Assembly: GCF_002000365.1 (NCBI RefSeq)
Contig: NZ_MVBK01000035.1
Coordinates: 490-51,773, forward strand
Direction: 5' to 3'
DNA: 51,284 nt
Source: Thioalkalivibrio denitrificans
GTDB lineage: Bacteria > Pseudomonadota > Gammaproteobacteria > Ectothiorhodospirales > Ectothiorhodospiraceae
In this document: one piece after another, positions 1 through 51,284 of the stretch
How positions within the stretch are numbered: the first letter of the stretch is position 1
Layout of the letters: each line of letters starts with the position of its first letter
Position numbers and translations under genes: made by a program
Notes under the pieces: model-generated
Database searches by the model: none
What the model was told of the DNA's origin: nothing
The model's input: only the letters and a program-made list of their open reading frames with translations

Positions 1-1
1 C

Positions 2-775
2 CAGCGCGCGCTGGTATGGCTGGACAGGGCCGAGAAGGCTGCCATCGGCTGTCCCGATGAACTGGCCGCCATACACGGTGTGCGGGGGATGAACCAATCC
101 GACGCGGCCGATTACGCACAGGCCATCGCAAGCCTGCAGGCGTCGCTGGCACAGGCAGGTGTGCGGGCGCAGCACCAGCGCGCGCTGGCCCACTCGCTGC
201 TGGGCCGGGTGCACCTGCTTGCCGGGCGCCATGACGCCGCCCGCGAGCATCTGAACAAGGCGGTTGAGGCCGTGGATCAGGCCCGATGGCTCGCCTTTCG
301 CCCCTGGCCGGAGGCCCTGCTGGCAGAGGTCGACATGGAGGAAGGTCGGGTCGATGCCGCCCACGGCCGGCTGGAACAGGCCTTTGCCCTGGCCTGCCAA
401 CTGGGCGATCCCTGCTGGGAGGGGGTGACGGCGCGCGGGCTGGGGCTGGTGGAGGCGAGGCTCGGCCATCACGACCTCGCACTCGTCTGGCTCGAAGATG
501 CCCGAAGGCGCTGCCTGCGTCCGGCATCGCCCTACCAGTGGGTGCACGGCTGGATCCTGGACGGCCTCGCGGAGGCGTCACCGCCGCGCGACGCCAACCG
601 TGCGGTCGCGTGGGCACATGCCCTGGAAGCGCTTGCCATGCGTGGCGTGATGCGTGAGTTCATGGTACGGGCCTGCCTGCATCGCCATCGGCTGGGCGAC
701 GCGGATGCCATGCCCGCCGCCCGCCTGCTGGCCGCGGACATCGATAGTCCGCGGCTGCAGCGCATGGTGCATTGA
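2..775 (+). CDS. TPR-repeat protein, C-terminal part (5' end outside window)
   Basis: The reading frame is open to the left edge of the window, so the gene begins upstream and only its last 257 residues are seen. A GTG at 80 is an in-frame codon and not a convincing start. The visible part is an all-helical array of TPR-like repeats rich in Ala, Leu and Arg, with recurring patterns such as LGRVHLLAGRHDAA and ARGLGLVEARLGHHDLAL. Such arrays form the C-terminal scaffold of LuxR/MalT-like or adenylate-cyclase-like signalling proteins. No effector or DNA-binding domain is visible, so the function is undetermined. It ends about 190 bp before the hemoglobin gene; that gap shows no clear terminator. 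Confidence 0.7.
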   Translation, partial: QRALVWLDRAEKAAIGCPDELAAIHGVRGMNQSDAADYAQAIASLQASLAQAGVRAQHQRALAHSLLGRVHLLAGRHDAAREHLNKAVEAVDQARWLAFRPWPEALLAEVDMEEGRVDAAHGRLEQAFALACQLGDPCWEGVTARGLGLVEARLGHHDLALVWLEDARRRCLRPASPYQWVHGWILDGLAEASPPRDANRAVAWAHALEALAMRGVMREFMVRACLHRHRLGDADAMPAARLLAADIDSPRLQRMVH

Positions 776-967
776 GTGGTTCGCGCTCCACCGGATAGGG
801 GTTGCTCAGCAGCGGGGTGGCAAGCGCTGGTGGACGCATGCTGATCACACGCGGGTTCACACGCCTCACGGGGAGCATGGCCTGCGCAAGGCACGACAGC
901 CTTGCGTCCTGTGCTTATCACGGGCCGCGGTTTCGCGCCCGGCCCCGGCAGAGAGAGGAGGTCAGCC

Positions 968-1330
968 ATGTCTCTGTATGAAGAAATCGGCGGTGAGCAG
1001 TCCATCCAGGCGGCGCTGGACCGCTTTTACGAAAAGGTCATGGGCGATCGACGCGTGAGCAGATTCTTTGACGGTCTCGACGTCGAGCGTATCAAGGGCA
1101 AGCAGAAGGCCTTTCTGTCCATGGCGTTTGGCGGACCGCAGAACTACGACGGCCGCGACCTGAGAACGGCGCACGAGCGGGCGGTCTCCCAGGGACTTCG
1201 GGAGGGCGAGTATGAAGTGTTCATGGGCCATTTCCGGGACACGCTGGAGGAACTCGGTGTCCCCGGCCCCAAGATCCGGGAGATTCTGGATATCGCCGCC
1301 ACCGGTCGGGACGATGTCCTGAATCACTGA
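968..1330 (+). CDS. Group 1 truncated hemoglobin
   Basis: A 120-residue globin of the truncated (2/2) class that binds heme and probably handles O2 or NO in the cytoplasm. The start ATG at 968 follows a strong GAGAGGAGG ribosome site; a longer frame from 902 has no such signal. Visible family marks are the LYEEIGG start, the FY pair at 20-21 (B9/B10, the distal-pocket Tyr), the conserved glycines at 55-56 and the proximal histidine in RTAHERA (about residue 69). The length matches the family. A DUF4242 gene follows 30 bp downstream and is probably co-transcribed. NO detoxification would fit the nir genes elsewhere in the window, but that link is inference. Confidence 0.93.
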   Translation: MSLYEEIGGEQSIQAALDRFYEKVMGDRRVSRFFDGLDVERIKGKQKAFLSMAFGGPQNYDGRDLRTAHERAVSQGLREGEYEVFMGHFRDTLEELGVPGPKIREILDIAATGRDDVLNH

Positions 1331-1360
1331 CTGGATCGCTCTACGGGAGGACAAGAAGCC

Positions 1361-1633
1361 ATGACCACATATGTGATCGAAAGAAACCTGGGGCAGGTCA
1401 GCGACGCGCAGTTGCAGGAAGCGGCTGCGTACTCAAAGCAGGTACGCAACGAAAGGTTCCCGGACGTGGGATGGGACCGCTCCTACGTCGTGAAGACCGA
1501 CTCGGGCCTGCTCACATTCTGCATCTACGAGGCCGAGAGTCCGGAACGGGTACTTGAACATGCCCGGGCCGCAAACCTGCCCGCCGACAGGATTCACGAG
1601 GTGGTCATGGTCGTGGACCCCGAGGCGCTGTAA
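1361..1633 (+). CDS. DUF4242 (SCO4226-like) small protein
   Basis: A 90-residue protein with the ferredoxin-like dimeric alpha/beta pattern of DUF4242. It starts MTTYVIERNLGQVSD, has a central VKTDSGLLTFCIYEAESPE strand-turn and ends in EVVMVVDPE. The Streptomyces relative SCO4226 binds nickel; whether this one does is not evident. The start is preceded by GGGAGGACAAG, and the gene lies 30 bp after the truncated hemoglobin, so both are likely one transcript. No signal peptide is seen. A palindromic hairpin at 1712-1746 lies between it and the convergent GST gene. Confidence 0.85.
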   Translation: MTTYVIERNLGQVSDAQLQEAAAYSKQVRNERFPDVGWDRSYVVKTDSGLLTFCIYEAESPERVLEHARAANLPADRIHEVVMVVDPEAL

Positions 1634-1690
1634 TCCGAGGTACCGGGGCCGCTTCCGGGTTGGCGGTTCCGGTACCCGGCGGTCAGTGCG

Positions 1691-1746
1691 TAGGCCGGAT
1701 CCGGCGCAGCCGCATCCGCCATGCCCGGCTGAGGCATGGCGGATGC
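1691..1746. repeat. REP-like palindrome / bidirectional terminator candidate
   Basis: A perfect 14-bp stem (1712-1725 with 1733-1746, 7-nt loop) lies between two convergent genes. The preceding bases GTAGGCCGGATCCGGCG and the stem CGCATCCGCC resemble the enterobacterial REP consensus (GCCGGAT...CGCATCCGGC). There is no T-tract, so it may stabilise 3' ends or block read-through rather than act as a classical terminator. Confidence 0.6.
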
Positions 1747-1819
1747 GCTTCGTTTGTCCGCCCTGCGTCTCTCGGCTTGCCTGTGAAAAATCTGCCTGGC
1801 GATTACGGTTTCCCCGGGG

Positions 1820-2530
1820 TCAGCCGTCCAGCCCGGGGTAGTGGCGGAAGATGCCGTCCTCGTTGAACGGGATGCGCCGGTCCGAGTCCAGGTAGGCAGC
1901 GATCTCCGGGCGACGGGCGATGCGATCGTGCAGGGTGATCAGCCCGGGTATCGATGGCTCCAGGCGCCGCATCATGCGCGGGAAGGCGTAGCGCAGCCCC
2001 GCGATCACCTGGAACATGGACAGATCCACGTAGGTGAGGGCGCGGCCCGCCATGTGGCCCCGGCCCGTAGTGTTGGCGGCGAGTACCCGCTCGAAGTAAC
2101 CGAGCAGTTCGGCGGCGCGTTCGCCGGTGAAATACGCCGAGCGCCGCTTCGCCTCCCGTTGCTGGTCCTCGTAATAGAGGTGCGCGCCGACGGGATGGTG
2201 CGTGTCGTGCACGTCCACGATCAGGTCCTCCACCGTGAGCTGGAGCTGATGCAGCCACAACCGCGAGGACTCGGCCCGCGGCGACAGGCCAAGGCGGGGA
2301 CCGAGAAAATGCAGGATGTTCGCGGTCTGGGCGATCAGCAGGCGTCCGGCGCGAAGGAACGGCGGCGCGAAGGGCGGTCGCGCAAGTTTCGGGTCCTCCA
2401 GCACATCCAGCATGGCCTGCATGTTCTTGCGGGCGACGTCCACGTAGTCCGCGCCCGCCGCCTCCAGTGCCAGGCGCACGAATTCACCCCGGCCCTGGAT
2501 CGTCGGCCAGTAATAGAGTTCGTAGCGCAT
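1820..2530 (-). CDS. Glutathione S-transferase family protein
   Basis: A 236-residue GST. The N-terminal thioredoxin-like domain begins MRYELYYWPTIQGRGEFVRLALEAAG, the pattern of classes in which a Tyr near residue 7 activates glutathione. QTANILHFLG (about 70-80) is the glutathione-binding turn before the helical C-terminal domain. ALTYVDLSMFQVIAGL is the usual N-capping region of the second domain. Expected to be cytosolic and to conjugate or reduce electrophiles; the substrate cannot be told from sequence. It stands alone, convergent with the DUF4242 gene. Confidence 0.88.
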   Translation of the reverse strand: MRYELYYWPTIQGRGEFVRLALEAAGADYVDVARKNMQAMLDVLEDPKLARPPFAPPFLRAGRLLIAQTANILHFLGPRLGLSPRAESSRLWLHQLQLTVEDLIVDVHDTHHPVGAHLYYEDQQREAKRRSAYFTGERAAELLGYFERVLAANTTGRGHMAGRALTYVDLSMFQVIAGLRYAFPRMMRRLEPSIPGLITLHDRIARRPEIAAYLDSDRRIPFNEDGIFRHYPGLDG

Positions 2531-2555
2531 CCCGCCGCCCGGGGACCGCGACCAA

Positions 2556-2888
2556 TCAGACCAGCAGGATAATGATGATGATGATCAGCAGCAGCTGGAT
2601 CGTCGACAGGCTGCCGCCCGCGGGTAGCTCGGTGATCTGCCCGGCGAGTTGTGCGACCTCCTCATCGGTCATCTGATCCACGCGCTTGTGGGCCGCCGCC
2701 GGGTCCACGCCCAGCTGCACCAGTTCCTGCTGCACATCCTGGCGCTGCAGCTGCTCGATCAGTTGTGCGCGTTCTCCTTCACGCAGCAGTTCGTTGGTGC
2801 CCACCATGCCCGCCTGCAGCGGTACGATTGGTATGAGCAGCATGGCCAGCAGGCCGACCATCAACCCCGTTATTCTTCTCCAGGACAT
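2556..2888 (-). CDS. PA2779-family protein, signal peptide and C-terminal membrane tail
   Basis: A 110-residue protein read from an ATG at 2888 with a CGAGGG ribosome site; a longer frame adds 55 residues without support. Residues 1-30 form a signal or anchor segment (MSWRRITGLMVGLLAMLLIP). The middle is helical with LGVDPAAAHKRVDQMTDEEVAQLA, typical of PA2779-type proteins. The last about 20 residues are an extreme Ile/Leu run (LLLIIIIIILLV). In other genomes PA2779 proteins sit beside a PA2778 cysteine peptidase; no such partner is here. The function is unknown. Confidence 0.8.
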   Translation of the reverse strand: MSWRRITGLMVGLLAMLLIPIVPLQAGMVGTNELLREGERAQLIEQLQRQDVQQELVQLGVDPAAAHKRVDQMTDEEVAQLAGQITELPAGGSLSTIQLLLIIIIIILLV

Positions 2889-3069
2889 GGCGTGACCCTC
2901 GAATATCGTCGTGACTCGAACGGGTTTCAGGCGTATCGCGGCAGAGGCCGGCATACGCCCTCCCCGTGACGCTATCGGGGCGATTTGCGTAAAGTCAACG
3001 AAGTTTCGAATGTAATGTGACCCGTTGCCGATTGCTTTCGCTCCGGCAACCACGAGGGAGCAGTGACGG

Positions 3070-3915
3070 ATGCAAACCCTGTCCTACAGGCACTGGGTGG
3101 GCCGGCTGGTCAGCCAGGAGGAATTGCGGCTTATGCTGGCGCTGCTGGTGCTGCTCGTCGTGCTGCTGGCGATCGGCGGCGTGCTGCCGCGACTCAGCGA
3201 CGGTCCAGTCGTGCTGGTGTGGGTGTTGCTCTGGCTGCCGCTGCTGGGGCTGCTGTTCTGGCGCCGCCGCCTGGCGCGCCGCGCCTGGCTTCGGGTCTAC
3301 CTGAGGGACACCAGTCCGTGGTCCGCCAGGTTGCGCGGCGGGGTCCTGATGCTGCTCGGCCAGGCCCTGCTGGCGGCGGTGTTCGCCCTGGCGCTGCTCC
3401 TCTCCCTGGCCCGGGGTATCGCGCCTTCCGTCTGGGTCGTGCTGATCCTTTCCGTGCCGTTGTGGTCCAAGGTCTGGACGCTGGCGGGACGCGGTCTTCA
3501 GCGACATGCCAGCCCCGAGTTCCTGCCCGTGACGGCGGGGCGGGCCGTGGTCTGGGCATCCGGAATCGTGCTCGTGCTGGGCCTGGGCATTCGCAGCCTC
3601 TGGCAGCCGGTGCCGGACCTGGGTGAGGTGACTCTGTACGACACGGTCCGCCATTACGCCGCGGAACAGGACGTCCGCAGCACCGTGCTGGGGGGACTGC
3701 TGTCCGTTTTTGCCGTGCTGGAGGGTGTGCCCCACTGGCTGGCGCAGCACTGGTTCGATGGCCTGCCGGGTCTGGGTCTGAAGGTGATCGCCTGGATGGT
3801 GGTGCTGGTGCGGGAGTGGCTTTTCGTGTGGCCCTTGCTGCTGCTGTGCGCGGCCGTCTCACATATGGTCTATCGACATGAACACCGACACGAACCCGGC
3901 CATTCCGGCCCCTGA
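3070..3915 (+). CDS. Uncharacterised multi-pass membrane protein
   Basis: A 281-residue protein, not recognised as any named family. It has about six or seven hydrophobic segments: residues 20-40, 46-64, 92-115, 120-135, 158-175 and two near the C-terminus (about 210-265). The cytoplasmic tail is His/Arg-rich (MVYRHEHRHEPGHSGP). A GAGGGAGCAG ribosome site precedes the ATG. Its last 38 bp overlap the next gene in another frame, which indicates tight translational coupling, so the two products probably work together at the inner membrane. The 3'-overlapping neighbour is also uncharacterised. Confidence 0.78.
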   Translation: MQTLSYRHWVGRLVSQEELRLMLALLVLLVVLLAIGGVLPRLSDGPVVLVWVLLWLPLLGLLFWRRRLARRAWLRVYLRDTSPWSARLRGGVLMLLGQALLAAVFALALLLSLARGIAPSVWVVLILSVPLWSKVWTLAGRGLQRHASPEFLPVTAGRAVVWASGIVLVLGLGIRSLWQPVPDLGEVTLYDTVRHYAAEQDVRSTVLGGLLSVFAVLEGVPHWLAQHWFDGLPGLGLKVIAWMVVLVREWLFVWPLLLLCAAVSHMVYRHEHRHEPGHSGP

Positions 3916-4993
3916 TGCGCAACGCCATCACCTGGCCTACCTGCTGGCGGTGGGCCTGCTCATGGCCGGGCTCCTGTGGACACTGACAGCGGACGATCCC
4001 TGGGATTGGGTCCTGCCCGAGCGCGTGGGCGTGGCGATCGGCGAAGAGGTCTATCTGGTGCCCGAGCGCCAGCTGGCCCGTCTGTCGGCCACCCGGCCCG
4101 AATGGCTCACCGATGCCGAGAGCCGGGCGCTGGATCGCATGGAAGCCGCTGTGCACGACGAGCTCGATGGGCTTTTCGTCGGTGTTCATGACCGGGTGCC
4201 CGGGTTCGTGGACTGGTACTACTCCGTCCCCGGCGCCACGCTCCGCCTGGTCGCGGCGATGCCGAACCCGTTCTGGCGCAACCGCACGGAGTTCATCACC
4301 ACCGCCATCGGCTCGCGTTTGTTCCCGGAGGATACCTGGGAGACGGATCTGGAGGCCGTGGATCGGGCGCTGGGCGAGGCGTACCGGCGCGAGCTGGCTG
4401 CACTGGAGGCCCAGTGGCTGGCCTGGTTGGCCCGCGAACTGGCGTCCTACCGCCAGGACCACCCGCTGTCCCCGGACCGGGAGACCGTGGACTTCAACCG
4501 GCGCCTGCAGGCGCATCTGGCGCAACTCCCGCACAACGACCACATCGGCATCCAGGCGGCGGCCGGGCTGGGTGGCGGTGCGCTGCTGGCCCGCGCCGCC
4601 ATAGGCCGGGTGAACGCGCGTGCGGCCAGTGCCCGGGCCGCCACCCGGCTCAGTTCCCGGGGTACTGCGGGCGCCAGTGCCGCGGCATGCGGTCTCACCG
4701 GTCCCCTGGCCGTCGGTTGCGGCGTACTGGTGTTCAGCGGGGTCATTCTAGGCACCGAGTGGGCGCTGCTTCGGATGGACGAAGCACTGCACCGGGACGA
4801 ACTGGAAGCGGCCCTGCACCGCAGCGTCGACGCCCTGCACGAATCCATGCTGAACGAGTACGGGGAACCGCTGTTGGCCCTGTTCCGTGCAAGCCTCACC
4901 GATCTCAATGCGAGCGTGCAGGGGAGCCTGCGCCCCATCGACCGGATCCGCGCCGCCTCGCCCGCCACGCCGGAACCGGTGCCGGGCGACTGA
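3878..4993 (+). CDS. Uncharacterised membrane-anchored protein
   Basis: A 371-residue protein with one N-terminal membrane segment (about residues 20-40), a long soluble region with a PGFVDWYYSVPGATLRL motif, and a second Gly/Ala-rich hydrophobic patch at about 225-300 (GLGGGALLARAAIGRV, then CGLTGPLAVGCGVLVFSGVILG). A helical tail follows. The pattern suggests a periplasmic domain held by two membrane regions. It starts inside the preceding membrane-protein gene (38 bp overlap), so the pair is translationally coupled. I do not recognise the family. Confidence 0.75.
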   Translation: MNTDTNPAIPAPDAQRHHLAYLLAVGLLMAGLLWTLTADDPWDWVLPERVGVAIGEEVYLVPERQLARLSATRPEWLTDAESRALDRMEAAVHDELDGLFVGVHDRVPGFVDWYYSVPGATLRLVAAMPNPFWRNRTEFITTAIGSRLFPEDTWETDLEAVDRALGEAYRRELAALEAQWLAWLARELASYRQDHPLSPDRETVDFNRRLQAHLAQLPHNDHIGIQAAAGLGGGALLARAAIGRVNARAASARAATRLSSRGTAGASAAACGLTGPLAVGCGVLVFSGVILGTEWALLRMDEALHRDELEAALHRSVDALHESMLNEYGEPLLALFRASLTDLNASVQGSLRPIDRIRAASPATPEPVPGD

Positions 4994-5119
4994 CCCCGGG
5001 CTCTGCCGGGGGTACTGCGACGAAGCGCTCAGTTTCGCCTGTCCCGGCGGGGTGCGCCGCGTCGCCGATGTATCATGCGCGCAGCATTGATGTCTCACCA
5101 CGCACAAGGGAGCCGCGGC

Positions 5120-5995
5120 ATGGACGTGAAACGGATCATACGGAACATTTTTCTGCTTTTTCTCATCGGTGCCGCCTCCGGCGCGGTACAGGCGCAGGGA
5201 CCGGCGCTCTGGGAGGTGCGCGACGGGGATGCCACGCTGGTCATCATGGGCTCGGTACATTTGCTCCGGCCGGACATCCACTGGCTGAACCCGGAGCTTG
5301 AGCGGCGCTTTGATGCCGCCTCGCGGCTGGTGCTGGAGGTGGGAGACCTGCAGGCCGCCGAGGCCGTGATGATGCGCTTCATCCACGAGAAGGGGTTCTA
5401 CCCGCCCGGGCAGAGCCTGGCCGACGAACTGGAGCCGGCCACCTTCGAAAGGGCGCTGGCCCTGGCGGAATCCCTCGGCGCCGCGCGTGCCGAATTCGCA
5501 CAGATGCGCCCCTGGCTCGCCGGCATCATCCTGACGCAACTCTGGGCGGCCAGTCATGGCTACGATCCCGGTTTCGGCGTGGACATGGTGCTGAATCAGC
5601 GCGCCGCGCGTACCGGCAAGCCGGTGATCGGTCTGGAGAGCGCGCAGGAGCAGATGGAGATCCTCATCCACGGCCTGGGTGAGGACGCCGAAATGATCAT
5701 CGAGCAAACCCTGACGCAGCTGGAGGACCGGGATTACATCGACGCCCTGGTCACCGCCTGGCTGGAAGGCGACATGGAGGTCCTGGACCGGCTCATGCGC
5801 GAGGCCTTCGCGGATTACCCGGAGGCCTGGGAGGTGCTCATCGCGCAACGCAATCGAAACTGGGTCGTCGAGATCGGGCACATGCTCGAGACGCCGGGCA
5901 GCGAGTTCGTGGTGGTGGGCGCCGCCCACCTGGTGGGACCGGACAATGTGCTGGACCTGCTGGATGCCCGGGGCTACACGGTCGTTCGCCGGTAA
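5120..5995 (+). CDS. TraB/GumN family protein, exported
   Basis: A 291-residue TraB/GumN (PF01963) protein. The ATG at 5120 is chosen because AAGGGAG precedes it and a clean signal peptide follows (MDVKRIIRNIFLLFLIGAASG, cut near VQA-QG); a 15-codon longer frame lacks both. Family marks are LWEVRDGDATLVIMGSVHLL (the GSxH motif), RPWLAGIILTQL, GVDMVLNQRAARTGKPVIGLES and the C-terminal VVGAAHLVGPDNVLDLL. The fold is related to the Tiki protease family, in which the GxxH and GAxH motifs bind metal. Its bacterial role is not established. It converges with the DUF502 gene, stop to stop, with 3 bp between. Confidence 0.88.
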   Translation: MDVKRIIRNIFLLFLIGAASGAVQAQGPALWEVRDGDATLVIMGSVHLLRPDIHWLNPELERRFDAASRLVLEVGDLQAAEAVMMRFIHEKGFYPPGQSLADELEPATFERALALAESLGAARAEFAQMRPWLAGIILTQLWAASHGYDPGFGVDMVLNQRAARTGKPVIGLESAQEQMEILIHGLGEDAEMIIEQTLTQLEDRDYIDALVTAWLEGDMEVLDRLMREAFADYPEAWEVLIAQRNRNWVVEIGHMLETPGSEFVVVGAAHLVGPDNVLDLLDARGYTVVRR

Positions 5996-5998
5996 TCA

Positions 5999-6601
5999 TC
6001 AGCTTCGACCGTTCTCCTTGCGTGCCGATACGCCCGCCGTGAGCGCATAGCGCATGGCGTCCTCCAGCGAGAGGTCCAGCTTCTCCACCCGTTTGCGCGG
6101 CAGCATCAGCGTGTAGCCGCCGATCTGGTAGCTCATGGGTGTGTAGACGGCGATCGTGTCGTCACCGCCGAGATTGTCCGGCAGGCCGGTGAAGTCTTCC
6201 CGGGTGATGAAGCCCACCAGCTTGAAGTCGGTGCCCGGAAAGCTCACCAGCACCGCCTGACCGAAGCGCTCGTGGATGTCGCCCGAAAGCAGACGCGTCA
6301 CGTCGCGCACCGTACCGTGGATGGTCTTCACCACGGGGATGCGCTCCATCAGGCCTTCCAGCCAGTCGAACAGCCCTCGCACCAGATATGCCCGCAGGAG
6401 AAAACCGAGGGCGAGGATGAGCACGAGCCCCGCGAAGATCCCCAGGCCCGGAAAGTACAGCAGTTCGGGCAGGATGGCCTGCAAGATGCCGCCGAGCACC
6501 TGTTCCAGTGTGCTGCCGATCCACCACAGCAGTGCCAGGGTGATCATGATGGGCAGAATCGCGGCGAGGCCGGTGAGGAATGTGCGGGCTAGGTTTGGCA
6601 T
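5999..6601 (-). CDS. DUF502 inner-membrane protein
   Basis: A 200-residue DUF502 protein. Two membrane segments (about 8-28 and 45-68) flank the conserved FPGLGIFAG stretch. Then come RIPVVKTIHGTVRDVTRLL, FGQAVLVSFP and the C-terminal VAVYTPMS-like region (here IAVYTPMSYQIGGYTL), all typical of the family. The function is unknown; plant homologues are called COV (continuous vascular ring). Its upstream region abuts the divergent TetR regulator gene. Confidence 0.9.
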   Translation of the reverse strand: MPNLARTFLTGLAAILPIMITLALLWWIGSTLEQVLGGILQAILPELLYFPGLGIFAGLVLILALGFLLRAYLVRGLFDWLEGLMERIPVVKTIHGTVRDVTRLLSGDIHERFGQAVLVSFPGTDFKLVGFITREDFTGLPDNLGGDDTIAVYTPMSYQIGGYTLMLPRKRVEKLDLSLEDAMRYALTAGVSARKENGRS

Positions 6602-6712
6602 CGCGGGCTCCAGGCAGGTCGAGGTGAACCGATGCTAACCCATCCGCCCTCCGGGAATCGCGCCGAAGCCGCATGCCTGTGCACCGCTTCGCATTCCCCG
6701 CGCGCCCGTCAC

Positions 6713-6762
6713 TTGACGCCGATGGCGCTTCACGTATGCTTATGAATGGACCAATCGGTCTA
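6713..6762 (+). promoter_or_regulatory. TetR gene promoter with operator at +1
   Basis: TTGACG (6713-6718), a 16-bp spacer and TATGCT (6735-6740) form a sigma-70-type promoter. The predicted start point falls on the palindrome TGGACCAATCGGTCTA (6747-6762). The arms GACC/GGTC match the perfect operator in front of the cupin gene, so autorepression is expected. The palindrome covers the first possible ATG (6746), which argues for a start at 6770 or 6776. Confidence 0.7.
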
Positions 6763-6769
6763 TTATGGG

Positions 6770-7348
6770 ATGACGATGCGTACTACCAGACAACGGCTGC
6801 TGGAAGAGGGTCTGGCCCTGCTCCTGCGCCACGGTTACAACGATCTCGGCATCCAGGCCCTGCTGGACGCCACAGGCATTCCCAAGGGTTCCTTCTACCA
6901 CCACTTCCGCAGTAAGGAGGACTTTGCCCTGCAGGTGGTGGATCACTACATGGCCGAAGTGCATGCCGGCCTCGACGCCTGCCTGGGAGACCGGTCGCGG
7001 GCGCCGCTGGAGCGCGTGCGCGATTTCTTTGAACTCTCCCGGGAAAAGTACCGCCGCGAAGGCTACATGGGCTGTCTGCTGGGCGGGCTTGGGCAGGAAC
7101 TGTCCGGCGTGAGCGAGGCTTTTCGCTACAAGATCGAATGGTGTTTCTCCGAGATCGCCGGGCGAATCGCCGTATCCCTGGAGGAGGCCCGTCAGTGCGG
7201 GGATCTGCCCGCGGAGACCGACGTGCATCACCTGGCGGGCCTGCTGCTGGACTGCTGGGAGGGTGCGGCCCTGCGCAGTCGCCTGCGCCGCGATCCCGCG
7301 CCGCTCGAGGCCATGCTCGACTTCTATTTCCGTGCTGCCGTGTCCTGA
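6770..7348 (+). CDS. TetR-family regulator, NemR/AcuR-like
   Basis: A 192-residue TetR repressor. The DNA-binding domain is at about 5-52 (TRQRLLEEGLALLLRHGYND, then IPKGSFYHHFRSKEDFAL). The sequence GCLLGG at about 101-106 aligns with the Cys106 region of E. coli NemR, the thiol that senses electrophiles and oxidants; the cysteine is kept here (Cys102). The ATG at 6770 is preferred over 6746, because the latter lies inside the operator at the predicted transcription start; 6776 is also possible. It probably represses itself and the following cupin gene. The inducer is unknown. Confidence 0.88.
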   Translation: MTMRTTRQRLLEEGLALLLRHGYNDLGIQALLDATGIPKGSFYHHFRSKEDFALQVVDHYMAEVHAGLDACLGDRSRAPLERVRDFFELSREKYRREGYMGCLLGGLGQELSGVSEAFRYKIEWCFSEIAGRIAVSLEEARQCGDLPAETDVHHLAGLLLDCWEGAALRSRLRRDPAPLEAMLDFYFRAAVS

Positions 7349-7379
7349 ACCCCCGCCCCACATGGATGGGCCGATCCCC

Positions 7380-7429
7380 TTGACGTCCCGGCATGGGCAA
7401 CTACACTCCAGACTAGACCGATTGGTCTA
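7380..7429 (+). promoter_or_regulatory. Cupin gene promoter with perfect TetR operator
   Basis: TTGACG (7380-7385), a 16-bp spacer and TACACT (7402-7407) are followed at the predicted +1 by TAGACCGATTGGTCTA (7414-7429). The operator is a perfect inverted repeat of TAGACC with a 4-bp centre. Spacing and operator position duplicate those of the TetR gene promoter, so both are predicted to be repressed by the same regulator. Confidence 0.75.
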
Positions 7430-7519
7430 ATTCTGTGATTGTCCGTCAGGCGTCCTGCCCTGTTTGTCCAGGCGGCCAGGGATGGGCCCGCGGACACCTG
7501 TCCAACACGGGAGGAAACC

Positions 7520-7906
7520 ATGCGCATCGCGAGATCCGAGGTACCCGAAGTATTCAACGTCACCGGCGCCGTGGCGCGCCAGGTGCTTGGCTTCGGCGAC
7601 GCGACCGACTATGGCGCCATGACCGGCGAGTATTTCTCGCTGGCTGCCGGCACCGACATCACGCCCCTGCTGAAAGGCCTGAGGGAAGACCTGTGCCAGT
7701 CGCCGCACTGGGGTTACATGATCCAGGGGCGTCTGACCGTCACCTACAGCGACGGCGAGCAGGAGACCGTACGCGCCGGCGACCTTTTTTACTGGCCCCC
7801 GGGTCACACGCTCAAGGTGGACGAGGACGCCGAGATCATCCTGTTCAGTCCACAGGTGGAGCACTGCGCCACGCTGAACCACCTGAAGGGGCAACTGACC
7901 AGCTGA
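7520..7906 (+). CDS. Small cupin-domain protein
   Basis: A 128-residue single-domain cupin read from the ATG at 7520, which has a perfect GGGAGG site 6 bp ahead; an upstream in-frame extension of 27 codons overlaps the promoter region and is rejected. Motif 1 is weak (SPHWGYMIQGRLTVTYSDGE) and motif 2 is AGDLFYWPPGHTLKVDEDAEIILFSP (about 84-110). One of the usual metal histidines is replaced, so metal binding is uncertain. The operator at 7414-7429 puts it under the TetR regulator upstream. The substrate is unknown; a role in handling a reactive compound is an inference from the regulator type. Confidence 0.85.
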   Translation: MRIARSEVPEVFNVTGAVARQVLGFGDATDYGAMTGEYFSLAAGTDITPLLKGLREDLCQSPHWGYMIQGRLTVTYSDGEQETVRAGDLFYWPPGHTLKVDEDAEIILFSPQVEHCATLNHLKGQLTS

Positions 7907-7960
7907 ACAACCGGTTGCCCGGCGCTGGCCGGTGGCCTATCGCGATGCTTGCGGTCGATC

Positions 7961-8105
7961 GGCCTGTCTCGCTTGCTCATAGGGCGGCCCATGGCCTCCA
8001 ATTCGACGGCGGGCACGGCCCGCCCTGTGTTTCTCCTTCCAGAGACGGCGCGAGACAGGCCGGGAGACCACAATCACTCACGATCCCTGGCGCAATATCC
8101 GGGCT
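7961..8105. repeat. Structured intergenic element with inverted repeats
   Basis: GGCCTGTCTCGC (7961-7972) is repeated in inverted form, without mismatch, at 8050-8061. Inside it AGGGCGG (7981-7987) pairs with CCGCCCT (8020-8026), giving a nested hairpin about 100 nt long. Just downstream, ATATCCGGGCTA (8094-8105) matches the end sequence of the MITE-like element between ccmA and ccmB. This may be a degraded mobile element or a structured RNA in the 5' region of the next gene. Confidence 0.5.
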
Positions 8106-8115
8106 AAAATGAGCC

Positions 8116-8763
8116 GTGATGAATCACAGGCGCGCAACCTTCTCGGCCCCGGGCGTGGTGCAGGTGCTGCTCGCCTTAGTGCTCCTGTCCCCTGCTATTG
8201 CGGCAGAGGCGCCCGGCGAGGTGTCGCCGCCCTCCACGCAAACCGTGCGTGGTGTCAGTGAGAGCGACGCGGCTGTCTTCATATATGCCGGTCAGTGGAG
8301 CGCAAACCGCTTCGGGGAGATCGTGGGCTTGCGGTCGAATTTCCGCAGCTCGTATCTGGCCGCGGCGGGCGCCTCGCGCGTTCTGCATCGTTTCAACGAG
8401 CACCTGCACCTGGAGGGCGAGATCAACGCGGCCCGTCACTGGGGAAAGCAGCACCACTTCGAGCTCAATGCCGCCGCCAGCCTGCGCTGGACCACGTTTC
8501 CGTGGGATCGCTTCCTGAACACCTCGATTGCCCACGGCTTCGGGCCGTCCTATGCCTTCGAGCGTCCGCCCATCGAGACGCGTGAGGACCGGCGTGCCAC
8601 CCGTGTGCTCGTGTTCATGGTGACCGAAGTGACCACGGCGCCTCCACACAGTACGCCCTGGGAAGGCTTCGTCCGCATTCACCATCGCTCGGGGGCGTAT
8701 GACGTGGTCAGCAGGTCGGCCGGGTCCAATTTCGTTACCGCGGGGCTCCGTTACCGCTTCTGA
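8116..8763 (+). CDS. PagL-like outer-membrane beta-barrel protein
   Basis: A 215-residue secreted protein. A signal peptide ends near IAAEA (about residue 30), and alternating strands end in LRYRF with the terminal Phe typical of outer-membrane barrels. RIHHRSGAYDV (about 183-193) resembles the HxS active site of the lipid A 3-O-deacylase PagL / acyloxyacyl hydrolase family, and the C-terminal SNFVTAGLRYRF fits the last PagL strand. It is probably an outer-membrane enzyme or a relative that has lost activity. Two ATGs (8116, 8119) are possible starts; neither has a strong ribosome site. Confidence 0.72.
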   Translation: MMNHRRATFSAPGVVQVLLALVLLSPAIAAEAPGEVSPPSTQTVRGVSESDAAVFIYAGQWSANRFGEIVGLRSNFRSSYLAAAGASRVLHRFNEHLHLEGEINAARHWGKQHHFELNAAASLRWTTFPWDRFLNTSIAHGFGPSYAFERPPIETREDRRATRVLVFMVTEVTTAPPHSTPWEGFVRIHHRSGAYDVVSRSAGSNFVTAGLRYRF

Positions 8764-8815
8764 GATCTGCGGGTTGGTGCCTGCCCCGCCACAACGCCCC
8801 TGCGGCGGTGTCCGG

Positions 8816-8839
8816 CGTGGCAACGGCTACCTTGCCACG
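8816..8839. terminator. Hairpin between convergent genes
   Basis: CGTGGCAA (8816-8823) and TTGCCACG (8832-8839) form a perfect 8-bp stem with an 8-nt loop just after the outer-membrane protein gene; it overlaps the end of the convergent gene. No T-tract follows, so terminator function is only possible. Confidence 0.35.
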
Positions 8840-9699
8840 GGGTGACGCTCACCCTCCACAACCACCCAGTGCCGGCCTTCCTCGAACCGGAACTCAATGG
8901 GGTAGTCGAAGCGTCGTTCGCTGTAGAAAGGGGAGTCGGGCGCGAGGTAATGCGTCGCGGCATGGCGCGGCAGGGTGCGCAATTCTTGCGGCTCAAGCAG
9001 GGGTGCCAGCCGTGCGATGACAGACAGTGTGCCGCGATGGACGACGGGCTCCTGGCCGCGATATTCGCGCTCCACCACCGCGCGGATCAGGTCCGCGTAG
9101 TCCACCGTCAACACGCGATAGGCCTCACGATCCGGCAGTTCCAGTTCGTGGCGCTGGCGCTCCAGCAGGCGATCTTCACTGTCCCGGACCAGCAGTTCGA
9201 GGGCGTGCATTCCTGCGCGTTCGCCTCGCGTGATCAGGGCGATGTCGATGCCCCGGCCGTCACGCCGGTGCGTGGCACGAACGTCCGCAACCGTCTGACG
9301 GGCGTCAAGCATCTGCTCGAGATAGCCCTGACGAACCGTGAGCGCCGTGTGTTGAGCGTAGAGTTGATACGCGCCCAGAAAGGCAGCGACTATGGCCGTC
9401 GCAATCAGAATGTGGGCCCGGCGGTGCTCGATGGCCAGCTCACTGGCCTCGAGTGACAGGGACTGCATCCTCCGGCCAAACAGATAGCCGACTGTGCTGC
9501 AAATCAGGACAGCGGCCGTGAAGCCGGCGATGGCCAGCCCGTAGAGGAGGGTGCCTGTACCCTCTCCCCACGGGCCTTCGCCGTAAACAATCAGAAACAG
9601 GACAGTCACGCCGAGACCGGTGGCAATAGCCACCGCGCCGTAGCCGAGGATGATTCCCCACAATAACCCGACCAGCAGGTACTTGCGCACCAGATCCAT
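8827..9699 (-). CDS. Uncharacterised membrane protein with a soluble C-terminal domain
   Basis: A 290-residue protein with three hydrophobic segments (about 7-40, 48-72 and 94-112), followed by a charged C-terminal domain (about 115-290) rich in Arg and Glu, with RDSEDRLLERQRHELELPDREAY. The layout looks like a sensor or membrane-anchored protein, but no HAMP, kinase or GGDEF motif is present. No family is recognised. It is divergent from the ABC-2 permease gene across a 314-bp gap. Confidence 0.7.
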   Translation of the reverse strand: MDLVRKYLLVGLLWGIILGYGAVAIATGLGVTVLFLIVYGEGPWGEGTGTLLYGLAIAGFTAAVLICSTVGYLFGRRMQSLSLEASELAIEHRRAHILIATAIVAAFLGAYQLYAQHTALTVRQGYLEQMLDARQTVADVRATHRRDGRGIDIALITRGERAGMHALELLVRDSEDRLLERQRHELELPDREAYRVLTVDYADLIRAVVEREYRGQEPVVHRGTLSVIARLAPLLEPQELRTLPRHAATHYLAPDSPFYSERRFDYPIEFRFEEGRHWVVVEGERHPVAR

Positions 9700-10013
9700 G
9701 ACTTTTCAGCCCATCTCCCGGCTCGACCGCCGACAGCGGACGCCATAACTTCAGACAGACTCGTAGAATAAACACCCGCCCCGGGGATTGCCATTTCCCC
9801 CAGTGGGAAGAGGCTTCCGTGCATTTCACGGTCAGCCTGCTGCGGGAAACGTTCGGCACCCATTACAATGCATGTTGCCGGCTGATTCGATCAGGACGGC
9901 CGGCGATTTGTTGCCGGCGCATCGTCGACCGATAGATCCATCCACGTTGGACATCCTGTTCGGATGCCCGGAACGGACACCACACTGGACACCCCTCCAC
10001 CCTGTTGCCACTG
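9700..10013. other. Intergenic region between divergent genes
   Basis: This 314-bp stretch separates a minus-strand membrane protein gene from the plus-strand ABC-2 permease gene and should hold both promoters. I see no strong operator, RNA or conserved small gene; frames crossing it are shadows of the permease gene. Confidence 0.4.
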
Positions 10014-10814
10014 ATGTCCCCCGTCTCTCCCATCCGCATTTACGCCATGATCCTGCGCTACCTGTACCTGTTGCGCGGGTCGTGGCCGCGCATCCTGGAG
10101 CTGGCGTACTGGCCGACGGTGCAGATGATCCTCTGGGGCCTGATCACGCAGTTCTTCACGGGCCACAGCGAGTGGGTGGCGCAGGCGGCCGGGATCCTGA
10201 TCGCTGCAGTGCTGTTGTGGGACGTGCTGTTCCGGGCCCAGCTGGGCGTGACGCTGCCCTTCTACGAGGAAATGTACTCGCGCAACCTGGGGCACCTGTT
10301 CGTGAGTCCGCTTCGGCCCTGGGAACTGGTGGTGGCGCTGCTCGGGATCAGCCTGGTGCGCACCCTGATCGGCGTGCTGGCGGCGGCGCTGCTGGCCATT
10401 CCGCTGTATCACTACTCCATCTTCGAGATGGGTTTGCCGCTGCTCGCATTCTTCACGCAACTGCTGGTGATGGGATGGGCGCTGGGACTGATGATCAGCG
10501 CGCTGGTGCTGCGCCTCGGGATGGGGGCGGAGAGCCTGGCGTGGGTGGGTGTGTTCGCGCTCGCGCCGCTTTCGGGCATCTACTATCCGGTGGAGACGCT
10601 ACCCGACTGGCTCGAGCCGGTGGCGCTGGCCCTGCCCTCGGCGCACGTCTTCGAGGGCATGCGCGCGGTGCTGATCGACGGCGTCTTCGACACCGGTCAC
10701 TTCCTCGCCGCCCTGCTCCTCAACGGCGTCTACATCGCCTTCGGCGTGGCGGTCTTTCTATGGTCATTCCAGTCGGCGCGACGACGGGGGGCCTTGTTGC
10801 AGATGGGGGAGTGA
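10014..10814 (+). CDS. ABC-2 type transporter permease
   Basis: A 266-residue ABC-2 permease with six hydrophobic segments: about residues 35-55, 58-75, 105-130, 140-165, 172-192 and 230-252. Family marks are YLYLLRGSWPRILELAYWP, YEEMYSRNLGHLFVSPLRPWE (the coupling-helix region) and FALAPLSGIYYPVETLPDWL with ALPSAHVFEGMR, typical of drug or polysaccharide-type exporters such as NodJ. The ATG at 10014 is chosen over an upstream TTG. No ATPase gene lies beside it, so its partner must be encoded elsewhere. A nested inverted repeat begins 10 bp after the stop. Confidence 0.85.
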   Translation: MSPVSPIRIYAMILRYLYLLRGSWPRILELAYWPTVQMILWGLITQFFTGHSEWVAQAAGILIAAVLLWDVLFRAQLGVTLPFYEEMYSRNLGHLFVSPLRPWELVVALLGISLVRTLIGVLAAALLAIPLYHYSIFEMGLPLLAFFTQLLVMGWALGLMISALVLRLGMGAESLAWVGVFALAPLSGIYYPVETLPDWLEPVALALPSAHVFEGMRAVLIDGVFDTGHFLAALLLNGVYIAFGVAVFLWSFQSARRRGALLQMGE

Positions 10815-10823
10815 CCGTTTGTT

Positions 10824-11069
10824 AACCACGAAGCTCACGAAGGATTCCTGGAATGGGACTGCGTTGCCCGCATTGGATGGTGCACAGATCATTGACATGA
10901 GGGGCACTGGCGGGATTGGTCGTTATGACTCTCGCGAAGCCGCGAAGCCCGCAAAGATTGCGAGCGTGCGGAAAAGCCATACAGCCCGACAGCCCAATTT
11001 TTCCTTGGCGGGCTTCGCGGCTTTGCGAGAGAAATGCTTTTCTTCGTGTTCTTCGTGAGCTTCGTGGTT
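10824..11069. repeat. Nested double inverted-repeat element behind the permease gene
   Basis: The outer arms 10824-10842 and 11051-11069 are a perfect 19-bp inverted repeat built from CACGAAG units about 9 bp apart. The inner arms 10930-10952 and 11008-11030 match at 22 of 23 positions and use a related but different unit (GCGAAGCC, also about 9 bp). The two families are nested one inside the other, and the element fills the space between the permease stop and the convergent DUF3775 gene. No coding potential is seen in it. Confidence 0.8.
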
Positions 11070-11085
11070 CAAAGAACAAGAGCCG

Positions 11086-11472
11086 CTAATCCTCGCAGCT
11101 GTACCCCAGCAGTGCGAGGCCTTCGGTGAGGTAGTCGGACACCAGGGGGGTGGCGATGAGGTATTCGGCAGTGGTGGGGGTCCAGTTGTCCTTGGCGTCC
11201 TCGACGGCCATGTCCCATTCGTCGGCCTCGTAGTCGCCGCGGCCCAGCCACATCAGCGCCACCAGCTGCACCTGCTGCTCGGGGTCCAGGTCGTCGATCT
11301 GGGTCTTCAGGTCCAGATAGGTGAGGTCGTCGGCGTGATCGGCCAGGATCTGCATGGCCCAGTCGTCGCCGGGGTTGCCCGGCTCCTCGGGGATCACCAC
11401 CTCCTCCTTGGCGTGAAACTCGCGGGAACGCGCAATGACGTCGCAAACGATCTCGGGATTCATCTCCAGCAT
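11086..11472 (-). CDS. DUF3775 family protein
   Basis: A 128-residue acidic protein read from an ATG at 11472 preceded by GGAGG; a longer frame adds 27 poorly supported residues. It contains PDDWAMQ-like GDDWAMQILADHADD, LTYLDLKTQIDDLDPEQQVQLVALMWLGRGDY and a C-terminal TAEYLIATPLVSDYLTEGL, the pattern of DUF3775. It is expected to be cytosolic; the function is unknown. It is the last of three small minus-strand genes (thioredoxin, DUF2288, DUF3775) with about 100-bp spacers. Confidence 0.8.
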   Translation of the reverse strand: MLEMNPEIVCDVIARSREFHAKEEVVIPEEPGNPGDDWAMQILADHADDLTYLDLKTQIDDLDPEQQVQLVALMWLGRGDYEADEWDMAVEDAKDNWTPTTAEYLIATPLVSDYLTEGLALLGYSCED

Positions 11473-11574
11473 GGGCAGCCTCCGGAGTGTGTGGCCAGAC
11501 CGAACACCCGGCGGCACAACACCCTCCGGGCCCTGACCGGGATCATAGATCACCCGAGCGGCGCCGACCCGTGC

Positions 11575-11871
11575 CTATTGCTCCTGTACCACCACCCAGG
11601 GCGCGGCCACCACCGCCCGGAACCTGGCGCTGCGGTCCTGCCAATCCCGCGCCTGCTCGTCCGTGGCGGGGTTGACCTGACCCGTGTCGAGCCAGCTGGT
11701 CATGGTGTCCTTGTCATCCTCCACCATGCGGGCGGCCACTTCCACCAGGTCCAGTTCACGGGCCACGTGGATGACCACGCCGCGCGCGAAATGGCGCTCC
11801 AGTTCGGACCAGGAGATAGGGCCGGTCTCGGCCTCGAGTCTTGCACGCAGTTGTTCCGGGCTGTCGGCCAT
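11575..11871 (-). CDS. DUF2288 family protein
   Basis: A 98-residue protein starting MADSPEQLRARLEAETGPISW. The pattern SWSELERHFARGVVIHVARELDLVEVA, DWQDRSARFRAVVAAPWVVVQE is that of DUF2288, a short gammaproteobacterial family of unknown function. The ATG at 11871 has only a weak ribosome site; an in-frame extension to 11961 is possible but not like the family. It lies downstream of the membrane thioredoxin on the same strand. Confidence 0.82.
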   Translation of the reverse strand: MADSPEQLRARLEAETGPISWSELERHFARGVVIHVARELDLVEVAARMVEDDKDTMTSWLDTGQVNPATDEQARDWQDRSARFRAVVAAPWVVVQEQ

Positions 11872-11979
11872 CAGCAGCGCACCGGTTGCGAGAGACAGGT
11901 TAGAAGATACAGCCAAAACACCGGAACGGGTAGGGTTTTGTTCCAGTCCGATCCGATCCATGCCGGCTGTGCCAAGGCC

Positions 11980-12414
11980 CTACATGGGTACGCCCTGGTC
12001 CCTGTCGTCGTCGTCCGTATCCCAGGCGCCCACCAGATCGCGGATCTGCTGTTCGTTGCGAGAACCGGTCAGCATGCGCTCGATGCGCCCCTCGCTGATG
12101 ACCACCAGCGTGGGCGTGCCTATCACACCGAGCCGGCGCACCAGTTCGCGTTCCTCCAGCGCGTTGATCTTGACGATGTCATTGCGCTTGTCCAGCAGGG
12201 GATTGATGACCATGGACGTGGGTCCGCACACGTGGCAGCCGGGCCGCCAGAAGTACAGGATCAGCCGCGGTTGGTCGAGGTGACGCGGCGCCAGCACGTC
12301 ATCCAGCCGCGGCGCAGCCCGCCCGCGCTGGTTGCGGGTGCGCCACAACAGCCAGAACTGTGACGCCACCAACAGGGCGATGAACAGGAATGTGTACCAG
12401 CCGAATCGCGTCAT
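11980..12414 (-). CDS. Membrane-anchored thioredoxin-fold protein
   Basis: A 144-residue protein with one N-terminal membrane segment (about 5-25) and a thioredoxin domain. The active-site motif is C60-H-V-C63 in FWRPGCHVCGP, and the cis-proline loop is GVIGTPTLVVISEGRIERMLTG. The signal-anchor suggests that the redox domain faces the periplasm. The Asp/Arg-rich tail (DTDDDDRDQG) is unusual. It could reduce or oxidise exported proteins; no partner is identified next to it. Confidence 0.85.
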   Translation of the reverse strand: MTRFGWYTFLFIALLVASQFWLLWRTRNQRGRAAPRLDDVLAPRHLDQPRLILYFWRPGCHVCGPTSMVINPLLDKRNDIVKINALEERELVRRLGVIGTPTLVVISEGRIERMLTGSRNEQQIRDLVGAWDTDDDDRDQGVPM

Positions 12415-12570
12415 GGCAGTCGTTTACGCATAGACGTAAGGAAGCGCTTTCGCCTTACCCCTCTCGCCTCGCTCCTCACGCAAGAATCCCGTTCAGGTTG
12501 AGTTCAGTGCCCTGCAGGCACCCTGACACTGCCGGGCGATGTGCCCGCAAGCGAACGAGGAGAAGCCGTC

Positions 12571-12915
12571 ATGCGAAAATCCATCATCCGCCTCGGCGCC
12601 GGCGTACTGGGCGCCGCCCTGCTGCTGCCGGGCATGGCCATGGCCGGACACTACGGTTACGGCGGCCCGAGCAGCGTGACCACCATCACTTACCATACGA
12701 CCCACGTGCGCGGCGGGCCGCCGGCCTGGGCCCCGGCGCACGGCTATCGACACAAGCATAGCCCCCGACACCACTCGCGCCACTACCGGGGCTACCGCAA
12801 GCCGGTGGTCGTGCACCAGCCGCCGGTCTACCACCGGGCGCCCAGAACGGTGTATCACGCGCCCCCGAGCCGCAGCACACTGGACTTCACGGTGCGCTAC
12901 AGCACGCAGTTCTGA
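12571..12915 (+). CDS. Small secreted His/Tyr/Pro-rich protein
   Basis: A 114-residue protein with a signal peptide (MRKSIIRLGAGVLGAALLLP, cut near AMA-GH) and a low-complexity mature part rich in His, Tyr, Arg and Pro (HKHSPRHHSRHYRGYRKP). The ATG at 12571 follows GAGGAGAAG. The histidine-rich composition could bind metals, but no family is recognised. The next gene is another small envelope protein on the same strand. Confidence 0.75.
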   Translation: MRKSIIRLGAGVLGAALLLPGMAMAGHYGYGGPSSVTTITYHTTHVRGGPPAWAPAHGYRHKHSPRHHSRHYRGYRKPVVVHQPPVYHRAPRTVYHAPPSRSTLDFTVRYSTQF

Positions 12916-12998
12916 CGCGACCCGGGGGTTCAGTCCGTGTTCAGCGGGTCTCCGGCATGCTGGGCACGGACCATCCCCCATAGCGAGGAGACACAGCC

Positions 12999-13535
12999 AT
13001 GAAATCCCGAATTCTGTTGACCTCCCTGGCCCTGACGGGGCTTGTCCTGGGCGGAACGGCCCAGGCCTACGACCGGCCGGGCGGTGTGTTCTATGACCAG
13101 GCACGGGTGGTTGACGTGCGGCCCATCAAGGAGATCGTGCGCGTGGCGAGCCCCCAGGAGGAGTGCTGGACCGAGCCCGTGCGCCATGTGCATCGCACCG
13201 GTCCCGATACGGGCACCTACGCGCTGACCGGCACCATCATCGGCGGCGTGCTGGGCAACCAGGTCGGCAAGGGCGACACGCGCCGGGCCGCTACGGCCAT
13301 CGGTACCGTGGCCGGTGCCATGATCGGTGCCGATATGGCCCGCAACCGCCAGCAGACGCAGGTGTACACGACCCACGAGCAGCACTGCCGGGTGGTGGAC
13401 CGCTACTACGAGGAGGAGCGTCATGCGGGTTACCGGGTGACCTACCGCTACCAGGGCCGGGAGTACACCCGCAACATGTCCTACAACCCCGGCTCCACGG
13501 TCAGGGTGAGGGTCTCGGTGGCGCCGGCGGACTGA
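12999..13535 (+). CDS. Glycine-zipper 2TM surface protein (17-kDa antigen family)
   Basis: A 178-residue secreted protein. Residues 1-24 are a signal peptide ending TAQA-YD. The glycine-zipper stretch is at about 73-110 (GTIIGGVLGNQVGKG, then AIGTVAGAMIGADMA), the Rickettsia 17-kDa / SlyB-like 2TM domain that inserts in or packs against the outer membrane. The C-terminal YRVTYRYQGREYTRNMSYNPG is typical of the gammaproteobacterial members. There is no lipobox cysteine at the signal cut site. GAGGAGACA precedes the start. Confidence 0.88.
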   Translation: MKSRILLTSLALTGLVLGGTAQAYDRPGGVFYDQARVVDVRPIKEIVRVASPQEECWTEPVRHVHRTGPDTGTYALTGTIIGGVLGNQVGKGDTRRAATAIGTVAGAMIGADMARNRQQTQVYTTHEQHCRVVDRYYEEERHAGYRVTYRYQGREYTRNMSYNPGSTVRVRVSVAPAD

Positions 13536-13589
13536 GAAAGCAACACCGCGCCACTTCCACGCCGGGGCTGAGGCGGTAAACTGGGACAC

Positions 13590-13910
13590 ATGATGACATC
13601 CGTTCCGTCTGCCGTGCTTCGGCCCGCCGCACTGGCGGTGCTGCTCCTCGCTTTCGGCGCCTTCGCGGTGCCGGGCGTTGCGGGCACGGTGCTTGAGCCC
13701 CCCGGCGGGCACGCCATGGAGCTGGCACAGGCCAACGGGGTCTCCCTGGATCAGGCGGTGGCCCAGGTGCAGCGGCGTACCGGGGGGCGTGTGCTGTCCG
13801 CCGAGACGCGCATGGAGAACGGCGAACCCGTGCACCACATCCGGGTGCTGACGGACAATAACCGGGTGCGCACCATCCGCGTGCACGGCCATACCGGGGA
13901 GTGGCTCTGA
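13590..13910 (+). CDS. PepSY-domain exported protein
   Basis: A 106-residue protein with an N-terminal signal peptide (to about residue 32) and one PepSY domain (VSLDQAVAQVQRRTGGRVLSAE, then VHHIRVLTDNNRVRTIRVHGHTGE). Its stop codon overlaps the ATG of the response regulator (TGATG at 13908-13912), so the three genes form one coupled operon. PepSY proteins in this position are thought to modulate the sensor or a periplasmic enzyme; direct evidence for this one is lacking. Confidence 0.85.
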   Translation: MMTSVPSAVLRPAALAVLLLAFGAFAVPGVAGTVLEPPGGHAMELAQANGVSLDQAVAQVQRRTGGRVLSAETRMENGEPVHHIRVLTDNNRVRTIRVHGHTGEWL

Positions 13911-14596
13911 TGCGGGTCGTGGTGATCGAGGACGAAGCCCCCCTGCGCGAACAGTTGCGCGAGCGGCTGGAGGCGGAAGGCTGGATGGTGGACACCAGCG
14001 CCGACGGTGAGGACGGCCTGTACCAGCTTACCGAGTACCCGGTGGACGTGGCGGTGGTGGACCTGGGTCTGCCGCGCCTGCCGGGGCTGGAGGTCATCCG
14101 CCGCCTGCGCGCCGGGGGCGGCAAGGTGCCGGTACTGATCCTCACGGCCCGCAGCCAGTGGCAGGAGAAGGTGGAAGGCCTGGAGGCGGGCGCGGACGAC
14201 TACCTGGCAAAGCCGTTTCACATGGAGGAACTGGTGGCGAGGATCCGGGCGCTGGCCCGGCGCGCTGCGGGCAGCACCGACGGTCGACTGACCCTCGGTC
14301 CCCTGGTGCTGGACACCGGTGCCCAGACGGTCACCCGGGACGGCACGCCGGTCTCCCTGACCACCTTCGAATACCGGGTCCTCGAGTATCTCGCCCGCCA
14401 CGCGGGACAGGTGGTCTCCAAGCAGACCCTCACCGACTACCTCTACGCCCACGATGACGACCGGGACTCCAACGTGCTCGAGGTGCTCATCGGCCGATTG
14501 CGCCGCAAGCTGGACCCGGACGGCACCCTGACCCCCATCGAGACCCTGCGCGGACGCGGATACCGGCTGAACCTGGTGGACGCCGGGGATTCATGA
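13910..14596 (+). CDS. OmpR/PhoP-family response regulator
   Basis: A 228-residue two-domain regulator. The receiver domain (1-115) has the acidic pair EDE at 7-9, phospho-acceptor Asp51 in VVDLGLP, Thr79 in LILTAR and Lys101 in LAKPF. The C-terminal winged helix (about 125-222) includes LTTFEYRVLEYLARHAGQVV and RDSNVLEVLIGRLRRKLD, then GRGYRL. It most resembles PhoP/PmrA-type regulators of envelope genes. The start overlaps the PepSY stop, and the stop overlaps the kinase start (ATGA at 14593-14596). Confidence 0.93.
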   Translation: MRVVVIEDEAPLREQLRERLEAEGWMVDTSADGEDGLYQLTEYPVDVAVVDLGLPRLPGLEVIRRLRAGGGKVPVLILTARSQWQEKVEGLEAGADDYLAKPFHMEELVARIRALARRAAGSTDGRLTLGPLVLDTGAQTVTRDGTPVSLTTFEYRVLEYLARHAGQVVSKQTLTDYLYAHDDDRDSNVLEVLIGRLRRKLDPDGTLTPIETLRGRGYRLNLVDAGDS

Positions 14597-15870
14597 GTTC
14601 CCTCAGCCTTCGGGTGGGGCTGATCGCGGCCCTGGTGGTCGCCGTGTTCGCCGTCCTGACGGCGCTCGCGCTGGAGCGCGCGTTCCGCGACAGTGCCGCC
14701 CAGGCACTGGACGAGCGCCTCCATGCCCAGCTTTACCTGCTCATGGGTATCACCGAGGTGGATGCCGCGGGCCGCGTCAATCTGCCGGAACGGCTGCCGG
14801 AAGCGCGTCTCATGCTGCCCGGTTCGGGGCTGGTGGCCGAGGTGCGCACGCCCGACGGCGAGCCCCTCTGGACCTCGCCCTCGGCCCTGGGCCGCGACCC
14901 GGACGCGGATGCCCTGCCGTTTTCCGTGAACCTCACGGTGAACTGGGAATTGGAGGAACGCCTGTACCCGCTGGAGTTTCACATTCGCGAGGATCGCGCC
15001 GCCTTCGAGGCGCAGATCGCGCAGTACCGGCGCAGCCTGTGGGGCTGGCTGGCGGCCATGGCGGTGCTGCTCCTGGCGGCCCAGGCGCTGGCGCTTCACC
15101 AGGGGCTCAAGCCCCTGCGCCGGGTGGCGCGGGAACTGCGCGCGGTGGAGCAAGGCCGGCAGCCGGGCCTGCAGGGGCGCTACCCGGTGGAGCTTCGGGG
15201 TCTGACCGACAATCTCAATACACTCGTTCACCACGAACGCGCCCAGCTGGCGCGCTACCGTGACGCCCTCTCCAACCTGGCTCACAGCCTGAAGACGCCG
15301 CTGGCCGTCCTGCGTGGCAGTCTCGACAGCCGTGAGCCGGACCGCAGGCAGTCCGTGGAGCAACTGGAACGCATGGAGCGCATTGTGGCCTACCAGCTTC
15401 AACGTGCCGCGACGTCCGGGCGGACTGCCCTTAGCGCACCCGTGGCAGTTGCACCACTGGTGAAACGCCTTGGCGTCACGTTGGCCAAGGTGTATGGCGA
15501 CCGACGGGTGGACCTGGAGGTCGACGTGCCCGATGACCTGCAGTTTCGCGGCAACGAGGGCGACCTGATGGAACTGCTCGGGAATCTCATGGACAACGCC
15601 TGGAAGCACGGCGGCAGCCGGGTGCGGGTGGACGCCCGGCAGGACGACCGGGGCCTGGAACTGACGGTGAGCGACGACGGCCCCGGCATCCCGCCCGGCC
15701 AGGTGCCCACCATTCTCACCCGCGGCGGCCGCCTGGACGAGCAGGTCCCTGGGCAGGGCATCGGCCTGGCCGTGGTGGCCGACATCGTGGCCGCCTACGA
15801 GGGCGAGATCGAGATCGACCAGTCTCCCCTCGGCGGCGCCCGCGTACGAATCCGCCTCCCCGATGGGTGA
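14593..15870 (+). CDS. Sensor histidine kinase, PhoQ-like
   Basis: A 425-residue membrane kinase. TM1 is about 8-28, the periplasmic sensor domain about 30-148, TM2 about 149-170, then a short linker and the dimerisation domain with His231 in LSNLAHSLKTPLAVL. ATP-binding motifs are the N box NLMDNAWKHG, DDGPGIP and GQGIGLAVVADIV. It should phosphorylate the preceding response regulator. The periplasmic domain has acidic clusters, as do divalent-cation sensors of the PhoQ class, but the ligand is unknown. A tandem-repeat inverted element starts 5 bp after its stop. Confidence 0.92.
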   Translation: MSSLSLRVGLIAALVVAVFAVLTALALERAFRDSAAQALDERLHAQLYLLMGITEVDAAGRVNLPERLPEARLMLPGSGLVAEVRTPDGEPLWTSPSALGRDPDADALPFSVNLTVNWELEERLYPLEFHIREDRAAFEAQIAQYRRSLWGWLAAMAVLLLAAQALALHQGLKPLRRVARELRAVEQGRQPGLQGRYPVELRGLTDNLNTLVHHERAQLARYRDALSNLAHSLKTPLAVLRGSLDSREPDRRQSVEQLERMERIVAYQLQRAATSGRTALSAPVAVAPLVKRLGVTLAKVYGDRRVDLEVDVPDDLQFRGNEGDLMELLGNLMDNAWKHGGSRVRVDARQDDRGLELTVSDDGPGIPPGQVPTILTRGGRLDEQVPGQGIGLAVVADIVAAYEGEIEIDQSPLGGARVRIRLPDG

Positions 15871-15874
15871 GAGT

Positions 15875-15957
15875 GATTCAAGATTCAAGATTCAAGATTC
15901 AAAGGAGGAGGCTCATTGCCCACGTTCAGCCTCTCTTTGAATCTTGAATCTTGAATC
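15875..15957. repeat. Inverted repeat of GATTCAA units behind the kinase gene
   Basis: The left arm (15875-15904) is four tandem copies of a 7-bp unit, GATTCAA. The right arm (15935-15957) is the inverted form, and 23 bp pair without mismatch around a 30-nt centre. It begins 5 bp after the kinase stop. A second copy of the same family, with opposite neighbours, is at 18766-18868. Confidence 0.85.
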
Positions 15958-15988
15958 TCGATTCACACCCCTGTTACTTGGACTAAAC

Positions 15989-16023
15989 TCACATTCCCAC
16001 TTCCCAATTCACCCTTCTCACTT
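15989..16023. repeat. Single arm of the GGAAGTGGGAAG family
   Basis: This pyrimidine-rich arm (CCCACTTCCCAATTC and similar) is the inverted form of the unit seen at 25402-25550, but its partner arm is not visible nearby. It lies directly in front of the small frame at 16030 and may be the remnant of a longer element. Confidence 0.55.
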
Positions 16024-16029
16024 CCAAAC

Positions 16030-16395
16030 GTGTCCCTCTCGCCCATCCAGGCCGCCCTGCTGCCCCCGCCGATCCGGATCGACACCGATCCGGCCTGGCA
16101 TGCGCCCGTGCGGGGCGAGGCGCAGCGGGGCGGCGAGGAGCCGGTGCGCCGGCCGACCGCGCCCACCGGGGGCGAACACACGGCCGAGCAGCGCCGGGAC
16201 CGGCGCGAGCGTGAAATGCTGGGCCGCCTGCGCGTGGCGCTCGCCGAACCGGAGACGCGGCCGGCCAACGTGATGCGGCGGGGGTCCCAGGTTGCCCTGC
16301 CGCGCACCCCCGCCGACGCGCTGGATCAGCGCATCAGCGCCTTGCTGGGAGACAGCGGGAGCGGGTCGTTGCGAAGGCTGGATGTTAGAGCCTGA
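16030..16395 (+). CDS. Small basic, probably disordered hypothetical protein
   Basis: A 121-residue frame with a GTG start and no clear ribosome site. The product is Pro/Arg/Glu-rich (PTAPTGGEHTAEQRRDRRER) with a helical end (TPADALDQRISALLG). There is no recognised family. Its plus-strand position between two repeat elements and the lack of a better frame favour a real but weakly supported gene; an antisense frame of similar length (16018-16416) looks less protein-like. Confidence 0.35.
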   Translation: MSLSPIQAALLPPPIRIDTDPAWHAPVRGEAQRGGEEPVRRPTAPTGGEHTAEQRRDRREREMLGRLRVALAEPETRPANVMRRGSQVALPRTPADALDQRISALLGDSGSGSLRRLDVRA

Positions 16396-16401
16396 CGGCT
16401 C

Positions 16402-16544
16402 AGTGGCAAGTGGCAAGTCTCAAGTGGCGAGGGAAACCACCCTCACCCCGGCCCTCTCCCTGAGGGAGAGGGAGTAACGCCCCTCCCCCCGCATCGCGGG
16501 GGTTGGAGAGGGGCCTTGCCACTTGAGACTTGAGACTTGCCACT
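16402..16544. repeat. Composite inverted-repeat element with internal hairpins
   Basis: The outer arms (16409-16428 and 16518-16544) use CAAGT units; the right arm carries one extra TGAGACT unit. Inside is the hairpin CCCTCTCCC-TGA-GGGAGAGGG (16452-16472), part of the CCCTCACCCC/CCCTCTCCC element common in proteobacterial genomes, and a second GC-rich hairpin with CCCCTCCCCCCGC. It fills the gap between convergent genes, so it may also end transcription. Confidence 0.8.
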
Positions 16545-16556
16545 GTCGGTCGCGCG

Positions 16557-16856
16557 TCACGCGCGACCGACATTCGAGTCCGTCGGCGAGTGGTAGTAGT
16601 CGCTGTCCCGGGCCATCTCCTCGATCACCCGCTTGAGTTCCGCGAGGCGCTGTTCGGCGGTGGCGATGGGGGCGCAGTCCTCGCACATGGGGTCGCCGCA
16701 GGGTTGGCGGCTGTAGAGCCAGTAGTGCACTGCGCCGGCGAGCATGCCGTCGGCCACGTCCCACGGGTGGTTGTCCGGGGTGTCGGCCGCCAGCCGGTTG
16801 GCCAGTTCCACCGTTTCCGTGGCGGCGGTCTCGTAGATGTCCGGGATGTCGTTCAT
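16557..16856 (-). CDS. Small conserved-looking protein with a Cys cluster
   Basis: A 99-residue acidic protein beginning MNDIPDIYETAATETVELAN. In the middle, YSRQPCGDPMCEDCAP carries three cysteines spaced C-x4-C-x2-C, which could bind metal or form a redox site. The rest is helical. It starts with a GAGGTCACC ribosome site on the minus strand and lies 33 bp downstream of the phosphatase-superfamily gene, so they may be co-transcribed. No family is recognised. Confidence 0.7.
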   Translation of the reverse strand: MNDIPDIYETAATETVELANRLAADTPDNHPWDVADGMLAGAVHYWLYSRQPCGDPMCEDCAPIATAEQRLAELKRVIEEMARDSDYYHSPTDSNVGRA

Positions 16857-16889
16857 GGGGGGTGACCTCGTGCAGGAGCCTCCATTCTA

Positions 16890-18092
16890 TCAGACGTGCG
16901 CGGTGATCAGCGGCACCAGGCGTTCCTGCGCGCTCAGACCGCCGTGCACGCCCACCATGCCGGGCGGGGCCTCCTGGGGCAGCGGGTCCATGATCATCCA
17001 GCCGTCGTGCATGAGCAGCGTGAAATCGCCGATCCGCCCGGACAGCGCGGGGTGCGGCGTGCCGGGGCCGAACCAGCCCGCATCCAGCAGGACGCTGCTC
17101 TCCACCAGTATCAGGCAGTGCCCGAACCACTCGCGAACGAGCGCGGAAAAGCGCTCGGCACGGTCGGGGCGCACATAGGCAAAGGCAACGCGGGGTTCAC
17201 CGCACAGGGGATGCGACAGGCACTCGATCACCTCGGGGTGCGCATTCAGGTCGAGACGTTTCGGTGCATCGATCATGCCGTGGTCCGCGGTCAGCAGCAC
17301 CAGGGTGTCGCTGCCGGCGATCTCCCCGAGCAATTGGCCGAAGCCCGCGTCAAGTTCAGCCAGATGCGCGTACAGTTCCGCGCTCTGCGCGCCGTGGCGA
17401 TGACCCAGGCTGTCCAGCTCGGGCCAGTAGGCGTATGTGAACCCGGGCCCGTCCAGCACTGCGCAACGGGTCTCGTGAAAGAAGCCGGGCAGATCGTCGA
17501 AGACATAGCCGCGGGCGGCGCCGGTGACGCTGCGATTGAAGGGCGAGTCGGCAATGTTGGCCGGGCTGATGCAGTGGCTCGGCACCGGCACGCGTTCGAA
17601 CAGCGGCTCCAGGCGCAGCAGATCCCTGGGTGTCACCTCCAGGTCCGTATAGCTCGGACCCTCACCCCGGGGTCTTCCCGGCAGCACCGCCATGACCGTG
17701 TCCAGCGTGTCCAGGTAAACGTACCAGCCGGTGAGTCCGTGACAGGCCGGCGGCTGTCCGGTCAGAAAGCACGTAATCCCTGCAGCGGTGGTGGTGGGGA
17801 ATACGGACGACAGCGTGGCGGTTTGGTGCGCCGCAAACGTGGGGCAGTGGCCATCACGCAGCATGATCTCGCCCAGGCCATCGATCACCATCAACAGTAC
17901 GTGGCGGTGGCCCCGGACCGCGTCCGGTGGGAGGGCCTTGAGCGGGGGGCACCGGGAGGGGCCGTCATCGGTGTCCATCCCCAGCCCCAGACCGATGCTG
18001 GTCATCAGGTTGGCGATCCCCTCGCCGGTGAAATTCGGCGGTGACCAACCGGGCTGAAGGGGCACGGGACTACTGGCCTGCGTTGTGGACAT
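16890..18092 (-). CDS. Alkaline-phosphatase-superfamily phosphodiesterase / nucleotide pyrophosphatase
   Basis: A 400-residue enzyme of the type I phosphodiesterase / nucleotide pyrophosphatase group. LLMVIDGLGEIML (about 66-78) holds the first metal Asp. SSVFPTTTAAGITCFLTGQPPACHGLTGW (about 94-122) has the nucleophile Thr region. Further metal ligands are in YWPELDSLGHRHG and LLTADHGMID, and the last histidine is in VGVHGG. No signal peptide is seen, so it is probably cytosolic, unlike many relatives. The substrate is unknown. Confidence 0.88.
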   Translation of the reverse strand: MSTTQASSPVPLQPGWSPPNFTGEGIANLMTSIGLGLGMDTDDGPSRCPPLKALPPDAVRGHRHVLLMVIDGLGEIMLRDGHCPTFAAHQTATLSSVFPTTTAAGITCFLTGQPPACHGLTGWYVYLDTLDTVMAVLPGRPRGEGPSYTDLEVTPRDLLRLEPLFERVPVPSHCISPANIADSPFNRSVTGAARGYVFDDLPGFFHETRCAVLDGPGFTYAYWPELDSLGHRHGAQSAELYAHLAELDAGFGQLLGEIAGSDTLVLLTADHGMIDAPKRLDLNAHPEVIECLSHPLCGEPRVAFAYVRPDRAERFSALVREWFGHCLILVESSVLLDAGWFGPGTPHPALSGRIGDFTLLMHDGWMIMDPLPQEAPPGMVGVHGGLSAQERLVPLITAHV

Positions 18093-18489
18093 GCCGGGGA
18101 GGGTAACGCCACGACCCCCGTTTCACCAGTACCCGGATCGTCACCTGAACGTGGAATCAGGCAGGTGAGCGGTGCGTTTTCGTGACCCGGGCGTGGAATA
18201 TGCATAGGGCCATGACGCCCATCATTCGCAGCGGCCTGATTAGAGCCGAGTGTGCGACTGAAGTGTGCATCTGTGCACAAGGTCGCGCACCGGGCGCGTG
18301 AACACTGCGTGACAACGACAAAAAAAAAGTGGCGCGCCACCGAAAAGTTGCGTAGGTTGTAGCGGTGGCGGATCGTTCGTTTGGCCACCTTTCGCGTGGC
18401 GGCCGGGTAGGCGGCCGCGCCCAGGGGCCCTGAAATGACCTGCGCATCAACCGTGAGTGTTCAATTTTTTGCTTTTGAGGTAGGAGTCC
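18093..18489. other. Upstream region of the cold-shock gene
   Basis: This 397-bp gap separates the phosphatase-superfamily gene (minus strand) from the cold-shock gene (plus strand). Cold-shock genes usually have long 5' leaders, and a T-rich stretch with a good AGGAG ribosome site (18484-18488) lies at its end. I could not place a -35/-10 pair with confidence and see no real protein gene here. Confidence 0.4.
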
Positions 18490-18693
18490 ATGGCAACTGG
18501 TACTGTGAAGTGGTTCAACGAATCCAAGGGATTCGGTTTCATTACTCCCGATGACGGTGGCAAGGACGTATTCGTCCATTTCAGCGCCATCAGCGGTTCC
18601 GGATTCAAGACCCTGGCCGAAAACCAGAAGGTCAGCTTCGATGTGCAGGATGGTCCCAAGGGACCACAGGCGGCCAACGTCGTCGCACAGTAA
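18490..18693 (+). CDS. Cold-shock protein (CspA family)
   Basis: A 67-residue single cold-shock domain. It has both RNA-binding motifs, KGFGFITP (RNP1, about 13-20) and DVFVHFSAI (RNP2, about 26-34), and the usual start [14 protein letters not shown]. It binds single-stranded RNA or DNA and melts RNA structure in the cytoplasm. Length and sequence are canonical. A perfect intrinsic terminator follows 43 bp after the stop, so the gene is monocistronic. Confidence 0.97.
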
Positions 18694-18735
18694 GACCGGA
18701 AATCGTACCCGGGAGGCAACCGAACCTCCCGCGTG

Positions 18736-18762
18736 AGCCCCGCCTCCCAGCGGGGCTTTTTT
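18736..18762 (+). terminator. Intrinsic terminator of the cold-shock gene
   Basis: AGCCCCGC (18736-18743) and GCGGGGCT (18750-18757) form a perfect 8-bp GC-rich stem with a 6-nt loop, followed by a T-run (18757-18762). Confidence 0.92.
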
Positions 18763-18765
18763 AAT

Positions 18766-18868
18766 GCGATTCAAAGTTCAAGATTCAAGATTCAAAGGGG
18801 GCGCTGAGGCCCATGCCGGATGCCCGCCCCTTTGAATGTTGAATATTGAATCTTGAACTTTGAATCGC
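18766..18868. repeat. Inverted repeat of GATTCAA units behind the cold-shock terminator
   Basis: The left arm (18766-18800) and right arm (18827-18868) are built from GATTCAA/AGTTCAA units and pair over most of their length, including GCGATTCAAAGTTCAAGATT at the outer end. It belongs to the same family as 15875-15957 and begins 4 bp after the T-run of the terminator. Confidence 0.85.
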
Positions 18869-18949
18869 TTCCCCGCTGCCTTGCAGGTCACGGGTGCCTT
18901 CGGTAAGGTCGATGGCCTTTAACGCCTCGATTTTCACCAGGGAGCATCC

Positions 18950-19882
18950 ATGTCTGCACTGATCTGCGGTTCCATCGCCTACGACACCATCATGGTTTTT
19001 CCAGACCGGTTCAGGAACCACATCCTGCCGGACAAGGTGCATATCCTGAACGTGTCGTTCCTGGTGCCGCAGATGCGCAGGGAGTACGGCGGCTGCGCGG
19101 GCAACATCGCCTACAATCTCAAGCTCCTGGGCGACGAACCCGTGCTCATGGCGACGGTGGGCGGCGACTTTGCACCCTACGCCAACTGGCTGGACGAGAA
19201 CGGGATCAGCCGCAAGCACGTCAAGGTGCTGGATGACATCTACACCGGCCAGGCCTTTATCACCACGGACCAGGACGACAACCAGATCACGGCGTTTCAC
19301 CCGGGGGCCATGGGTGAGTCGCATCGCAACAAGGTCACGGATGCCAATGGCATCAGCATCGGCATTGTCTCTCCCGACGGGCGCGACGGCATGATCCAGC
19401 ACGCGGAGCAGTTTGCCGACAGCGGCATCCCGTTCATCTTCGATCCCGGCCAGGGCATGCCCATGTTCGACGGTGATGACCTCAAGCGTTTCGTCGAGCA
19501 GGCCACCTGGGTCACCCTCAACGACTACGAGGCCCAGCTCATGAGCGAGCGCACCGGTCTGAGCGTGGAGCAGATGGCGGAGCGGGTGAAGGCCCTGGTG
19601 GTGACCCGCGGCGGCGAGGGTTCACTGGTCTACACCGACGGCAAGTGTCTGGACATCCCGGCCGCCAGGGCACGGGAGATCAAGGATCCGACCGGCTGCG
19701 GCGACGCCTACCGCGCCGGCCTGCTGCACGGCCTCATGCACGACATGGACTGGGAAACCACCGGGCGGATTGCCTCCCTCATGGGCGCCCTCAAGATCGA
19801 ACACCACGGCACCCAGAACCACCGCTTCAACCAGGACGGCTTCGCGGAGCGCTTCCAGCGCGAGTTCGGCTATCGGTTTTGA
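18950..19882 (+). CDS. PfkB-family sugar / adenosine kinase
   Basis: A 310-residue ribokinase-fold kinase. Visible marks are GSIAYDTIM (sugar-binding start), the GGCAGNIAYNLKLLG stretch (about 46-60), and the C-terminal signature DPTGCGDAYRAGLL (about 242-255), where the Asp of GCGD is the catalytic base and the glycines form the anion hole. MFPDRF and the long lid region resemble bacterial adenosine kinase-like members, so adenosine or a related nucleoside is a plausible substrate. It is cytosolic. A 27-bp perfect inverted repeat and an intrinsic terminator follow. Confidence 0.9.
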   Translation: MSALICGSIAYDTIMVFPDRFRNHILPDKVHILNVSFLVPQMRREYGGCAGNIAYNLKLLGDEPVLMATVGGDFAPYANWLDENGISRKHVKVLDDIYTGQAFITTDQDDNQITAFHPGAMGESHRNKVTDANGISIGIVSPDGRDGMIQHAEQFADSGIPFIFDPGQGMPMFDGDDLKRFVEQATWVTLNDYEAQLMSERTGLSVEQMAERVKALVVTRGGEGSLVYTDGKCLDIPAARAREIKDPTGCGDAYRAGLLHGLMHDMDWETTGRIASLMGALKIEHHGTQNHRFNQDGFAERFQREFGYRF

Positions 19883-19903
19883 TTACGGTGTGTGGAGAAA
19901 ATC

Positions 19904-20031
19904 CAACGCAAAGGCGCAAAGACGCAAAGGAACGCAAAGAATCCTGAGCGCAGATAAGGCCGGCTTCGCCGGCCTTATCTGTTTTTCTTGAAAGATCTTG
20001 CGGCCCTTTGCGTCTTTGCGCCTTTGCGTTG
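19904..20031. repeat. Inverted repeat of GCAAAG units enclosing a terminator
   Basis: The arms 19904-19930 and 20005-20031 are a perfect 27-bp inverted repeat made of 8- to 9-bp GCAAAG units. A strong terminator hairpin sits in the centre (19951-19986). It lies between the PfkB gene and the convergent spoVR gene. Confidence 0.88.
19951..19986 (+). terminator. Intrinsic terminator behind the PfkB gene
   Basis: CAGATAAGGCCGGC (19951-19964) pairs perfectly with 19968-19981 around a TTC loop, followed by TTTTTC. The 14-bp stem is embedded in the GCAAAG inverted repeat. Confidence 0.9.
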
Positions 20032-20048
20032 AGTCTTTAAAATCCTTC

Positions 20049-21605
20049 TCAGGCCAGACGCAGATCCGGCTCCACGTCTTCGTAGGCGTTGAGGAGGTCC
20101 TCGCTCCTGGGGTCGACTTCGACGAGACTGACCGGATAGCCCCATAGGTTGGCCAGGTGGCGAAGCACCATGAGCGTGTTGCGCTCCTCCAGCAGGCGGC
20201 CGTCCAGCACACGGTGCTCCAGGATCAGCCGACGGTCGCCGGTGAGGTCCACGTCCACCACCTGGATGTCCGGCTCGTGGCGAGCCAGGTCGTACTGGGC
20301 GGCCAGCGCGCGGCGAACCTCCCGGTACCCGGACTCGTCGTGGATCGCCTCCACTTCCAGTTCGTCGTCGTCGGCGTCGTCCAGCACGGAGAACAGGCGC
20401 CATTCGCGCATCATGCGCGGGCTCAGGAACTGAAGGATGAAACTCTCGTCCCGATATTCCGCCCAGGCGGTCTTCCAGGTGCCGAGTGCATCCTGGTTGC
20501 CGGCAAAATCGGGGAACCAGCGCCGGTCCTCGTCGGTGGGCTTCTCGCAGATGCGCTTCATGTCCTGCAGGATGCCGAAGCCCAGCGCATAGGGGTTGAT
20601 CCCCGAGAAGCGCCGGTCGTCGAACTCCGGCTGAAACACCACGTTGGTGTGGGCGTGCAGGAATTCCATGAATGATCCGTCGGTGATCTGCCCGGTCTCG
20701 TGCAGGCGGTTCATGATGGCGTAGTGCACCGTTGTGGCGCAGCCCTCGTTCATCACCTTGGTCTGTTTCTGCGGATAGAAGTACTGGGACACCACCCGCA
20801 CGATGCGCAGGATCTCCCGCTGCCAGTGCGCAAGCTTCGGCGCCCGCTTCTCCAGAAAATACAGCAGGTTCTCTTCCGGCAGACCGAGGCTGCGCCTGCG
20901 CGCGTCACCGTTGGGATCCTCGTCTCCGTCCTCGTCGGCACGCTTGGGCAGGGTGCGCCAGATGTCGCTGAAGGTCTGCTCCTCGAAACGCCGCCGCTCG
21001 CGCTCGCGCTCCATCTCCCGCTTGAGATTCATGGGCTGGCGCCGCGGGTAGCGATGCACGCCGTGGCTCATGAGCGCGTGGGCCGCGTCGAGGATCTTCT
21101 CGACCTCGCCGGCACCGTAGCGCTCCTCGCACTCGCTCACGTAGCGTTTGGCGAAGTCCAGGTAGTCGAGGATGGAGTCGGCATCGGTCCAGGCCTTGAA
21201 GAGCTGGTTGTTCCGAAAGAAATGGCTGTGGCCGAACGCCGCATGGGCCATGACCAGCGTCTGCATGGTCATGGTGTTCTCCTCCATGATGTAGCACAGG
21301 CACGGGTTGGAGTTGATGACGATCTCGTAGGCGAGCCCCGTCATGCCCTTGCGATACAGCATCTCGTCGCGGGCGAAGTGCTTGCCGAAGGACCAGTGGC
21401 GGTAGAACAGCGGCATGCCCATGGAGGAATAGGCATCGAGCATCTGCTCGGAACTGATCACTTCCACCTGGCTGGGGTAGGGGTTCAGGCCCATCTCGTC
21501 GACCGCGATGCGCTCGATGGCGTCGAAGGCCTTGCGCACCAGCCGGTAGTCCCAGTCCGGGCCGGTGTAGAGGAGGCGGGCGTCGGATTCGAAATGGCTG
21601 ATCAT
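20049..21605 (-). CDS. SpoVR family protein (YcgB-like)
   Basis: A 518-residue SpoVR/YcgB protein. Family marks include MGLNPYPSQVEVISSEQMLDAYSSMGMPLFYRHWSFGK, YEIVINSNPCLCYIMEENTM, MNEGCATTVHYAIMNRL and INPYALGFGI. The length matches E. coli YcgB (about 510). Its start lies 1 bp after the yeaH stop, so it is the third gene of a prkA-yeaH-spoVR operon. The set is tied to stationary phase, starvation and, in Bacillus, sporulation; the biochemical role of SpoVR is unknown. Confidence 0.95.
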   Translation of the reverse strand: MISHFESDARLLYTGPDWDYRLVRKAFDAIERIAVDEMGLNPYPSQVEVISSEQMLDAYSSMGMPLFYRHWSFGKHFARDEMLYRKGMTGLAYEIVINSNPCLCYIMEENTMTMQTLVMAHAAFGHSHFFRNNQLFKAWTDADSILDYLDFAKRYVSECEERYGAGEVEKILDAAHALMSHGVHRYPRRQPMNLKREMERERERRRFEEQTFSDIWRTLPKRADEDGDEDPNGDARRRSLGLPEENLLYFLEKRAPKLAHWQREILRIVRVVSQYFYPQKQTKVMNEGCATTVHYAIMNRLHETGQITDGSFMEFLHAHTNVVFQPEFDDRRFSGINPYALGFGILQDMKRICEKPTDEDRRWFPDFAGNQDALGTWKTAWAEYRDESFILQFLSPRMMREWRLFSVLDDADDDELEVEAIHDESGYREVRRALAAQYDLARHEPDIQVVDVDLTGDRRLILEHRVLDGRLLEERNTLMVLRHLANLWGYPVSLVEVDPRSEDLLNAYEDVEPDLRLA

Positions 21606-21606
21606 C

Positions 21607-22890
21607 TCAGGCCCTCAGCTCCGCCGGGGTGAACAGATCCTGGAACACCGGAAAGATGTCCGCGCGCTTCTTGACCTTGCGCATCGCCATGGGATGCCCC
21701 GCCGCCACCAGTTGCTCGTAGACCTCCCACAGGTCGCTGGCCGACTCCCAGCCGCGTTCCTCCGCCACCTCGATGTAGGCGAAGTAGCGGCACACGGGGA
21801 GGATCACCTCTTCCAACATCTGCACCACCGCGGGGTTGTCGGCCGGGGTGTTGTCACCGTCCGAGGCCTGCGCGGCGTAGATGTTCCATTCCGCCGGGGA
21901 GTAGCGTTCGCGCACCACCCGCTCCATCTCCCGAAGCGCCGGCGAGACCAGTGTGCCGCCCGTCTCCCGGGAGTAGAAAAAGGTCTCCTCGTCCACCTCC
22001 TGGGCGATGTGGGTATGGCGGATGAACACGATATCCACGTGCCGGTAGCGCCGTTCCAGGAACAGGTACAGCAGCATGAAGAAGCGCTTGGCCAGGTCCT
22101 TCATGTCCTCGGTCATGGAGCCGGATACATCCATCAGGCAGAACATCACCGCCTGGGAAATGGGTCGCGGCACGGGCACGAAGCGGTTGAAGCGCAGATC
22201 GATGGGATCGATGTAGGGGATCAGCCGGGAGCGTCGGGTCAGCGCCTCACGCTGACGGATGAGTTCGCGCAGTCCCTCGGGATCTTTTCCGGTACGCTCC
22301 AGGCGGTCGATCTCCCGGTCCAGGGCCAGAATCTCCTCGCGCTTGGGGCGGCGCAGGGCAAGCCGCCGCGACAGCGAGTTGCGCATGGTGCGCGTGAGAT
22401 TGAGACTCGCCGGTGATCCGGTGACGGAGAACCCGGCGCGCTGGATGCCCTGCTGTTCCACCTTGGAGAGCTGGGTGCGGGCCAGTTCCGGCAATTCCAG
22501 GTTCTCGAAGAACAGATCCAGAAACTCGTCGCGGCTGACGGTGAACTGGAACTCGTCCTCGCCCTCGCCGTCCGGACTGCCGCCCGAGCCGCGTCCGCCC
22601 CCTCCGCCATCAGGCCGCGGGATGCGATCGCCCGCGTGATACTCCTTGTTACCGGGCACCACGTGACGGCGCGTGCCGGTGTCCCTGTCCTTGCGAAACG
22701 AGGGTTCCTGCAGGCCGTCGGAGGGAATGCGGATCTGTTCCTCCCCGTGACCCACCTCGGTAACCTTGCGCTTCGCCGACACGTCGCGCACCGCGTCCAG
22801 GATCTGTCGCTTGGCCCGCCGGATGAAGCGCTGGCGGTTGGCCAGGCTCTTGTCCTTGGGGTTGAGGCGCCGATCGACGATATTGACCAC
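21607..22890 (-). CDS. yeaH: YeaH/YhbH family protein (DUF444, von Willebrand A-like)
   Basis: A 427-residue DUF444 protein. It starts with GTG at 22890 after a GGAGGGAA site, which gives the usual family opening IVDRRLNPKDKSLANRQRF. The C-terminal half is a VWA-like domain with a MIDAS motif DVSGSM (about 252-257), then RHTHIAQEVDEETFFYSRETGGT and the usual SxGGT-like turn. It is expected to work with PrkA, a kinase, on the same strand 25 bp upstream. The target is unknown. Confidence 0.94.
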   Translation of the reverse strand: MVNIVDRRLNPKDKSLANRQRFIRRAKRQILDAVRDVSAKRKVTEVGHGEEQIRIPSDGLQEPSFRKDRDTGTRRHVVPGNKEYHAGDRIPRPDGGGGGRGSGGSPDGEGEDEFQFTVSRDEFLDLFFENLELPELARTQLSKVEQQGIQRAGFSVTGSPASLNLTRTMRNSLSRRLALRRPKREEILALDREIDRLERTGKDPEGLRELIRQREALTRRSRLIPYIDPIDLRFNRFVPVPRPISQAVMFCLMDVSGSMTEDMKDLAKRFFMLLYLFLERRYRHVDIVFIRHTHIAQEVDEETFFYSRETGGTLVSPALREMERVVRERYSPAEWNIYAAQASDGDNTPADNPAVVQMLEEVILPVCRYFAYIEVAEERGWESASDLWEVYEQLVAAGHPMAMRKVKKRADIFPVFQDLFTPAELRA

Positions 22891-22915
22891 AGCCCTGATT
22901 CCCTCCGGCGGGCGC

Positions 22916-24862
22916 TCAGCCCGCCTGTTTCACGCGCATGTACCACTCCACCAGCCGGCGCACCTGGCGCTCGGTGTAACCGCGTTCCACCATGCGCTGC
23001 ACAAAGTCGCTGTGCTTGCGCTCCAGTTCGGAGTCGGCCTTGGTGCCGAAGCTGATCACCGGCAACAGGTCCTCCACCTGGCTGAACATGCGCTTCTCGA
23101 TCACCTCGCGGATCTTCTCGTAGGAGGTCCACGACGGCATCTTGCCGCCCTGTGCCGCCTGGGAGCGCAACGCGAATTTCACCACCTCGTTGCGGAAGTC
23201 CTTGGGGTTTGCAATGCCGGCGGCCTTCTCGATCTTGGACAGCTCCTGGTTGAGCGCAGGACGGTCGAGCATTTGCCCGGTATCCGGATCCTTGAAATCG
23301 TGGTCCTCGATCCAGGCGTCGGCATAGGTCACGTAGCGCTCGAACAGGTTCTGGCCGAAGTCGTGGTAGGACTCCAGATACGCCTTCTGGATTTCGTTGC
23401 CGATGAAGTCCGCGTAGCGCGGCGCCAGTTCCGCCTTGATGAATTCGAGGTAGCGTCGCTCCGTCTCCTCCGGGAACTGCTCGCGGCGGATGGACTGCTC
23501 CAGCATGTAGAGCAGGTGCACCGGATCGGCGGCCACCTCGCGGTTGTCGTAGTTGAAGGTCTCGGAAAGCACCTTGAACGCAAAGCGCGTGGAGACGCCG
23601 GTCATGCCCTCGTCCACCCCGGCCACGTCACGGTACTCCTGCATGGACTTGGCCTTGGGATCGGTGTCCTTGAGGCTCTCGCCGTCGTACACCCGCATCT
23701 TGGAGTACAGGCTCGAGTTCTCGTGCTCCTTGAGCCGGGTGAGCACCGAGAACTTCGCCAGCAGGTCCAGGGTGGCCGGGGCGCAGGGCGCATCGCTCAG
23801 CTCGCTCGTGCGGATGAGCTTGTCGTAGATGAGCTGTTCCTCCGTGGCTCGCAGGCAGTAGGGCACCTTGATCACCGAGATACGGTCCAGGAAGGCCTCG
23901 TTGTTCTTGTTGTTTCTGAATGTCTGCCACTCGGCCTCGTTGGAGTGCGCCATGATGATCCCGTTGAAGGGGATGGCGCCGATGTTTTCCGTGCCCACAT
24001 AGTTGCTTTCCTGGGTGGCGGTCAGCAGCGGGTGCAGCATCTTGATGGGCGCCTTGAACATCTCCACGAATTCCAGGATGCCCTGGTTGGCGCGGTTGAG
24101 GCCGCCCGAGTAGCTGTAGGCGTCGGTATCGTTCTGGCTGTAGAGCTCCAGCTTGCGGATGTCCACCTTCCCGACCAGCGAGGAGATGTCCTGGTTGTTC
24201 TCGTCGCCGGGTTCGGTCTTGGCGATGGCGATCTGGCGCAGCTTGGACGGATAGATGCGCACCACGGAGAAGCGCGACAGGTCGCCGCCGAACTCGTCCA
24301 GCCGCTTGACCGCCCAGGGGGAGATCAGACCGGTGAGCCGGCGCTTCGGAATGCCGAAACGCGCCTCGATGTCGGCCCCGTGGGTTTCCGGGTCGAACAG
24401 GCCCAGGGGGCTTTCGAACACGGGCGAGATCTCGTCGTTGGCCTTGAGCACGTAGATGGGGAGTTTCTCCATCAGGCTCTTGAGCCGTTCTGCCAGCGAG
24501 GACTTGCCGCCGCCCACCGGACCGAGCAGGTAGAGGATCTGCTTGCGCTCCTCCAGGCCCTGCGCCGCGTAGCGGAAGAAGCCGACGATGCGCTCGACGG
24601 TCTCCTCCATGCCATAGAAATCCTCAAAGGCCGGGTAGATCTTGATGGTTCGATTGAGAAAGATGCGTCCGAGGCGCTCGTCCTTGGCAGTATCGAGTAC
24701 CTTGGGGTCCCCGATGGCGGCCACGAGCCGCTCGCCGGCGGTCGCGTACATCATGGGATCGTCCGCGCAGGCCTCCAGGTAGGCACTCAGGGGCATTTCC
24801 GACTCCTGGCGCTGCTGGTATTCCCGTGCGTACTGGGCGATCAGGGTTTCTGCGGAATCCAT
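22916..24862 (-). CDS. prkA: PrkA family serine protein kinase (YeaG-like)
   Basis: A 648-residue PrkA/YeaG protein, close to the 644 residues of E. coli YeaG. The N-terminal AAA-like domain has Walker A GPVGGGKSS (114-122), and the C-terminal domain contains the PrkA kinase-like region. It is cytosolic and, in E. coli, supports survival under nitrogen starvation. A ribosome site GGAGGTG precedes the ATG, and a sigma-54-type promoter is found 38-64 bp upstream, as expected for nitrogen control. It is the first gene of the operon with yeaH and spoVR. Confidence 0.96.
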   Translation of the reverse strand: MDSAETLIAQYAREYQQRQESEMPLSAYLEACADDPMMYATAGERLVAAIGDPKVLDTAKDERLGRIFLNRTIKIYPAFEDFYGMEETVERIVGFFRYAAQGLEERKQILYLLGPVGGGKSSLAERLKSLMEKLPIYVLKANDEISPVFESPLGLFDPETHGADIEARFGIPKRRLTGLISPWAVKRLDEFGGDLSRFSVVRIYPSKLRQIAIAKTEPGDENNQDISSLVGKVDIRKLELYSQNDTDAYSYSGGLNRANQGILEFVEMFKAPIKMLHPLLTATQESNYVGTENIGAIPFNGIIMAHSNEAEWQTFRNNKNNEAFLDRISVIKVPYCLRATEEQLIYDKLIRTSELSDAPCAPATLDLLAKFSVLTRLKEHENSSLYSKMRVYDGESLKDTDPKAKSMQEYRDVAGVDEGMTGVSTRFAFKVLSETFNYDNREVAADPVHLLYMLEQSIRREQFPEETERRYLEFIKAELAPRYADFIGNEIQKAYLESYHDFGQNLFERYVTYADAWIEDHDFKDPDTGQMLDRPALNQELSKIEKAAGIANPKDFRNEVVKFALRSQAAQGGKMPSWTSYEKIREVIEKRMFSQVEDLLPVISFGTKADSELERKHSDFVQRMVERGYTERQVRRLVEWYMRVKQAG

Positions 24863-24910
24863 AACGTCTTCACCTCCTCGTCAGGACGCAGTGGTGCGCA
24901 TGTACATCCA

Positions 24911-24926
24911 TGCAATTTGGGGGCCA
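24911..24926 (-). promoter_or_regulatory. Sigma-54-type promoter of prkA-yeaH-spoVR
   Basis: Read on the minus strand, TGGCCCCCAAATTGCA matches the -24/-12 consensus TGGCACGNNNNTTGCA with exact spacing: the GG and GC elements and the TTGC are all kept. The predicted start is near 24900, about 38 bp before the prkA ATG. E. coli yeaGH is known to depend on sigma-54 and NtrC. Confidence 0.7.
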
Positions 24927-24974
24927 CGGCAGGGTGCAGACCGCGCGTTCTCCCCTCGGACGCCGACGGACGGC

Positions 24975-25103
24975 GTGTATCCGATGTGTTCCGGTAAGCG
25001 GTGTGGCATCGGCGCGCGGGCTGCGCGACCGGATTCCCGGGACTTCATCACTCTTGTTGGACGCGCCGGCACGCGTGCAGTTCCGGCGGTGTGTCCGATA
25101 CAC
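24975..25103. promoter_or_regulatory. Possible activator sites upstream of the sigma-54 promoter
   Basis: GTGTRTCCGAT occurs twice, at 24975-24985 and 25089-25099. The second copy is part of a near-palindrome, GTGTGTC-C-GATACAC (25089-25103). They lie about 75 and 190 bp upstream of the predicted start, a normal distance for an enhancer-binding activator. The sequence does not match the classical NtrC site, so the activator is unknown. Confidence 0.4.
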
Positions 25104-25401
25104 CCGATAATGGCGCGCGGTGACGGCATTCCGGCGTTTGACGCCCGGTTGCAGGGGAGAATGTCGGGTTTCCGGCGGCGGGGCGTCGGGTCGTGTGTCA
25201 CAAAACCTGACTGGAAACGCTGGATCACGTCATCAACCGGCCGACACCCGTGCGCTGAAACGATGCATGGACCGGCAACACTCCGAACAGCCGAAGCGTT
25301 GCCCTTTCATGGTAAAGCTTAGTACAGCTTAAAGACCAGAGAGAGTGACAAACGACACAACCGATGAACGAGCGGAGAAACCGGAGAGGAGGACACGCGG
25401 T

Positions 25402-25550
25402 TGGAAGTGGGAAGTGTGAATTGGGAAGTGGGAGATCGGAGGTGGGAAGTGAGAACTGGGAAGTCGGAACAAGGCCGTTTATGGCGCGGCAACCTGTCGA
25501 GCGCCGCGCAAGACGCTGATTAACCCCCGATTTCCCACTTCCCAATTCCC
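25402..25550. repeat. Inverted repeat of GGGAAGTG units behind sucrose synthase
   Basis: The left side (25402-25466) holds several GGGAAGTG units and the right side (25531-25550) the inverted form. GAATTGGGAAGTGGGA (25418-25433) pairs perfectly with 25533-25548. The right edge is 6 bp from the sucrose synthase stop codon on the minus strand. The same unit appears as one arm at 15989-16023. Confidence 0.82.
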
Positions 25551-25555
25551 CCTTC

Positions 25556-27934
25556 CTACTTCAAGAGCGCCAGCGGCCGGTACTGCAGGGCGTGGAACAT
25601 CTCCAGGTAACGCCGGGTTTCCGCGCGTTCCAGGTTGGTGACGTACTTCCAGAAGCCGTAGATGCGAGACAGCGTCATCATGCGTTCGGCATACAGCCGC
25701 CAAGTGTAGCGCTCTTCGACCCGGGCGATGGCGCCCCGGGAGATCGCATCCCAGTGTGCCGGGTCCTTCTGGCAGCGCTCCAGGAAGGCTGCTAACTCCG
25801 CGCTGGCGGTCTCCCCGTGGTTGGGGTCGATGTGAAAGCCGCTGGTCCCGTGGCGGATGATCTCCAGCGGTCCGCCGTAGCGTGTGGCGAAGGTGGGCAG
25901 GCCGGAGGCCATGGCCTCGATCACCGTCAGGCCGAAGGCCTCGAACAGCGCGGGCTGCACGAATACCCCGCGCCGGTCCGCAATGCAGCGGTACAGTTCC
26001 CCGGACAGGGTCTTGTCCAGGCGCACGCCCAGCCAGCGTACGCACCTGTCGAGGTCGTGGTCATCGAACAGGGCGTGCATACGCTCGATCTGCGCCTGTT
26101 CCTCGTGGTCGTCGGAGTGGCGGGGGTCCACGGCGCCGGCCACCACCACCAGGTTGGCGAGCTCGCGCAGCGTGGGGTGTTCCGCGTACCACGACACCAG
26201 CCCGGTGATGTTCTTGATGCGGTCCAGGCGGGCCATGGTGAAGATCACCGGTCGGCCGGGGTCGGCCAGCACGCCCCGGGCATCGTCCCGTGCACCACCA
26301 TAGAGCAGGTCGTCGATCTCGGTGTGCAAGCCGGTGATGCGCTGCCCGGTATCCGTGTAGGGGAAATACACGCGTTCGTCCGCACCGGGAGACACGATGT
26401 TGAACTTGGGGTCAAATACATTGATGCCCTGCACAACCCGGTACAGGTCCGGCATGGAGAAATGCATGTAGCTCTCGTACTGACCGATCTCGTCGTCTGT
26501 GCCCGCGATCTCCTGGTAGGTGCTGGTGATGATGAAGTCGGCCGAGTTCATGGCGATCAGGTCGGCGGTAAACTGGGTGGCGAAGTGATACTGGGCGTCG
26601 TTGTCCTTCCAGTACAGGTCGGAATACAGGTACTTGGTCTTCTCCAGGGCATGGGCGATGTTGCATTGCGTCACGTGCATGCGCGCGGACAGCAGCGAGG
26701 CCACCAGGTTGCCGTCGGAGTAGTTGCCGATGATCAGGTCCGGCCGCCCGCCCAGGTCCGCGAGGATCGTACGTTCCACCTCGTCGGCGAAACGCTCCAG
26801 GTACGGCCAGATCTCGAAGCGTGAGATCCAGTGGGACACGATCTCGCCGTCGTCGCCGCGAAACGGCACGCGCAGGATGCGTGCGTCCTCGGTCCCGGAA
26901 ATAGCCTCCTCGGCCTGGTCACAGGTGGTGCCCCGGGCCTCGGGGATCAGCCGCGTGACAACGCGTATGCGGGGCTCGATCTCGAGGCCCTGCTCGGAGA
27001 GGCGATCACGCATCTCGCGTTCCAGTGCGCGCACCTGGTCCAGGATGTAGACGACCTGCCCGCCCGTGTCCGGCAGACCCAGCACGCCCGCCTGCCCGAA
27101 GAAGCCGTGGGGCGAAAGGATCAGCAGGCTGAAGATCATGGGAATACGCGCCAGAAACCGCTCGAGGCTCTCGGGTGACGGCGCTTCCAGCAGTTCCGAG
27201 AGCAGACGCATGCTGTCCAGCACCCGGCCCGCGTCGCGTCCCCAGCCGGGCTCAAAGCCCAGGTGCTGGAGTTCATGGGCAATCTCCGTCCAGGGGGTGT
27301 CGCGGTCGCGCCGCGCCAGGCGCTTTTCCGCATCGCGGATGGCGGTGCGCAAGGCATCCACGCCGTCGATGCGGTCGTTGATCATCAGGGGACGACCGTC
27401 GCAGCGGTGCTCGCGCAGAAACAGGAACAGCTTGCTCAGGCCGCCGTTGGCGCGATCGAACAGCTGGCTGGAGAGCTTGCGGTTGAGAAACTCCACGCCC
27501 CGGCCGATGGAGCGTGTCTCGCGCATCTGCGGGAACTCCCGGTTGAAGGGCTCGATGTCGAACTCCAGCGGCCGTTCATGGCGCGGGTTCGGGCAGACCA
27601 GGCGCTCCTTCACCTCCAGAAAGTGACCCACGGTGAGCGGCTCCACACTCAGGTCGTCGGCATGGATGCGCACGAAGCTCCAGCGCCCGATGCGCTGGCG
27701 CAGCGCCAGGCACACCCAAGGCGCCGCAAGCACCGCCTCCTGGCAGTGTTCCACCATGTGCGCCAGCGGGCTGTCCGCCAGCGAGGCATCGTCGATGTCC
27801 TGACACAGGGCGTCGAACTCGTCGTGCAGCTGTGATTTCAGCAGGAAGGGGCGTCCCAGGGCCAGGTAACGCCGCAGCAGCAGGTACGCGGCCTCCCGTT
27901 GGGCCTGCAGGCTTTCCTCGAGCTGGTGGGTCAT
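25556..27934 (-). CDS. Sucrose synthase
   Basis: A 792-residue GT-B glycosyltransferase (GT4). The N-terminal regulatory region (about 1-270) is followed by the catalytic part with [32 protein letters not shown], where the GGQVVY motif marks sucrose synthases, and by the E-x7-E motif in [20 protein letters not shown]. It reversibly converts sucrose and a nucleoside diphosphate to fructose and NDP-glucose. In bacteria it occurs in few lineages, among them sulfur oxidisers and nitrifiers that hold sucrose as an osmolyte. It is divergent from the MarR gene and osmolyte-like cluster. Confidence 0.95.
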
Positions 27935-28047
27935 GGCGGTCTCCTGGCGGCGGCCTGAGAGCCAATTGACTCCCGCCCCCGCGTTGAGTTTCTTGTTCGT
28001 GAAATGCTATTGTACAAAAATATTTGCGACAAAAAGACCCTATTGCC
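27935..28047. promoter_or_regulatory. Divergent promoter region, sucrose synthase / MarR regulator
   Basis: This 113-bp gap must hold promoters for both directions. TTGTACAA (28010-28017) is a perfect 8-bp palindrome just ahead of the MarR start and near AT-rich TATT sequences, so it is a candidate operator for autoregulation. No protein gene is seen here. Confidence 0.4.
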
Positions 28048-28554
28048 ATGTCCACACCCCGTTCCAGCCTGTCCGGCGAATCCGGCAGCGCCAACGCAGC
28101 GCAATCCATCATCCGTCAGCTGCGGGTGGTGTTCCGCGCCCTGCAGAACCATTCGCGCAGCATCGAGAAGGCCTGCGGGGTCAGCGCGGCCCAGTTGTGG
28201 GCCCTGTGGGAGCTGCACAACGCGCCCGGTCTCAGAGTGGGCGATCTCTCGCACAGGCTGTTGATTCATCCTTCCACGGCTTCCAACATGCTGGACAAGC
28301 TGGAGAGCAAGCATCTGGTGGAACGGCGCAGGACAGGTATGGACCAAAGGGTGGTCAGCCTGTTTCTCACCCCGCGCGGAGAGGACCTGCTCCGGGCGGC
28401 CCCCGCGCCGGCCGAGGGCGAACTCAACCGTGCCCTGCAGGCCCTGCCCGGTCAACAGTTGGCGGCGCTCGAGTCGGGTCTGGCGGCCCTGCTGGAACAC
28501 ATGCAGGCCCATGACGAACAGGCCGCCCTGCGACCCATCGCCGGGGATGACTGA
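28048..28554 (+). CDS. MarR-family transcriptional regulator
   Basis: A 168-residue MarR regulator. The winged helix spans about residues 45-110 with VSAAQLWALWELHNAPGLRVGDLSHRL, HPSTASNMLDKLESKHLVERRRT and MDQRVVSLFLTPRGEDLL, the usual MarR wing. The ATG at 28048 is preferred to a TTG at 28024. It heads, by 84 bp, the cluster of N-carbamoyl hydrolase, cysteine hydrolase, carbamoyltransferase and amidotransferase, and probably controls it. MarR-type EctR regulators play the same role at ectoine genes of some halophiles, which makes a salt-response role an attractive inference. Confidence 0.9.
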   Translation: MSTPRSSLSGESGSANAAQSIIRQLRVVFRALQNHSRSIEKACGVSAAQLWALWELHNAPGLRVGDLSHRLLIHPSTASNMLDKLESKHLVERRRTGMDQRVVSLFLTPRGEDLLRAAPAPAEGELNRALQALPGQQLAALESGLAALLEHMQAHDEQAALRPIAGDD

Positions 28555-28638
28555 ATTCACGCATGACGCCGCGCACCGTGCTCCGTCGGGCCCTGCCGGT
28601 GTCATCCGTCCGGAATGTCCGGAAGGAGCAACCAGACC

Positions 28639-29925
28639 ATGAACGAGATCAGAGTCAACTTCGAACGTCTGCGCGACGATGTGCAGAGCCTGTCACGCAT
28701 CGGTCAGCAGGAGGATCAGGGTATCCACCGCATGGCTTTCAGTGAGGGCGATCTGGAGGGACGGCGCTGGTTTCGTTCGCGCGCCGAAGCCGCCGGCCTC
28801 GAGGTCTACGAGGATGGTGCCGCCAATCTGCACGCACGCCTGGACTGGGACGGAAAGCGTCCCGCCGTGATGATGGGTTCGCACCTGGACACGGTGCCCG
28901 GCGGCGGCCCGCTGGACGGGGCGCTGGGGGTTCTGGTGGGCCTCGAGGTGATGCGCACCATCAGCGAGGCGGGCGTCAAACTCAGGCATCCGCTGGAGGT
29001 GGTGGACTTCACCGACGAGGAGGGTCGTTTCGGCGGCCTGTTCGGTTCCCAGGCCATCGCCGGGCAGCTCACACCGGCCATCATTCACAACGCCCATGAC
29101 CTGGACGGCGTCACGCTTACCGAGGCCATGGCCGCCTGGGGGCTGGATGCCAACGCGGCCCTGTTCGCACGCCGCTCCCCGGAATCCATACACGCCTATC
29201 TGGAGCTTCATATCGAGCAGGGGCCGGTGCTGGACCGCAACAATGTGTCCATTGGCGTGGTGGATGCCATTACGGGCCTGTTCAAGTGGGACGTGCGCCT
29301 GATGGGGCAGACCAACCATGCGGGCACAACGCCCATGGATATGCGCGCCGACAGTTTTCAGGGGCTCGCGGAATTTTCCGGCGAGATCACCCGCATTCTG
29401 GAAGAGCACGGCAGCCCTCACAGCCGGGCCACCATCGGCCGGGTGGAACTCAAGCCGGGTGCCGCGAACACCATCCCCGGGCAGACCAGCTTTTCCCTGG
29501 ACGTGCGCGACACCGATGCCGAGACACTGAAGAATCTCTCGGATGCCTTCCGACGCACGCTCTCGGCACTGGCGCGGCGCCGGGACCTGATGTTCGAGTT
29601 CGACGTGCTGTCGGAGATCCCGCCCATGCGCTGCGACCCCGGGCTGGTTCAGTTGCTCACGGAGACTGCCGACCGCCTGGGGCTGGAGCATCTGCGCATG
29701 CCCAGCGGTGCGGCCCATGACGCCCAGATCATGGGGTCCGTCACCCGCACCGGCATGATCTTCGTGCCCAGCATCGAGGGCAAGAGCCATTCGGCATCCG
29801 AGTGGACGCCGTGGGAGGACATCGAGAAAGGGGCGAACCTGGCCCTGCAGGCGATACTGCAACTGGCCGCTGCGGATGCCGGCGTGACCATCAAGGAGCA
29901 GCCGGCGAAGAGGAAAAAGGCATGA
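28639..29925 (+). CDS. M20-family N-carbamoyl-L-amino-acid hydrolase / allantoate amidohydrolase-like
   Basis: A 428-residue binuclear metallohydrolase. Metal ligands are His82 in GSHLDTVPGGGPLDGALGVL, Asp93, Glu127-Glu128 in DFTDEEG, His191 in ELHIEQGPVLDR and a late His in PSGAAHDAQIM; TNHAGTTPMDMRAD is the dimer-interface substrate-binding segment. Family members cleave N-carbamoyl amino acids, allantoate or ureidopropionate to release NH3 and CO2. GGAAGGAG precedes the ATG at 28639. The stop overlaps the next start (ATGA). In this context decarbamoylation of N-carbamoylglutamine is my proposal, not a demonstrated activity. Confidence 0.9.
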   Translation: MNEIRVNFERLRDDVQSLSRIGQQEDQGIHRMAFSEGDLEGRRWFRSRAEAAGLEVYEDGAANLHARLDWDGKRPAVMMGSHLDTVPGGGPLDGALGVLVGLEVMRTISEAGVKLRHPLEVVDFTDEEGRFGGLFGSQAIAGQLTPAIIHNAHDLDGVTLTEAMAAWGLDANAALFARRSPESIHAYLELHIEQGPVLDRNNVSIGVVDAITGLFKWDVRLMGQTNHAGTTPMDMRADSFQGLAEFSGEITRILEEHGSPHSRATIGRVELKPGAANTIPGQTSFSLDVRDTDAETLKNLSDAFRRTLSALARRRDLMFEFDVLSEIPPMRCDPGLVQLLTETADRLGLEHLRMPSGAAHDAQIMGSVTRTGMIFVPSIEGKSHSASEWTPWEDIEKGANLALQAILQLAAADAGVTIKEQPAKRKKA

Positions 29926-30668
29926 ACGACAAGCCCGACAATGTCACCGATCTGACCAGGTACGACAATGTCGACCCGTTGCGCGAGCAGTATCGTGAAA
30001 CCCTGATCACCAACCGGATACTGAAGCGAGAGCTGGGCGCGCACCACACGGCGCTGCTGAGCATCGACCTGCAATACCTGGACGCCGCGCGTGGTCACGG
30101 CGTATTCGCAGACGCGGAACGTTCCGGCGTGCCCACCGAGGCGCAGGACTATTACTTCAGCCGTCTGGAGGACCTGGTCCTGCCCAACGTGCGGCGCCTG
30201 CAGGACGCGTTCCGCGCCGTGGGGCTGGAAGTGATCCATACGCGCATCCAGTCTCTGACCCGGGACGGGCGCGACCGGGGGCCGGGTCACAAGCGGCTCA
30301 ACCTGCATGCCGCGCCGGGCTCCAAGGAAGCGGAATTTCTGGAGATCGTGGCACCGCAGGGTGACGAGATCGTCATCAACAAGACCGCCAGCGGCGTGTT
30401 CACCTCCACCAACCTGGAATACGTCCTGCGTAATCTGGAGGTCACCTCTCTGTTCGTGGTGGGCGTCTACAGCAATGAGTGCGTCTCCACCGCCATCCGT
30501 GACGCCTGCGACCTGGGTTTTTACGTCACGCTCATCGAGGACGGCTGCGCGACGGTGACGCCGGAGATGCAGCGGGCGACCCTGACCACCATCAAGGACC
30601 GCTATGCCCGGGTCATGACCACCGACGAGGCACTGGCGGAGATCGCCAAGGTTGAAGAAGCCTCGTAA
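29922..30668 (+). CDS. Isochorismatase-like cysteine hydrolase (amidase)
   Basis: A 248-residue hydrolase of the isochorismatase-like / N-carbamoylsarcosine amidase fold. The catalytic triad is visible as Asp49 in LLSIDLQYLD, Lys154 in INKTASGVF and Cys187 in GVYSNECVSTAIRDA. Family members hydrolyse primary amides and carbamoyl compounds. A 40-residue N-terminal extension is present. It is translationally coupled to the M20 hydrolase (ATGA overlap), so the two should act in one pathway. Removal of the terminal amide from an N-carbamoyl amino-acid amide would fit; this is inference. Confidence 0.88.
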   Translation: MNDKPDNVTDLTRYDNVDPLREQYRETLITNRILKRELGAHHTALLSIDLQYLDAARGHGVFADAERSGVPTEAQDYYFSRLEDLVLPNVRRLQDAFRAVGLEVIHTRIQSLTRDGRDRGPGHKRLNLHAAPGSKEAEFLEIVAPQGDEIVINKTASGVFTSTNLEYVLRNLEVTSLFVVGVYSNECVSTAIRDACDLGFYVTLIEDGCATVTPEMQRATLTTIKDRYARVMTTDEALAEIAKVEEAS

Positions 30669-30673
30669 ACCCC

Positions 30674-30700
30674 GCTCAGCCTGAGCGCACGGACTATATA
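30674..30700 (+). promoter_or_regulatory. Hairpin and possible internal promoter before the carbamoyltransferase
   Basis: GCTCA-GCC-TGAGC (30674-30686) is a small perfect hairpin 6 bp after the cysteine-hydrolase stop, and TATATA (30695-30700) resembles a -10 element. The 93-bp gap to the next gene leaves room for separate transcription of the presumed synthetic genes. No convincing -35 was found. Confidence 0.35.
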
Positions 30701-30761
30701 AAGAGGATTCCCCCTGATGTTCCATCCCCAAGCCCACCCGTGACCCGAGGAGAGGCACGCC

Positions 30762-31850
30762 ATGGCAGTTCCCAACGATCCGCAGCTTGAGCGCCCGCTC
30801 AAGCCCAAGGACGGCACCGCCGGCATCGAGCGCCCCAGGGCGTTGCTGGATTCCCTGCCCGAGGACCCGCGTCCGCTCATGTCGCTGTCGAGTCGGCACG
30901 TGGTTTCATCGCGTCAGTTCGACCGCGACACGCTGCTGCAACTGTTCCGGCTCGCCGCGCAGTACGAGAGTACCCCTGCGCTGCTGCATCCGCCACTGGC
31001 AGGAAAGATCCTGATCAGCGCCTTTTATGAACCCAGTACGCGCACGCGTCTGTCGTTCGAAAGCGCGTGGCATCGCCTGGGCGGAGACATCATGTCCATC
31101 ACCGACGCCAGGAGCACCGGCATCGCCAAGGGCGAATCCCTGCCCGACATCGCCGAGATGTTCAACAACTACGGGGACGTGATCGTGCTGCGCAATACGG
31201 AGGCCGAGGCGATCTACGAGATGCTGGACTCGCTGCGTATCCCGATCATCAATGCGGGCAACGGCATCGACGAGCACCCCACCCAGGCCATGGCCGATGT
31301 CTACACCATCTTCAAGTGGCGTCCGGAACTGACCAGCCCGGATCTGCCGGCCGGCAAGCGCATCCGCATCGGCATCATCGGCGTGCCGAGCCGCATGCGC
31401 ACGGTGCGCAGCCTGTTGCTGATGCTGGCGTACTTTGCCTCGTCCATCGAGGAAGTGGCCATCCTGAGCCACGAAGACAACCTCTTCGACGAGGGTCAGC
31501 ACGAGGAGCTGACCAAGGCCGGCCTTTCAGTGCGTGTGGCCACGGATCTGGACGGCGAGTTGCCGAATCTGGATGTGGTGTACATCAACGCCATCGCGTG
31601 GGTGGGCGACACCTTCGAGGCCATGGGCATGGACATGCGCCTGAGCGCGGCGTCGCCGCTGAAGAAAGACGCCATCATCCTTCACCCGCTGGCACGCGGC
31701 GAGGAGCTGTCCACCGACCTGGACAAGACATCCCACAACTGGTACTTCGCCCAGGCCCGCGGCGCCGTATTCATCCGCATGGCACTGCTCACCTGCATGG
31801 TGCGGCGCATCGGCGAGGTCATGGATGTCCCGGATACGTCCCGGGGTTGA
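30762..31850 (+). CDS. Aspartate/ornithine carbamoyltransferase-superfamily enzyme, altered amino-acid site
   Basis: A 362-residue carbamoyltransferase, about 50 longer than catalytic ATCase chains because of an N-terminal extension of about 40. The carbamoyl-phosphate site is intact: STRTR at 92-96, Lys123 of the 80s loop (KGESL), Arg144 and HPTQ at 172-175. The ATCase Arg167 counterpart is kept (MRTVRSLL, Arg213), and HPLAR-GEELSTDLDKT resembles HPLPR-VDEIATDVDKT of ATCase. But TRxQ, which holds the aspartate side-chain carboxylate, is missing: here the strand reads YINAIAWVGDTFE (274-286). So it is unlikely to be PyrB. It may carbamoylate another amino acid such as glutamine. Confidence 0.9.
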   Translation: MAVPNDPQLERPLKPKDGTAGIERPRALLDSLPEDPRPLMSLSSRHVVSSRQFDRDTLLQLFRLAAQYESTPALLHPPLAGKILISAFYEPSTRTRLSFESAWHRLGGDIMSITDARSTGIAKGESLPDIAEMFNNYGDVIVLRNTEAEAIYEMLDSLRIPIINAGNGIDEHPTQAMADVYTIFKWRPELTSPDLPAGKRIRIGIIGVPSRMRTVRSLLLMLAYFASSIEEVAILSHEDNLFDEGQHEELTKAGLSVRVATDLDGELPNLDVVYINAIAWVGDTFEAMGMDMRLSAASPLKKDAIILHPLARGEELSTDLDKTSHNWYFAQARGAVFIRMALLTCMVRRIGEVMDVPDTSRG

Positions 31851-31852
31851 GA

Positions 31853-32036
31853 AGAAATGAACGACAGGATGAACAGGATTGTTGGGGATTAACAGGAAGA
31901 AGAATTGATCCAACTGCATCAACGGCATCTACGTGATTCTCGATTGAATCCGACCCCGTTGCCCACGTTGATCTTGTCTGAAAAGACTTCTTCCTGTTCA
32001 TCCTCAAAAATCCTGTAAATCCTGTCCATTAAGAAT
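31853..32036. repeat. Inverted repeat of ACAGGAT units behind the carbamoyltransferase
   Basis: The left side (31865-31905) and right side (31985-32034) carry inverted, degenerate copies of an ACAGGATGA unit. The element begins 2 bp after the carbamoyltransferase stop and fills most of the 248-bp gap to the amidotransferase gene. The same unit family occurs at 35145-35286 and 35957-36001. No gene is seen in this gap. Confidence 0.72.
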
Positions 32037-32098
32037 TTTCGTTGCGCGCTCCGCGGCGCTGCAACTGAGTTGGTTCACATTCGCAGGAGAAAACACAC

Positions 32099-34117
32099 AT
32101 GTGTGGAATAGCTGGCGTGATGAACGCCGATCCCAAGCAACCCGTCGATCCCGAGACCCTGGTGGCCATGGCGGCCATTCAGTATCACCGCGGGCCGGAC
32201 GGGTTCGGTTACCGGGTGGAGAAGGGCCGCGGTGTGGGGTTTTCCCATGCCCGACTGACCATCATTGACCTGGACGAGAACCGCGGCCGCCAGCCGTTCG
32301 TCTCCCATGACGGGAACCTCATGCTGGCGGTCAACGGCGAACTCTACGACTACAAGCGCATCCGCACTGAGCTTACGTCGCGGGGCCACAAGTTCCGCAC
32401 CAAGAGCGACTCGGAGATCGTGTTGCATCTTTACGAGCGCCTCGGGTTGGAGGAGACGCTCAAACACATGCGCGGCGAGTTCGGCGTGGCGCTCTACGAC
32501 CGCGCTCACGACCGGCTCATGCTGATCCGGGATCGCTTCGGTGTGAAGCCCCTCTACTGGACCGAGGTCAACGGCAGGATCGTGTTCGGCTCCGAGATCA
32601 AGGTGCTGTTCGCGCATCCGGATGTGCCGCGCCGGTTCAACGCCAAGGGCCTCTACCATCAGCTCATGCAGACCGTGGTACCCGGCACCACGGCGTTTGA
32701 CGGCATCCACCAGGTCAAGCCGGGTCACGTGGTGACCATCGAGCGCCGCCACGGCAAGTTCGAGATCCGTGACGATCGCTACTGGGACATGGACTTCCCG
32801 CTGCTCGAGGAACGCGGCGAGCCCGAAGACGACGAGGTCTACATCGAGGCTGTGCGCCGGGAGCTGATGCAGGCCGTGCAGCTGCGCCTGGAGGCGGACG
32901 TGCCGGTGGCCTGTTACCTCTCCGGGGGCATCGATTCCTGCATCACGCTGGGTCTGTCCGCGGCGAACCAGCAGTCGCCGGTCAAGGCCTTCACCATCGG
33001 CTTCGACAACGCCGACTACGACGAGACGGCCATCGCCACCGAGATGGCCGAGTCCGTGGGCGCGGACCAGGACGTCATGCGTCTCAACGCTGACCATCTC
33101 TACGACAATCTCGTAGAGACGCTCTGGCATGCCGAACGCACCATCTACAACACGCTCGGTGTGGCGAAGCTCCTCATGAGCCGGCACGTGAACAAGGCCG
33201 GCTATCGGGTGGTGGTGACCGGCGAGGGCTCGGACGAACTGTTCGCCGGCTACCCGGCGTTCCGCCGGGACATGTTCCTGCACGGTCTCGACACCATGGA
33301 TCGGGCCGAGCGCGCCAGCTGGGAGCAGCTGCTGTCCGAGAGCAACAAGCTGTTCTCCGGCGCCATGCTCGCAGAGAACGAGCTCAACGACCCGGCGCTC
33401 AACGATCTGGTGGGCTTCACGCCCTCCTGCCTGCAGCCGTGGCTTGCCACTGCCGCTCATGTTCCGGGTCTCATGTCCAAGGACATGCGCGCCCAGGTGG
33501 AGGGTTACGAGCCGGGCCGCGCCATTGCCGAGGCGCTGGACGGCGACATGATCGAGGGGCGCCATCCCCTGGACAAGGCGCAGTACGTGTGGATCAAGAC
33601 CATGCTGGAAGGCCAGATCCTCACCTGGGGCGGTGATCGGGTGGACATGGCCAACTCCATGGAGGCGCGTCCGCCCTTCCTCGATCATCACCTGGCGGAG
33701 CTGGCCACGAAGATCCCGCCCTCCATGCGCATCCGGGGCCGCACGGAAAAGTACGTGCTGCGCGAATCCATGAAGGGGTTGCTGCCGAAGGTGCTCTACG
33801 AGCGCGAGAAGTTCGCGTTCATGGCGCCGCCGGCGCATACGGACCCCAAGAAATGGGCGGCCATGAAGGCACTGGCAGACCAGTACCTCTCCGACGAGGC
33901 CATCGAGGCCGCGGGGCTGCTGGATCCGGCCGGCGTGAAAGCGCTGTTCGAGCTGCACGACGCCGAGGACACCACCGCCTCCACCCAGGTGCAGCTGGAT
34001 GCGGTCATCAACCACATGATCGGTGTGCAGGTGCTGCACAGCCACTTCGTGGCGCAGGACGTGCCCGCGCTGGCGCGTGCGAAAGCGAAGGAACTGGGGT
34101 GGACGGCGGCGGCGTAG
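32099..34117 (+). CDS. Asparagine-synthetase-like glutamine amidotransferase
   Basis: A 672-residue AsnB-superfamily enzyme. Class II glutaminase: Cys2 nucleophile in MCGIAG, RGPDGFG at 31-37, GFSHARLTIID, LAVNGELYDY and SDSEIVLH. Synthetase domain: PP-loop SGGIDS at 275-280, then GEGSDELFAGYPA. It forms a carboxamide from a carboxylate with ATP and glutamine. It is longer than E. coli AsnB (about 554) and nearer in size to AsnB-like amidotransferases such as the one making N-acetylglutaminylglutamine amide, an osmolyte. The start is fixed by the required Met-Cys and an AGGAG site. Neighbours suggest amidation of an N-carbamoyl amino acid. Confidence 0.92.
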   Translation: MCGIAGVMNADPKQPVDPETLVAMAAIQYHRGPDGFGYRVEKGRGVGFSHARLTIIDLDENRGRQPFVSHDGNLMLAVNGELYDYKRIRTELTSRGHKFRTKSDSEIVLHLYERLGLEETLKHMRGEFGVALYDRAHDRLMLIRDRFGVKPLYWTEVNGRIVFGSEIKVLFAHPDVPRRFNAKGLYHQLMQTVVPGTTAFDGIHQVKPGHVVTIERRHGKFEIRDDRYWDMDFPLLEERGEPEDDEVYIEAVRRELMQAVQLRLEADVPVACYLSGGIDSCITLGLSAANQQSPVKAFTIGFDNADYDETAIATEMAESVGADQDVMRLNADHLYDNLVETLWHAERTIYNTLGVAKLLMSRHVNKAGYRVVVTGEGSDELFAGYPAFRRDMFLHGLDTMDRAERASWEQLLSESNKLFSGAMLAENELNDPALNDLVGFTPSCLQPWLATAAHVPGLMSKDMRAQVEGYEPGRAIAEALDGDMIEGRHPLDKAQYVWIKTMLEGQILTWGGDRVDMANSMEARPPFLDHHLAELATKIPPSMRIRGRTEKYVLRESMKGLLPKVLYEREKFAFMAPPAHTDPKKWAAMKALADQYLSDEAIEAAGLLDPAGVKALFELHDAEDTTASTQVQLDAVINHMIGVQVLHSHFVAQDVPALARAKAKELGWTAAA

Positions 34118-34125
34118 CCGCCGCC

Positions 34126-34194
34126 GAAGGATGAAGGACGAAGGATGAAGGATGAATCAGGCCGGATCCGGTTTTCATTCATCCTTCATCCTTC
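34126..34194. repeat. Inverted repeat of GAAGGAT units behind the amidotransferase gene
   Basis: GAAGGATGAAGGATGAAT (34140-34157) is repeated in inverted form without mismatch at 34177-34194. Additional GAAGGA units precede it, and the element begins 8 bp after the stop codon. A GC-rich palindrome spans the stop itself (about 34109-34127), possibly a terminator stem. Confidence 0.85.
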
Positions 34195-34245
34195 AACCTT
34201 CTTCCTTTGCCAGCGCGATCACCGGACTCGAAAGGAGCCCCCAAT

Positions 34246-35145
34246 ATGGAACTCGTCCTCGAATATTTCCAGGAGGTCCAATGGGATGACCTGATCTTTT
34301 CCACGCTGCGCATCCTGCTCATCCTGGTCATGGCCTGGGTGATCATGAGCGTGGTGCGCAACGCCCTGGGGCGGATGCAGCGCCGGCTGGTGGAGAGCGG
34401 CAAGCGCCAGGGGGACGTCCCTTCGGAGGCCAGCAAGCGCGCCGAGACCCTGGTGCGGCTGCTGCGCCAGGCGGTGATGATCGTCGTCTGGGTCATGGCG
34501 CTGCTGGTGATCCTCAACGAACTGGGTGTGTCCGTTGCCCCGATCCTGGCCTCGGCCGGCGTGCTGGGACTGGCGGTGGGCTTCGGCGCGCAGAACCTGG
34601 TGCGTGATGTCATCAGCGGGTTCTTCTTCATCCTCGAGAATCAGGTCCGCGTGGGCGACGTGGCGGTGGTCAACGGTACCGGCGGGCTGGTGGAGGCCAT
34701 CAACTTCAGGACCCTGGTGCTACGCGACCTGGAGGGCAAGGTGCACATCTTCCCGAACGGGACCATCGACTCCGTAACGAACCTGACCCGCGAGTGGTCC
34801 GCCTATGTGTTCGACATCGGCGTGGCCTACAAGGAGGACACCGACAAGGTAGTGGGTATCCTGAAGTCGGTGGGCGAGGAGATGAAGGCCGACCCGGAGT
34901 ACGGACCGAACATCATCGAGGACATGGAGATCTTCGGGGTGGACAAGTTCGATGATTCCGCCGTGGTCATCAAGGGACGCATCAAGACCCTGCCCATCAA
35001 GCAGTGGTACGTGGGCCGCGAGTTCCTGCGCCGGGTGAAGTATGCCTTCGACGCCCAGGGCGTGGAGATCCCGTTCCCGCACCGCACCTTCTACTTCGGC
35101 GACGCCAGTCCGCCTGTGCTGGCGCGTATGATCAACCGCGAATGA
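34246..35145 (+). CDS. Small-conductance mechanosensitive channel (MscS family)
   Basis: A 299-residue MscS channel, close to E. coli MscS (286). Two N-terminal membrane helices (about 18-38 and 65-90) precede the pore-lining TM3 with its Gly/Ala-rich pattern VAPILASAGVLGLAVGFGAQNLVRDVISGFFFILENQVRVGD (about 95-140), the standard signature. The beta domain and C-terminal cage follow. AAAGGAG precedes the ATG at 34246. It opens on hypo-osmotic shock and releases small solutes. Its position directly behind the carbamoyl/amide cluster suggests that it serves the same osmotic response. Confidence 0.94.
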   Translation: MELVLEYFQEVQWDDLIFSTLRILLILVMAWVIMSVVRNALGRMQRRLVESGKRQGDVPSEASKRAETLVRLLRQAVMIVVWVMALLVILNELGVSVAPILASAGVLGLAVGFGAQNLVRDVISGFFFILENQVRVGDVAVVNGTGGLVEAINFRTLVLRDLEGKVHIFPNGTIDSVTNLTREWSAYVFDIGVAYKEDTDKVVGILKSVGEEMKADPEYGPNIIEDMEIFGVDKFDDSAVVIKGRIKTLPIKQWYVGREFLRRVKYAFDAQGVEIPFPHRTFYFGDASPPVLARMINRE

Positions 35146-35286
35146 AATGGACAGGATGAACAGGATTGTTTGGGATTGACAGGATTAAGGACTAGAGATA
35201 AAGGACGAAAGACAAAAGACATTTGGACAGGATTAACATGATTTACAGGGTTGTTCTTGAAAGCCTTTGATCCTGTCCATTAATCT
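35145..35286. repeat. ACAGGAT-type tandem inverted-repeat element before the DUF302 gene
   Basis: AATGGACAGGATGAACAGGA and similar units start at the MscS stop codon and end with the inverted form ATCCTGTCCATT near 35272-35283. Part of the middle (about 35180-35220) switches to AAAGGACGAAAGAC-type units. Together with 35957-36001 in inverted orientation it brackets the DUF302 gene. Confidence 0.78.
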
Positions 35287-35397
35287 TGCTCGCCGCCCCT
35301 CGGTGGGAAGGCCTTTCACTTTGCCGCTCGGGCTGGTCAGGCTTCGGCTTGCCGACCCAAAACCGGGCCACTTTGGCAACATTAAGGAGTTGTTCAC

Positions 35398-35919
35398 ATG
35401 AATCATATTCCTGCGATACCGTTCACCTCTCGTTCGTGCCACCGGCTCGCCGCGTTCGGGTTCGGCTTCATGTTGCTGGTTGCGTGGATCCTCCCAGGGG
35501 CTGCGCTCGCCCAGAGCGGGGACCAGCCGCAGCTGGTGGAGGTGGTCAAGAGCAACAAGTCTTTCCCGGAGACTCTGCAGGTCTTCAAGGAAGAGGCGAA
35601 GGCTGCAGGCTGGAGCGTGCTCAACGTCAACAACATGGCCGGTGTGCTCTCCATGCGGGGCTTCACCCTGGAACCGGTGGTGATCATTGATGTGTGCAGT
35701 GGACGCTACAGCGCACGCATTCTGGCCAACGACGATTATCGTCCCGTGTCCGCCTTCATGCCCTGTCGTGTCAGCATCTACCAGACCTCGGGCGGGGACG
35801 TGTTCATCTCGCGCATGAATACCAGCGCATTTCTGGAGATGATGCCCCCGGAGGTCGCCGAGGTGATGGCGGCTTCTGACGAGGAGATCGCGCAGATCAT
35901 TGCCCGAACGGTGCGCTGA
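35398..35919 (+). CDS. DUF302 domain exported protein
   Basis: A 173-residue protein with a long signal peptide (to about residue 39, cut near ALA-QS) and a DUF302 domain: KSNKSFPETLQVFKEEAKAAGWSVLNVNNMA, then a Cys-containing VVIIDVCSGRYSARIL and a MPCRVSIYQT segment. GGACAGGAT-type repeats lie on both sides in opposite orientation. The function of DUF302 is unknown; it is often seen with sulfur- or metal-related genes. An AAGGAG site precedes the start. Confidence 0.87.
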   Translation: MNHIPAIPFTSRSCHRLAAFGFGFMLLVAWILPGAALAQSGDQPQLVEVVKSNKSFPETLQVFKEEAKAAGWSVLNVNNMAGVLSMRGFTLEPVVIIDVCSGRYSARILANDDYRPVSAFMPCRVSIYQTSGGDVFISRMNTSAFLEMMPPEVAEVMAASDEEIAQIIARTVR

Positions 35920-35956
35920 TCCGGGGATTACGTGGCCGCCTTGGTGCAATGTCCGG

Positions 35957-36001
35957 GTTAATCCTGTTAATCCAGAAACATCCTGTTCATCCTGTCCATT
36001 G
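35957..36001. repeat. Inverted arm of the ACAGGAT family behind DUF302
   Basis: ATCCTGTTCATCCTGTCCAT and related units lie in inverted orientation relative to the arm at 35145-35188; the reverse complement matches that arm closely over more than 40 bp. It starts 38 bp after the DUF302 stop and lies between convergent genes. Confidence 0.75.
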
Positions 36002-36034
36002 CCTTTCAAGCCAGCCCCGCTGATTCACCTCCGC

Positions 36035-36400
36035 TCACCGGCTCAACTCCCCCTCGGCCACCCTGTTTCCGTTGGAATACATGTGGATGCGGTTGCCGTC
36101 GAGGACCAGGTCCATGCAGGCCTTGTTGCCGGCCAGGCGGCCGGTGAGCCATTCACGGCAGTACTGGCCGGTGTCGCTCACCCACCAGCGCGCGGATTCG
36201 CCGCGCTGGTCCACGAGGGATCCGTCCGCGCGGAACTCCAGCGTGTAGGCCGACTGGCTGCGCAGATAGACCCCCGACAGGGTGGCGCCTTCAAGCAGCG
36301 CCCGGACCTCGGTCTGGTCACGGAGGTAGTCTTGGGCCGCGGCCGCGCCTGCCAGCAGGGCCAGGGTCAGGGCAGTCGCGCGGGCGATCGTTTTCGTCAT
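36035..36400 (-). CDS. Small exported hypothetical protein
   Basis: A 121-residue protein with a signal peptide (MTKTIARATALTLALLAGAA, cut near AAA-QD). The mature domain of about 100 residues contains LEGATLSGVYLRSQSAYTLEFRADGSLVDQRGESARWWVSDTGQYCREWL and two cysteines that could pair. The pattern recalls small periplasmic beta-sheet proteins of unknown function. The ATG at 36400 lacks a strong ribosome site but gives a proper signal peptide; a start at 36439 would add 13 non-signal residues. Confidence 0.7.
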   Translation of the reverse strand: MTKTIARATALTLALLAGAAAAQDYLRDQTEVRALLEGATLSGVYLRSQSAYTLEFRADGSLVDQRGESARWWVSDTGQYCREWLTGRLAGNKACMDLVLDGNRIHMYSNGNRVAEGELSR

Positions 36401-36825
36401 CGGCTGTGGTCGTCGTGTGTCAGAATGGCCTGTCAGCATAGCGCAACCAAGCCCGGATTATTGCAGCGAACCGGGGGCCGGGAAGCGGCCTTGGGCCTGC
36501 CCGGCGGTCATTCTAAAGATGTGCCAAGAATGCAAAGTTTGATCGAAATCAAGGCGTATGATACCGGTGGACAGTCAATAATAGGGTCAAGGATAGGGAA
36601 TATGGGGGCCGGAGCCCGTTTTCTCGACGCCTTGCTGCATCAGGGAAGGCCGGGCCGGGCTAGCTCTCGTCCATGCGCCCCGAGGCCATGATTCCAGGGG
36701 AGGGACACGCCCGCCATTCGATCGGAAAGCCCAGTGCTGACAAGAACTGACTATATGACGCCCGAACCGCTGCCAGACGCTGCCAAGCATGCCGGCAAGG
36801 GCCATGAGACAAGGCTGGTGCAACG
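36401..36825. other. Upstream region of the nir cluster
   Basis: This 425-bp gap contains the FNR-type promoter at 36539-36587 and a leader of about 240 nt. Apart from short unremarkable frames I see no gene, and no known riboswitch pattern was recognised. Confidence 0.45.
36539..36587 (+). promoter_or_regulatory. FNR/ANR/DNR-type box and promoter of the nir cluster
   Basis: TTGATCGAAATCAA (36539-36552) is a perfect palindromic FNR-family box. Its centre at 36545.5 is 41.5 bp before 36587, and TCAATA/CAATAA (36575-36581) fits as the -10 element. This is the geometry of a class II FNR promoter, so induction at low oxygen or by NO is expected. The leader to nirE is about 240 nt. Confidence 0.82.
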
Positions 36826-37617
36826 ATGAACGACGATCCCTGCGTGTACCTGGTGGGAACCGGGCCGGGTGATCCCGACCTTCTGACCGTCAGGGCCCTG
36901 CGCCTGATCGAGCAGGCCGACGTGGTGGTCTATGACCGCCTCGTGGCCCCCGGGGTGCTGGACCTGGTCCCCGCCGGCGCCAGCCGCATCTACGTGGGCA
37001 AGGCCACCGATCGCCACACCCTGCCACAGGACGAGATCAACCGGCTGCTGCTCAAGGTGGCCGGCCGCGCCCGGGTCGTGGTACGGCTCAAGGGCGGGGA
37101 TCCGTTCGTTTTCGGCCGGGGTGGCGAGGAAGCGGAGTTTCTGCGCCGGCACAACGTGCGCTTCGAAGTGGTCCCCGGGGTCACGGCGGCTACGGCCGTG
37201 ACCACCTATGCCGGTATCCCCCTGACCCATCGGGGCCTGTCCACGGGGGTGCAGATCATCACGGGCCACAGCCGTGCCAACGGCCCCCTCGAGCACGACT
37301 GGGCGCGGCTGGCCAACCCCGATCAGACGCTGGTCATCTACATGGGCGTGTCGAACATCGACGAAATCAGCGCCCGGCTCATGGAGGCCGGCCTGTCGGG
37401 TGATACCCCCGCAGCGGCGATCCAGGACGGCGCCACAAGCCGGCAGCGGCGCCTGGTGACCACGCTGGCCCAGCTGGGCCGCGAGACCCGCGAGGCCGAT
37501 CTGCGTCCGCCGGTGCTGTTCGTCATCGGGCGGGTGGTGAGCATGGCGGATACCCTGGACTGGTATCGGCCCGAGCAGGCGGAGGCGTGCCCCACGGCGC
37601 GAGAGCGCAGTGCATAG
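36826..37617 (+). CDS. nirE: Uroporphyrinogen-III C-methyltransferase (heme d1 pathway)
   Basis: A 263-residue SUMT. It uses SAM to methylate uroporphyrinogen III at C2 and C7, giving precorrin-2, the first committed step to heme d1. Marks are VYLVGTGPGDPDLLTVRALRL, YVGKATDRHTLPQDEIN, VRLKGGDPFVFGRGGEEAEFL and VPGVTAATAVTTYAGIPLTHRG. It lacks the CysG oxidase/chelatase domain. The nir context indicates NirE rather than CobA or CysG. Its stop overlaps the next start, so translation is coupled. The FNR-type box upstream probably drives it and the rest of the cluster. Confidence 0.93.
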   Translation: MNDDPCVYLVGTGPGDPDLLTVRALRLIEQADVVVYDRLVAPGVLDLVPAGASRIYVGKATDRHTLPQDEINRLLLKVAGRARVVVRLKGGDPFVFGRGGEEAEFLRRHNVRFEVVPGVTAATAVTTYAGIPLTHRGLSTGVQIITGHSRANGPLEHDWARLANPDQTLVIYMGVSNIDEISARLMEAGLSGDTPAAAIQDGATSRQRRLVTTLAQLGRETREADLRPPVLFVIGRVVSMADTLDWYRPEQAEACPTARERSA

Positions 37618-37957
37618 AGCAGTGGATAGATTCGTAATCGCAATACCGCTCGCCGTGCTGCTGGCCATGGGGGCCGGACCGGCAGCCATGGCCGGAGAGG
37701 CGCCCATCGACGACGAGCGCAAGGCTCACTTGCGCCACCTGGTCAAGCAGGACTGCGGTTCCTGCCACGGCCTGACCATGCGCGGCGGGCTGGGCCCGCC
37801 GATCACGCCCGAGGCACTGGCGCAGCGCGACCGGGAGACAATGGTGTACACCGTCCTGTACGGACGCCCCGGCACGCCCATGCCGCCCTGGTCTAGTATC
37901 CTGACTGAGCAGGAAGCCCGGTGGATTGTGGACCTGTTATACGAAGGAGACCTGTAG
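37610..37957 (+). CDS. nirC: NirC-type periplasmic cytochrome c
   Basis: A 115-residue monoheme cytochrome c with a signal peptide (cut near MAG-EA) and a single heme site C49-G-S-C52-H53. A methionine ligand is likely in TPMPPW. The start is GTG at 37610, overlapping the nirE stop; GTG at 37622 is an alternative. NirC-type proteins take part in the last periplasmic steps of heme d1 synthesis or supply electrons to NirS/NirN. The stop TAG overlaps the GTG start of nirF (37957). Confidence 0.85.
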   Translation: MHRAVDRFVIAIPLAVLLAMGAGPAAMAGEAPIDDERKAHLRHLVKQDCGSCHGLTMRGGLGPPITPEALAQRDRETMVYTVLYGRPGTPMPPWSSILTEQEARWIVDLLYEGDL

Positions 37958-39147
37958 TGAGGCGCACGAAACTTGCCGGATGCCTGCTGTGGGTGCTGCT
38001 GCTCGCCTGCCCCCTGGCGCTTGCCGGTCAGTCCGACGGCCTGCGCGCCACGGGCGATCTGGGCGTGATCATCGAGCGGGCCACCGGCAGCATCCAGATC
38101 ATCGAGACCACCTCGCGCACCAGCCTGGCCCGGATCACCGGGCTCGGCGATCTCTCCCATGCCTCGGTGAAGTATTCCCGGGACGAGCGCTATGCCTACA
38201 TCTTCGGCCGCGACGGCGGGCTCACCCAGGTGGACATGCTCAGGCGCAAGATCACCAACCGCATCATCCAGTCGGGCAACAGCATCGGGGGTGCGATCTC
38301 CCAGGACGGGCGGCTGCTGGCCGTGGCCAACTACGATCCCGGCGGCGTGAAGGTGTTTGATGCCCGCACCCTGGAACTGGTGGCCGACATCCCCGCCAAG
38401 GACGACGGAGGCGAGCGCTCCAAGGTGGTGGGCCTCGTGGACGCGCCGCGCCAGCGTTTTGTGTTCAGCCTGTTCGAGGCCGGCGAGATCTGGGTGGCGG
38501 ATTTCAGCGGGGGCGATACCCCGGAGATCACCCGCCACCGGGACGTGGGGCGCCAGCCCTACGATGCGCTGATCACCCCTGACGGCCGCTACTACATCGC
38601 CGGGCTGTTCGGCGAGGACGGCATGGCCATGCTGGACCTGCGCCGGCCGCAGGACGGCGTGCAGCGCATCATGGACGGTTACGGGCGCGGCGACGAGCCG
38701 CTGCCGGTGTTCAAGATGCCGCACCTGGAGGGCTGGGCCATGGCCGGTGACTATGCCTTCATGCCGGCGGTGGGGCACCACTCGGTCCTGGTGGTGGACC
38801 GGCGCGACTGGAGCGAGGTCAAGCGCATTCCGGTCCACGGGCAGCCCATCTTCGTCATGGCCAGCCCCGACCAGCACGCGGTGTGGGTCAATTTCGCCTA
38901 CCCGGACAATGACACGCTGCAGGTGATCGACGTGGATACCCTCGAGATCAAGGCATCCCTGAAGCCCGGGCCCGCCGTGCTGCACATGGAGTTCACGCCC
39001 CGGGGCGAGCACATCTGGGTGTCGGTGCGTGACGCCAACGAGGTGCACATCTACGACAGCTATTCCCTGGAGAAGCTCGGACAGCTGCCCGTGGAAAGCC
39101 CCAGCGGCATCTTCCTCACCGCCCGCGCCCACCGGATCGGACTCTGA
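37957..39147 (+). CDS. nirF: Heme d1 biosynthesis protein NirF
   Basis: A 396-residue eight-bladed beta-propeller related to the d1 domain of cytochrome cd1. The start is GTG at 37957, overlapping the nirC stop. The signal region MRRTKLAGCLLWVLLLACPL ends in LLAC, which could be a lipobox, as NirF is a lipoprotein in some denitrifiers; a cut at ALA-GQ is the alternative. Propeller marks are YAYIFGRDGGLTQVDMLRRK, GHHSVLVVDRRDWSEVKRI and PRGEHIWVSVRDANEVHIYD. It acts in the periplasm on a late heme d1 precursor. Confidence 0.94.
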   Translation: MRRTKLAGCLLWVLLLACPLALAGQSDGLRATGDLGVIIERATGSIQIIETTSRTSLARITGLGDLSHASVKYSRDERYAYIFGRDGGLTQVDMLRRKITNRIIQSGNSIGGAISQDGRLLAVANYDPGGVKVFDARTLELVADIPAKDDGGERSKVVGLVDAPRQRFVFSLFEAGEIWVADFSGGDTPEITRHRDVGRQPYDALITPDGRYYIAGLFGEDGMAMLDLRRPQDGVQRIMDGYGRGDEPLPVFKMPHLEGWAMAGDYAFMPAVGHHSVLVVDRRDWSEVKRIPVHGQPIFVMASPDQHAVWVNFAYPDNDTLQVIDVDTLEIKASLKPGPAVLHMEFTPRGEHIWVSVRDANEVHIYDSYSLEKLGQLPVESPSGIFLTARAHRIGL

Positions 39148-39149
39148 GC

Positions 39150-39611
39150 ATGGTCATGGAACTCACCCACCTGGAAAAGCGGCTGCTCAACGACTTTCAG
39201 CGTGACCTGCCGCTGAGCCAAAGGCCGTATGCGGATATGGCCGAGCAACTGGGGGTGAGCGAACAGGAGGTGATCGATACGCTGGAACGGCTCCGGGAGC
39301 GGGGCGTGGTGAGCCGCGTGGGCGCGGTGTTCCGGCCCCACAGCGTGGGTGTCAGCACGCTGGCCGCCATGGCGGTGCCCGAGGCCGAGCTGGAGCGGGT
39401 GGCCGAGGCCATTACCGCTTACCCGCACGTCAATCACAACTACGAGCGTGAGCACGAGTACAACCTCTGGTTCGTGGTGACCGCGAAGGATGAATCCGAA
39501 CTGTGCGGCGTGCTGGAGGACATGGAGCGCAGCACGGGGCTTTCCGTCCTGGCGCTGCCGCTGCTCGAGGACTATCACATCGACCTGGGGTTTGACCTGC
39601 AATGGACATGA
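39150..39611 (+). CDS. nirD: Heme d1 biosynthesis protein NirD (AsnC-like)
   Basis: A 153-residue AsnC/Lrp-like protein used as an enzyme, not a regulator. With NirL, NirG and NirH it decarboxylates siroheme propionates to 12,18-didecarboxysiroheme. NHNYEREHEYNLWFVVTA (about 91-108) is the NirD/NirG-type signature. The DNA-binding-like N-terminal part starts LTHLEKRLLNDFQRDLPLSQRPYADMAEQLG. It follows nirF by 2 bp and overlaps nirL by 10 bp. Confidence 0.9.
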   Translation: MVMELTHLEKRLLNDFQRDLPLSQRPYADMAEQLGVSEQEVIDTLERLRERGVVSRVGAVFRPHSVGVSTLAAMAVPEAELERVAEAITAYPHVNHNYEREHEYNLWFVVTAKDESELCGVLEDMERSTGLSVLALPLLEDYHIDLGFDLQWT

Positions 39612-40183
39612 GCGCCTTCAGGGAACATCTGCGGCAGATCCGCAGCCGGGTCGGTTTCCTGGAGGACACCGACCTGGCCCTGATCGGTGCCATCGAAAAG
39701 GGCCTGCCGCTCTCGCCCCGGCCCTACGCGGAGGTCGCGGCCGGGCTCGGCATCAGCGAGCAGGAGGTGCTGCGGCGGCTGGCGGCGCTGCGCAACCGCG
39801 GCGTCATCAAGCGCTTGGGCGTCGTGGTGCGCCACCGCGAGCTGGGCTATCGCGCCAACGCCATGGTGGTCTGGGATGTACCGGACGACACGGTGGGCGA
39901 GCTGGGCCGCTGCTTCAGCGGCTACGACTTCGTCACCCTGTGCTACCGCAGGCCCCGGCAGTTGCCACAGTGGCCGTACAACCTGTTCTGCATGATACAC
40001 GGCAAGACCCGGGACGAGGTGCAGGCGCGTATCGCGCAGCTGGTGCAGGAATGCGGGCTCGAGTCGGTGCAGCATCAGGTGCTGTTCAGCCGTCGCCGAT
40101 TCAAGCAGTGCGGCGCCCGTTACCATGGCGTGACGACGTGCCCCGCACTTGCCGACGCGCGGGAGGCCGACTATGCGACCTGA
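39602..40183 (+). CDS. nirL: Heme d1 biosynthesis protein NirL (AsnC-like)
   Basis: A 193-residue member of the siroheme decarboxylase family. VTLCYRRPRQLPQWPYNLFCMIHG (about 119-142) is the NirL/NirH-type signature. The alternation of D-type and L-type subunits continues in the next two genes, so D/L and G/H are probably functional pairs. It overlaps nirD by 10 bp and nirG by 11 bp, which indicates stoichiometric, coupled translation. Assignment as L rather than H rests on gene order. Confidence 0.85.
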   Translation: MDMSAFREHLRQIRSRVGFLEDTDLALIGAIEKGLPLSPRPYAEVAAGLGISEQEVLRRLAALRNRGVIKRLGVVVRHRELGYRANAMVVWDVPDDTVGELGRCFSGYDFVTLCYRRPRQLPQWPYNLFCMIHGKTRDEVQARIAQLVQECGLESVQHQVLFSRRRFKQCGARYHGVTTCPALADAREADYAT

Positions 40184-40646
40184 TGCCGCCCGCCCGGATG
40201 CCCTGGACAGCCTGGACCGGCGCATCATCAATACCCTGCAGGACGGCTTTCCCGTCAGCGAGCGGCCCTATGCGGAGGTGGCGCGGCAACTGGGCACCGA
40301 CGAGGACACGCTGCTGGCGCGTCTGAAGCGGCTGCTGGATGAACGTATCCTCACCCGCTTCGGTCCCATGTACCAGGCGGAGCGCCTGGGCGGCGCCTTT
40401 TCCCTGGTGGCCATGAAGGTACCGCCCGAGGATTTCGATCGTGTGGCGGAGATCGTCAACGGTTTTACCGAGGTGGCCCACAACTACCAGCGCGAGCATG
40501 CCTTCAACATGTGGTTCGTGCTCGCCACCGAAACGCCCGAGGCCATCACGGACGTCCTGCGCCGCATCGAGCAGGCGAGCGGTTATCCCTGCTACAACAT
40601 GCCCAAGCTGGAAGAGTATTACGTCAGGCTGAGGCTGCCGGTATGA
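40173..40646 (+). CDS. nirG: Heme d1 biosynthesis protein NirG (AsnC-like)
   Basis: A 157-residue siroheme decarboxylase subunit of the D/G type, with AHNYQREHAFNMWFVLATE. The ATG at 40173 lies inside the nirL end (11-bp overlap). The order D-L-G-H is that of Pseudomonas denitrifiers. Gly/Arg-rich segments such as YQAERLGGAFSLVAMKVPPEDFDRV are also family-like. The stop overlaps the nirH start by 4 bp (ATGA). Confidence 0.86.
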   Translation: MRPDAARPDALDSLDRRIINTLQDGFPVSERPYAEVARQLGTDEDTLLARLKRLLDERILTRFGPMYQAERLGGAFSLVAMKVPPEDFDRVAEIVNGFTEVAHNYQREHAFNMWFVLATETPEAITDVLRRIEQASGYPCYNMPKLEEYYVRLRLPV

Positions 40647-41182
40647 GCATCGTCACGAGTGCCACAAGCCAGGGGATCGAGGAAGCGCGCGCCGACGGGC
40701 CGGCGGCCATCGACAGCCTGGATCGCGCCCTGATCGTCGCCACCCAGGCGGGGCTGCCGCTGGTGCCGGAGCCCTACGCGCACATCGCCGCGGAAGTCGG
40801 TATCGATGTGCAGGAGGTCATGCAGCGGCTGCGCCGCATGCAGGATCGGGGGATCATCCGCCGGATCGCGGCCGTGCCGAATCACTACCGGCTGGGATTC
40901 ACCGCCAACGGCATGAGCGTCTGGAACGTGCCCGACGACAGGATCGGCGAGCTGGGGCCGCGTGTCGGGGCGCTCGAGTTCGTCAGCCACTGCTACCATC
41001 GCCCGCGTCATCTGCCGGACTGGCCCTACAACCTGTTCGCCATGGTGCATGCGGGCAGCCGCGAGGAGGCGCACCGGAAGGTGCAGATGATCTCCCAACT
41101 CCTGGGCGAGGACGACCACGGCCACGAAGTGCTGTTCAGTCAGCGCATTCTCAAGAAAACGGGCCTGCGCCTGACTGCGTGA
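40643..41182 (+). CDS. nirH: Heme d1 biosynthesis protein NirH (AsnC-like)
   Basis: A 179-residue siroheme decarboxylase subunit of the L/H type, with VSHCYHRPRHLPDWPYNLFAMVHAG (about 113-137). It has a longer, disordered N-terminus (MSIVTSATSQGIEEARADGP). The ATG at 40643 overlaps the nirG stop. It is followed 9 bp later by nirJ. Four separate subunits, rather than NirDL-type fusions, are present. Confidence 0.86.
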   Translation: MSIVTSATSQGIEEARADGPAAIDSLDRALIVATQAGLPLVPEPYAHIAAEVGIDVQEVMQRLRRMQDRGIIRRIAAVPNHYRLGFTANGMSVWNVPDDRIGELGPRVGALEFVSHCYHRPRHLPDWPYNLFAMVHAGSREEAHRKVQMISQLLGEDDHGHEVLFSQRILKKTGLRLTA

Positions 41183-41191
41183 GGTAACACC

Positions 41192-42418
41192 ATGTTCAGA
41201 ATCAGCCAGTACATGCGGGAACTCGACAAGCTGGTCAAGGGCGCCGACGCCGTCCTGCCGCCGCACCGCCAGCCGCCCGGGCCGGTGGTGATCTGGAACC
41301 TGATCCGGCGCTGCAACCTGACCTGCAAGCATTGCTACTCCATTTCGGCGGACAAGGATTTCCCGGGAGAGCTGGACACCACCGAGGTCTACGGGGTGAT
41401 GGACGATCTCAGGCAGTTCGGGGTCCCCGTGCTGATCCTCTCGGGCGGCGAGCCGCTGCTGCGCAGCGATATCTTCGACATCTCACGGCGCGCCAAGGAG
41501 ATGGGCTTCTACGTGGGCCTGTCCACCAACGGCACCCTGATCACCCGCGACAACATCCACCGGATCGCCGACATCGGCTACGACTACGTGGGCGTCAGCA
41601 TCGATGGGCTCAAGGAGACCCACGATTACTTCCGCCGCAGGCAGGGGGCGTTCGAGGAATCCATGAACGGCATCCGCCTGTGCCGCGAGAACGGCATCAA
41701 GATCGGCATGCGCTTCACCATCACCATGGACAACGCCCACGAACTTCCGGAGATGCTCAAGCTCATGGAGCGGGAGGACGTGGACAAGTTCTACCTGTCG
41801 CATCTCAACTATGCCGGGCGCGGTAACAGGAACCGCAAGGACGATGCCTATCACCAGGTGTCCCGCGACGCCATGGACCTGCTGTTCGACGCCTGCTGGG
41901 ACGATGTCCAGGCTGGGCGCCACCGGGAGTTCGTCACGGGCAACAACGATGCCGACGGCGTCTACCTGCTGTTCTGGATCGCCCGCCGCTTCCCGGAGCA
42001 TGTGGAGTACATGCGCGCACGTCTCGAACAGTGGGGCGGCAATTCCAGCGGCGTGAACATCGCCAACATCGACAACCTGGGCAACGTGCACCCGGACACC
42101 TTCTGGTGGGACTACCACCTGGGCAATGTCCGCGAACGCCCCTTCTCAGAGATCTGGCAGGATACCCGCGATCCCCTCATGGCCGGCCTCAAGGCCCGGC
42201 CGAGGCCCCTCAAGGGGCGCTGCGCCGAGTGCCATCACCAGTCGGTGTGCGGCGGCAACACCCGCGTGCGCGCCTGGCAGCTGACCGGCGACCCGTGGCA
42301 GGAGGATCCCGCCTGCTACCTGACCGACGAGGAGATCGGCGTCGAGGGGACCAGCGAACGGCTGCGCATGTTCCCCTATTCGCGCCGCAGCATCCCGGAG
42401 AAATACGACTTCCAGTGA
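41192..42418 (+). CDS. nirJ: Heme d1 biosynthesis radical SAM protein NirJ
   Basis: A 408-residue radical SAM/SPASM-type protein. The radical SAM cluster is C41-NLT-C45-KH-C48; SGGEPLLR is the SAM-binding GGEP motif. A second, C-terminal cysteine set (CAECHHQSVCGGN, then DPACY) probably binds another Fe-S cluster. It removes the propionates of 12,18-didecarboxysiroheme to leave the keto groups of heme d1. GTGAGGTAA precedes the start. Confidence 0.95.
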   Translation: MFRISQYMRELDKLVKGADAVLPPHRQPPGPVVIWNLIRRCNLTCKHCYSISADKDFPGELDTTEVYGVMDDLRQFGVPVLILSGGEPLLRSDIFDISRRAKEMGFYVGLSTNGTLITRDNIHRIADIGYDYVGVSIDGLKETHDYFRRRQGAFEESMNGIRLCRENGIKIGMRFTITMDNAHELPEMLKLMEREDVDKFYLSHLNYAGRGNRNRKDDAYHQVSRDAMDLLFDACWDDVQAGRHREFVTGNNDADGVYLLFWIARRFPEHVEYMRARLEQWGGNSSGVNIANIDNLGNVHPDTFWWDYHLGNVRERPFSEIWQDTRDPLMAGLKARPRPLKGRCAECHHQSVCGGNTRVRAWQLTGDPWQEDPACYLTDEEIGVEGTSERLRMFPYSRRSIPEKYDFQ

Positions 42419-42421
42419 AAT

Positions 42422-42441
42422 CGCGCCCCGCAAGGGGCGCG
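42422..42441 (+). promoter_or_regulatory. GNRA hairpin between nirJ and nirN
   Basis: CGCGCCCC-GCAA-GGGGCGCG is a perfect 8-bp stem closed by a GCAA tetraloop, 3 bp after the nirJ stop and 20 bp before the nirN start. There is no T-tract. It may stabilise the nir mRNA or cut expression of nirN relative to nirJ. Confidence 0.6.
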
Positions 42442-42461
42442 CAACCCGTGGATTGATCCCC

Positions 42462-43997
42462 ATGTTCAGATATGTCCAACGTCACGGCGGCACCGGCATC
42501 GTGTGCGCGCTCGTGTTCCTGCTCGCGTGGCTGCCCGGCTCCGCGAGCGCCGACGCAGAGGTCAAGCGCCTCTACCAGGAGTTCTGCGCCAGCTGCCACT
42601 CCGGCGACCGCCTGGGGGGTATGGGTCCCGCCCTGCTGCCGGAGAACCTCAGGCGGCTGCGCCAGGACGAGGCGACAAAGGTGATCGGCCATGGCCGCGC
42701 CGCCACCCAGATGCCCGGCTTTGCCGAACAGCTCAGCGATGAGCAGATCGCGAAACTGGTGGACTACATCTACCAGCCGCTGCCCGAGATGCCGGTCTGG
42801 GGCATGGACGAGATGCGTGAATCCCGGCTGGTGCACCACGACCTCCGGGAGCTGGGCGACCAGCCGCGCTTTGATGCCGACCCGCTCAACCTGTTCATTG
42901 TGGTGGAGCTGGGCGATCACCACGCAAGCCTCCTGGACGGCGACCGTCTGGAGGTCCTGACGCGCTTCCCCACCCGGTATGCCCTGCACGGCGGACCCAA
43001 GTATTCACCCGACGGGCGCTTCGTCTACTTCGCGTCCCGTGACGGCTGGATCAGCAAGTTCGACGTCTACAACATGAAGACCGTCACCGAGATCCGTGCC
43101 GGCATCAACACCCGCAATGTGGCCGTCTCCGGCGACGGGCGCTATCTCCTGGTGGGCAACTACCTGCCCCACAGCGCCGTGCTGCTGGACGCCGCCGATC
43201 TGACGCCCATCAAGATCTTTGATGCCACCGATGCGGCCGGCACGTCGTCCCGGGTGAGCGCCGTGTACACCGCCGCGCCCCGCGGCAGTTTCGTGGTGGC
43301 GCTGCGCGACGTGGCCGAGGTGTGGGAGATCAGCTACCTGGCCGATGCCGACGGCGAGGTGGAGACGCCCGCGTTTCCCCTGCGCCGCATCGAGCTGGAC
43401 GATTACCTGGATGACTTCTTCTTCGACCCCGGTTACCGGCACCTGATCGGCGCGGCGCGCAACGCCAACAATGCCCAGGTGGTCAACCTGGACGAGGGGC
43501 GCAAGGTGGCCGAACTGGATCTTACCGGGCTGCCGCACCTGGGTTCGGGGATCAGCTGGGAGTACCGGGGCCGGCCCGTGCTGGCGACCCCCAACCTGCG
43601 GGAAGGCCAGGTCAGCGTCATCGACATGGAGGAGTGGAAGATCATCAAGCGCATCGACACCCTGGGCCCGGGCTTCTTCATGCGGAGCCACGGTGACTCG
43701 CCCTACGCCTGGGTGGATGTCTTCTTCGGGCCCGACCGTGATGCGGTGCACATCATCGACAAGGACACCCTGGAGATTGTGCGTACCCTGCGCCCTGCGC
43801 CCGGCAAGACCGCCGCGCACGTGGAGTACGACCGCCACGGACGTTATGCCGTACTGAGCATCTGGGACGACGACGGCGCGATCGTGATATACGACGGGGA
43901 TACCCTGGAGGAGGTCAAGCGCATCCCCATGAAGCGGCCGTCGGGCAAGTACAACGTGTACAACAAGACGCGGCTGGATCCGGGCACGAGCCACTGA
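42462..43997 (+). CDS. nirN: NirN, dihydro-heme d1 dehydrogenase (c/d1 cytochrome)
   Basis: A 511-residue periplasmic protein. The signal peptide ends near ASA-DA (residue 30), and a cytochrome c domain with C42-A-S-C45-H46 is followed by a d1-type propeller. The motif SGDRLGGMGPALLPENLRRL and GHGRAATQMPGFAEQLSDEQ favour NirN over NirS. NirN oxidises dihydro-heme d1 to heme d1 in the last biosynthetic step. The ATG at 42462 is chosen over a TTG three codons earlier. It closes the nir cluster; no nirS gene lies in the window. Confidence 0.9.
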   Translation: MFRYVQRHGGTGIVCALVFLLAWLPGSASADAEVKRLYQEFCASCHSGDRLGGMGPALLPENLRRLRQDEATKVIGHGRAATQMPGFAEQLSDEQIAKLVDYIYQPLPEMPVWGMDEMRESRLVHHDLRELGDQPRFDADPLNLFIVVELGDHHASLLDGDRLEVLTRFPTRYALHGGPKYSPDGRFVYFASRDGWISKFDVYNMKTVTEIRAGINTRNVAVSGDGRYLLVGNYLPHSAVLLDAADLTPIKIFDATDAAGTSSRVSAVYTAAPRGSFVVALRDVAEVWEISYLADADGEVETPAFPLRRIELDDYLDDFFFDPGYRHLIGAARNANNAQVVNLDEGRKVAELDLTGLPHLGSGISWEYRGRPVLATPNLREGQVSVIDMEEWKIIKRIDTLGPGFFMRSHGDSPYAWVDVFFGPDRDAVHIIDKDTLEIVRTLRPAPGKTAAHVEYDRHGRYAVLSIWDDDGAIVIYDGDTLEEVKRIPMKRPSGKYNVYNKTRLDPGTSH

Positions 43998-44087
43998 CTC
44001 TGGCGATGGTGCCGGCAGGCGTGCAGAGGCCCCGGTTGACGTGACGCAGCAGTGGCGCCAATCATGTATCCTGGCGGCATGAATTGC

Positions 44088-44101
44088 TTGATGCATGTCA
44101 A
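44088..44101 (+). promoter_or_regulatory. FNR-like site upstream of ccmA
   Basis: TTGATGCATGTCAA matches TTGAT-N4-ATCAA at 9 of 10 fixed positions. TATATT (44135-44140) could be a -10 element, but the spacing then puts the site near -52, which is not ideal for FNR. It is a weaker candidate than the box before nirE. Confidence 0.4.
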
Positions 44102-44216
44102 GACGGGGGCCTCACGGGCGGGTCGGTACGGGGGTATATTGAGATCAGGTCATGAGTCGGGAATGAGCGTTTACACCCCTGCCGCCGGCTCGTCCATGCT
44201 AATGAGGTAGCCGTCT

Positions 44217-44828
44217 ATGTTGAGTGCCCGGGATCTGAGTTGCCGGAGAGGGGGTCGGCCGCTGTTTGCCGGAATCGGGTTCAGCGTCGAACCCGGCCAG
44301 TTGCTGTTCGTGCGTGGGCGCAACGGCTGCGGCAAGACGACCCTGCTGCGGGCGATCTGCGGGCTCACGGAACTCGAGTCGGGCCATGTCTATCTGAATG
44401 GCGAGGACATCCGGAAGCTGGATGATTCAGCGCGCGCGGACATCGTTTACGTGGGTCACCGCGATGCGGTCAAGGACGAGTTCACGCCCCTGGAAAATCT
44501 TGCCGTCCACCAGGGCCTGCGGGGCGAACGTCATGATGAGACACGCTGTCTCGATACCCTGGAAGAGGTCGGCCTTGCAGGTTACGAGGATGTGCCCGTG
44601 CGTTTCCTGTCCCAGGGCCAGCGTCGGCGTACCGCCCTGGCCCGACTGCTGCTGTCCTCAAGTCCACTTTGGGTGCTGGACGAACCGTTGACCGCCCTGG
44701 ATACAGGGGCAGTTGACTGGCTTCTGGATCGCCTGAACAAACACCTTGCTCAGGGAGGGCTGGCGGTGACTACCAGCCACCAGACCTTCGACGGTTTGCA
44801 CGAGGCAAACTGCCTGGACCTGAGCTAG
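44217..44828 (+). CDS. ccmA: Heme ABC exporter ATPase CcmA
   Basis: A 203-residue ABC ATPase. Walker A is GRNGCGKTT (about 38-46), the signature is LSQGQRRRTALARLL, and Walker B ends LWVLDEP. CcmA drives release of holo-CcmE from CcmCD during c-type cytochrome assembly. It lies 219 bp after nirN. Its TAG stop codon is the first three bases of a MITE-like element (44826-45085) that separates it from ccmB. Confidence 0.94.
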   Translation: MLSARDLSCRRGGRPLFAGIGFSVEPGQLLFVRGRNGCGKTTLLRAICGLTELESGHVYLNGEDIRKLDDSARADIVYVGHRDAVKDEFTPLENLAVHQGLRGERHDETRCLDTLEEVGLAGYEDVPVRFLSQGQRRRTALARLLLSSSPLWVLDEPLTALDTGAVDWLLDRLNKHLAQGGLAVTTSHQTFDGLHEANCLDLS

Positions 44829-45085
44829 CCCGCATATCTCACCGGGCGGACACCGGCTGGTGCACAACAGCCTGAAACATAAGCGGAATACGTTGAAATG
44901 GTCGCAAACCTTAGCATGACGGACTGTTCCCGCCGGAGTCCTATCGCGGTTCAGGCTTTTCTTCGCGTCCGTATGCTTGCTCTTCACTCAACCCATAGCT
45001 ACGGCTATGGGTTTCGCTCCAGAGCGGCGCCTACTGACGCGAATCCTTCGCCTGCTCCCGCGATCCCGGCGAGATATCCGGGCTA
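44826..45085. mobile_element. MITE-like element between ccmA and ccmB
   Basis: This 260-bp element has imperfect terminal inverted repeats: 19 of 22 bases match between 44826-44847 (TAGCCCGCATATCTCACC...) and the reverse complement of 45064-45085. It codes for nothing. The inside is a nested palindrome: ATCGCGG/CCGCGAT (44943-44949 with 45058-45064), TTCGCGTC/GACGCGAA (44962-44969 with 45036-45043) and, in the centre, ACCCATAGC-TACG-GCTATGGGT (44991-45012). The left end supplies the ccmA stop codon. Related ends occur at 8094-8105 and 51252-51284. Confidence 0.72.
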
Positions 45086-45092
45086 GGGTCCC

Positions 45093-45761
45093 ATGTGGAG
45101 ATCGCTTTGGACACTGGTACGACGCGATATCTCGTTGATCGTCATGCGGCGGCAGGATGTGCTGACCGTCGTGGCCTTCTTCGTCATCGTGACGACGCTG
45201 TTCCCGCTTGCCGTGGGACCGGAGCCGGAGATCCTGCGCGCACTCGCGCCGGGCGGCGTCTGGGTGGCGGCGGCGCTGGCCAGTCTCATATCGCTGGACC
45301 GGCTGTTCGCGGACGACTGGCGCGACGGCACGCTGGAACAGATCGTGCTGGGCCGCCAGCCTCTGCCGTTGGTTGCACTGGGCAAGATCACCGCCCACTG
45401 GCTGTCGCTGGGGCTGCCCCTGGTCGTCATTTCCCCGTTGCTCGGCTACTCTCTGGGCCTGCGCGGCTTCGAGCTGGCGGTCCTTGCGTGGTCGCTTGCC
45501 CTGGGTACGCCGGTGCTGAGCCTGCTCGGCGCCACGGGCGCCGCCTTGATGCTCGGGGTCAGGGCGGGCGGTGCCCTGATGGCGTTGCTGGTACTGCCCC
45601 TGTACGTGCCCGTACTGGTCATCGGTTCCGGGGCCGTGAACGAGGCCATGCATCAGGCCGGCCCCTACGCGCACCTCTCGCTGCTCGGCGCCATGCTGGC
45701 GATCGCCCTCCCGCTTGCGCCGCTGGCAGTGGCCGGAGCATTGCGCATCAGCCTTGATTAG
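45093..45761 (+). CDS. ccmB: Heme exporter membrane protein CcmB
   Basis: A 222-residue membrane protein of the ABC-transporter permease type with six hydrophobic segments. Typical sequence: LVRRDISLIVMRRQDVLTVVAFFVIVTTLFPLAVGPEPEILRALAPGGVWVAALLASLISLDRLFADDWRDGTLEQ (about 7-88, here read in part). It works with CcmA and CcmCD in loading and releasing heme-CcmE. It starts 7 bp after the MITE-like element, so the element carries its leader. Confidence 0.93.
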   Translation: MWRSLWTLVRRDISLIVMRRQDVLTVVAFFVIVTTLFPLAVGPEPEILRALAPGGVWVAAALASLISLDRLFADDWRDGTLEQIVLGRQPLPLVALGKITAHWLSLGLPLVVISPLLGYSLGLRGFELAVLAWSLALGTPVLSLLGATGAALMLGVRAGGALMALLVLPLYVPVLVIGSGAVNEAMHQAGPYAHLSLLGAMLAIALPLAPLAVAGALRISLD

Positions 45762-45807
45762 CCGGAGTGTTCCCGGTCGGCTATTGTCCTGCAAGGAGTT
45801 TTCCAAG

Positions 45808-46617
45808 ATGTCTTCTCGCCGCATACCCTGGCTCACGTTCGCTGCACCGCGGAATTTCCATCTCCTGGTGCAGGTGCTGGTGCCATGGCTCGCGGGCGTG
45901 GCCGTCCTGCTCGCGATCGCGGGCCTGTACACCGGGTTCTTCGTCGCCCCGCCGGATTACCAGCAGGGCAACAGTTACAGGATCATGTTCATCCATGTCC
46001 CCGCGGCCTGGATGGGGATGTTCCTCTACCTGCTGATGGCCATGTACGCGGTCATCCACCTGGTCTGGCGGATCAGGCTCGCCGACGTGATGGCGCGCAG
46101 CCTCGCCCCCACCGGCGCGCTGATGACCTTCATGGCCCTCTGGACCGGGGCCCTCTGGGGAGCGCCCACCTGGGGCACCTACTGGGTCTGGGATGCGCGC
46201 CTCACATCCACACTGATTCTGCTGTTTCTGTACCTCGGCTACATGGCCCTGCGGGCGACCGTCGATGATCGTGAGAGCGGAGGGCGGGCCGCCTCGTTGC
46301 TGGCCCTGGTCGGAGCGATCAATGTACCCATCATCTACTTTTCCGTGGAGTGGTGGCACACCCTGCACCAGGGCATGTCGGTGACCCTGACCAGCGCCCC
46401 CACCATGGCGCCATCCATGTTCGCCGCATTGCTCCTGATGACGGGTGCCTGCTGGCTCTATTGCGCTGCAATCACGTTGCGCCGCGCCCAGGTGCAGGTT
46501 CTGGAAGATGAGGCGGATGCCCAGTGGGTTCGGGATCTGCTGCAGCCGCCGACAGCGGAGTCCGCGCGCACGGCGGAGGATCCGGCGGGAACTATTCGTG
46601 AAGAGGGGCATTCGTAA
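45808..46617 (+). CDS. ccmC: Heme chaperone-loading protein CcmC
   Basis: A 269-residue membrane protein with the tryptophan-rich WWD-type segment (WGAPTWGTYWVWDARLTS, about 114-131) that holds heme for transfer to CcmE. Two His residues on periplasmic loops, FIHVPAAWMG and EWWHTLHQG, are the probable axial ligands. Six membrane helices are seen. CAAGGAG precedes the ATG at 45808; a longer frame is not needed. The stop overlaps the ccmD start (TAATG). Confidence 0.95.
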   Translation: MSSRRIPWLTFAAPRNFHLLVQVLVPWLAGVAVLLAIAGLYTGFFVAPPDYQQGNSYRIMFIHVPAAWMGMFLYLLMAMYAVIHLVWRIRLADVMARSLAPTGALMTFMALWTGALWGAPTWGTYWVWDARLTSTLILLFLYLGYMALRATVDDRESGGRAASLLALVGAINVPIIYFSVEWWHTLHQGMSVTLTSAPTMAPSMFAALLLMTGACWLYCAAITLRRAQVQVLEDEADAQWVRDLLQPPTAESARTAEDPAGTIREEGHS

Positions 46618-46814
46618 TGTGGGATGGAATCGGTGACTTTCTTGCGATGGGCGGCCATTGGCCCTACGTGTGGGGGTCTTACGGGCTGTTTGCCCTCCTG
46701 CTCGCTGCGGAGTTGCTGTTGCAACGCCATCGCCACCGCCGAACCCGGACCGTCCTGAACCGGCGGTTCCGACGCACAGGCTCCACACGAACACATCAAG
46801 GGACGGGGACATGA
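46617..46814 (+). CDS. ccmD: CcmD, small membrane component of heme export
   Basis: A 65-residue protein with one membrane segment (about 17-35) and a basic C-terminal tail. MGGHWPYVWGSYGLFALLLA is the usual CcmD motif. It helps release holo-CcmE from CcmABC. The start overlaps the ccmC stop and its own stop overlaps the ccmE start (ATGA), typical of the ccm operon. Confidence 0.92.
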   Translation: MWDGIGDFLAMGGHWPYVWGSYGLFALLLAAELLLQRHRHRRTRTVLNRRFRRTGSTRTHQGTGT

Positions 46815-47260
46815 CGAAGCGACAGAAACGGCTCACTCTGGTGCTCGGGGTGCTGGCGGGGGTGGCCATCGCCACAGGGCTGATCCTCAACGCCTTTCGC
46901 GATGCCATGGTGTTCTTTGTGACACCCTCGGAGGTGATGGCCATGACCGAGATGCCGGAACGCAAATTCCGCATCGGCGGGCTGGTGGAGGCCGGCAGTG
47001 TCGTGCGCGACCAGCAAACCGTCCAGGTCACGTTTCGGGTCACCGATACCGCTGTCAGTGTCCCCGTCACTTTCGAAGGAATCCTGCCCGATCTGTTCCG
47101 GGAGGGTCAGGGTGTGGTCGCCGAGGGCCGGATCGATTCGCAGGGCGTCTTCCACGCCGACAAGGTGCTGGCGCGCCACGATGAAGAGTACATGCCGGCC
47201 GAGGCCCAGGCGGCCATCGAGCGGGCGGGACATCCCCCGGGCGCCGGGAAGGGGTACTGA
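46811..47260 (+). CDS. ccmE: Cytochrome c heme chaperone CcmE
   Basis: A 149-residue membrane-anchored chaperone. One N-terminal helix (about 8-28) precedes an OB-fold. Heme is bound covalently by the His in FHADKVLARHDEEYMP (about residues 118-133), with the Tyr of DEEYMP as axial ligand. It carries heme from CcmC to CcmF in the periplasm. Length is standard, and it is followed by ccmF after 3 bp. Confidence 0.96.
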   Translation: MTKRQKRLTLVLGVLAGVAIATGLILNAFRDAMVFFVTPSEVMAMTEMPERKFRIGGLVEAGSVVRDQQTVQVTFRVTDTAVSVPVTFEGILPDLFREGQGVVAEGRIDSQGVFHADKVLARHDEEYMPAEAQAAIERAGHPPGAGKGY

Positions 47261-47263
47261 ATC

Positions 47264-49270
47264 ATGTTGCCGGAACTTGGAAATTTCGCACTCGTCCTCG
47301 CCCTCTGTCTGGCCATTGCCCAGAGCGTGCTGCCACTGATCGGTGCAAGTACCGGCAATGAACCCCTGATGCGCACGGGGCGCTCGCTCGCCGTAGGCCA
47401 GTTCGTCTTCCTCGTGTTCTCCTATTTCGCCCTCACCTGGGCGTTTGTGGTGAGCGACTTCTCCGTGGAGTACGTGGCCCGTAACTCCAATCTCGCCCTC
47501 CCCATGCAGTACAAGATCACGGCCGTCTGGGGCGGCCACGAGGGATCCCTGCTCATGTGGGTCACGATCCTCGCTGCCTGGGGCGTGGCGGTGGCCGCCT
47601 TCAGCAAGGCGCTGCCCCGGGAGATGCTGGCGCGCGTGATGGGCGTGCTGGGCATGGTGTCGGTCGGCTTTCTGGCTTTCACGGTGCTGACCTCCAACCC
47701 GTTCAACCGGTTGCTTCGGGTCCCCGCCGACGGAGCCGACCTCAACCCGCTCCTGCAAGACCCCGGGATGATCGTCCATCCGCCGCTGCTCTACATGGGT
47801 TATGTGGGTATGTCGGTCGTCTTCGCCTTCGCCATTGCCGCCCTGATCAGCGGGCGGCTCGATGCGGCCTGGGCCCGCTGGTCCCGGCCCTGGACCACCG
47901 TGGCCTGGTGCTTCATGACGCTCGGCATCGGGGTCGGTTCCTGGTGGGCCTACTATGAGCTGGGCTGGGGCGGCTGGTGGTTCTGGGATCCGGTGGAAAA
48001 CGCCTCGTTCATGCCCTGGCTCGTCGCCACCGCACTGATCCATTCCCTGGCCGTCACGGAAAAGCGCGGCGGCTTCAAGGTCTGGACGCTGATGCTGGCC
48101 ATACTGGCCTTCGCCCTGACCATTCTCGGGGCCTTTATCGTGCGCTCGGGTGTGATCACCTCGGTGCACTCGTTTGCGGCCGATCCGGACCGCGGCATTT
48201 TCCTCCTTGGCATGCTGGCCGTGACGCTGCTGGGCGCGCTCCTGCTCTACGCCCTGCGCGCCCCGCGCGTGGGTTTCGGCGGCGGATTCGGCTGGTACTC
48301 CCGCGAGTCCCTGTTGCTGGGCAACAACGTGCTCCTGGCGGTGGCCTGTGCGGCGGTGTTCGTCGGCACGTTCTATCCGCTGGCGCTCGATGCGTTCGGG
48401 CTCGGCAAGATCTCGGTGGGTCCGCCTTACTTCGATTCCGTCTTCCTGCCCCTGATGATACCCCTGCTGTTTCTGGTCGGGATTGCCCCGCAAGTGGCCT
48501 GGAAGCTGGCGGATCCGGTCGAGACGGCCAGGCAGCTGCGATGGGCGTTCCTGGCGGCCCTGGCGATCAGCGTCGTCTGGCCCCTCACCATGGGCCTCTG
48601 GAAGCCGTTGACCGCACTGGGGCTGGGGCTGGCCGCGTGGATTCTGCTCACGGCCGCCCTGGACATCCGCAATCGCATGATGCGCCGGCGCTCCCAGGGG
48701 ATCGGCAGCATGGTGCGGTCCCTGCGCCCGAGCTTCTTCGGCATGCACCTCGCCCACGCCGGCCTGGCCATCGTGGTGGTGGCCATCTCCATGGTGAACA
48801 GCTACGAGGTCGACCGGGATGTGCGGCTGGGACCCGGTGAGACCGCGTCGGCCGGCGGCTTCGAGTTCACCCTGATGGGCGTTGAGCCGGTCAGGGGCCC
48901 CAACTACGATGCCGACCAGGCAACGATCATCGTGACACGCAACGAGGCGCATGTGGCCGTGCTGACGCCGCAGCGCCGATACTACGATTCTCAGCCCGAA
49001 AACCCCATGCTCCAGGCCTCGCTCAATCGGCGACCCACCCGCGATGTGTACGTGTCCCTGGGTGAGCGGCTGGAGGGCGAGGCATGGCTGGTACGTCTTC
49101 ACTACAAGCCCTACATGTTCTGGATGTGGACCGGCGGCCTGCTGATGGCCTTCGGCGGGTTCCTGGCCGCCGCGGACCGCCGCTACCGTCTTGCGCGTGA
49201 CCGTGCTTTCATCACCGAGGAAGGGCTCGCACCGCCGAAGCGGCCCGTCGGGCGGGAGGTGTTGGAATGA
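47264..49270 (+). CDS. ccmF: Cytochrome c heme lyase subunit CcmF
   Basis: A 668-residue protein with about 15 hydrophobic segments. The tryptophan-rich WWD motif is GWGGWWFWDPVENASFMPWL (about 236-255), and WGGHEGSLLMWV (about 89-100) is also conserved. It attaches heme from CcmE to apocytochromes, together with CcmH and CcmG. The size matches E. coli CcmF (647). The last 4 bp overlap the ccmG start. Confidence 0.96.
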   Translation: MLPELGNFALVLALCLAIAQSVLPLIGASTGNEPLMRTGRSLAVGQFVFLVFSYFALTWAFVVSDFSVEYVARNSNLALPMQYKITAVWGGHEGSLLMWVTILAAWGVAVAAFSKALPREMLARVMGVLGMVSVGFLAFTVLTSNPFNRLLRVPADGADLNPLLQDPGMIVHPPLLYMGYVGMSVVFAFAIAALISGRLDAAWARWSRPWTTVAWCFMTLGIGVGSWWAYYELGWGGWWFWDPVENASFMPWLVATALIHSLAVTEKRGGFKVWTLMLAILAFALTILGAFIVRSGVITSVHSFAADPDRGIFLLGMLAVTLLGALLLYALRAPRVGFGGGFGWYSRESLLLGNNVLLAVACAAVFVGTFYPLALDAFGLGKISVGPPYFDSVFLPLMIPLLFLVGIAPQVAWKLADPVETARQLRWAFLAALAISVVWPLTMGLWKPLTALGLGLAAWILLTAALDIRNRMMRRRSQGIGSMVRSLRPSFFGMHLAHAGLAIVVVAISMVNSYEVDRDVRLGPGETASAGGFEFTLMGVEPVRGPNYDADQATIIVTRNEAHVAVLTPQRRYYDSQPENPMLQASLNRRPTRDVYVSLGERLEGEAWLVRLHYKPYMFWMWTGGLLMAFGGFLAAADRRYRLARDRAFITEEGLAPPKRPVGREVLE

Positions 49271-49803
49271 AACTGAGACGCGTCCTGCTTCCGCTGGTTG
49301 CTGTTCTGGCCATACTCGGGCTGTTCTATGTGGGGCTGGGCATGGACGCGCGGGAGTTGCCGTCTCCGCTGGTGGGCAAGCCCGCGCCGGCCTTCGAGCT
49401 CGAATCCTTCTTCGATCCCGAGGTGACCATCACGGAAGCGGACTTCATCGGCGAGGTGGCCCTCGTGAACGTCTGGGCCTCCTGGTGCGTGACCTGCCTG
49501 CGGGAGAAACCGCTCCTGATGGAACTGGCCCGGCAGGGCATCACGATTCACAGCTTCAACTACAGGGATACGCGCGCCGACGCCATGCGCTATCTCTCCA
49601 GGGACAACAACCCCTATACAACGATCGCCTTCGATCCGGATGGCGACGCGGGGCTGGAGTGGGGCGTATACGCCACCCCGGAAACGTATGTGCTCGATGC
49701 GCGTGGCATGATTCGTTACAAGCGCATTGGCCCACTCAACGCGAAAATCCTCGAGGAGGAGGTCCTGCCGCTGATCGCCCGTCTCGAGGCAGAGAAGCCA
49801 TGA
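49267..49803 (+). CDS. ccmG: Periplasmic thioredoxin-like CcmG (DsbE)
   Basis: A 178-residue thiol-disulfide oxidoreductase with an N-terminal signal anchor and active-site motif WCVTC (in VNVWASWCVTCLREKP, about residues 71-86). The typical E. coli motif is WCPTC/WCPVC, so Pro is replaced by Val here. It keeps apocytochrome cysteines reduced for heme attachment. It overlaps ccmF by 4 bp and ccmH by 4 bp. Confidence 0.94.
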   Translation: MKLRRVLLPLVAVLAILGLFYVGLGMDARELPSPLVGKPAPAFELESFFDPEVTITEADFIGEVALVNVWASWCVTCLREKPLLMELARQGITIHSFNYRDTRADAMRYLSRDNNPYTTIAFDPDGDAGLEWGVYATPETYVLDARGMIRYKRIGPLNAKILEEEVLPLIARLEAEKP

Positions 49804-50327
49804 CGGGGAGTGCATTCAAGAATTGCGTGCAACGCCACTGGACGTGCCCGGGTGCACTTGGGACCATGGCCTTGCTGGCCACCCTGGTCCTCGCCGCCTT
49901 CGCGGCGACTCCCGGCGCTGCCAAACCGATGATGAGTCCGGTGGACTTTGCAACGCCGGAGCAGGAGGCGCAGTACCAGAAACTGGTTCGGGAGCTGCGC
50001 TGCACGGTCTGTCAGAGCGAGACCATCTACGAGTCGAATGCAGCCCTGGCCGGTGACATGCGCCGGCGTGTCTATGAGATGACGGTCGCGGGTGCCTCTG
50101 AACAGGAGATCATCGACTTTCTCGTCCAACGCTACGGCGACTACGTCCGCTACCGGCCCGCATTTCAGGCGAACACGGCTCTGCTGTGGGTCAGCCCATT
50201 CCTGATCCTGGTGGCGGGGACATTGATCTGGCTGCAGGCGGTGCGCCAGCGCCGCCGTGCGCTGACGCGTGCGGGGTTGACCGCGGACGAACGTGCCGCC
50301 CTTGAGCGGTTTCGTCATGGAGAATGA
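49800..50327 (+). CDS. ccmH: Cytochrome c maturation protein CcmH
   Basis: A 175-residue protein with an unusually long N-terminal signal region (signal core ALLATLVLAAFAATPG at about 24-39), the redox motif RCTVCQ (about 66-71, usually RCPxCQ) and a C-terminal membrane helix (about 125-145). It reduces apocytochrome cysteines and delivers them to CcmF. The ATG at 49800 overlaps the ccmG stop. An internal Met (residue 23) could be an alternative start giving a normal signal peptide. Confidence 0.93.
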   Translation: MTGSAFKNCVQRHWTCPGALGTMALLATLVLAAFAATPGAAKPMMSPVDFATPEQEAQYQKLVRELRCTVCQSETIYESNAALAGDMRRRVYEMTVAGASEQEIIDFLVQRYGDYVRYRPAFQANTALLWVSPFLILVAGTLIWLQAVRQRRRALTRAGLTADERAALERFRHGE

Positions 50328-50345
50328 TTCAGTGAGGTTCGAGGA

Positions 50346-51254
50346 ATGAATGCGGCGTTTGTGATCGCGCTGGCGGCCTTCATTGTCGGGGCCGTGGGCT
50401 TTGTGGTTTACCCGCTGCTCAGGAGTGCCCGTCCGGGTGCCAAACGGCGTACCCGGCGCGACGTGAACGCAGCCATCTACCGTGATCGACTGGCGGAACT
50501 GGACTACGACATGGCCCATGGGACGCTGACCCGGCAGCAGTATGATGCGGCGGTGGCTGACCTGGAGGAGGAGTTGGTCCAGAGCGGCGCCCTGGACCCC
50601 GAGGACAATGCGTCGGGCAGGAAATCCGGGCAACGCCTGCTGCTGGTCGGCTCCGGGGCGGTCGCCGCGCTGGGTGTGCCGCTGCTGGCCCTTGCCCTGT
50701 ACGGCAATGTCGGCTTCGTAGATGCGGTGCCCACAGGCGGGGCACAGAGTATGGCTCGCGGTGGACAGTCACCGTCGGACGGAGCCGTCCGTATGCCGAC
50801 CGGTCCGGACGACGTCGAGAATCTCGCAGTCCTTGCCGATCGCCTGCGCGCCCGACTTGCCGAGAATCCGGAAGACCGCGTGGGTTGGGCGCTGCTCGGT
50901 CGGACCCTGGTGGTCCTGGATCGTATCGAGGAAAGCAGCGAGGCGTTCGCGACGGCAGTTGCCCTGGACGGCTATCGTGATCCGGACCTGCTCGTCCAGT
51001 ACGCCGACGTGCTCGCCGAGGTGAGGGGCGGCCTTGAGGGGGAGCCGAAGGAACTGATCGACAAGGCACTCGAACTGGCTCCGGACCATCCGCAGGCTCT
51101 CTGGCTGGCCGGCAGTGCCGACTATTTTGCCGCGGATTACGATGGTGCGCGCCACTACTGGGAACGACTGCTGTCCGTCCTGCCGCCGGATTCCGAGTCT
51201 GCCTCCATCGTGCGATCCAACCTCGAGCGGATCGCGGCGGGTGGAGACGGGTAG
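50346..51254 (+). CDS. ccmI: Cytochrome c maturation protein CcmI
   Basis: A 302-residue protein. Two membrane helices (about 5-25 and 98-118) flank a short cytoplasmic loop; a periplasmic TPR domain follows (about 150-300) that binds the C-terminus of apocytochromes and passes them to CcmFH. NVNAAIYRDRLAELDYDMAHGTLTRQQYDAAVADLEEEL-like sequence (present around 38-75) is the usual CcmI loop. It is shorter than most CcmI (about 400). The stop codon TAG forms the first bases of a repeat that matches the MITE-like element end. Confidence 0.9.
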   Translation: MNAAFVIALAAFIVGAVGFVVYPLLRSARPGAKRRTRRDVNAAIYRDRLAELDYDMAHGTLTRQQYDAAVADLEEELVQSGALDPEDNASGRKSGQRLLLVGSGAVAALGVPLLALALYGNVGFVDAVPTGGAQSMARGGQSPSDGAVRMPTGPDDVENLAVLADRLRARLAENPEDRVGWALLGRTLVVLDRIEESSEAFATAVALDGYRDPDLLVQYADVLAEVRGGLEGEPKELIDKALELAPDHPQALWLAGSADYFAADYDGARHYWERLLSVLPPDSESASIVRSNLERIAAGGDG

Positions 51255-51284
51255 CCCGCATATCATCTCACCACCGTTCGTAGC
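51252..51284 (+). mobile_element. End of a second MITE-like element, cut by the window edge
   Basis: TAGCCCGCATAT followed by CATCTCACC matches the left end of the element at 44826-45085 with a 3-bp insertion. As at ccmA, the first three bases are the stop codon of the upstream gene, here ccmI. The rest lies outside the window. Confidence 0.6.

Follow-up and report, generated by a model that had tools for sequence, protein, structure and literature searches.

A gene cluster of Thioalkalivibrio denitrificans that probably makes, degrades and transports the salt-protective compound N-carbamoyl-glutamine amide

Six intact genes in Thioalkalivibrio denitrificans, all on the plus strand and encoding a MarR regulator, an M20 hydrolase, an amidase, a carbamoyltransferase (CTase), an AsnB-type amidotransferase and an MscS channel, form a cluster that is likely to make, degrade and transport N-carbamoyl-glutamine amide, a compound that protects against salt. 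The cluster lies on contig NZ_MVBK01000035.1 of assembly GCF_002000365.1, at positions 28,048–35,145 of the window, meaning the whole stretch of 51,284 nt that was analysed (Table 1). An initial annotation had reported six genes in the same direction, and Pfam and NCBIfam assignments agree with the families it gave. The intact catalytic residues that it described in four enzymes are also found, as motifs in the CTase, M20, amidase and AsnB sequences.

Table 1. Genes of the cluster and one neighbour, with positions in the window.
Feature	Position	Strand	Evidence
Sucrose synthase, divergent neighbour (context, outside the pathway)	25556..27934	-	TIGR02470 1195 bits
MarR-family regulator, probable cluster regulator	28048..28554	+	PF01047 48 bits
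M20 carbamoylase, proposed N-carbamoyl-L-glutamine amidohydrolase (turnover)	28615..29925	+	TIGR01879 387 bits, cut-off 204
Isochorismatase-type cysteine amidase, proposed C1-amide remover (turnover)	29922..30668	+	PF00857 111 bits; Asp-Lys-Cys motifs
CTase of a distinct clade, proposed L-glutamine N-alpha-carbamoyltransferase	30762..31850	+	PF02729/PF00185
AsnB-type glutamine-dependent amidotransferase, proposed N-carbamoyl-glutamine alpha-carboxamide synthase	32099..34117	+	TIGR01536 426 bits, cut-off 267
MscS mechanosensitive channel, optional neighbour	34207..35145	+	PF00924/PF21082/PF21088

The enzyme types match the two modifications of the solute. In the proposed pathway, the CTase would transfer the carbamoyl group of carbamoyl phosphate to the alpha-amine of L-glutamine, and the AsnB-type enzyme would then activate the alpha-carboxylate with ATP and form the amide with ammonia from a second glutamine, and the resulting solute would be neutral. 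Upon dilution, the two hydrolases would undo these steps: the isochorismatase-type enzyme would strip off the C1 amide, the M20 carbamoylase would cleave off the carbamoyl group, and glutamine would be regained. Uptake or recapture of the solute would fall to a sodium:solute symporter dedicated to it, MarR is probably the regulator, and MscS, where present, may release solutes. We infer the acceptor (glutamine, because of the known solute), the order of the steps, the identity of the product with that solute, the transport role and the regulation. The scheme resembles the pathway to N-acetylglutaminylglutamine amide, where both charges of a glutamine-derived solute are likewise masked, and where an AsnB-type enzyme likewise makes the final amidation, at the alpha-carboxylate of an N-acylated glutamine. 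It differs in that the latter pathway blocks with an acetyl group on a dipeptide, whereas the proposed solute carries a carbamoyl group.

The CTase of T. denitrificans carries the motifs STRTR, KGES and HPTQA. In an alignment of 81 CTases the carbamoyl-phosphate residues STRTR, KGE and HPTQA are conserved at 98% or more (with KGES in nearly all), and the equivalent of ATCase Arg167 is invariant. The sequence Y-I-N-A-I-A-W replaces Y-x-T-R-x-Q of ATCase. The positions of Arg229 and Gln231 (E. coli numbering), which bind aspartate in ATCase, are occupied by Ala or Ser in 79 and 80 of the 81 sequences respectively, the remainder having Thr or Val. Arg or Gln was seen at these two positions in none of the 81, which bears out the altered ATCase site noticed previously. 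Retention of the Arg167 equivalent together with replacement of Arg229 and Gln231 suggests, on the general ATCase residue roles, an acceptor that has an alpha-carboxylate and lacks a beta-carboxylate.

The CTase is like PyrB in its superfamily and its carbamoyl-phosphate residues, and PyrB provides its best sequence matches in the PDB. It differs in lacking the equivalents of Arg229 and Gln231, in having HPLAR in place of HPLPR, in forming a clade of its own, apart from PyrB and ArgF in the tree, and in coexisting with PyrB. It also scores below every carbamoyltransferase equivalog cut-off: for PyrB, 187.9 against 236.95 (TIGR00670) and 185.6 against 263 (PRK00856), and for the ornithine, putrescine, N-acetylornithine and YgeW enzymes, 90 against 281, 70 against 500, 32 against 288 and 33 against 500 respectively. 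The orthologues from Ectothiorhodospira marismortui, Idiomarina and a spirochaete metagenome-assembled genome (MAG) are likewise below the PyrB cut-offs, while the PyrB fragment of T. denitrificans passes both. That genome encodes PyrB and ArgF as separate genes, and the possibility raised in the initial annotation, that the CTase is its only PyrB, is thereby ruled out. Remoter matches (39–43%) were rejected as members of the family, the three examined being without STRTR and an intact pocket.

Orthologues of the CTase, AsnB and amidase (at least 62, 67 and 65% identity respectively) occur in an identical set of 23 of 369 Gammaproteobacteria genomes (15 families), which is far above chance. 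AsnB lies downstream of the CTase in 76 of 80 named loci, and three of the four exceptions are at contig ends. In Thiorhodospira sibirica, for which no osmotic-stress genes are reported to be annotated, the CTase, AsnB (80%), symporter (78%) and amidase (81%) genes are scattered over four places, and all are kept. The CTase–AsnB pair, usually with the symporter, was found in Thioalkalivibrio, Idiomarina, Kangiella, a Pseudoalteromonas and spirochaete MAGs. N-carbamoyl-glutamine amide was described in 1991 from E. marismortui, and the type strain of this species, DSM 4180T (FOUO, filed as E. mobilis), has an intact locus on contig NZ_FOUO01000006 in the order sucrose synthase, MarR, M20, amidase, CTase, AsnB. 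Its ATCase/OTCase-superfamily proteins are three, namely PyrB, ArgF and the cluster CTase. The co-occurrence of CTase and AsnB proposed earlier as a check thus extends to the source strain of the solute, and the osmolyte interpretation is supported. It counts against this interpretation that the genes are widespread, while the solute is described from a single organism, in which it was a minor solute according to a 2013 description.

Asparagine or an unlisted amino acid, for instance, could undergo the same two reactions in place of glutamine, which would give a different N-carbamoyl amino-acid amide in at least some members of the family, perhaps those of the marine branch. The sequence alone does not reveal the acceptor, the residues beside the changed loop vary among the 81 CTases, and the marine branch, besides lacking the amidase, has an additional small membrane protein. 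However, the motifs YIN[AS]I[AS]W and HPLARG are conserved across the CTase clade, which favours a single substrate clade-wide, and the glutamine compound is the only such solute in the sources, with its source strain carrying the cluster. We consider a different acceptor unlikely. In the marine branch, which lacks the amidase, the product could differ.

Judged by their enzyme classes, the two hydrolases could undo the two synthetic steps. The M20 protein has the metal-site motifs GSHLD, DEEG, HIEQGP and SHS. Its best model is the PRK09290 subfamily, which it passes, as it does the hydantoinase/carbamoylase model TIGR01879; the second best is the close ErtE, an N-carbamyl-L-glutamate amidohydrolase, where it falls short (395 bits against a cut-off of 520). 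It differs from that family also in clustering with a biosynthetic CTase and AsnB. The amidase (motifs IDLQ, NKTASG and NECV) shares its Asp-Lys-Cys motifs and fold family with N-carbamoylsarcosine amidase, RutB and biuret hydrolase, but is far below all specific cut-offs (70 against 370 bits for biuret hydrolase). The sodium:solute symporter belongs to the system, being present in 22 of the 23 CTase-bearing genomes and in no other of the 369. It matches PF00474 at 104 (gathering score 22.8) and passed none of the PutP, PanF or other specific models. Its gene is elsewhere in the T. denitrificans genome, and between the amidase and CTase genes in many relatives.

Pathways that break down hydantoin, allantoate or biuret typically have a symporter, a cysteine amidase and an M20 carbamoylase, and the system might salvage ureido compounds, with import by the symporter, degradation by the hydrolases and a reversed CTase yielding carbamoyl phosphate. 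Such salvage is very improbable, because the constant core is the CTase and the ATP-dependent AsnB rather than the hydrolases, and because breakdown has no use for an amidotransferase, an enzyme that forms amides. In Idiomarina and further marine genomes the core is kept and the amidase is absent, and in the marine branch M20 and the amidase are dispensable. A purely catabolic use of ureido compounds was rejected, since genomes lacking the amidase still have CTase and AsnB. Nor does a purine or hydantoin pathway fit: an ATP-dependent AsnB enzyme whose occurrence matches that of the CTase perfectly would have no function there.

The AsnB-type enzyme passes the score cut-offs of the asparagine-synthase models TIGR01536 and PF00733, has the Cys2 glutaminase (MCG) and the SGGIDS ATP site, and scores 310 bits with TIGR03104, the N-acetylglutaminylglutamine amidotransferase model (cut-off 570). 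True TIGR03104 proteins are separate genes of 957–985 bits in four genomes, T. denitrificans having one elsewhere, and a comparison in the same genomes gives the separate enzyme 985 bits against 262. The cluster enzyme is therefore rejected as the one for N-acetylglutaminylglutamine amide. That the AsnB-type enzyme serves any other amide (that compound, asparagine or glutathione amide) is most improbable: it does pass the general asparagine-synthase model TIGR01536, and glutathione amide, known from purple sulfur bacteria, has been inferred to occur in the majority of Ectothiorhodospiraceae, but further AsnB paralogues exist in cluster-bearing genomes, no glutathione reductase (the glutathione-amide marker) was found in E. 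marismortui, which has the AsnB gene, and no such role accounts for the exact co-occurrence with the CTase.

Within the T. denitrificans locus, the M20 and amidase genes are coupled by an ATGA overlap, as noted earlier, with the amidase ATG at 29922 and the M20 end at 29925. The true M20 start may be 28639, 3' of a GGAG. The other gaps are 93 bp (amidase–CTase), 248 bp (CTase–AsnB) and 89 bp (AsnB–MscS), and a promoter and terminator scan gave no signal above chance. MarR adjoins M20 in Ectothiorhodospira and Thioalkalivibrio, MscS adjoins the cluster in some relatives only, and sucrose synthase has the equivalent position in E. marismortui and other Ectothiorhodospira.

T. denitrificans is a salt-loving sulfur bacterium. 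The solutes reported in papers on Thioalkalivibrio are betaine and sucrose, and not N-carbamoyl-glutamine amide, which speaks against the osmolyte reading. The main text of an RNA-seq study of T. versutus at high salt does not mention the cluster genes, and the betaine genes were not induced there either; no mention of salt induction of the cluster genes was found in the literature searched. No earlier gene assignment for the compound was found among the open-access papers searched.

On balance, we favour the view that N-carbamoyl-glutamine amide here gains its first gene set, which relies on a new glutamine N-alpha-carbamoyltransferase specificity, and that Gammaproteobacteria of marine and saline habitats, as well as some spirochaetes, make the solute and have a symporter dedicated to it. 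If so, a gene gap that dates from 1991 would be closed, a textbook enzyme superfamily would gain a new activity, and the database names 'aspartate carbamoyltransferase' and 'asparagine synthase' would be corrected for these genes. The prediction would then be that a nitrogen-rich osmolyte supposed to be rare is common among bacteria of saline and marine habitats, which would have a bearing on dissolved organic nitrogen.

N-carbamoyl-glutamine amide is an osmolyte of Ectothiorhodospira marismortui (Galinski and Oren 1991, as cited in passages of PMC1224877 and PMC3857566), and was described in 2013 as a minor solute, from one organism only. A scan of named genomes found 80 loci, one of which belongs to strain DSM 4180, deposited under the name E. 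mobilis. The accession of this strain, FOUO, is the one given for E. marismortui DSM 4180T (PMC8877833). The gene order matches the window: sucrose synthase, MarR, M20 carbamoylase, isochorismatase-type amidase, divergent carbamoyltransferase (CTase) and AsnB-type amidotransferase (AsnB). The same genome, with identical coordinates, is G010 of our class sample. It encodes three proteins of the CTase superfamily, namely PyrB, ArgF and the cluster CTase.

The sample consisted of 369 genomes, evenly drawn from the class. CTase orthologues (at least 62%) occur in 23 of them, and those of AsnB (at least 67%) and the amidase (at least 65%) in exactly the same 23; the next matches fall to 38-44%. The 23 genomes represent 15 families, and share kinship, so that no simple probability applies to the co-occurrence. 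The initial annotation had proposed this check on CTase and AsnB, and the outcome agrees with it, the source strain of the solute having both. In many relatives a PF00474 sodium:solute symporter gene stands between those of the amidase and the CTase; E. marismortui and the window's genome have it unlinked to the cluster. It is found in 22 of the 23 genomes and none of the other 346, the one exception being a genome that is 81% complete; its distribution matches CTase/AsnB. In Thiorhodospira sibirica, CTase, AsnB, symporter and amidase are all present at four separate sites, and therefore are held together by function, not linkage alone. A review that lists no osmotic-stress genes for T. sibirica puts forward N-carbamoyl-glutamine amide as an example of an alternative solute for it (PMC7824335).

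AsnB lies downstream of CTase in 76/80 loci, the rest being three contig ends and T. sibirica. The symporter is nearby in 67/80 and the amidase in 49/80. In spirochaete MAGs both hydrolases sit between CTase and AsnB. The marine branch (Idiomarina, Kangiella, Pseudoalteromonas and relatives) has CTase, AsnB and symporter. Any M20 enzyme next to these is a distant one, and the tested genomes of this branch yielded no close amidase orthologue. Synthesis and transport therefore look like the core, and turnover an option. The product of the marine branch could be a related compound. Directly upstream of its symporter is a small protein (145-186 aa) of no Pfam family, with an apparent signal peptide and C-terminal membrane helix. 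One relative has a KamA-like frame (by eye, of the lysine 2,3-aminomutase family) between AsnB and MscS; KamA-type enzymes have a role in acetyl-beta-lysine osmolyte synthesis.

The six window genes initially assigned to N-carbamoyl-glutamine amide (MarR, M20, amidase, CTase, AsnB, MscS) are all intact and in a single direction. The two hydrolase genes do overlap by ATGA, and the catalytic motifs of all four enzymes were found, as had been reported. A repeated ACAGGAT(T/G)-type motif, in both orientations, separates CTase from AsnB and looks like a dispersed intergenic repeat.

The nearest named hit to the window is a Thioalkalivibrio MAG, and the host is probably a haloalkaliphilic sulfur oxidiser of this group. 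The window's genome (3.6 Mb) has three carbamoyltransferases. ArgF adjoins argD, and PyrB adjoins a dihydroorotase-like gene. The window CTase is below every NCBIfam equivalog cut-off (aspartate, ornithine, putrescine, acetylornithine and YgeW enzymes); the aspartate models do accept a fragment of PyrB from this genome. In a tree the window CTase clusters with its orthologues, and the PyrB and ArgF proteins of the same genomes fall elsewhere. It is neither PyrB nor ArgF.

In ATCase, Arg167 helps bind the alpha-carboxylate, and Arg229 and Gln231 help bind the aspartate side chain. Across 81 aligned CTases, Arg213 (Arg167 in E. coli ATCase numbering) is retained together with the carbamoyl-phosphate residues, whereas HPLPR becomes HPLAR and the Arg229/Gln231 loop is, in all but rare cases, YIN[AS]I[AS]W, confirming the altered site noted initially. 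The alignment points to an amino-acid acceptor whose alpha-carboxylate is free and whose side chain carries no charge, in which case carbamoylation would precede amidation. Three CTase-like proteins (39-43% identical) have lost STRTR and are possible pseudoenzymes.

The window AsnB scores above the cut-off of the general asparagine-synthase model, and below those of the N-acetylglutaminylglutamine and XrtA-associated models. Its closest paralogues in the genome are 33-35% identical. It is not the N-acetylglutaminylglutamine amidotransferase, which a different gene encodes in each of the four genomes tested, E. marismortui among them (957-985 bits). This gene, away from the cluster, suggests that the host can also make the N-acetylglutaminylglutamine-amide osmolyte.

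Coordinates of features in the window and in related loci (L) and genomes (G, with contig C)
Feature	Location	Remark
PF00474 symporter	L034 4508-5944; G000:C11:25911-27326	G000, window's genome
Small protein, marine branch	L099 6883-7419; L115 6866-7426; L130 6985-7422; L127 6872-7429; L107 6960-7430	
KamA-like frame	L040 about 9560-11037	
CTase-like, STRTR lost	L143 8212-9363; L144 about 3863-4870; L145 2486-3688	
CTase in two overlapping frames	G022:C1:1194650-1195704 (L038)	frameshift or sequencing error
TIGR03104, full score	G000:C116:755-2518; G010:C29:8807-10570	
Repeat	window 31855-32040	
Tetrapyrrole methylase, small cytochrome c, cytochrome d1-domain protein	window 36826-39147	likely haem d1/nitrite reductase genes
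PrkA-type serine protein kinase	window 22916-24862 (-)	

No prior gene assignment for N-carbamoyl-glutamine amide was found in the open-access literature, to which the search was confined. Papers on Thioalkalivibrio, a carrier of the genes, name betaine and sucrose as solutes. The original interpretation of the cluster holds and is strengthened. We propose that these genes quite probably form a system for biosynthesis, turnover and transport of N-carbamoyl-glutamine amide, in which enzymes of known superfamilies are combined and the carbamoyltransferase has a new specificity.

Follow-up and report, generated by a model that had tools for sequence, protein, structure and literature searches.

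A carbamoyltransferase and amidotransferase gene pair as candidate machinery for N-carbamoyl-glutamine amide synthesis in Thioalkalivibrio denitrificans and other bacteria

N-carbamoyl-glutamine amide (CGA) is a compatible solute accumulated by Ectothiorhodospira marismortui (PMC1224877; PMC3857566), and it has been reported from that organism only, as a minor solute (PMC3857566). Making the compound takes a single carbamoyl transfer plus the amidation of one carboxylate. No published genes or enzymes for CGA were found in a literature search whose coverage lay mostly outside subscription journals, and no other N-carbamoyl amino acid amide was found reported there as an osmolyte. A 2020 genome survey of phototroph osmolytes names CGA and analyses the betaine and ectoine pathways only (PMC7824335). 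Following Banciu et al. 2005, a genome paper on Thioalkalivibrio gives the solutes as glycine betaine and sucrose, with CGA not listed (PMC3072093), and the main text of a salt transcriptome study of T. versutus D301 leaves carbamoyl and asparagine genes unmentioned (PMC9062515).

Among described enzymes, amidation has a parallel in the NAGGN system (TIGR03104), which makes the compatible solute N-acetylglutaminylglutamine amide. That solute is neutral and derived from glutamine; an enzyme of the Asn-synthase family provides its terminal amide, and its N-cap comes from peptide formation and acetylation. Carbamoyl transfer is represented by the catalytic chain of PyrB (TIGR00670/NF002032), and by the PtcA (TIGR04384) and YgeW (TIGR03316) catabolic clusters, where members of the ATCase/OTC superfamily, with acceptors thought to be other than aspartate or ornithine, are adjoined by amidohydrolases. 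The window analysed here, a stretch of 51,284 nucleotides from Thioalkalivibrio denitrificans, contained a co-directional cluster encoding, in order, a MarR regulator, an M20 hydrolase, an isochorismatase-fold hydrolase, a carbamoyltransferase (CT), an asparagine-synthase-like amidotransferase (ASN) and an MscS channel.

The CT gene (30762–31850, + strand) has GAGGAG, a motif resembling a ribosome-binding site, upstream of its ATG and encodes 362 amino acids with the Pfam domains OTCace_N (136.4 bits) and OTCace (48.1 bits). A sequence-only reading had described the product as ATCase-like, with an intact carbamoyl-phosphate site and a lost aspartate site. The likeness was borne out by these domains and by an AlphaFold model (mean pLDDT 87) that closely resembled ATCases, which were its nearest solved structures (Z 34–38). 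Every residue and motif said to be kept was present: STRTR (92–96), Lys123 of the 80s loop, Arg144 (Arg105 in E. coli) and HPTQ (172–175) in the carbamoyl-phosphate site, together with HPLAR (308–312) and Arg213 (Arg167 in E. coli). Among 122 CT relatives, the counterparts of STRT, the 80s-loop Lys, Arg105 and His134 were invariant, as was Arg213, and that of Gln137 was kept in 121. CT resembles PyrB in three respects, namely its carbamoyl-phosphate site, the Arg167 counterpart and the overall fold (Z about 37; Foldseek TM on the target about 0.87).

The aspartate site was another matter. The segment INAIAWVGDTFE (CT 275–286) stands where PyrB has its TRVQ strand, and the loss first noticed in this one protein extended to the whole family: the position of Arg229 was occupied by A, S or T in 122/122 relatives and by R in 39/39 PyrB sequences, while that of Gln231 was A, S or V in 122/122 and Q in 39/39. 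Arg234 and Pro268 of E. coli were also replaced in all CT members, the HPLP motif of PyrB being HPLA in 122/122 through the change of Pro268 to Ala. Since the trait is common to 122 relatives, chance and a frameshift or sequencing slip were ruled out as origins of the altered site. The additional N-terminus of about 40 residues, which had likewise been thought unlike PyrB, is a genuine trait of the CT family; Gly21, Pro25, Leu28 and Glu34 were conserved across relatives. By its model, CT has the fold of an ATCase with a remodelled acceptor pocket. The lost aspartate ligands are firmer evidence against certain acceptors than for any particular one.

The best NCBIfam match to CT was asp_carb_tr (TIGR00670), at 187.9 bits against a cut-off of 236.95; the score with NF002032 (PyrB) was 185.6 against 263. 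In contrast, the genome's own PyrB passed both (310.6 and 407.5 bits), and the PyrB copy of E. marismortui likewise passed the PyrB cut-offs. Identity between CT and PyrB had a median of 28% and a maximum of 33%. In phylogenetic analysis, CT formed a clade of its own (SH-aLRT 100) on a long stem of 2.16 changes per site, and was excluded from both of two well supported PyrB clades (99 each). The backbone near CT was weaker, E. coli PyrB and a four-sequence PyrB clade joining CT only at 85. The tree places the origin of CT within the ATCase branch, rather than the OTC branch, with weak support for its position inside the former. That CT is a fast-evolving second aspartate carbamoyltransferase for pyrimidine synthesis would be in keeping with its fold, its nearest structures and its best NCBIfam match, but this is scarcely credible when that match is below cut-off, both aspartate side-chain ligands are lost in every member, and every genome tested that carries CT has a PyrB of its own. 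Moreover, CT is tied to ASN, not to pyrimidine genes, which are absent from its context. An identity as ordinary PyrB was ruled out by the active site, the cut-offs, the tree and the separate PyrB.

Scores against the remaining carbamoyltransferase families were lower still: 90.4 with ArgF (TIGR00658, cut-off 280.85), where the ornithine motif HCLP is replaced by HPLA, 70.1 with PtcA (TIGR04384, cut-off 500), 32.9 with YgeW (TIGR03316, cut-off 500) and 31.5 with N-acetylornithine carbamoyltransferase (NF003384, cut-off 288). Exactly three PF00185 genes were found in the T. denitrificans genome and in each of eight others; in all of these, PyrB and OTC are both present separately from CT. The sub-threshold equivalog scores, the position outside the PyrB clades and the separate PyrB and OTC all support the proposal, made from the sequence, of a carbamoyltransferase with a new acceptor.

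ASN (32099–34117, + strand) combines the Pfam domains GATase_7 and Asn_synthase, and belongs to the class II glutamine amidotransferases of asparagine-synthase type. Its catalytic motifs were complete in 72/72 sequences: the N-terminal MCGI with the glutaminase cysteine (Cys2), SGG[IV]DS at the ATP site, and GEG[SA]DE. The association with CT was very strong. Among 369 genomes of the class, all 23 with CT also had ASN, while the 346 that lacked CT yielded one distant match (38% identity; Fisher p about 1e-35). Of 64 loci with full context, 63 had ASN next to CT or separated from it by no more than a few genes; the exception was Thiorhodospira sibirica, where CT and ASN are about 0.7 Mb apart and both are kept at 78–80% identity. 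ASN is therefore an obligate partner of CT, and the two are the invariant core of the gene set.

Although ASN passed TIGR01536 (426.3 against 267.1 bits), the NAGGN and XrtA amidotransferases pass this model too. A housekeeping role as asparagine synthetase was ruled out: in Kangiella and Idiomarina, ASN is the sole Asn_synthase gene, yet AsnA is present, and GatB was present in the other four genomes tested (T. denitrificans, E. marismortui, T. sibirica and Cyanobium). With one or the other of these present in each genome tested, ASN is dispensable for asparagine. ASN has the same domains as the NAGGN enzyme, but it scored 309.7 with TIGR03104 (cut-off 570.1), and a real NAGGN amidotransferase is encoded elsewhere in the T. 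denitrificans genome (L198:740–2518, 985.2 bits; 30% identity to ASN), with another in E. marismortui (985 bits). These observations ruled out ASN as the NAGGN enzyme. The XrtA amidotransferase is also separate from ASN in the T. denitrificans genome. Given its NAGGN enzyme, this genome may provide for two different glutamine-derived amide solutes. An asparagine-synthase-like protein with 37–38% identity to ASN was seen in one other genome (G182, L220:8298–10211), with no CT and in a cluster that looked unrelated.

The remaining genes of the cluster concern regulation and probable breakdown. At its head is a MarR-family regulator (28024–28554, + strand; Pfam MarR), conserved in the clusters of Ectothiorhodospira and Thioalkalivibrio. 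Next comes an M20-family N-carbamoyl-L-amino-acid hydrolase (28615–29925, probable start 28639, + strand), a likely breakdown enzyme, which exceeded the cut-off of the hydantoinase/carbamoylase model TIGR01879 (387 bits) and had the N-carbamoyl-L-amino acid hydrolase 3n5f as its nearest solved structure. It also resembled ErtE, an N-carbamyl-L-glutamate amidohydrolase, with a score of 394.7 bits that fell short of the cut-off. Overlapping its stop codon is the start of an isochorismatase-fold cysteine hydrolase (29922–30668, + strand; PF00857), likely the ureido or amide hydrolase of a breakdown route; its nearest solved relatives are cysteine hydrolases that include N-carbamoylsarcosine amidohydrolase and biuret hydrolase. 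Downstream of ASN, the MscS-type mechanosensitive channel (34207–35145, + strand; Pfam MS_channel) is a weakly conserved associate, adjoining ASN also at L058, L063 and L100. The divergent neighbour upstream is sucrose synthase (25556–27934, - strand; TIGR02470, 1194 bits, above cut-off), found at the same position in 9/64 loci, mostly from Ectothiorhodospira. Sucrose is another compatible solute of this bacterial group.

Across the 64 loci with full context, the genes recurring with CT were a Na+/solute symporter (54), a small membrane protein (52), the M20 enzyme (49) and the cysteine hydrolase (41). The symporter had seemed absent from the window, which was explained by finding it, with the small membrane protein, encoded elsewhere in the genome; it lies outside the cluster in T. 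denitrificans, E. marismortui and others, and in the first two the small membrane protein adjoins it. This protein has 130–200 amino acids, begins with a signal-like stretch and has one hydrophobic segment, at its C-terminal end (L113, L124:5935–6453 and, in T. denitrificans, L227:5377–5871), and was matched by no Pfam or NCBIfam model. Its gene usually precedes that of the symporter closely or stands first in the cluster, and the protein is a possible accessory subunit. In a genome of another class, with a CT only 48% identical, the order membrane protein, symporter, CT, ASN was kept, with M20 nearby. Both hydrolases were missing from some clusters, for example in Idiomarinaceae. The hydrolases and the symporter thus seem to be optional additions that serve the compound handled by CT and ASN.

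Two N-carbamoyl-type hydrolases and a symporter could also belong to an energy-yielding catabolic cluster, with CT yielding carbamoyl phosphate and ATP through phosphorolysis of an N-carbamoyl compound, in the manner of agmatine or YgeW-type systems. This is improbable, however. There was no carbamate kinase among the recurrent neighbours of CT loci; the invariant partner is instead an ATP-consuming amide synthase, kept even where the hydrolases are lost, and the PtcA and YgeW scores given above are far below cut-off.

The cluster was present in the known CGA producer. E. marismortui DSM 4180 is the type strain, with genome FOUO00000000 (PMC8877833). The CT cluster of this genome is locus L067, and a search of the PF00185 fold family found three genes in all, with no orphan carbamoyltransferase other than CT. 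The CGA compound of 1991 presumably derives from strain DSM 4180 itself. Elsewhere, CT was found in 38/38 near-complete genomes of the family to which the window belongs, in 23 of the 369 genomes of its class (identity of at least 62%) and, besides T. denitrificans itself, in one distant form (48%) in a sample of 398 genomes from the phylum. When 84,980 species genomes were scanned, 251 CT relatives were returned, and the best 80 of these included Ectothiorhodospira, Thioalkalivibrio, Thiorhodospira, Thiohalobacter, Thiohalophilus, Idiomarina, Pseudidiomarina, Aliidiomarina, Kangiella, Pleionea, Cellvibrionaceae, spirochaete MAGs and Cyanobium. Most of the named holders belong to halophilic, marine, salt-lake or soda-lake lineages.

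CT and ASN are quite likely the machinery of CGA synthesis, with CT a glutamine alpha-N-carbamoyltransferase and ASN an N-carbamoylglutamine 1-amidotransferase, the acceptor and product being inferred. CT would first move the carbamoyl group from carbamoyl phosphate onto the alpha-amino group of L-glutamine, with Arg213 holding the alpha-carboxylate, and the former aspartate side-chain pocket, lined by the small residues Ala277 and Ala279, would suit a longer, neutral side chain. ASN would then use glutamine and ATP to amidate the alpha-carboxylate of N-carbamoylglutamine, as the NAGGN amidotransferase does with its dipeptide; carbamoylation probably precedes amidation. The proposed N-cap would thus come from a carbamoyltransferase, in contrast to that of NAGGN. 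The product would be a neutral, highly soluble solute with a presumed osmotic role. A drop in salt would call for its breakdown by the M20 carbamoylase and the cysteine hydrolase, and the Na+/solute symporter might recapture what had leaked. Counting against this reading are the record of CGA as a minor solute of a single organism, its omission from the published Thioalkalivibrio solutes and the missing hydrolases of some clusters.

An N-carbamoyl amino acid amide is indicated as product because an arginine for the alpha-carboxylate, without a charged side-chain site, is combined with an amide-forming ASN and with N-carbamoyl amino acid hydrolases. Sequence alone does not fix the acceptor, and all that marks the pocket residues is small size and lack of charge; the same scheme might operate on another amino acid, such as glutamate, asparagine or glycine, or the acceptor of CT might be an amino acid that already carries the amide. 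The likeness of the M20 enzyme to ErtE would agree with an acceptor other than glutamine. Nevertheless, this is unlikely, given that the retained Arg167 counterpart favours a free alpha-carboxylate on the acceptor, that the loss of Arg229 and Gln231 disfavours an acidic side chain, and that CGA is the sole osmolyte of its kind found reported, from a producer that carries exactly this set. Glutamine as acceptor had been hinted at in the sequence-only reading, and it is strengthened by the gene context, that is, by ASN, the two N-carbamoyl hydrolases, the symporter and the known CGA producer.

The wider proposal, of a new kind of carbamoyltransferase and a full module for CGA synthesis, breakdown and re-uptake across Gammaproteobacteria, spirochaetes and at least one cyanobacterium, is on balance favoured. 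If true, assignment of CT and ASN would supply a candidate gene set for a solute described in 1991 and so close a gap in gene knowledge, and the ATCase fold would gain a member whose carbamoyl acceptor is an amino acid different from aspartate. Rather than the curiosity of one species, CGA would prove to be a widespread though neglected solute of saline waters, predicted in many marine and soda-lake bacteria. The two genes are liable to be misread, CT as another aspartate carbamoyltransferase and ASN as an asparagine synthase.

Three CT-like paralogues (L054, L055 and L056, at L216:8212–9363, L217:2486–3688 and L218:3857–4927) had 36–41% identity, an altered STRT motif and no adjoining ASN; one of them shares its genome with a normal CT, and their sequences suggest that they are possibly non-catalytic. 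The His134 counterpart was Asn in two of four intermediate sequences. Within the window, a dispersed repeat (GGACAGGATGAACAGGATT...) occurs in inverted pairs (31863–31902, 31987–32026, 35146–35189, 35224–35265 and 35958–36005); one such pair takes up the CT–ASN intergenic space, and another flanks a DUF302 ORF (35398–35919). Further downstream, the region at 36826–40183 resembles a heme d1 (nir) cluster, comprising a uroporphyrinogen-III methyltransferase (checked with Pfam) and ORFs that appear cytochrome-like, beta-propeller-like and, in two cases, regulator-like.
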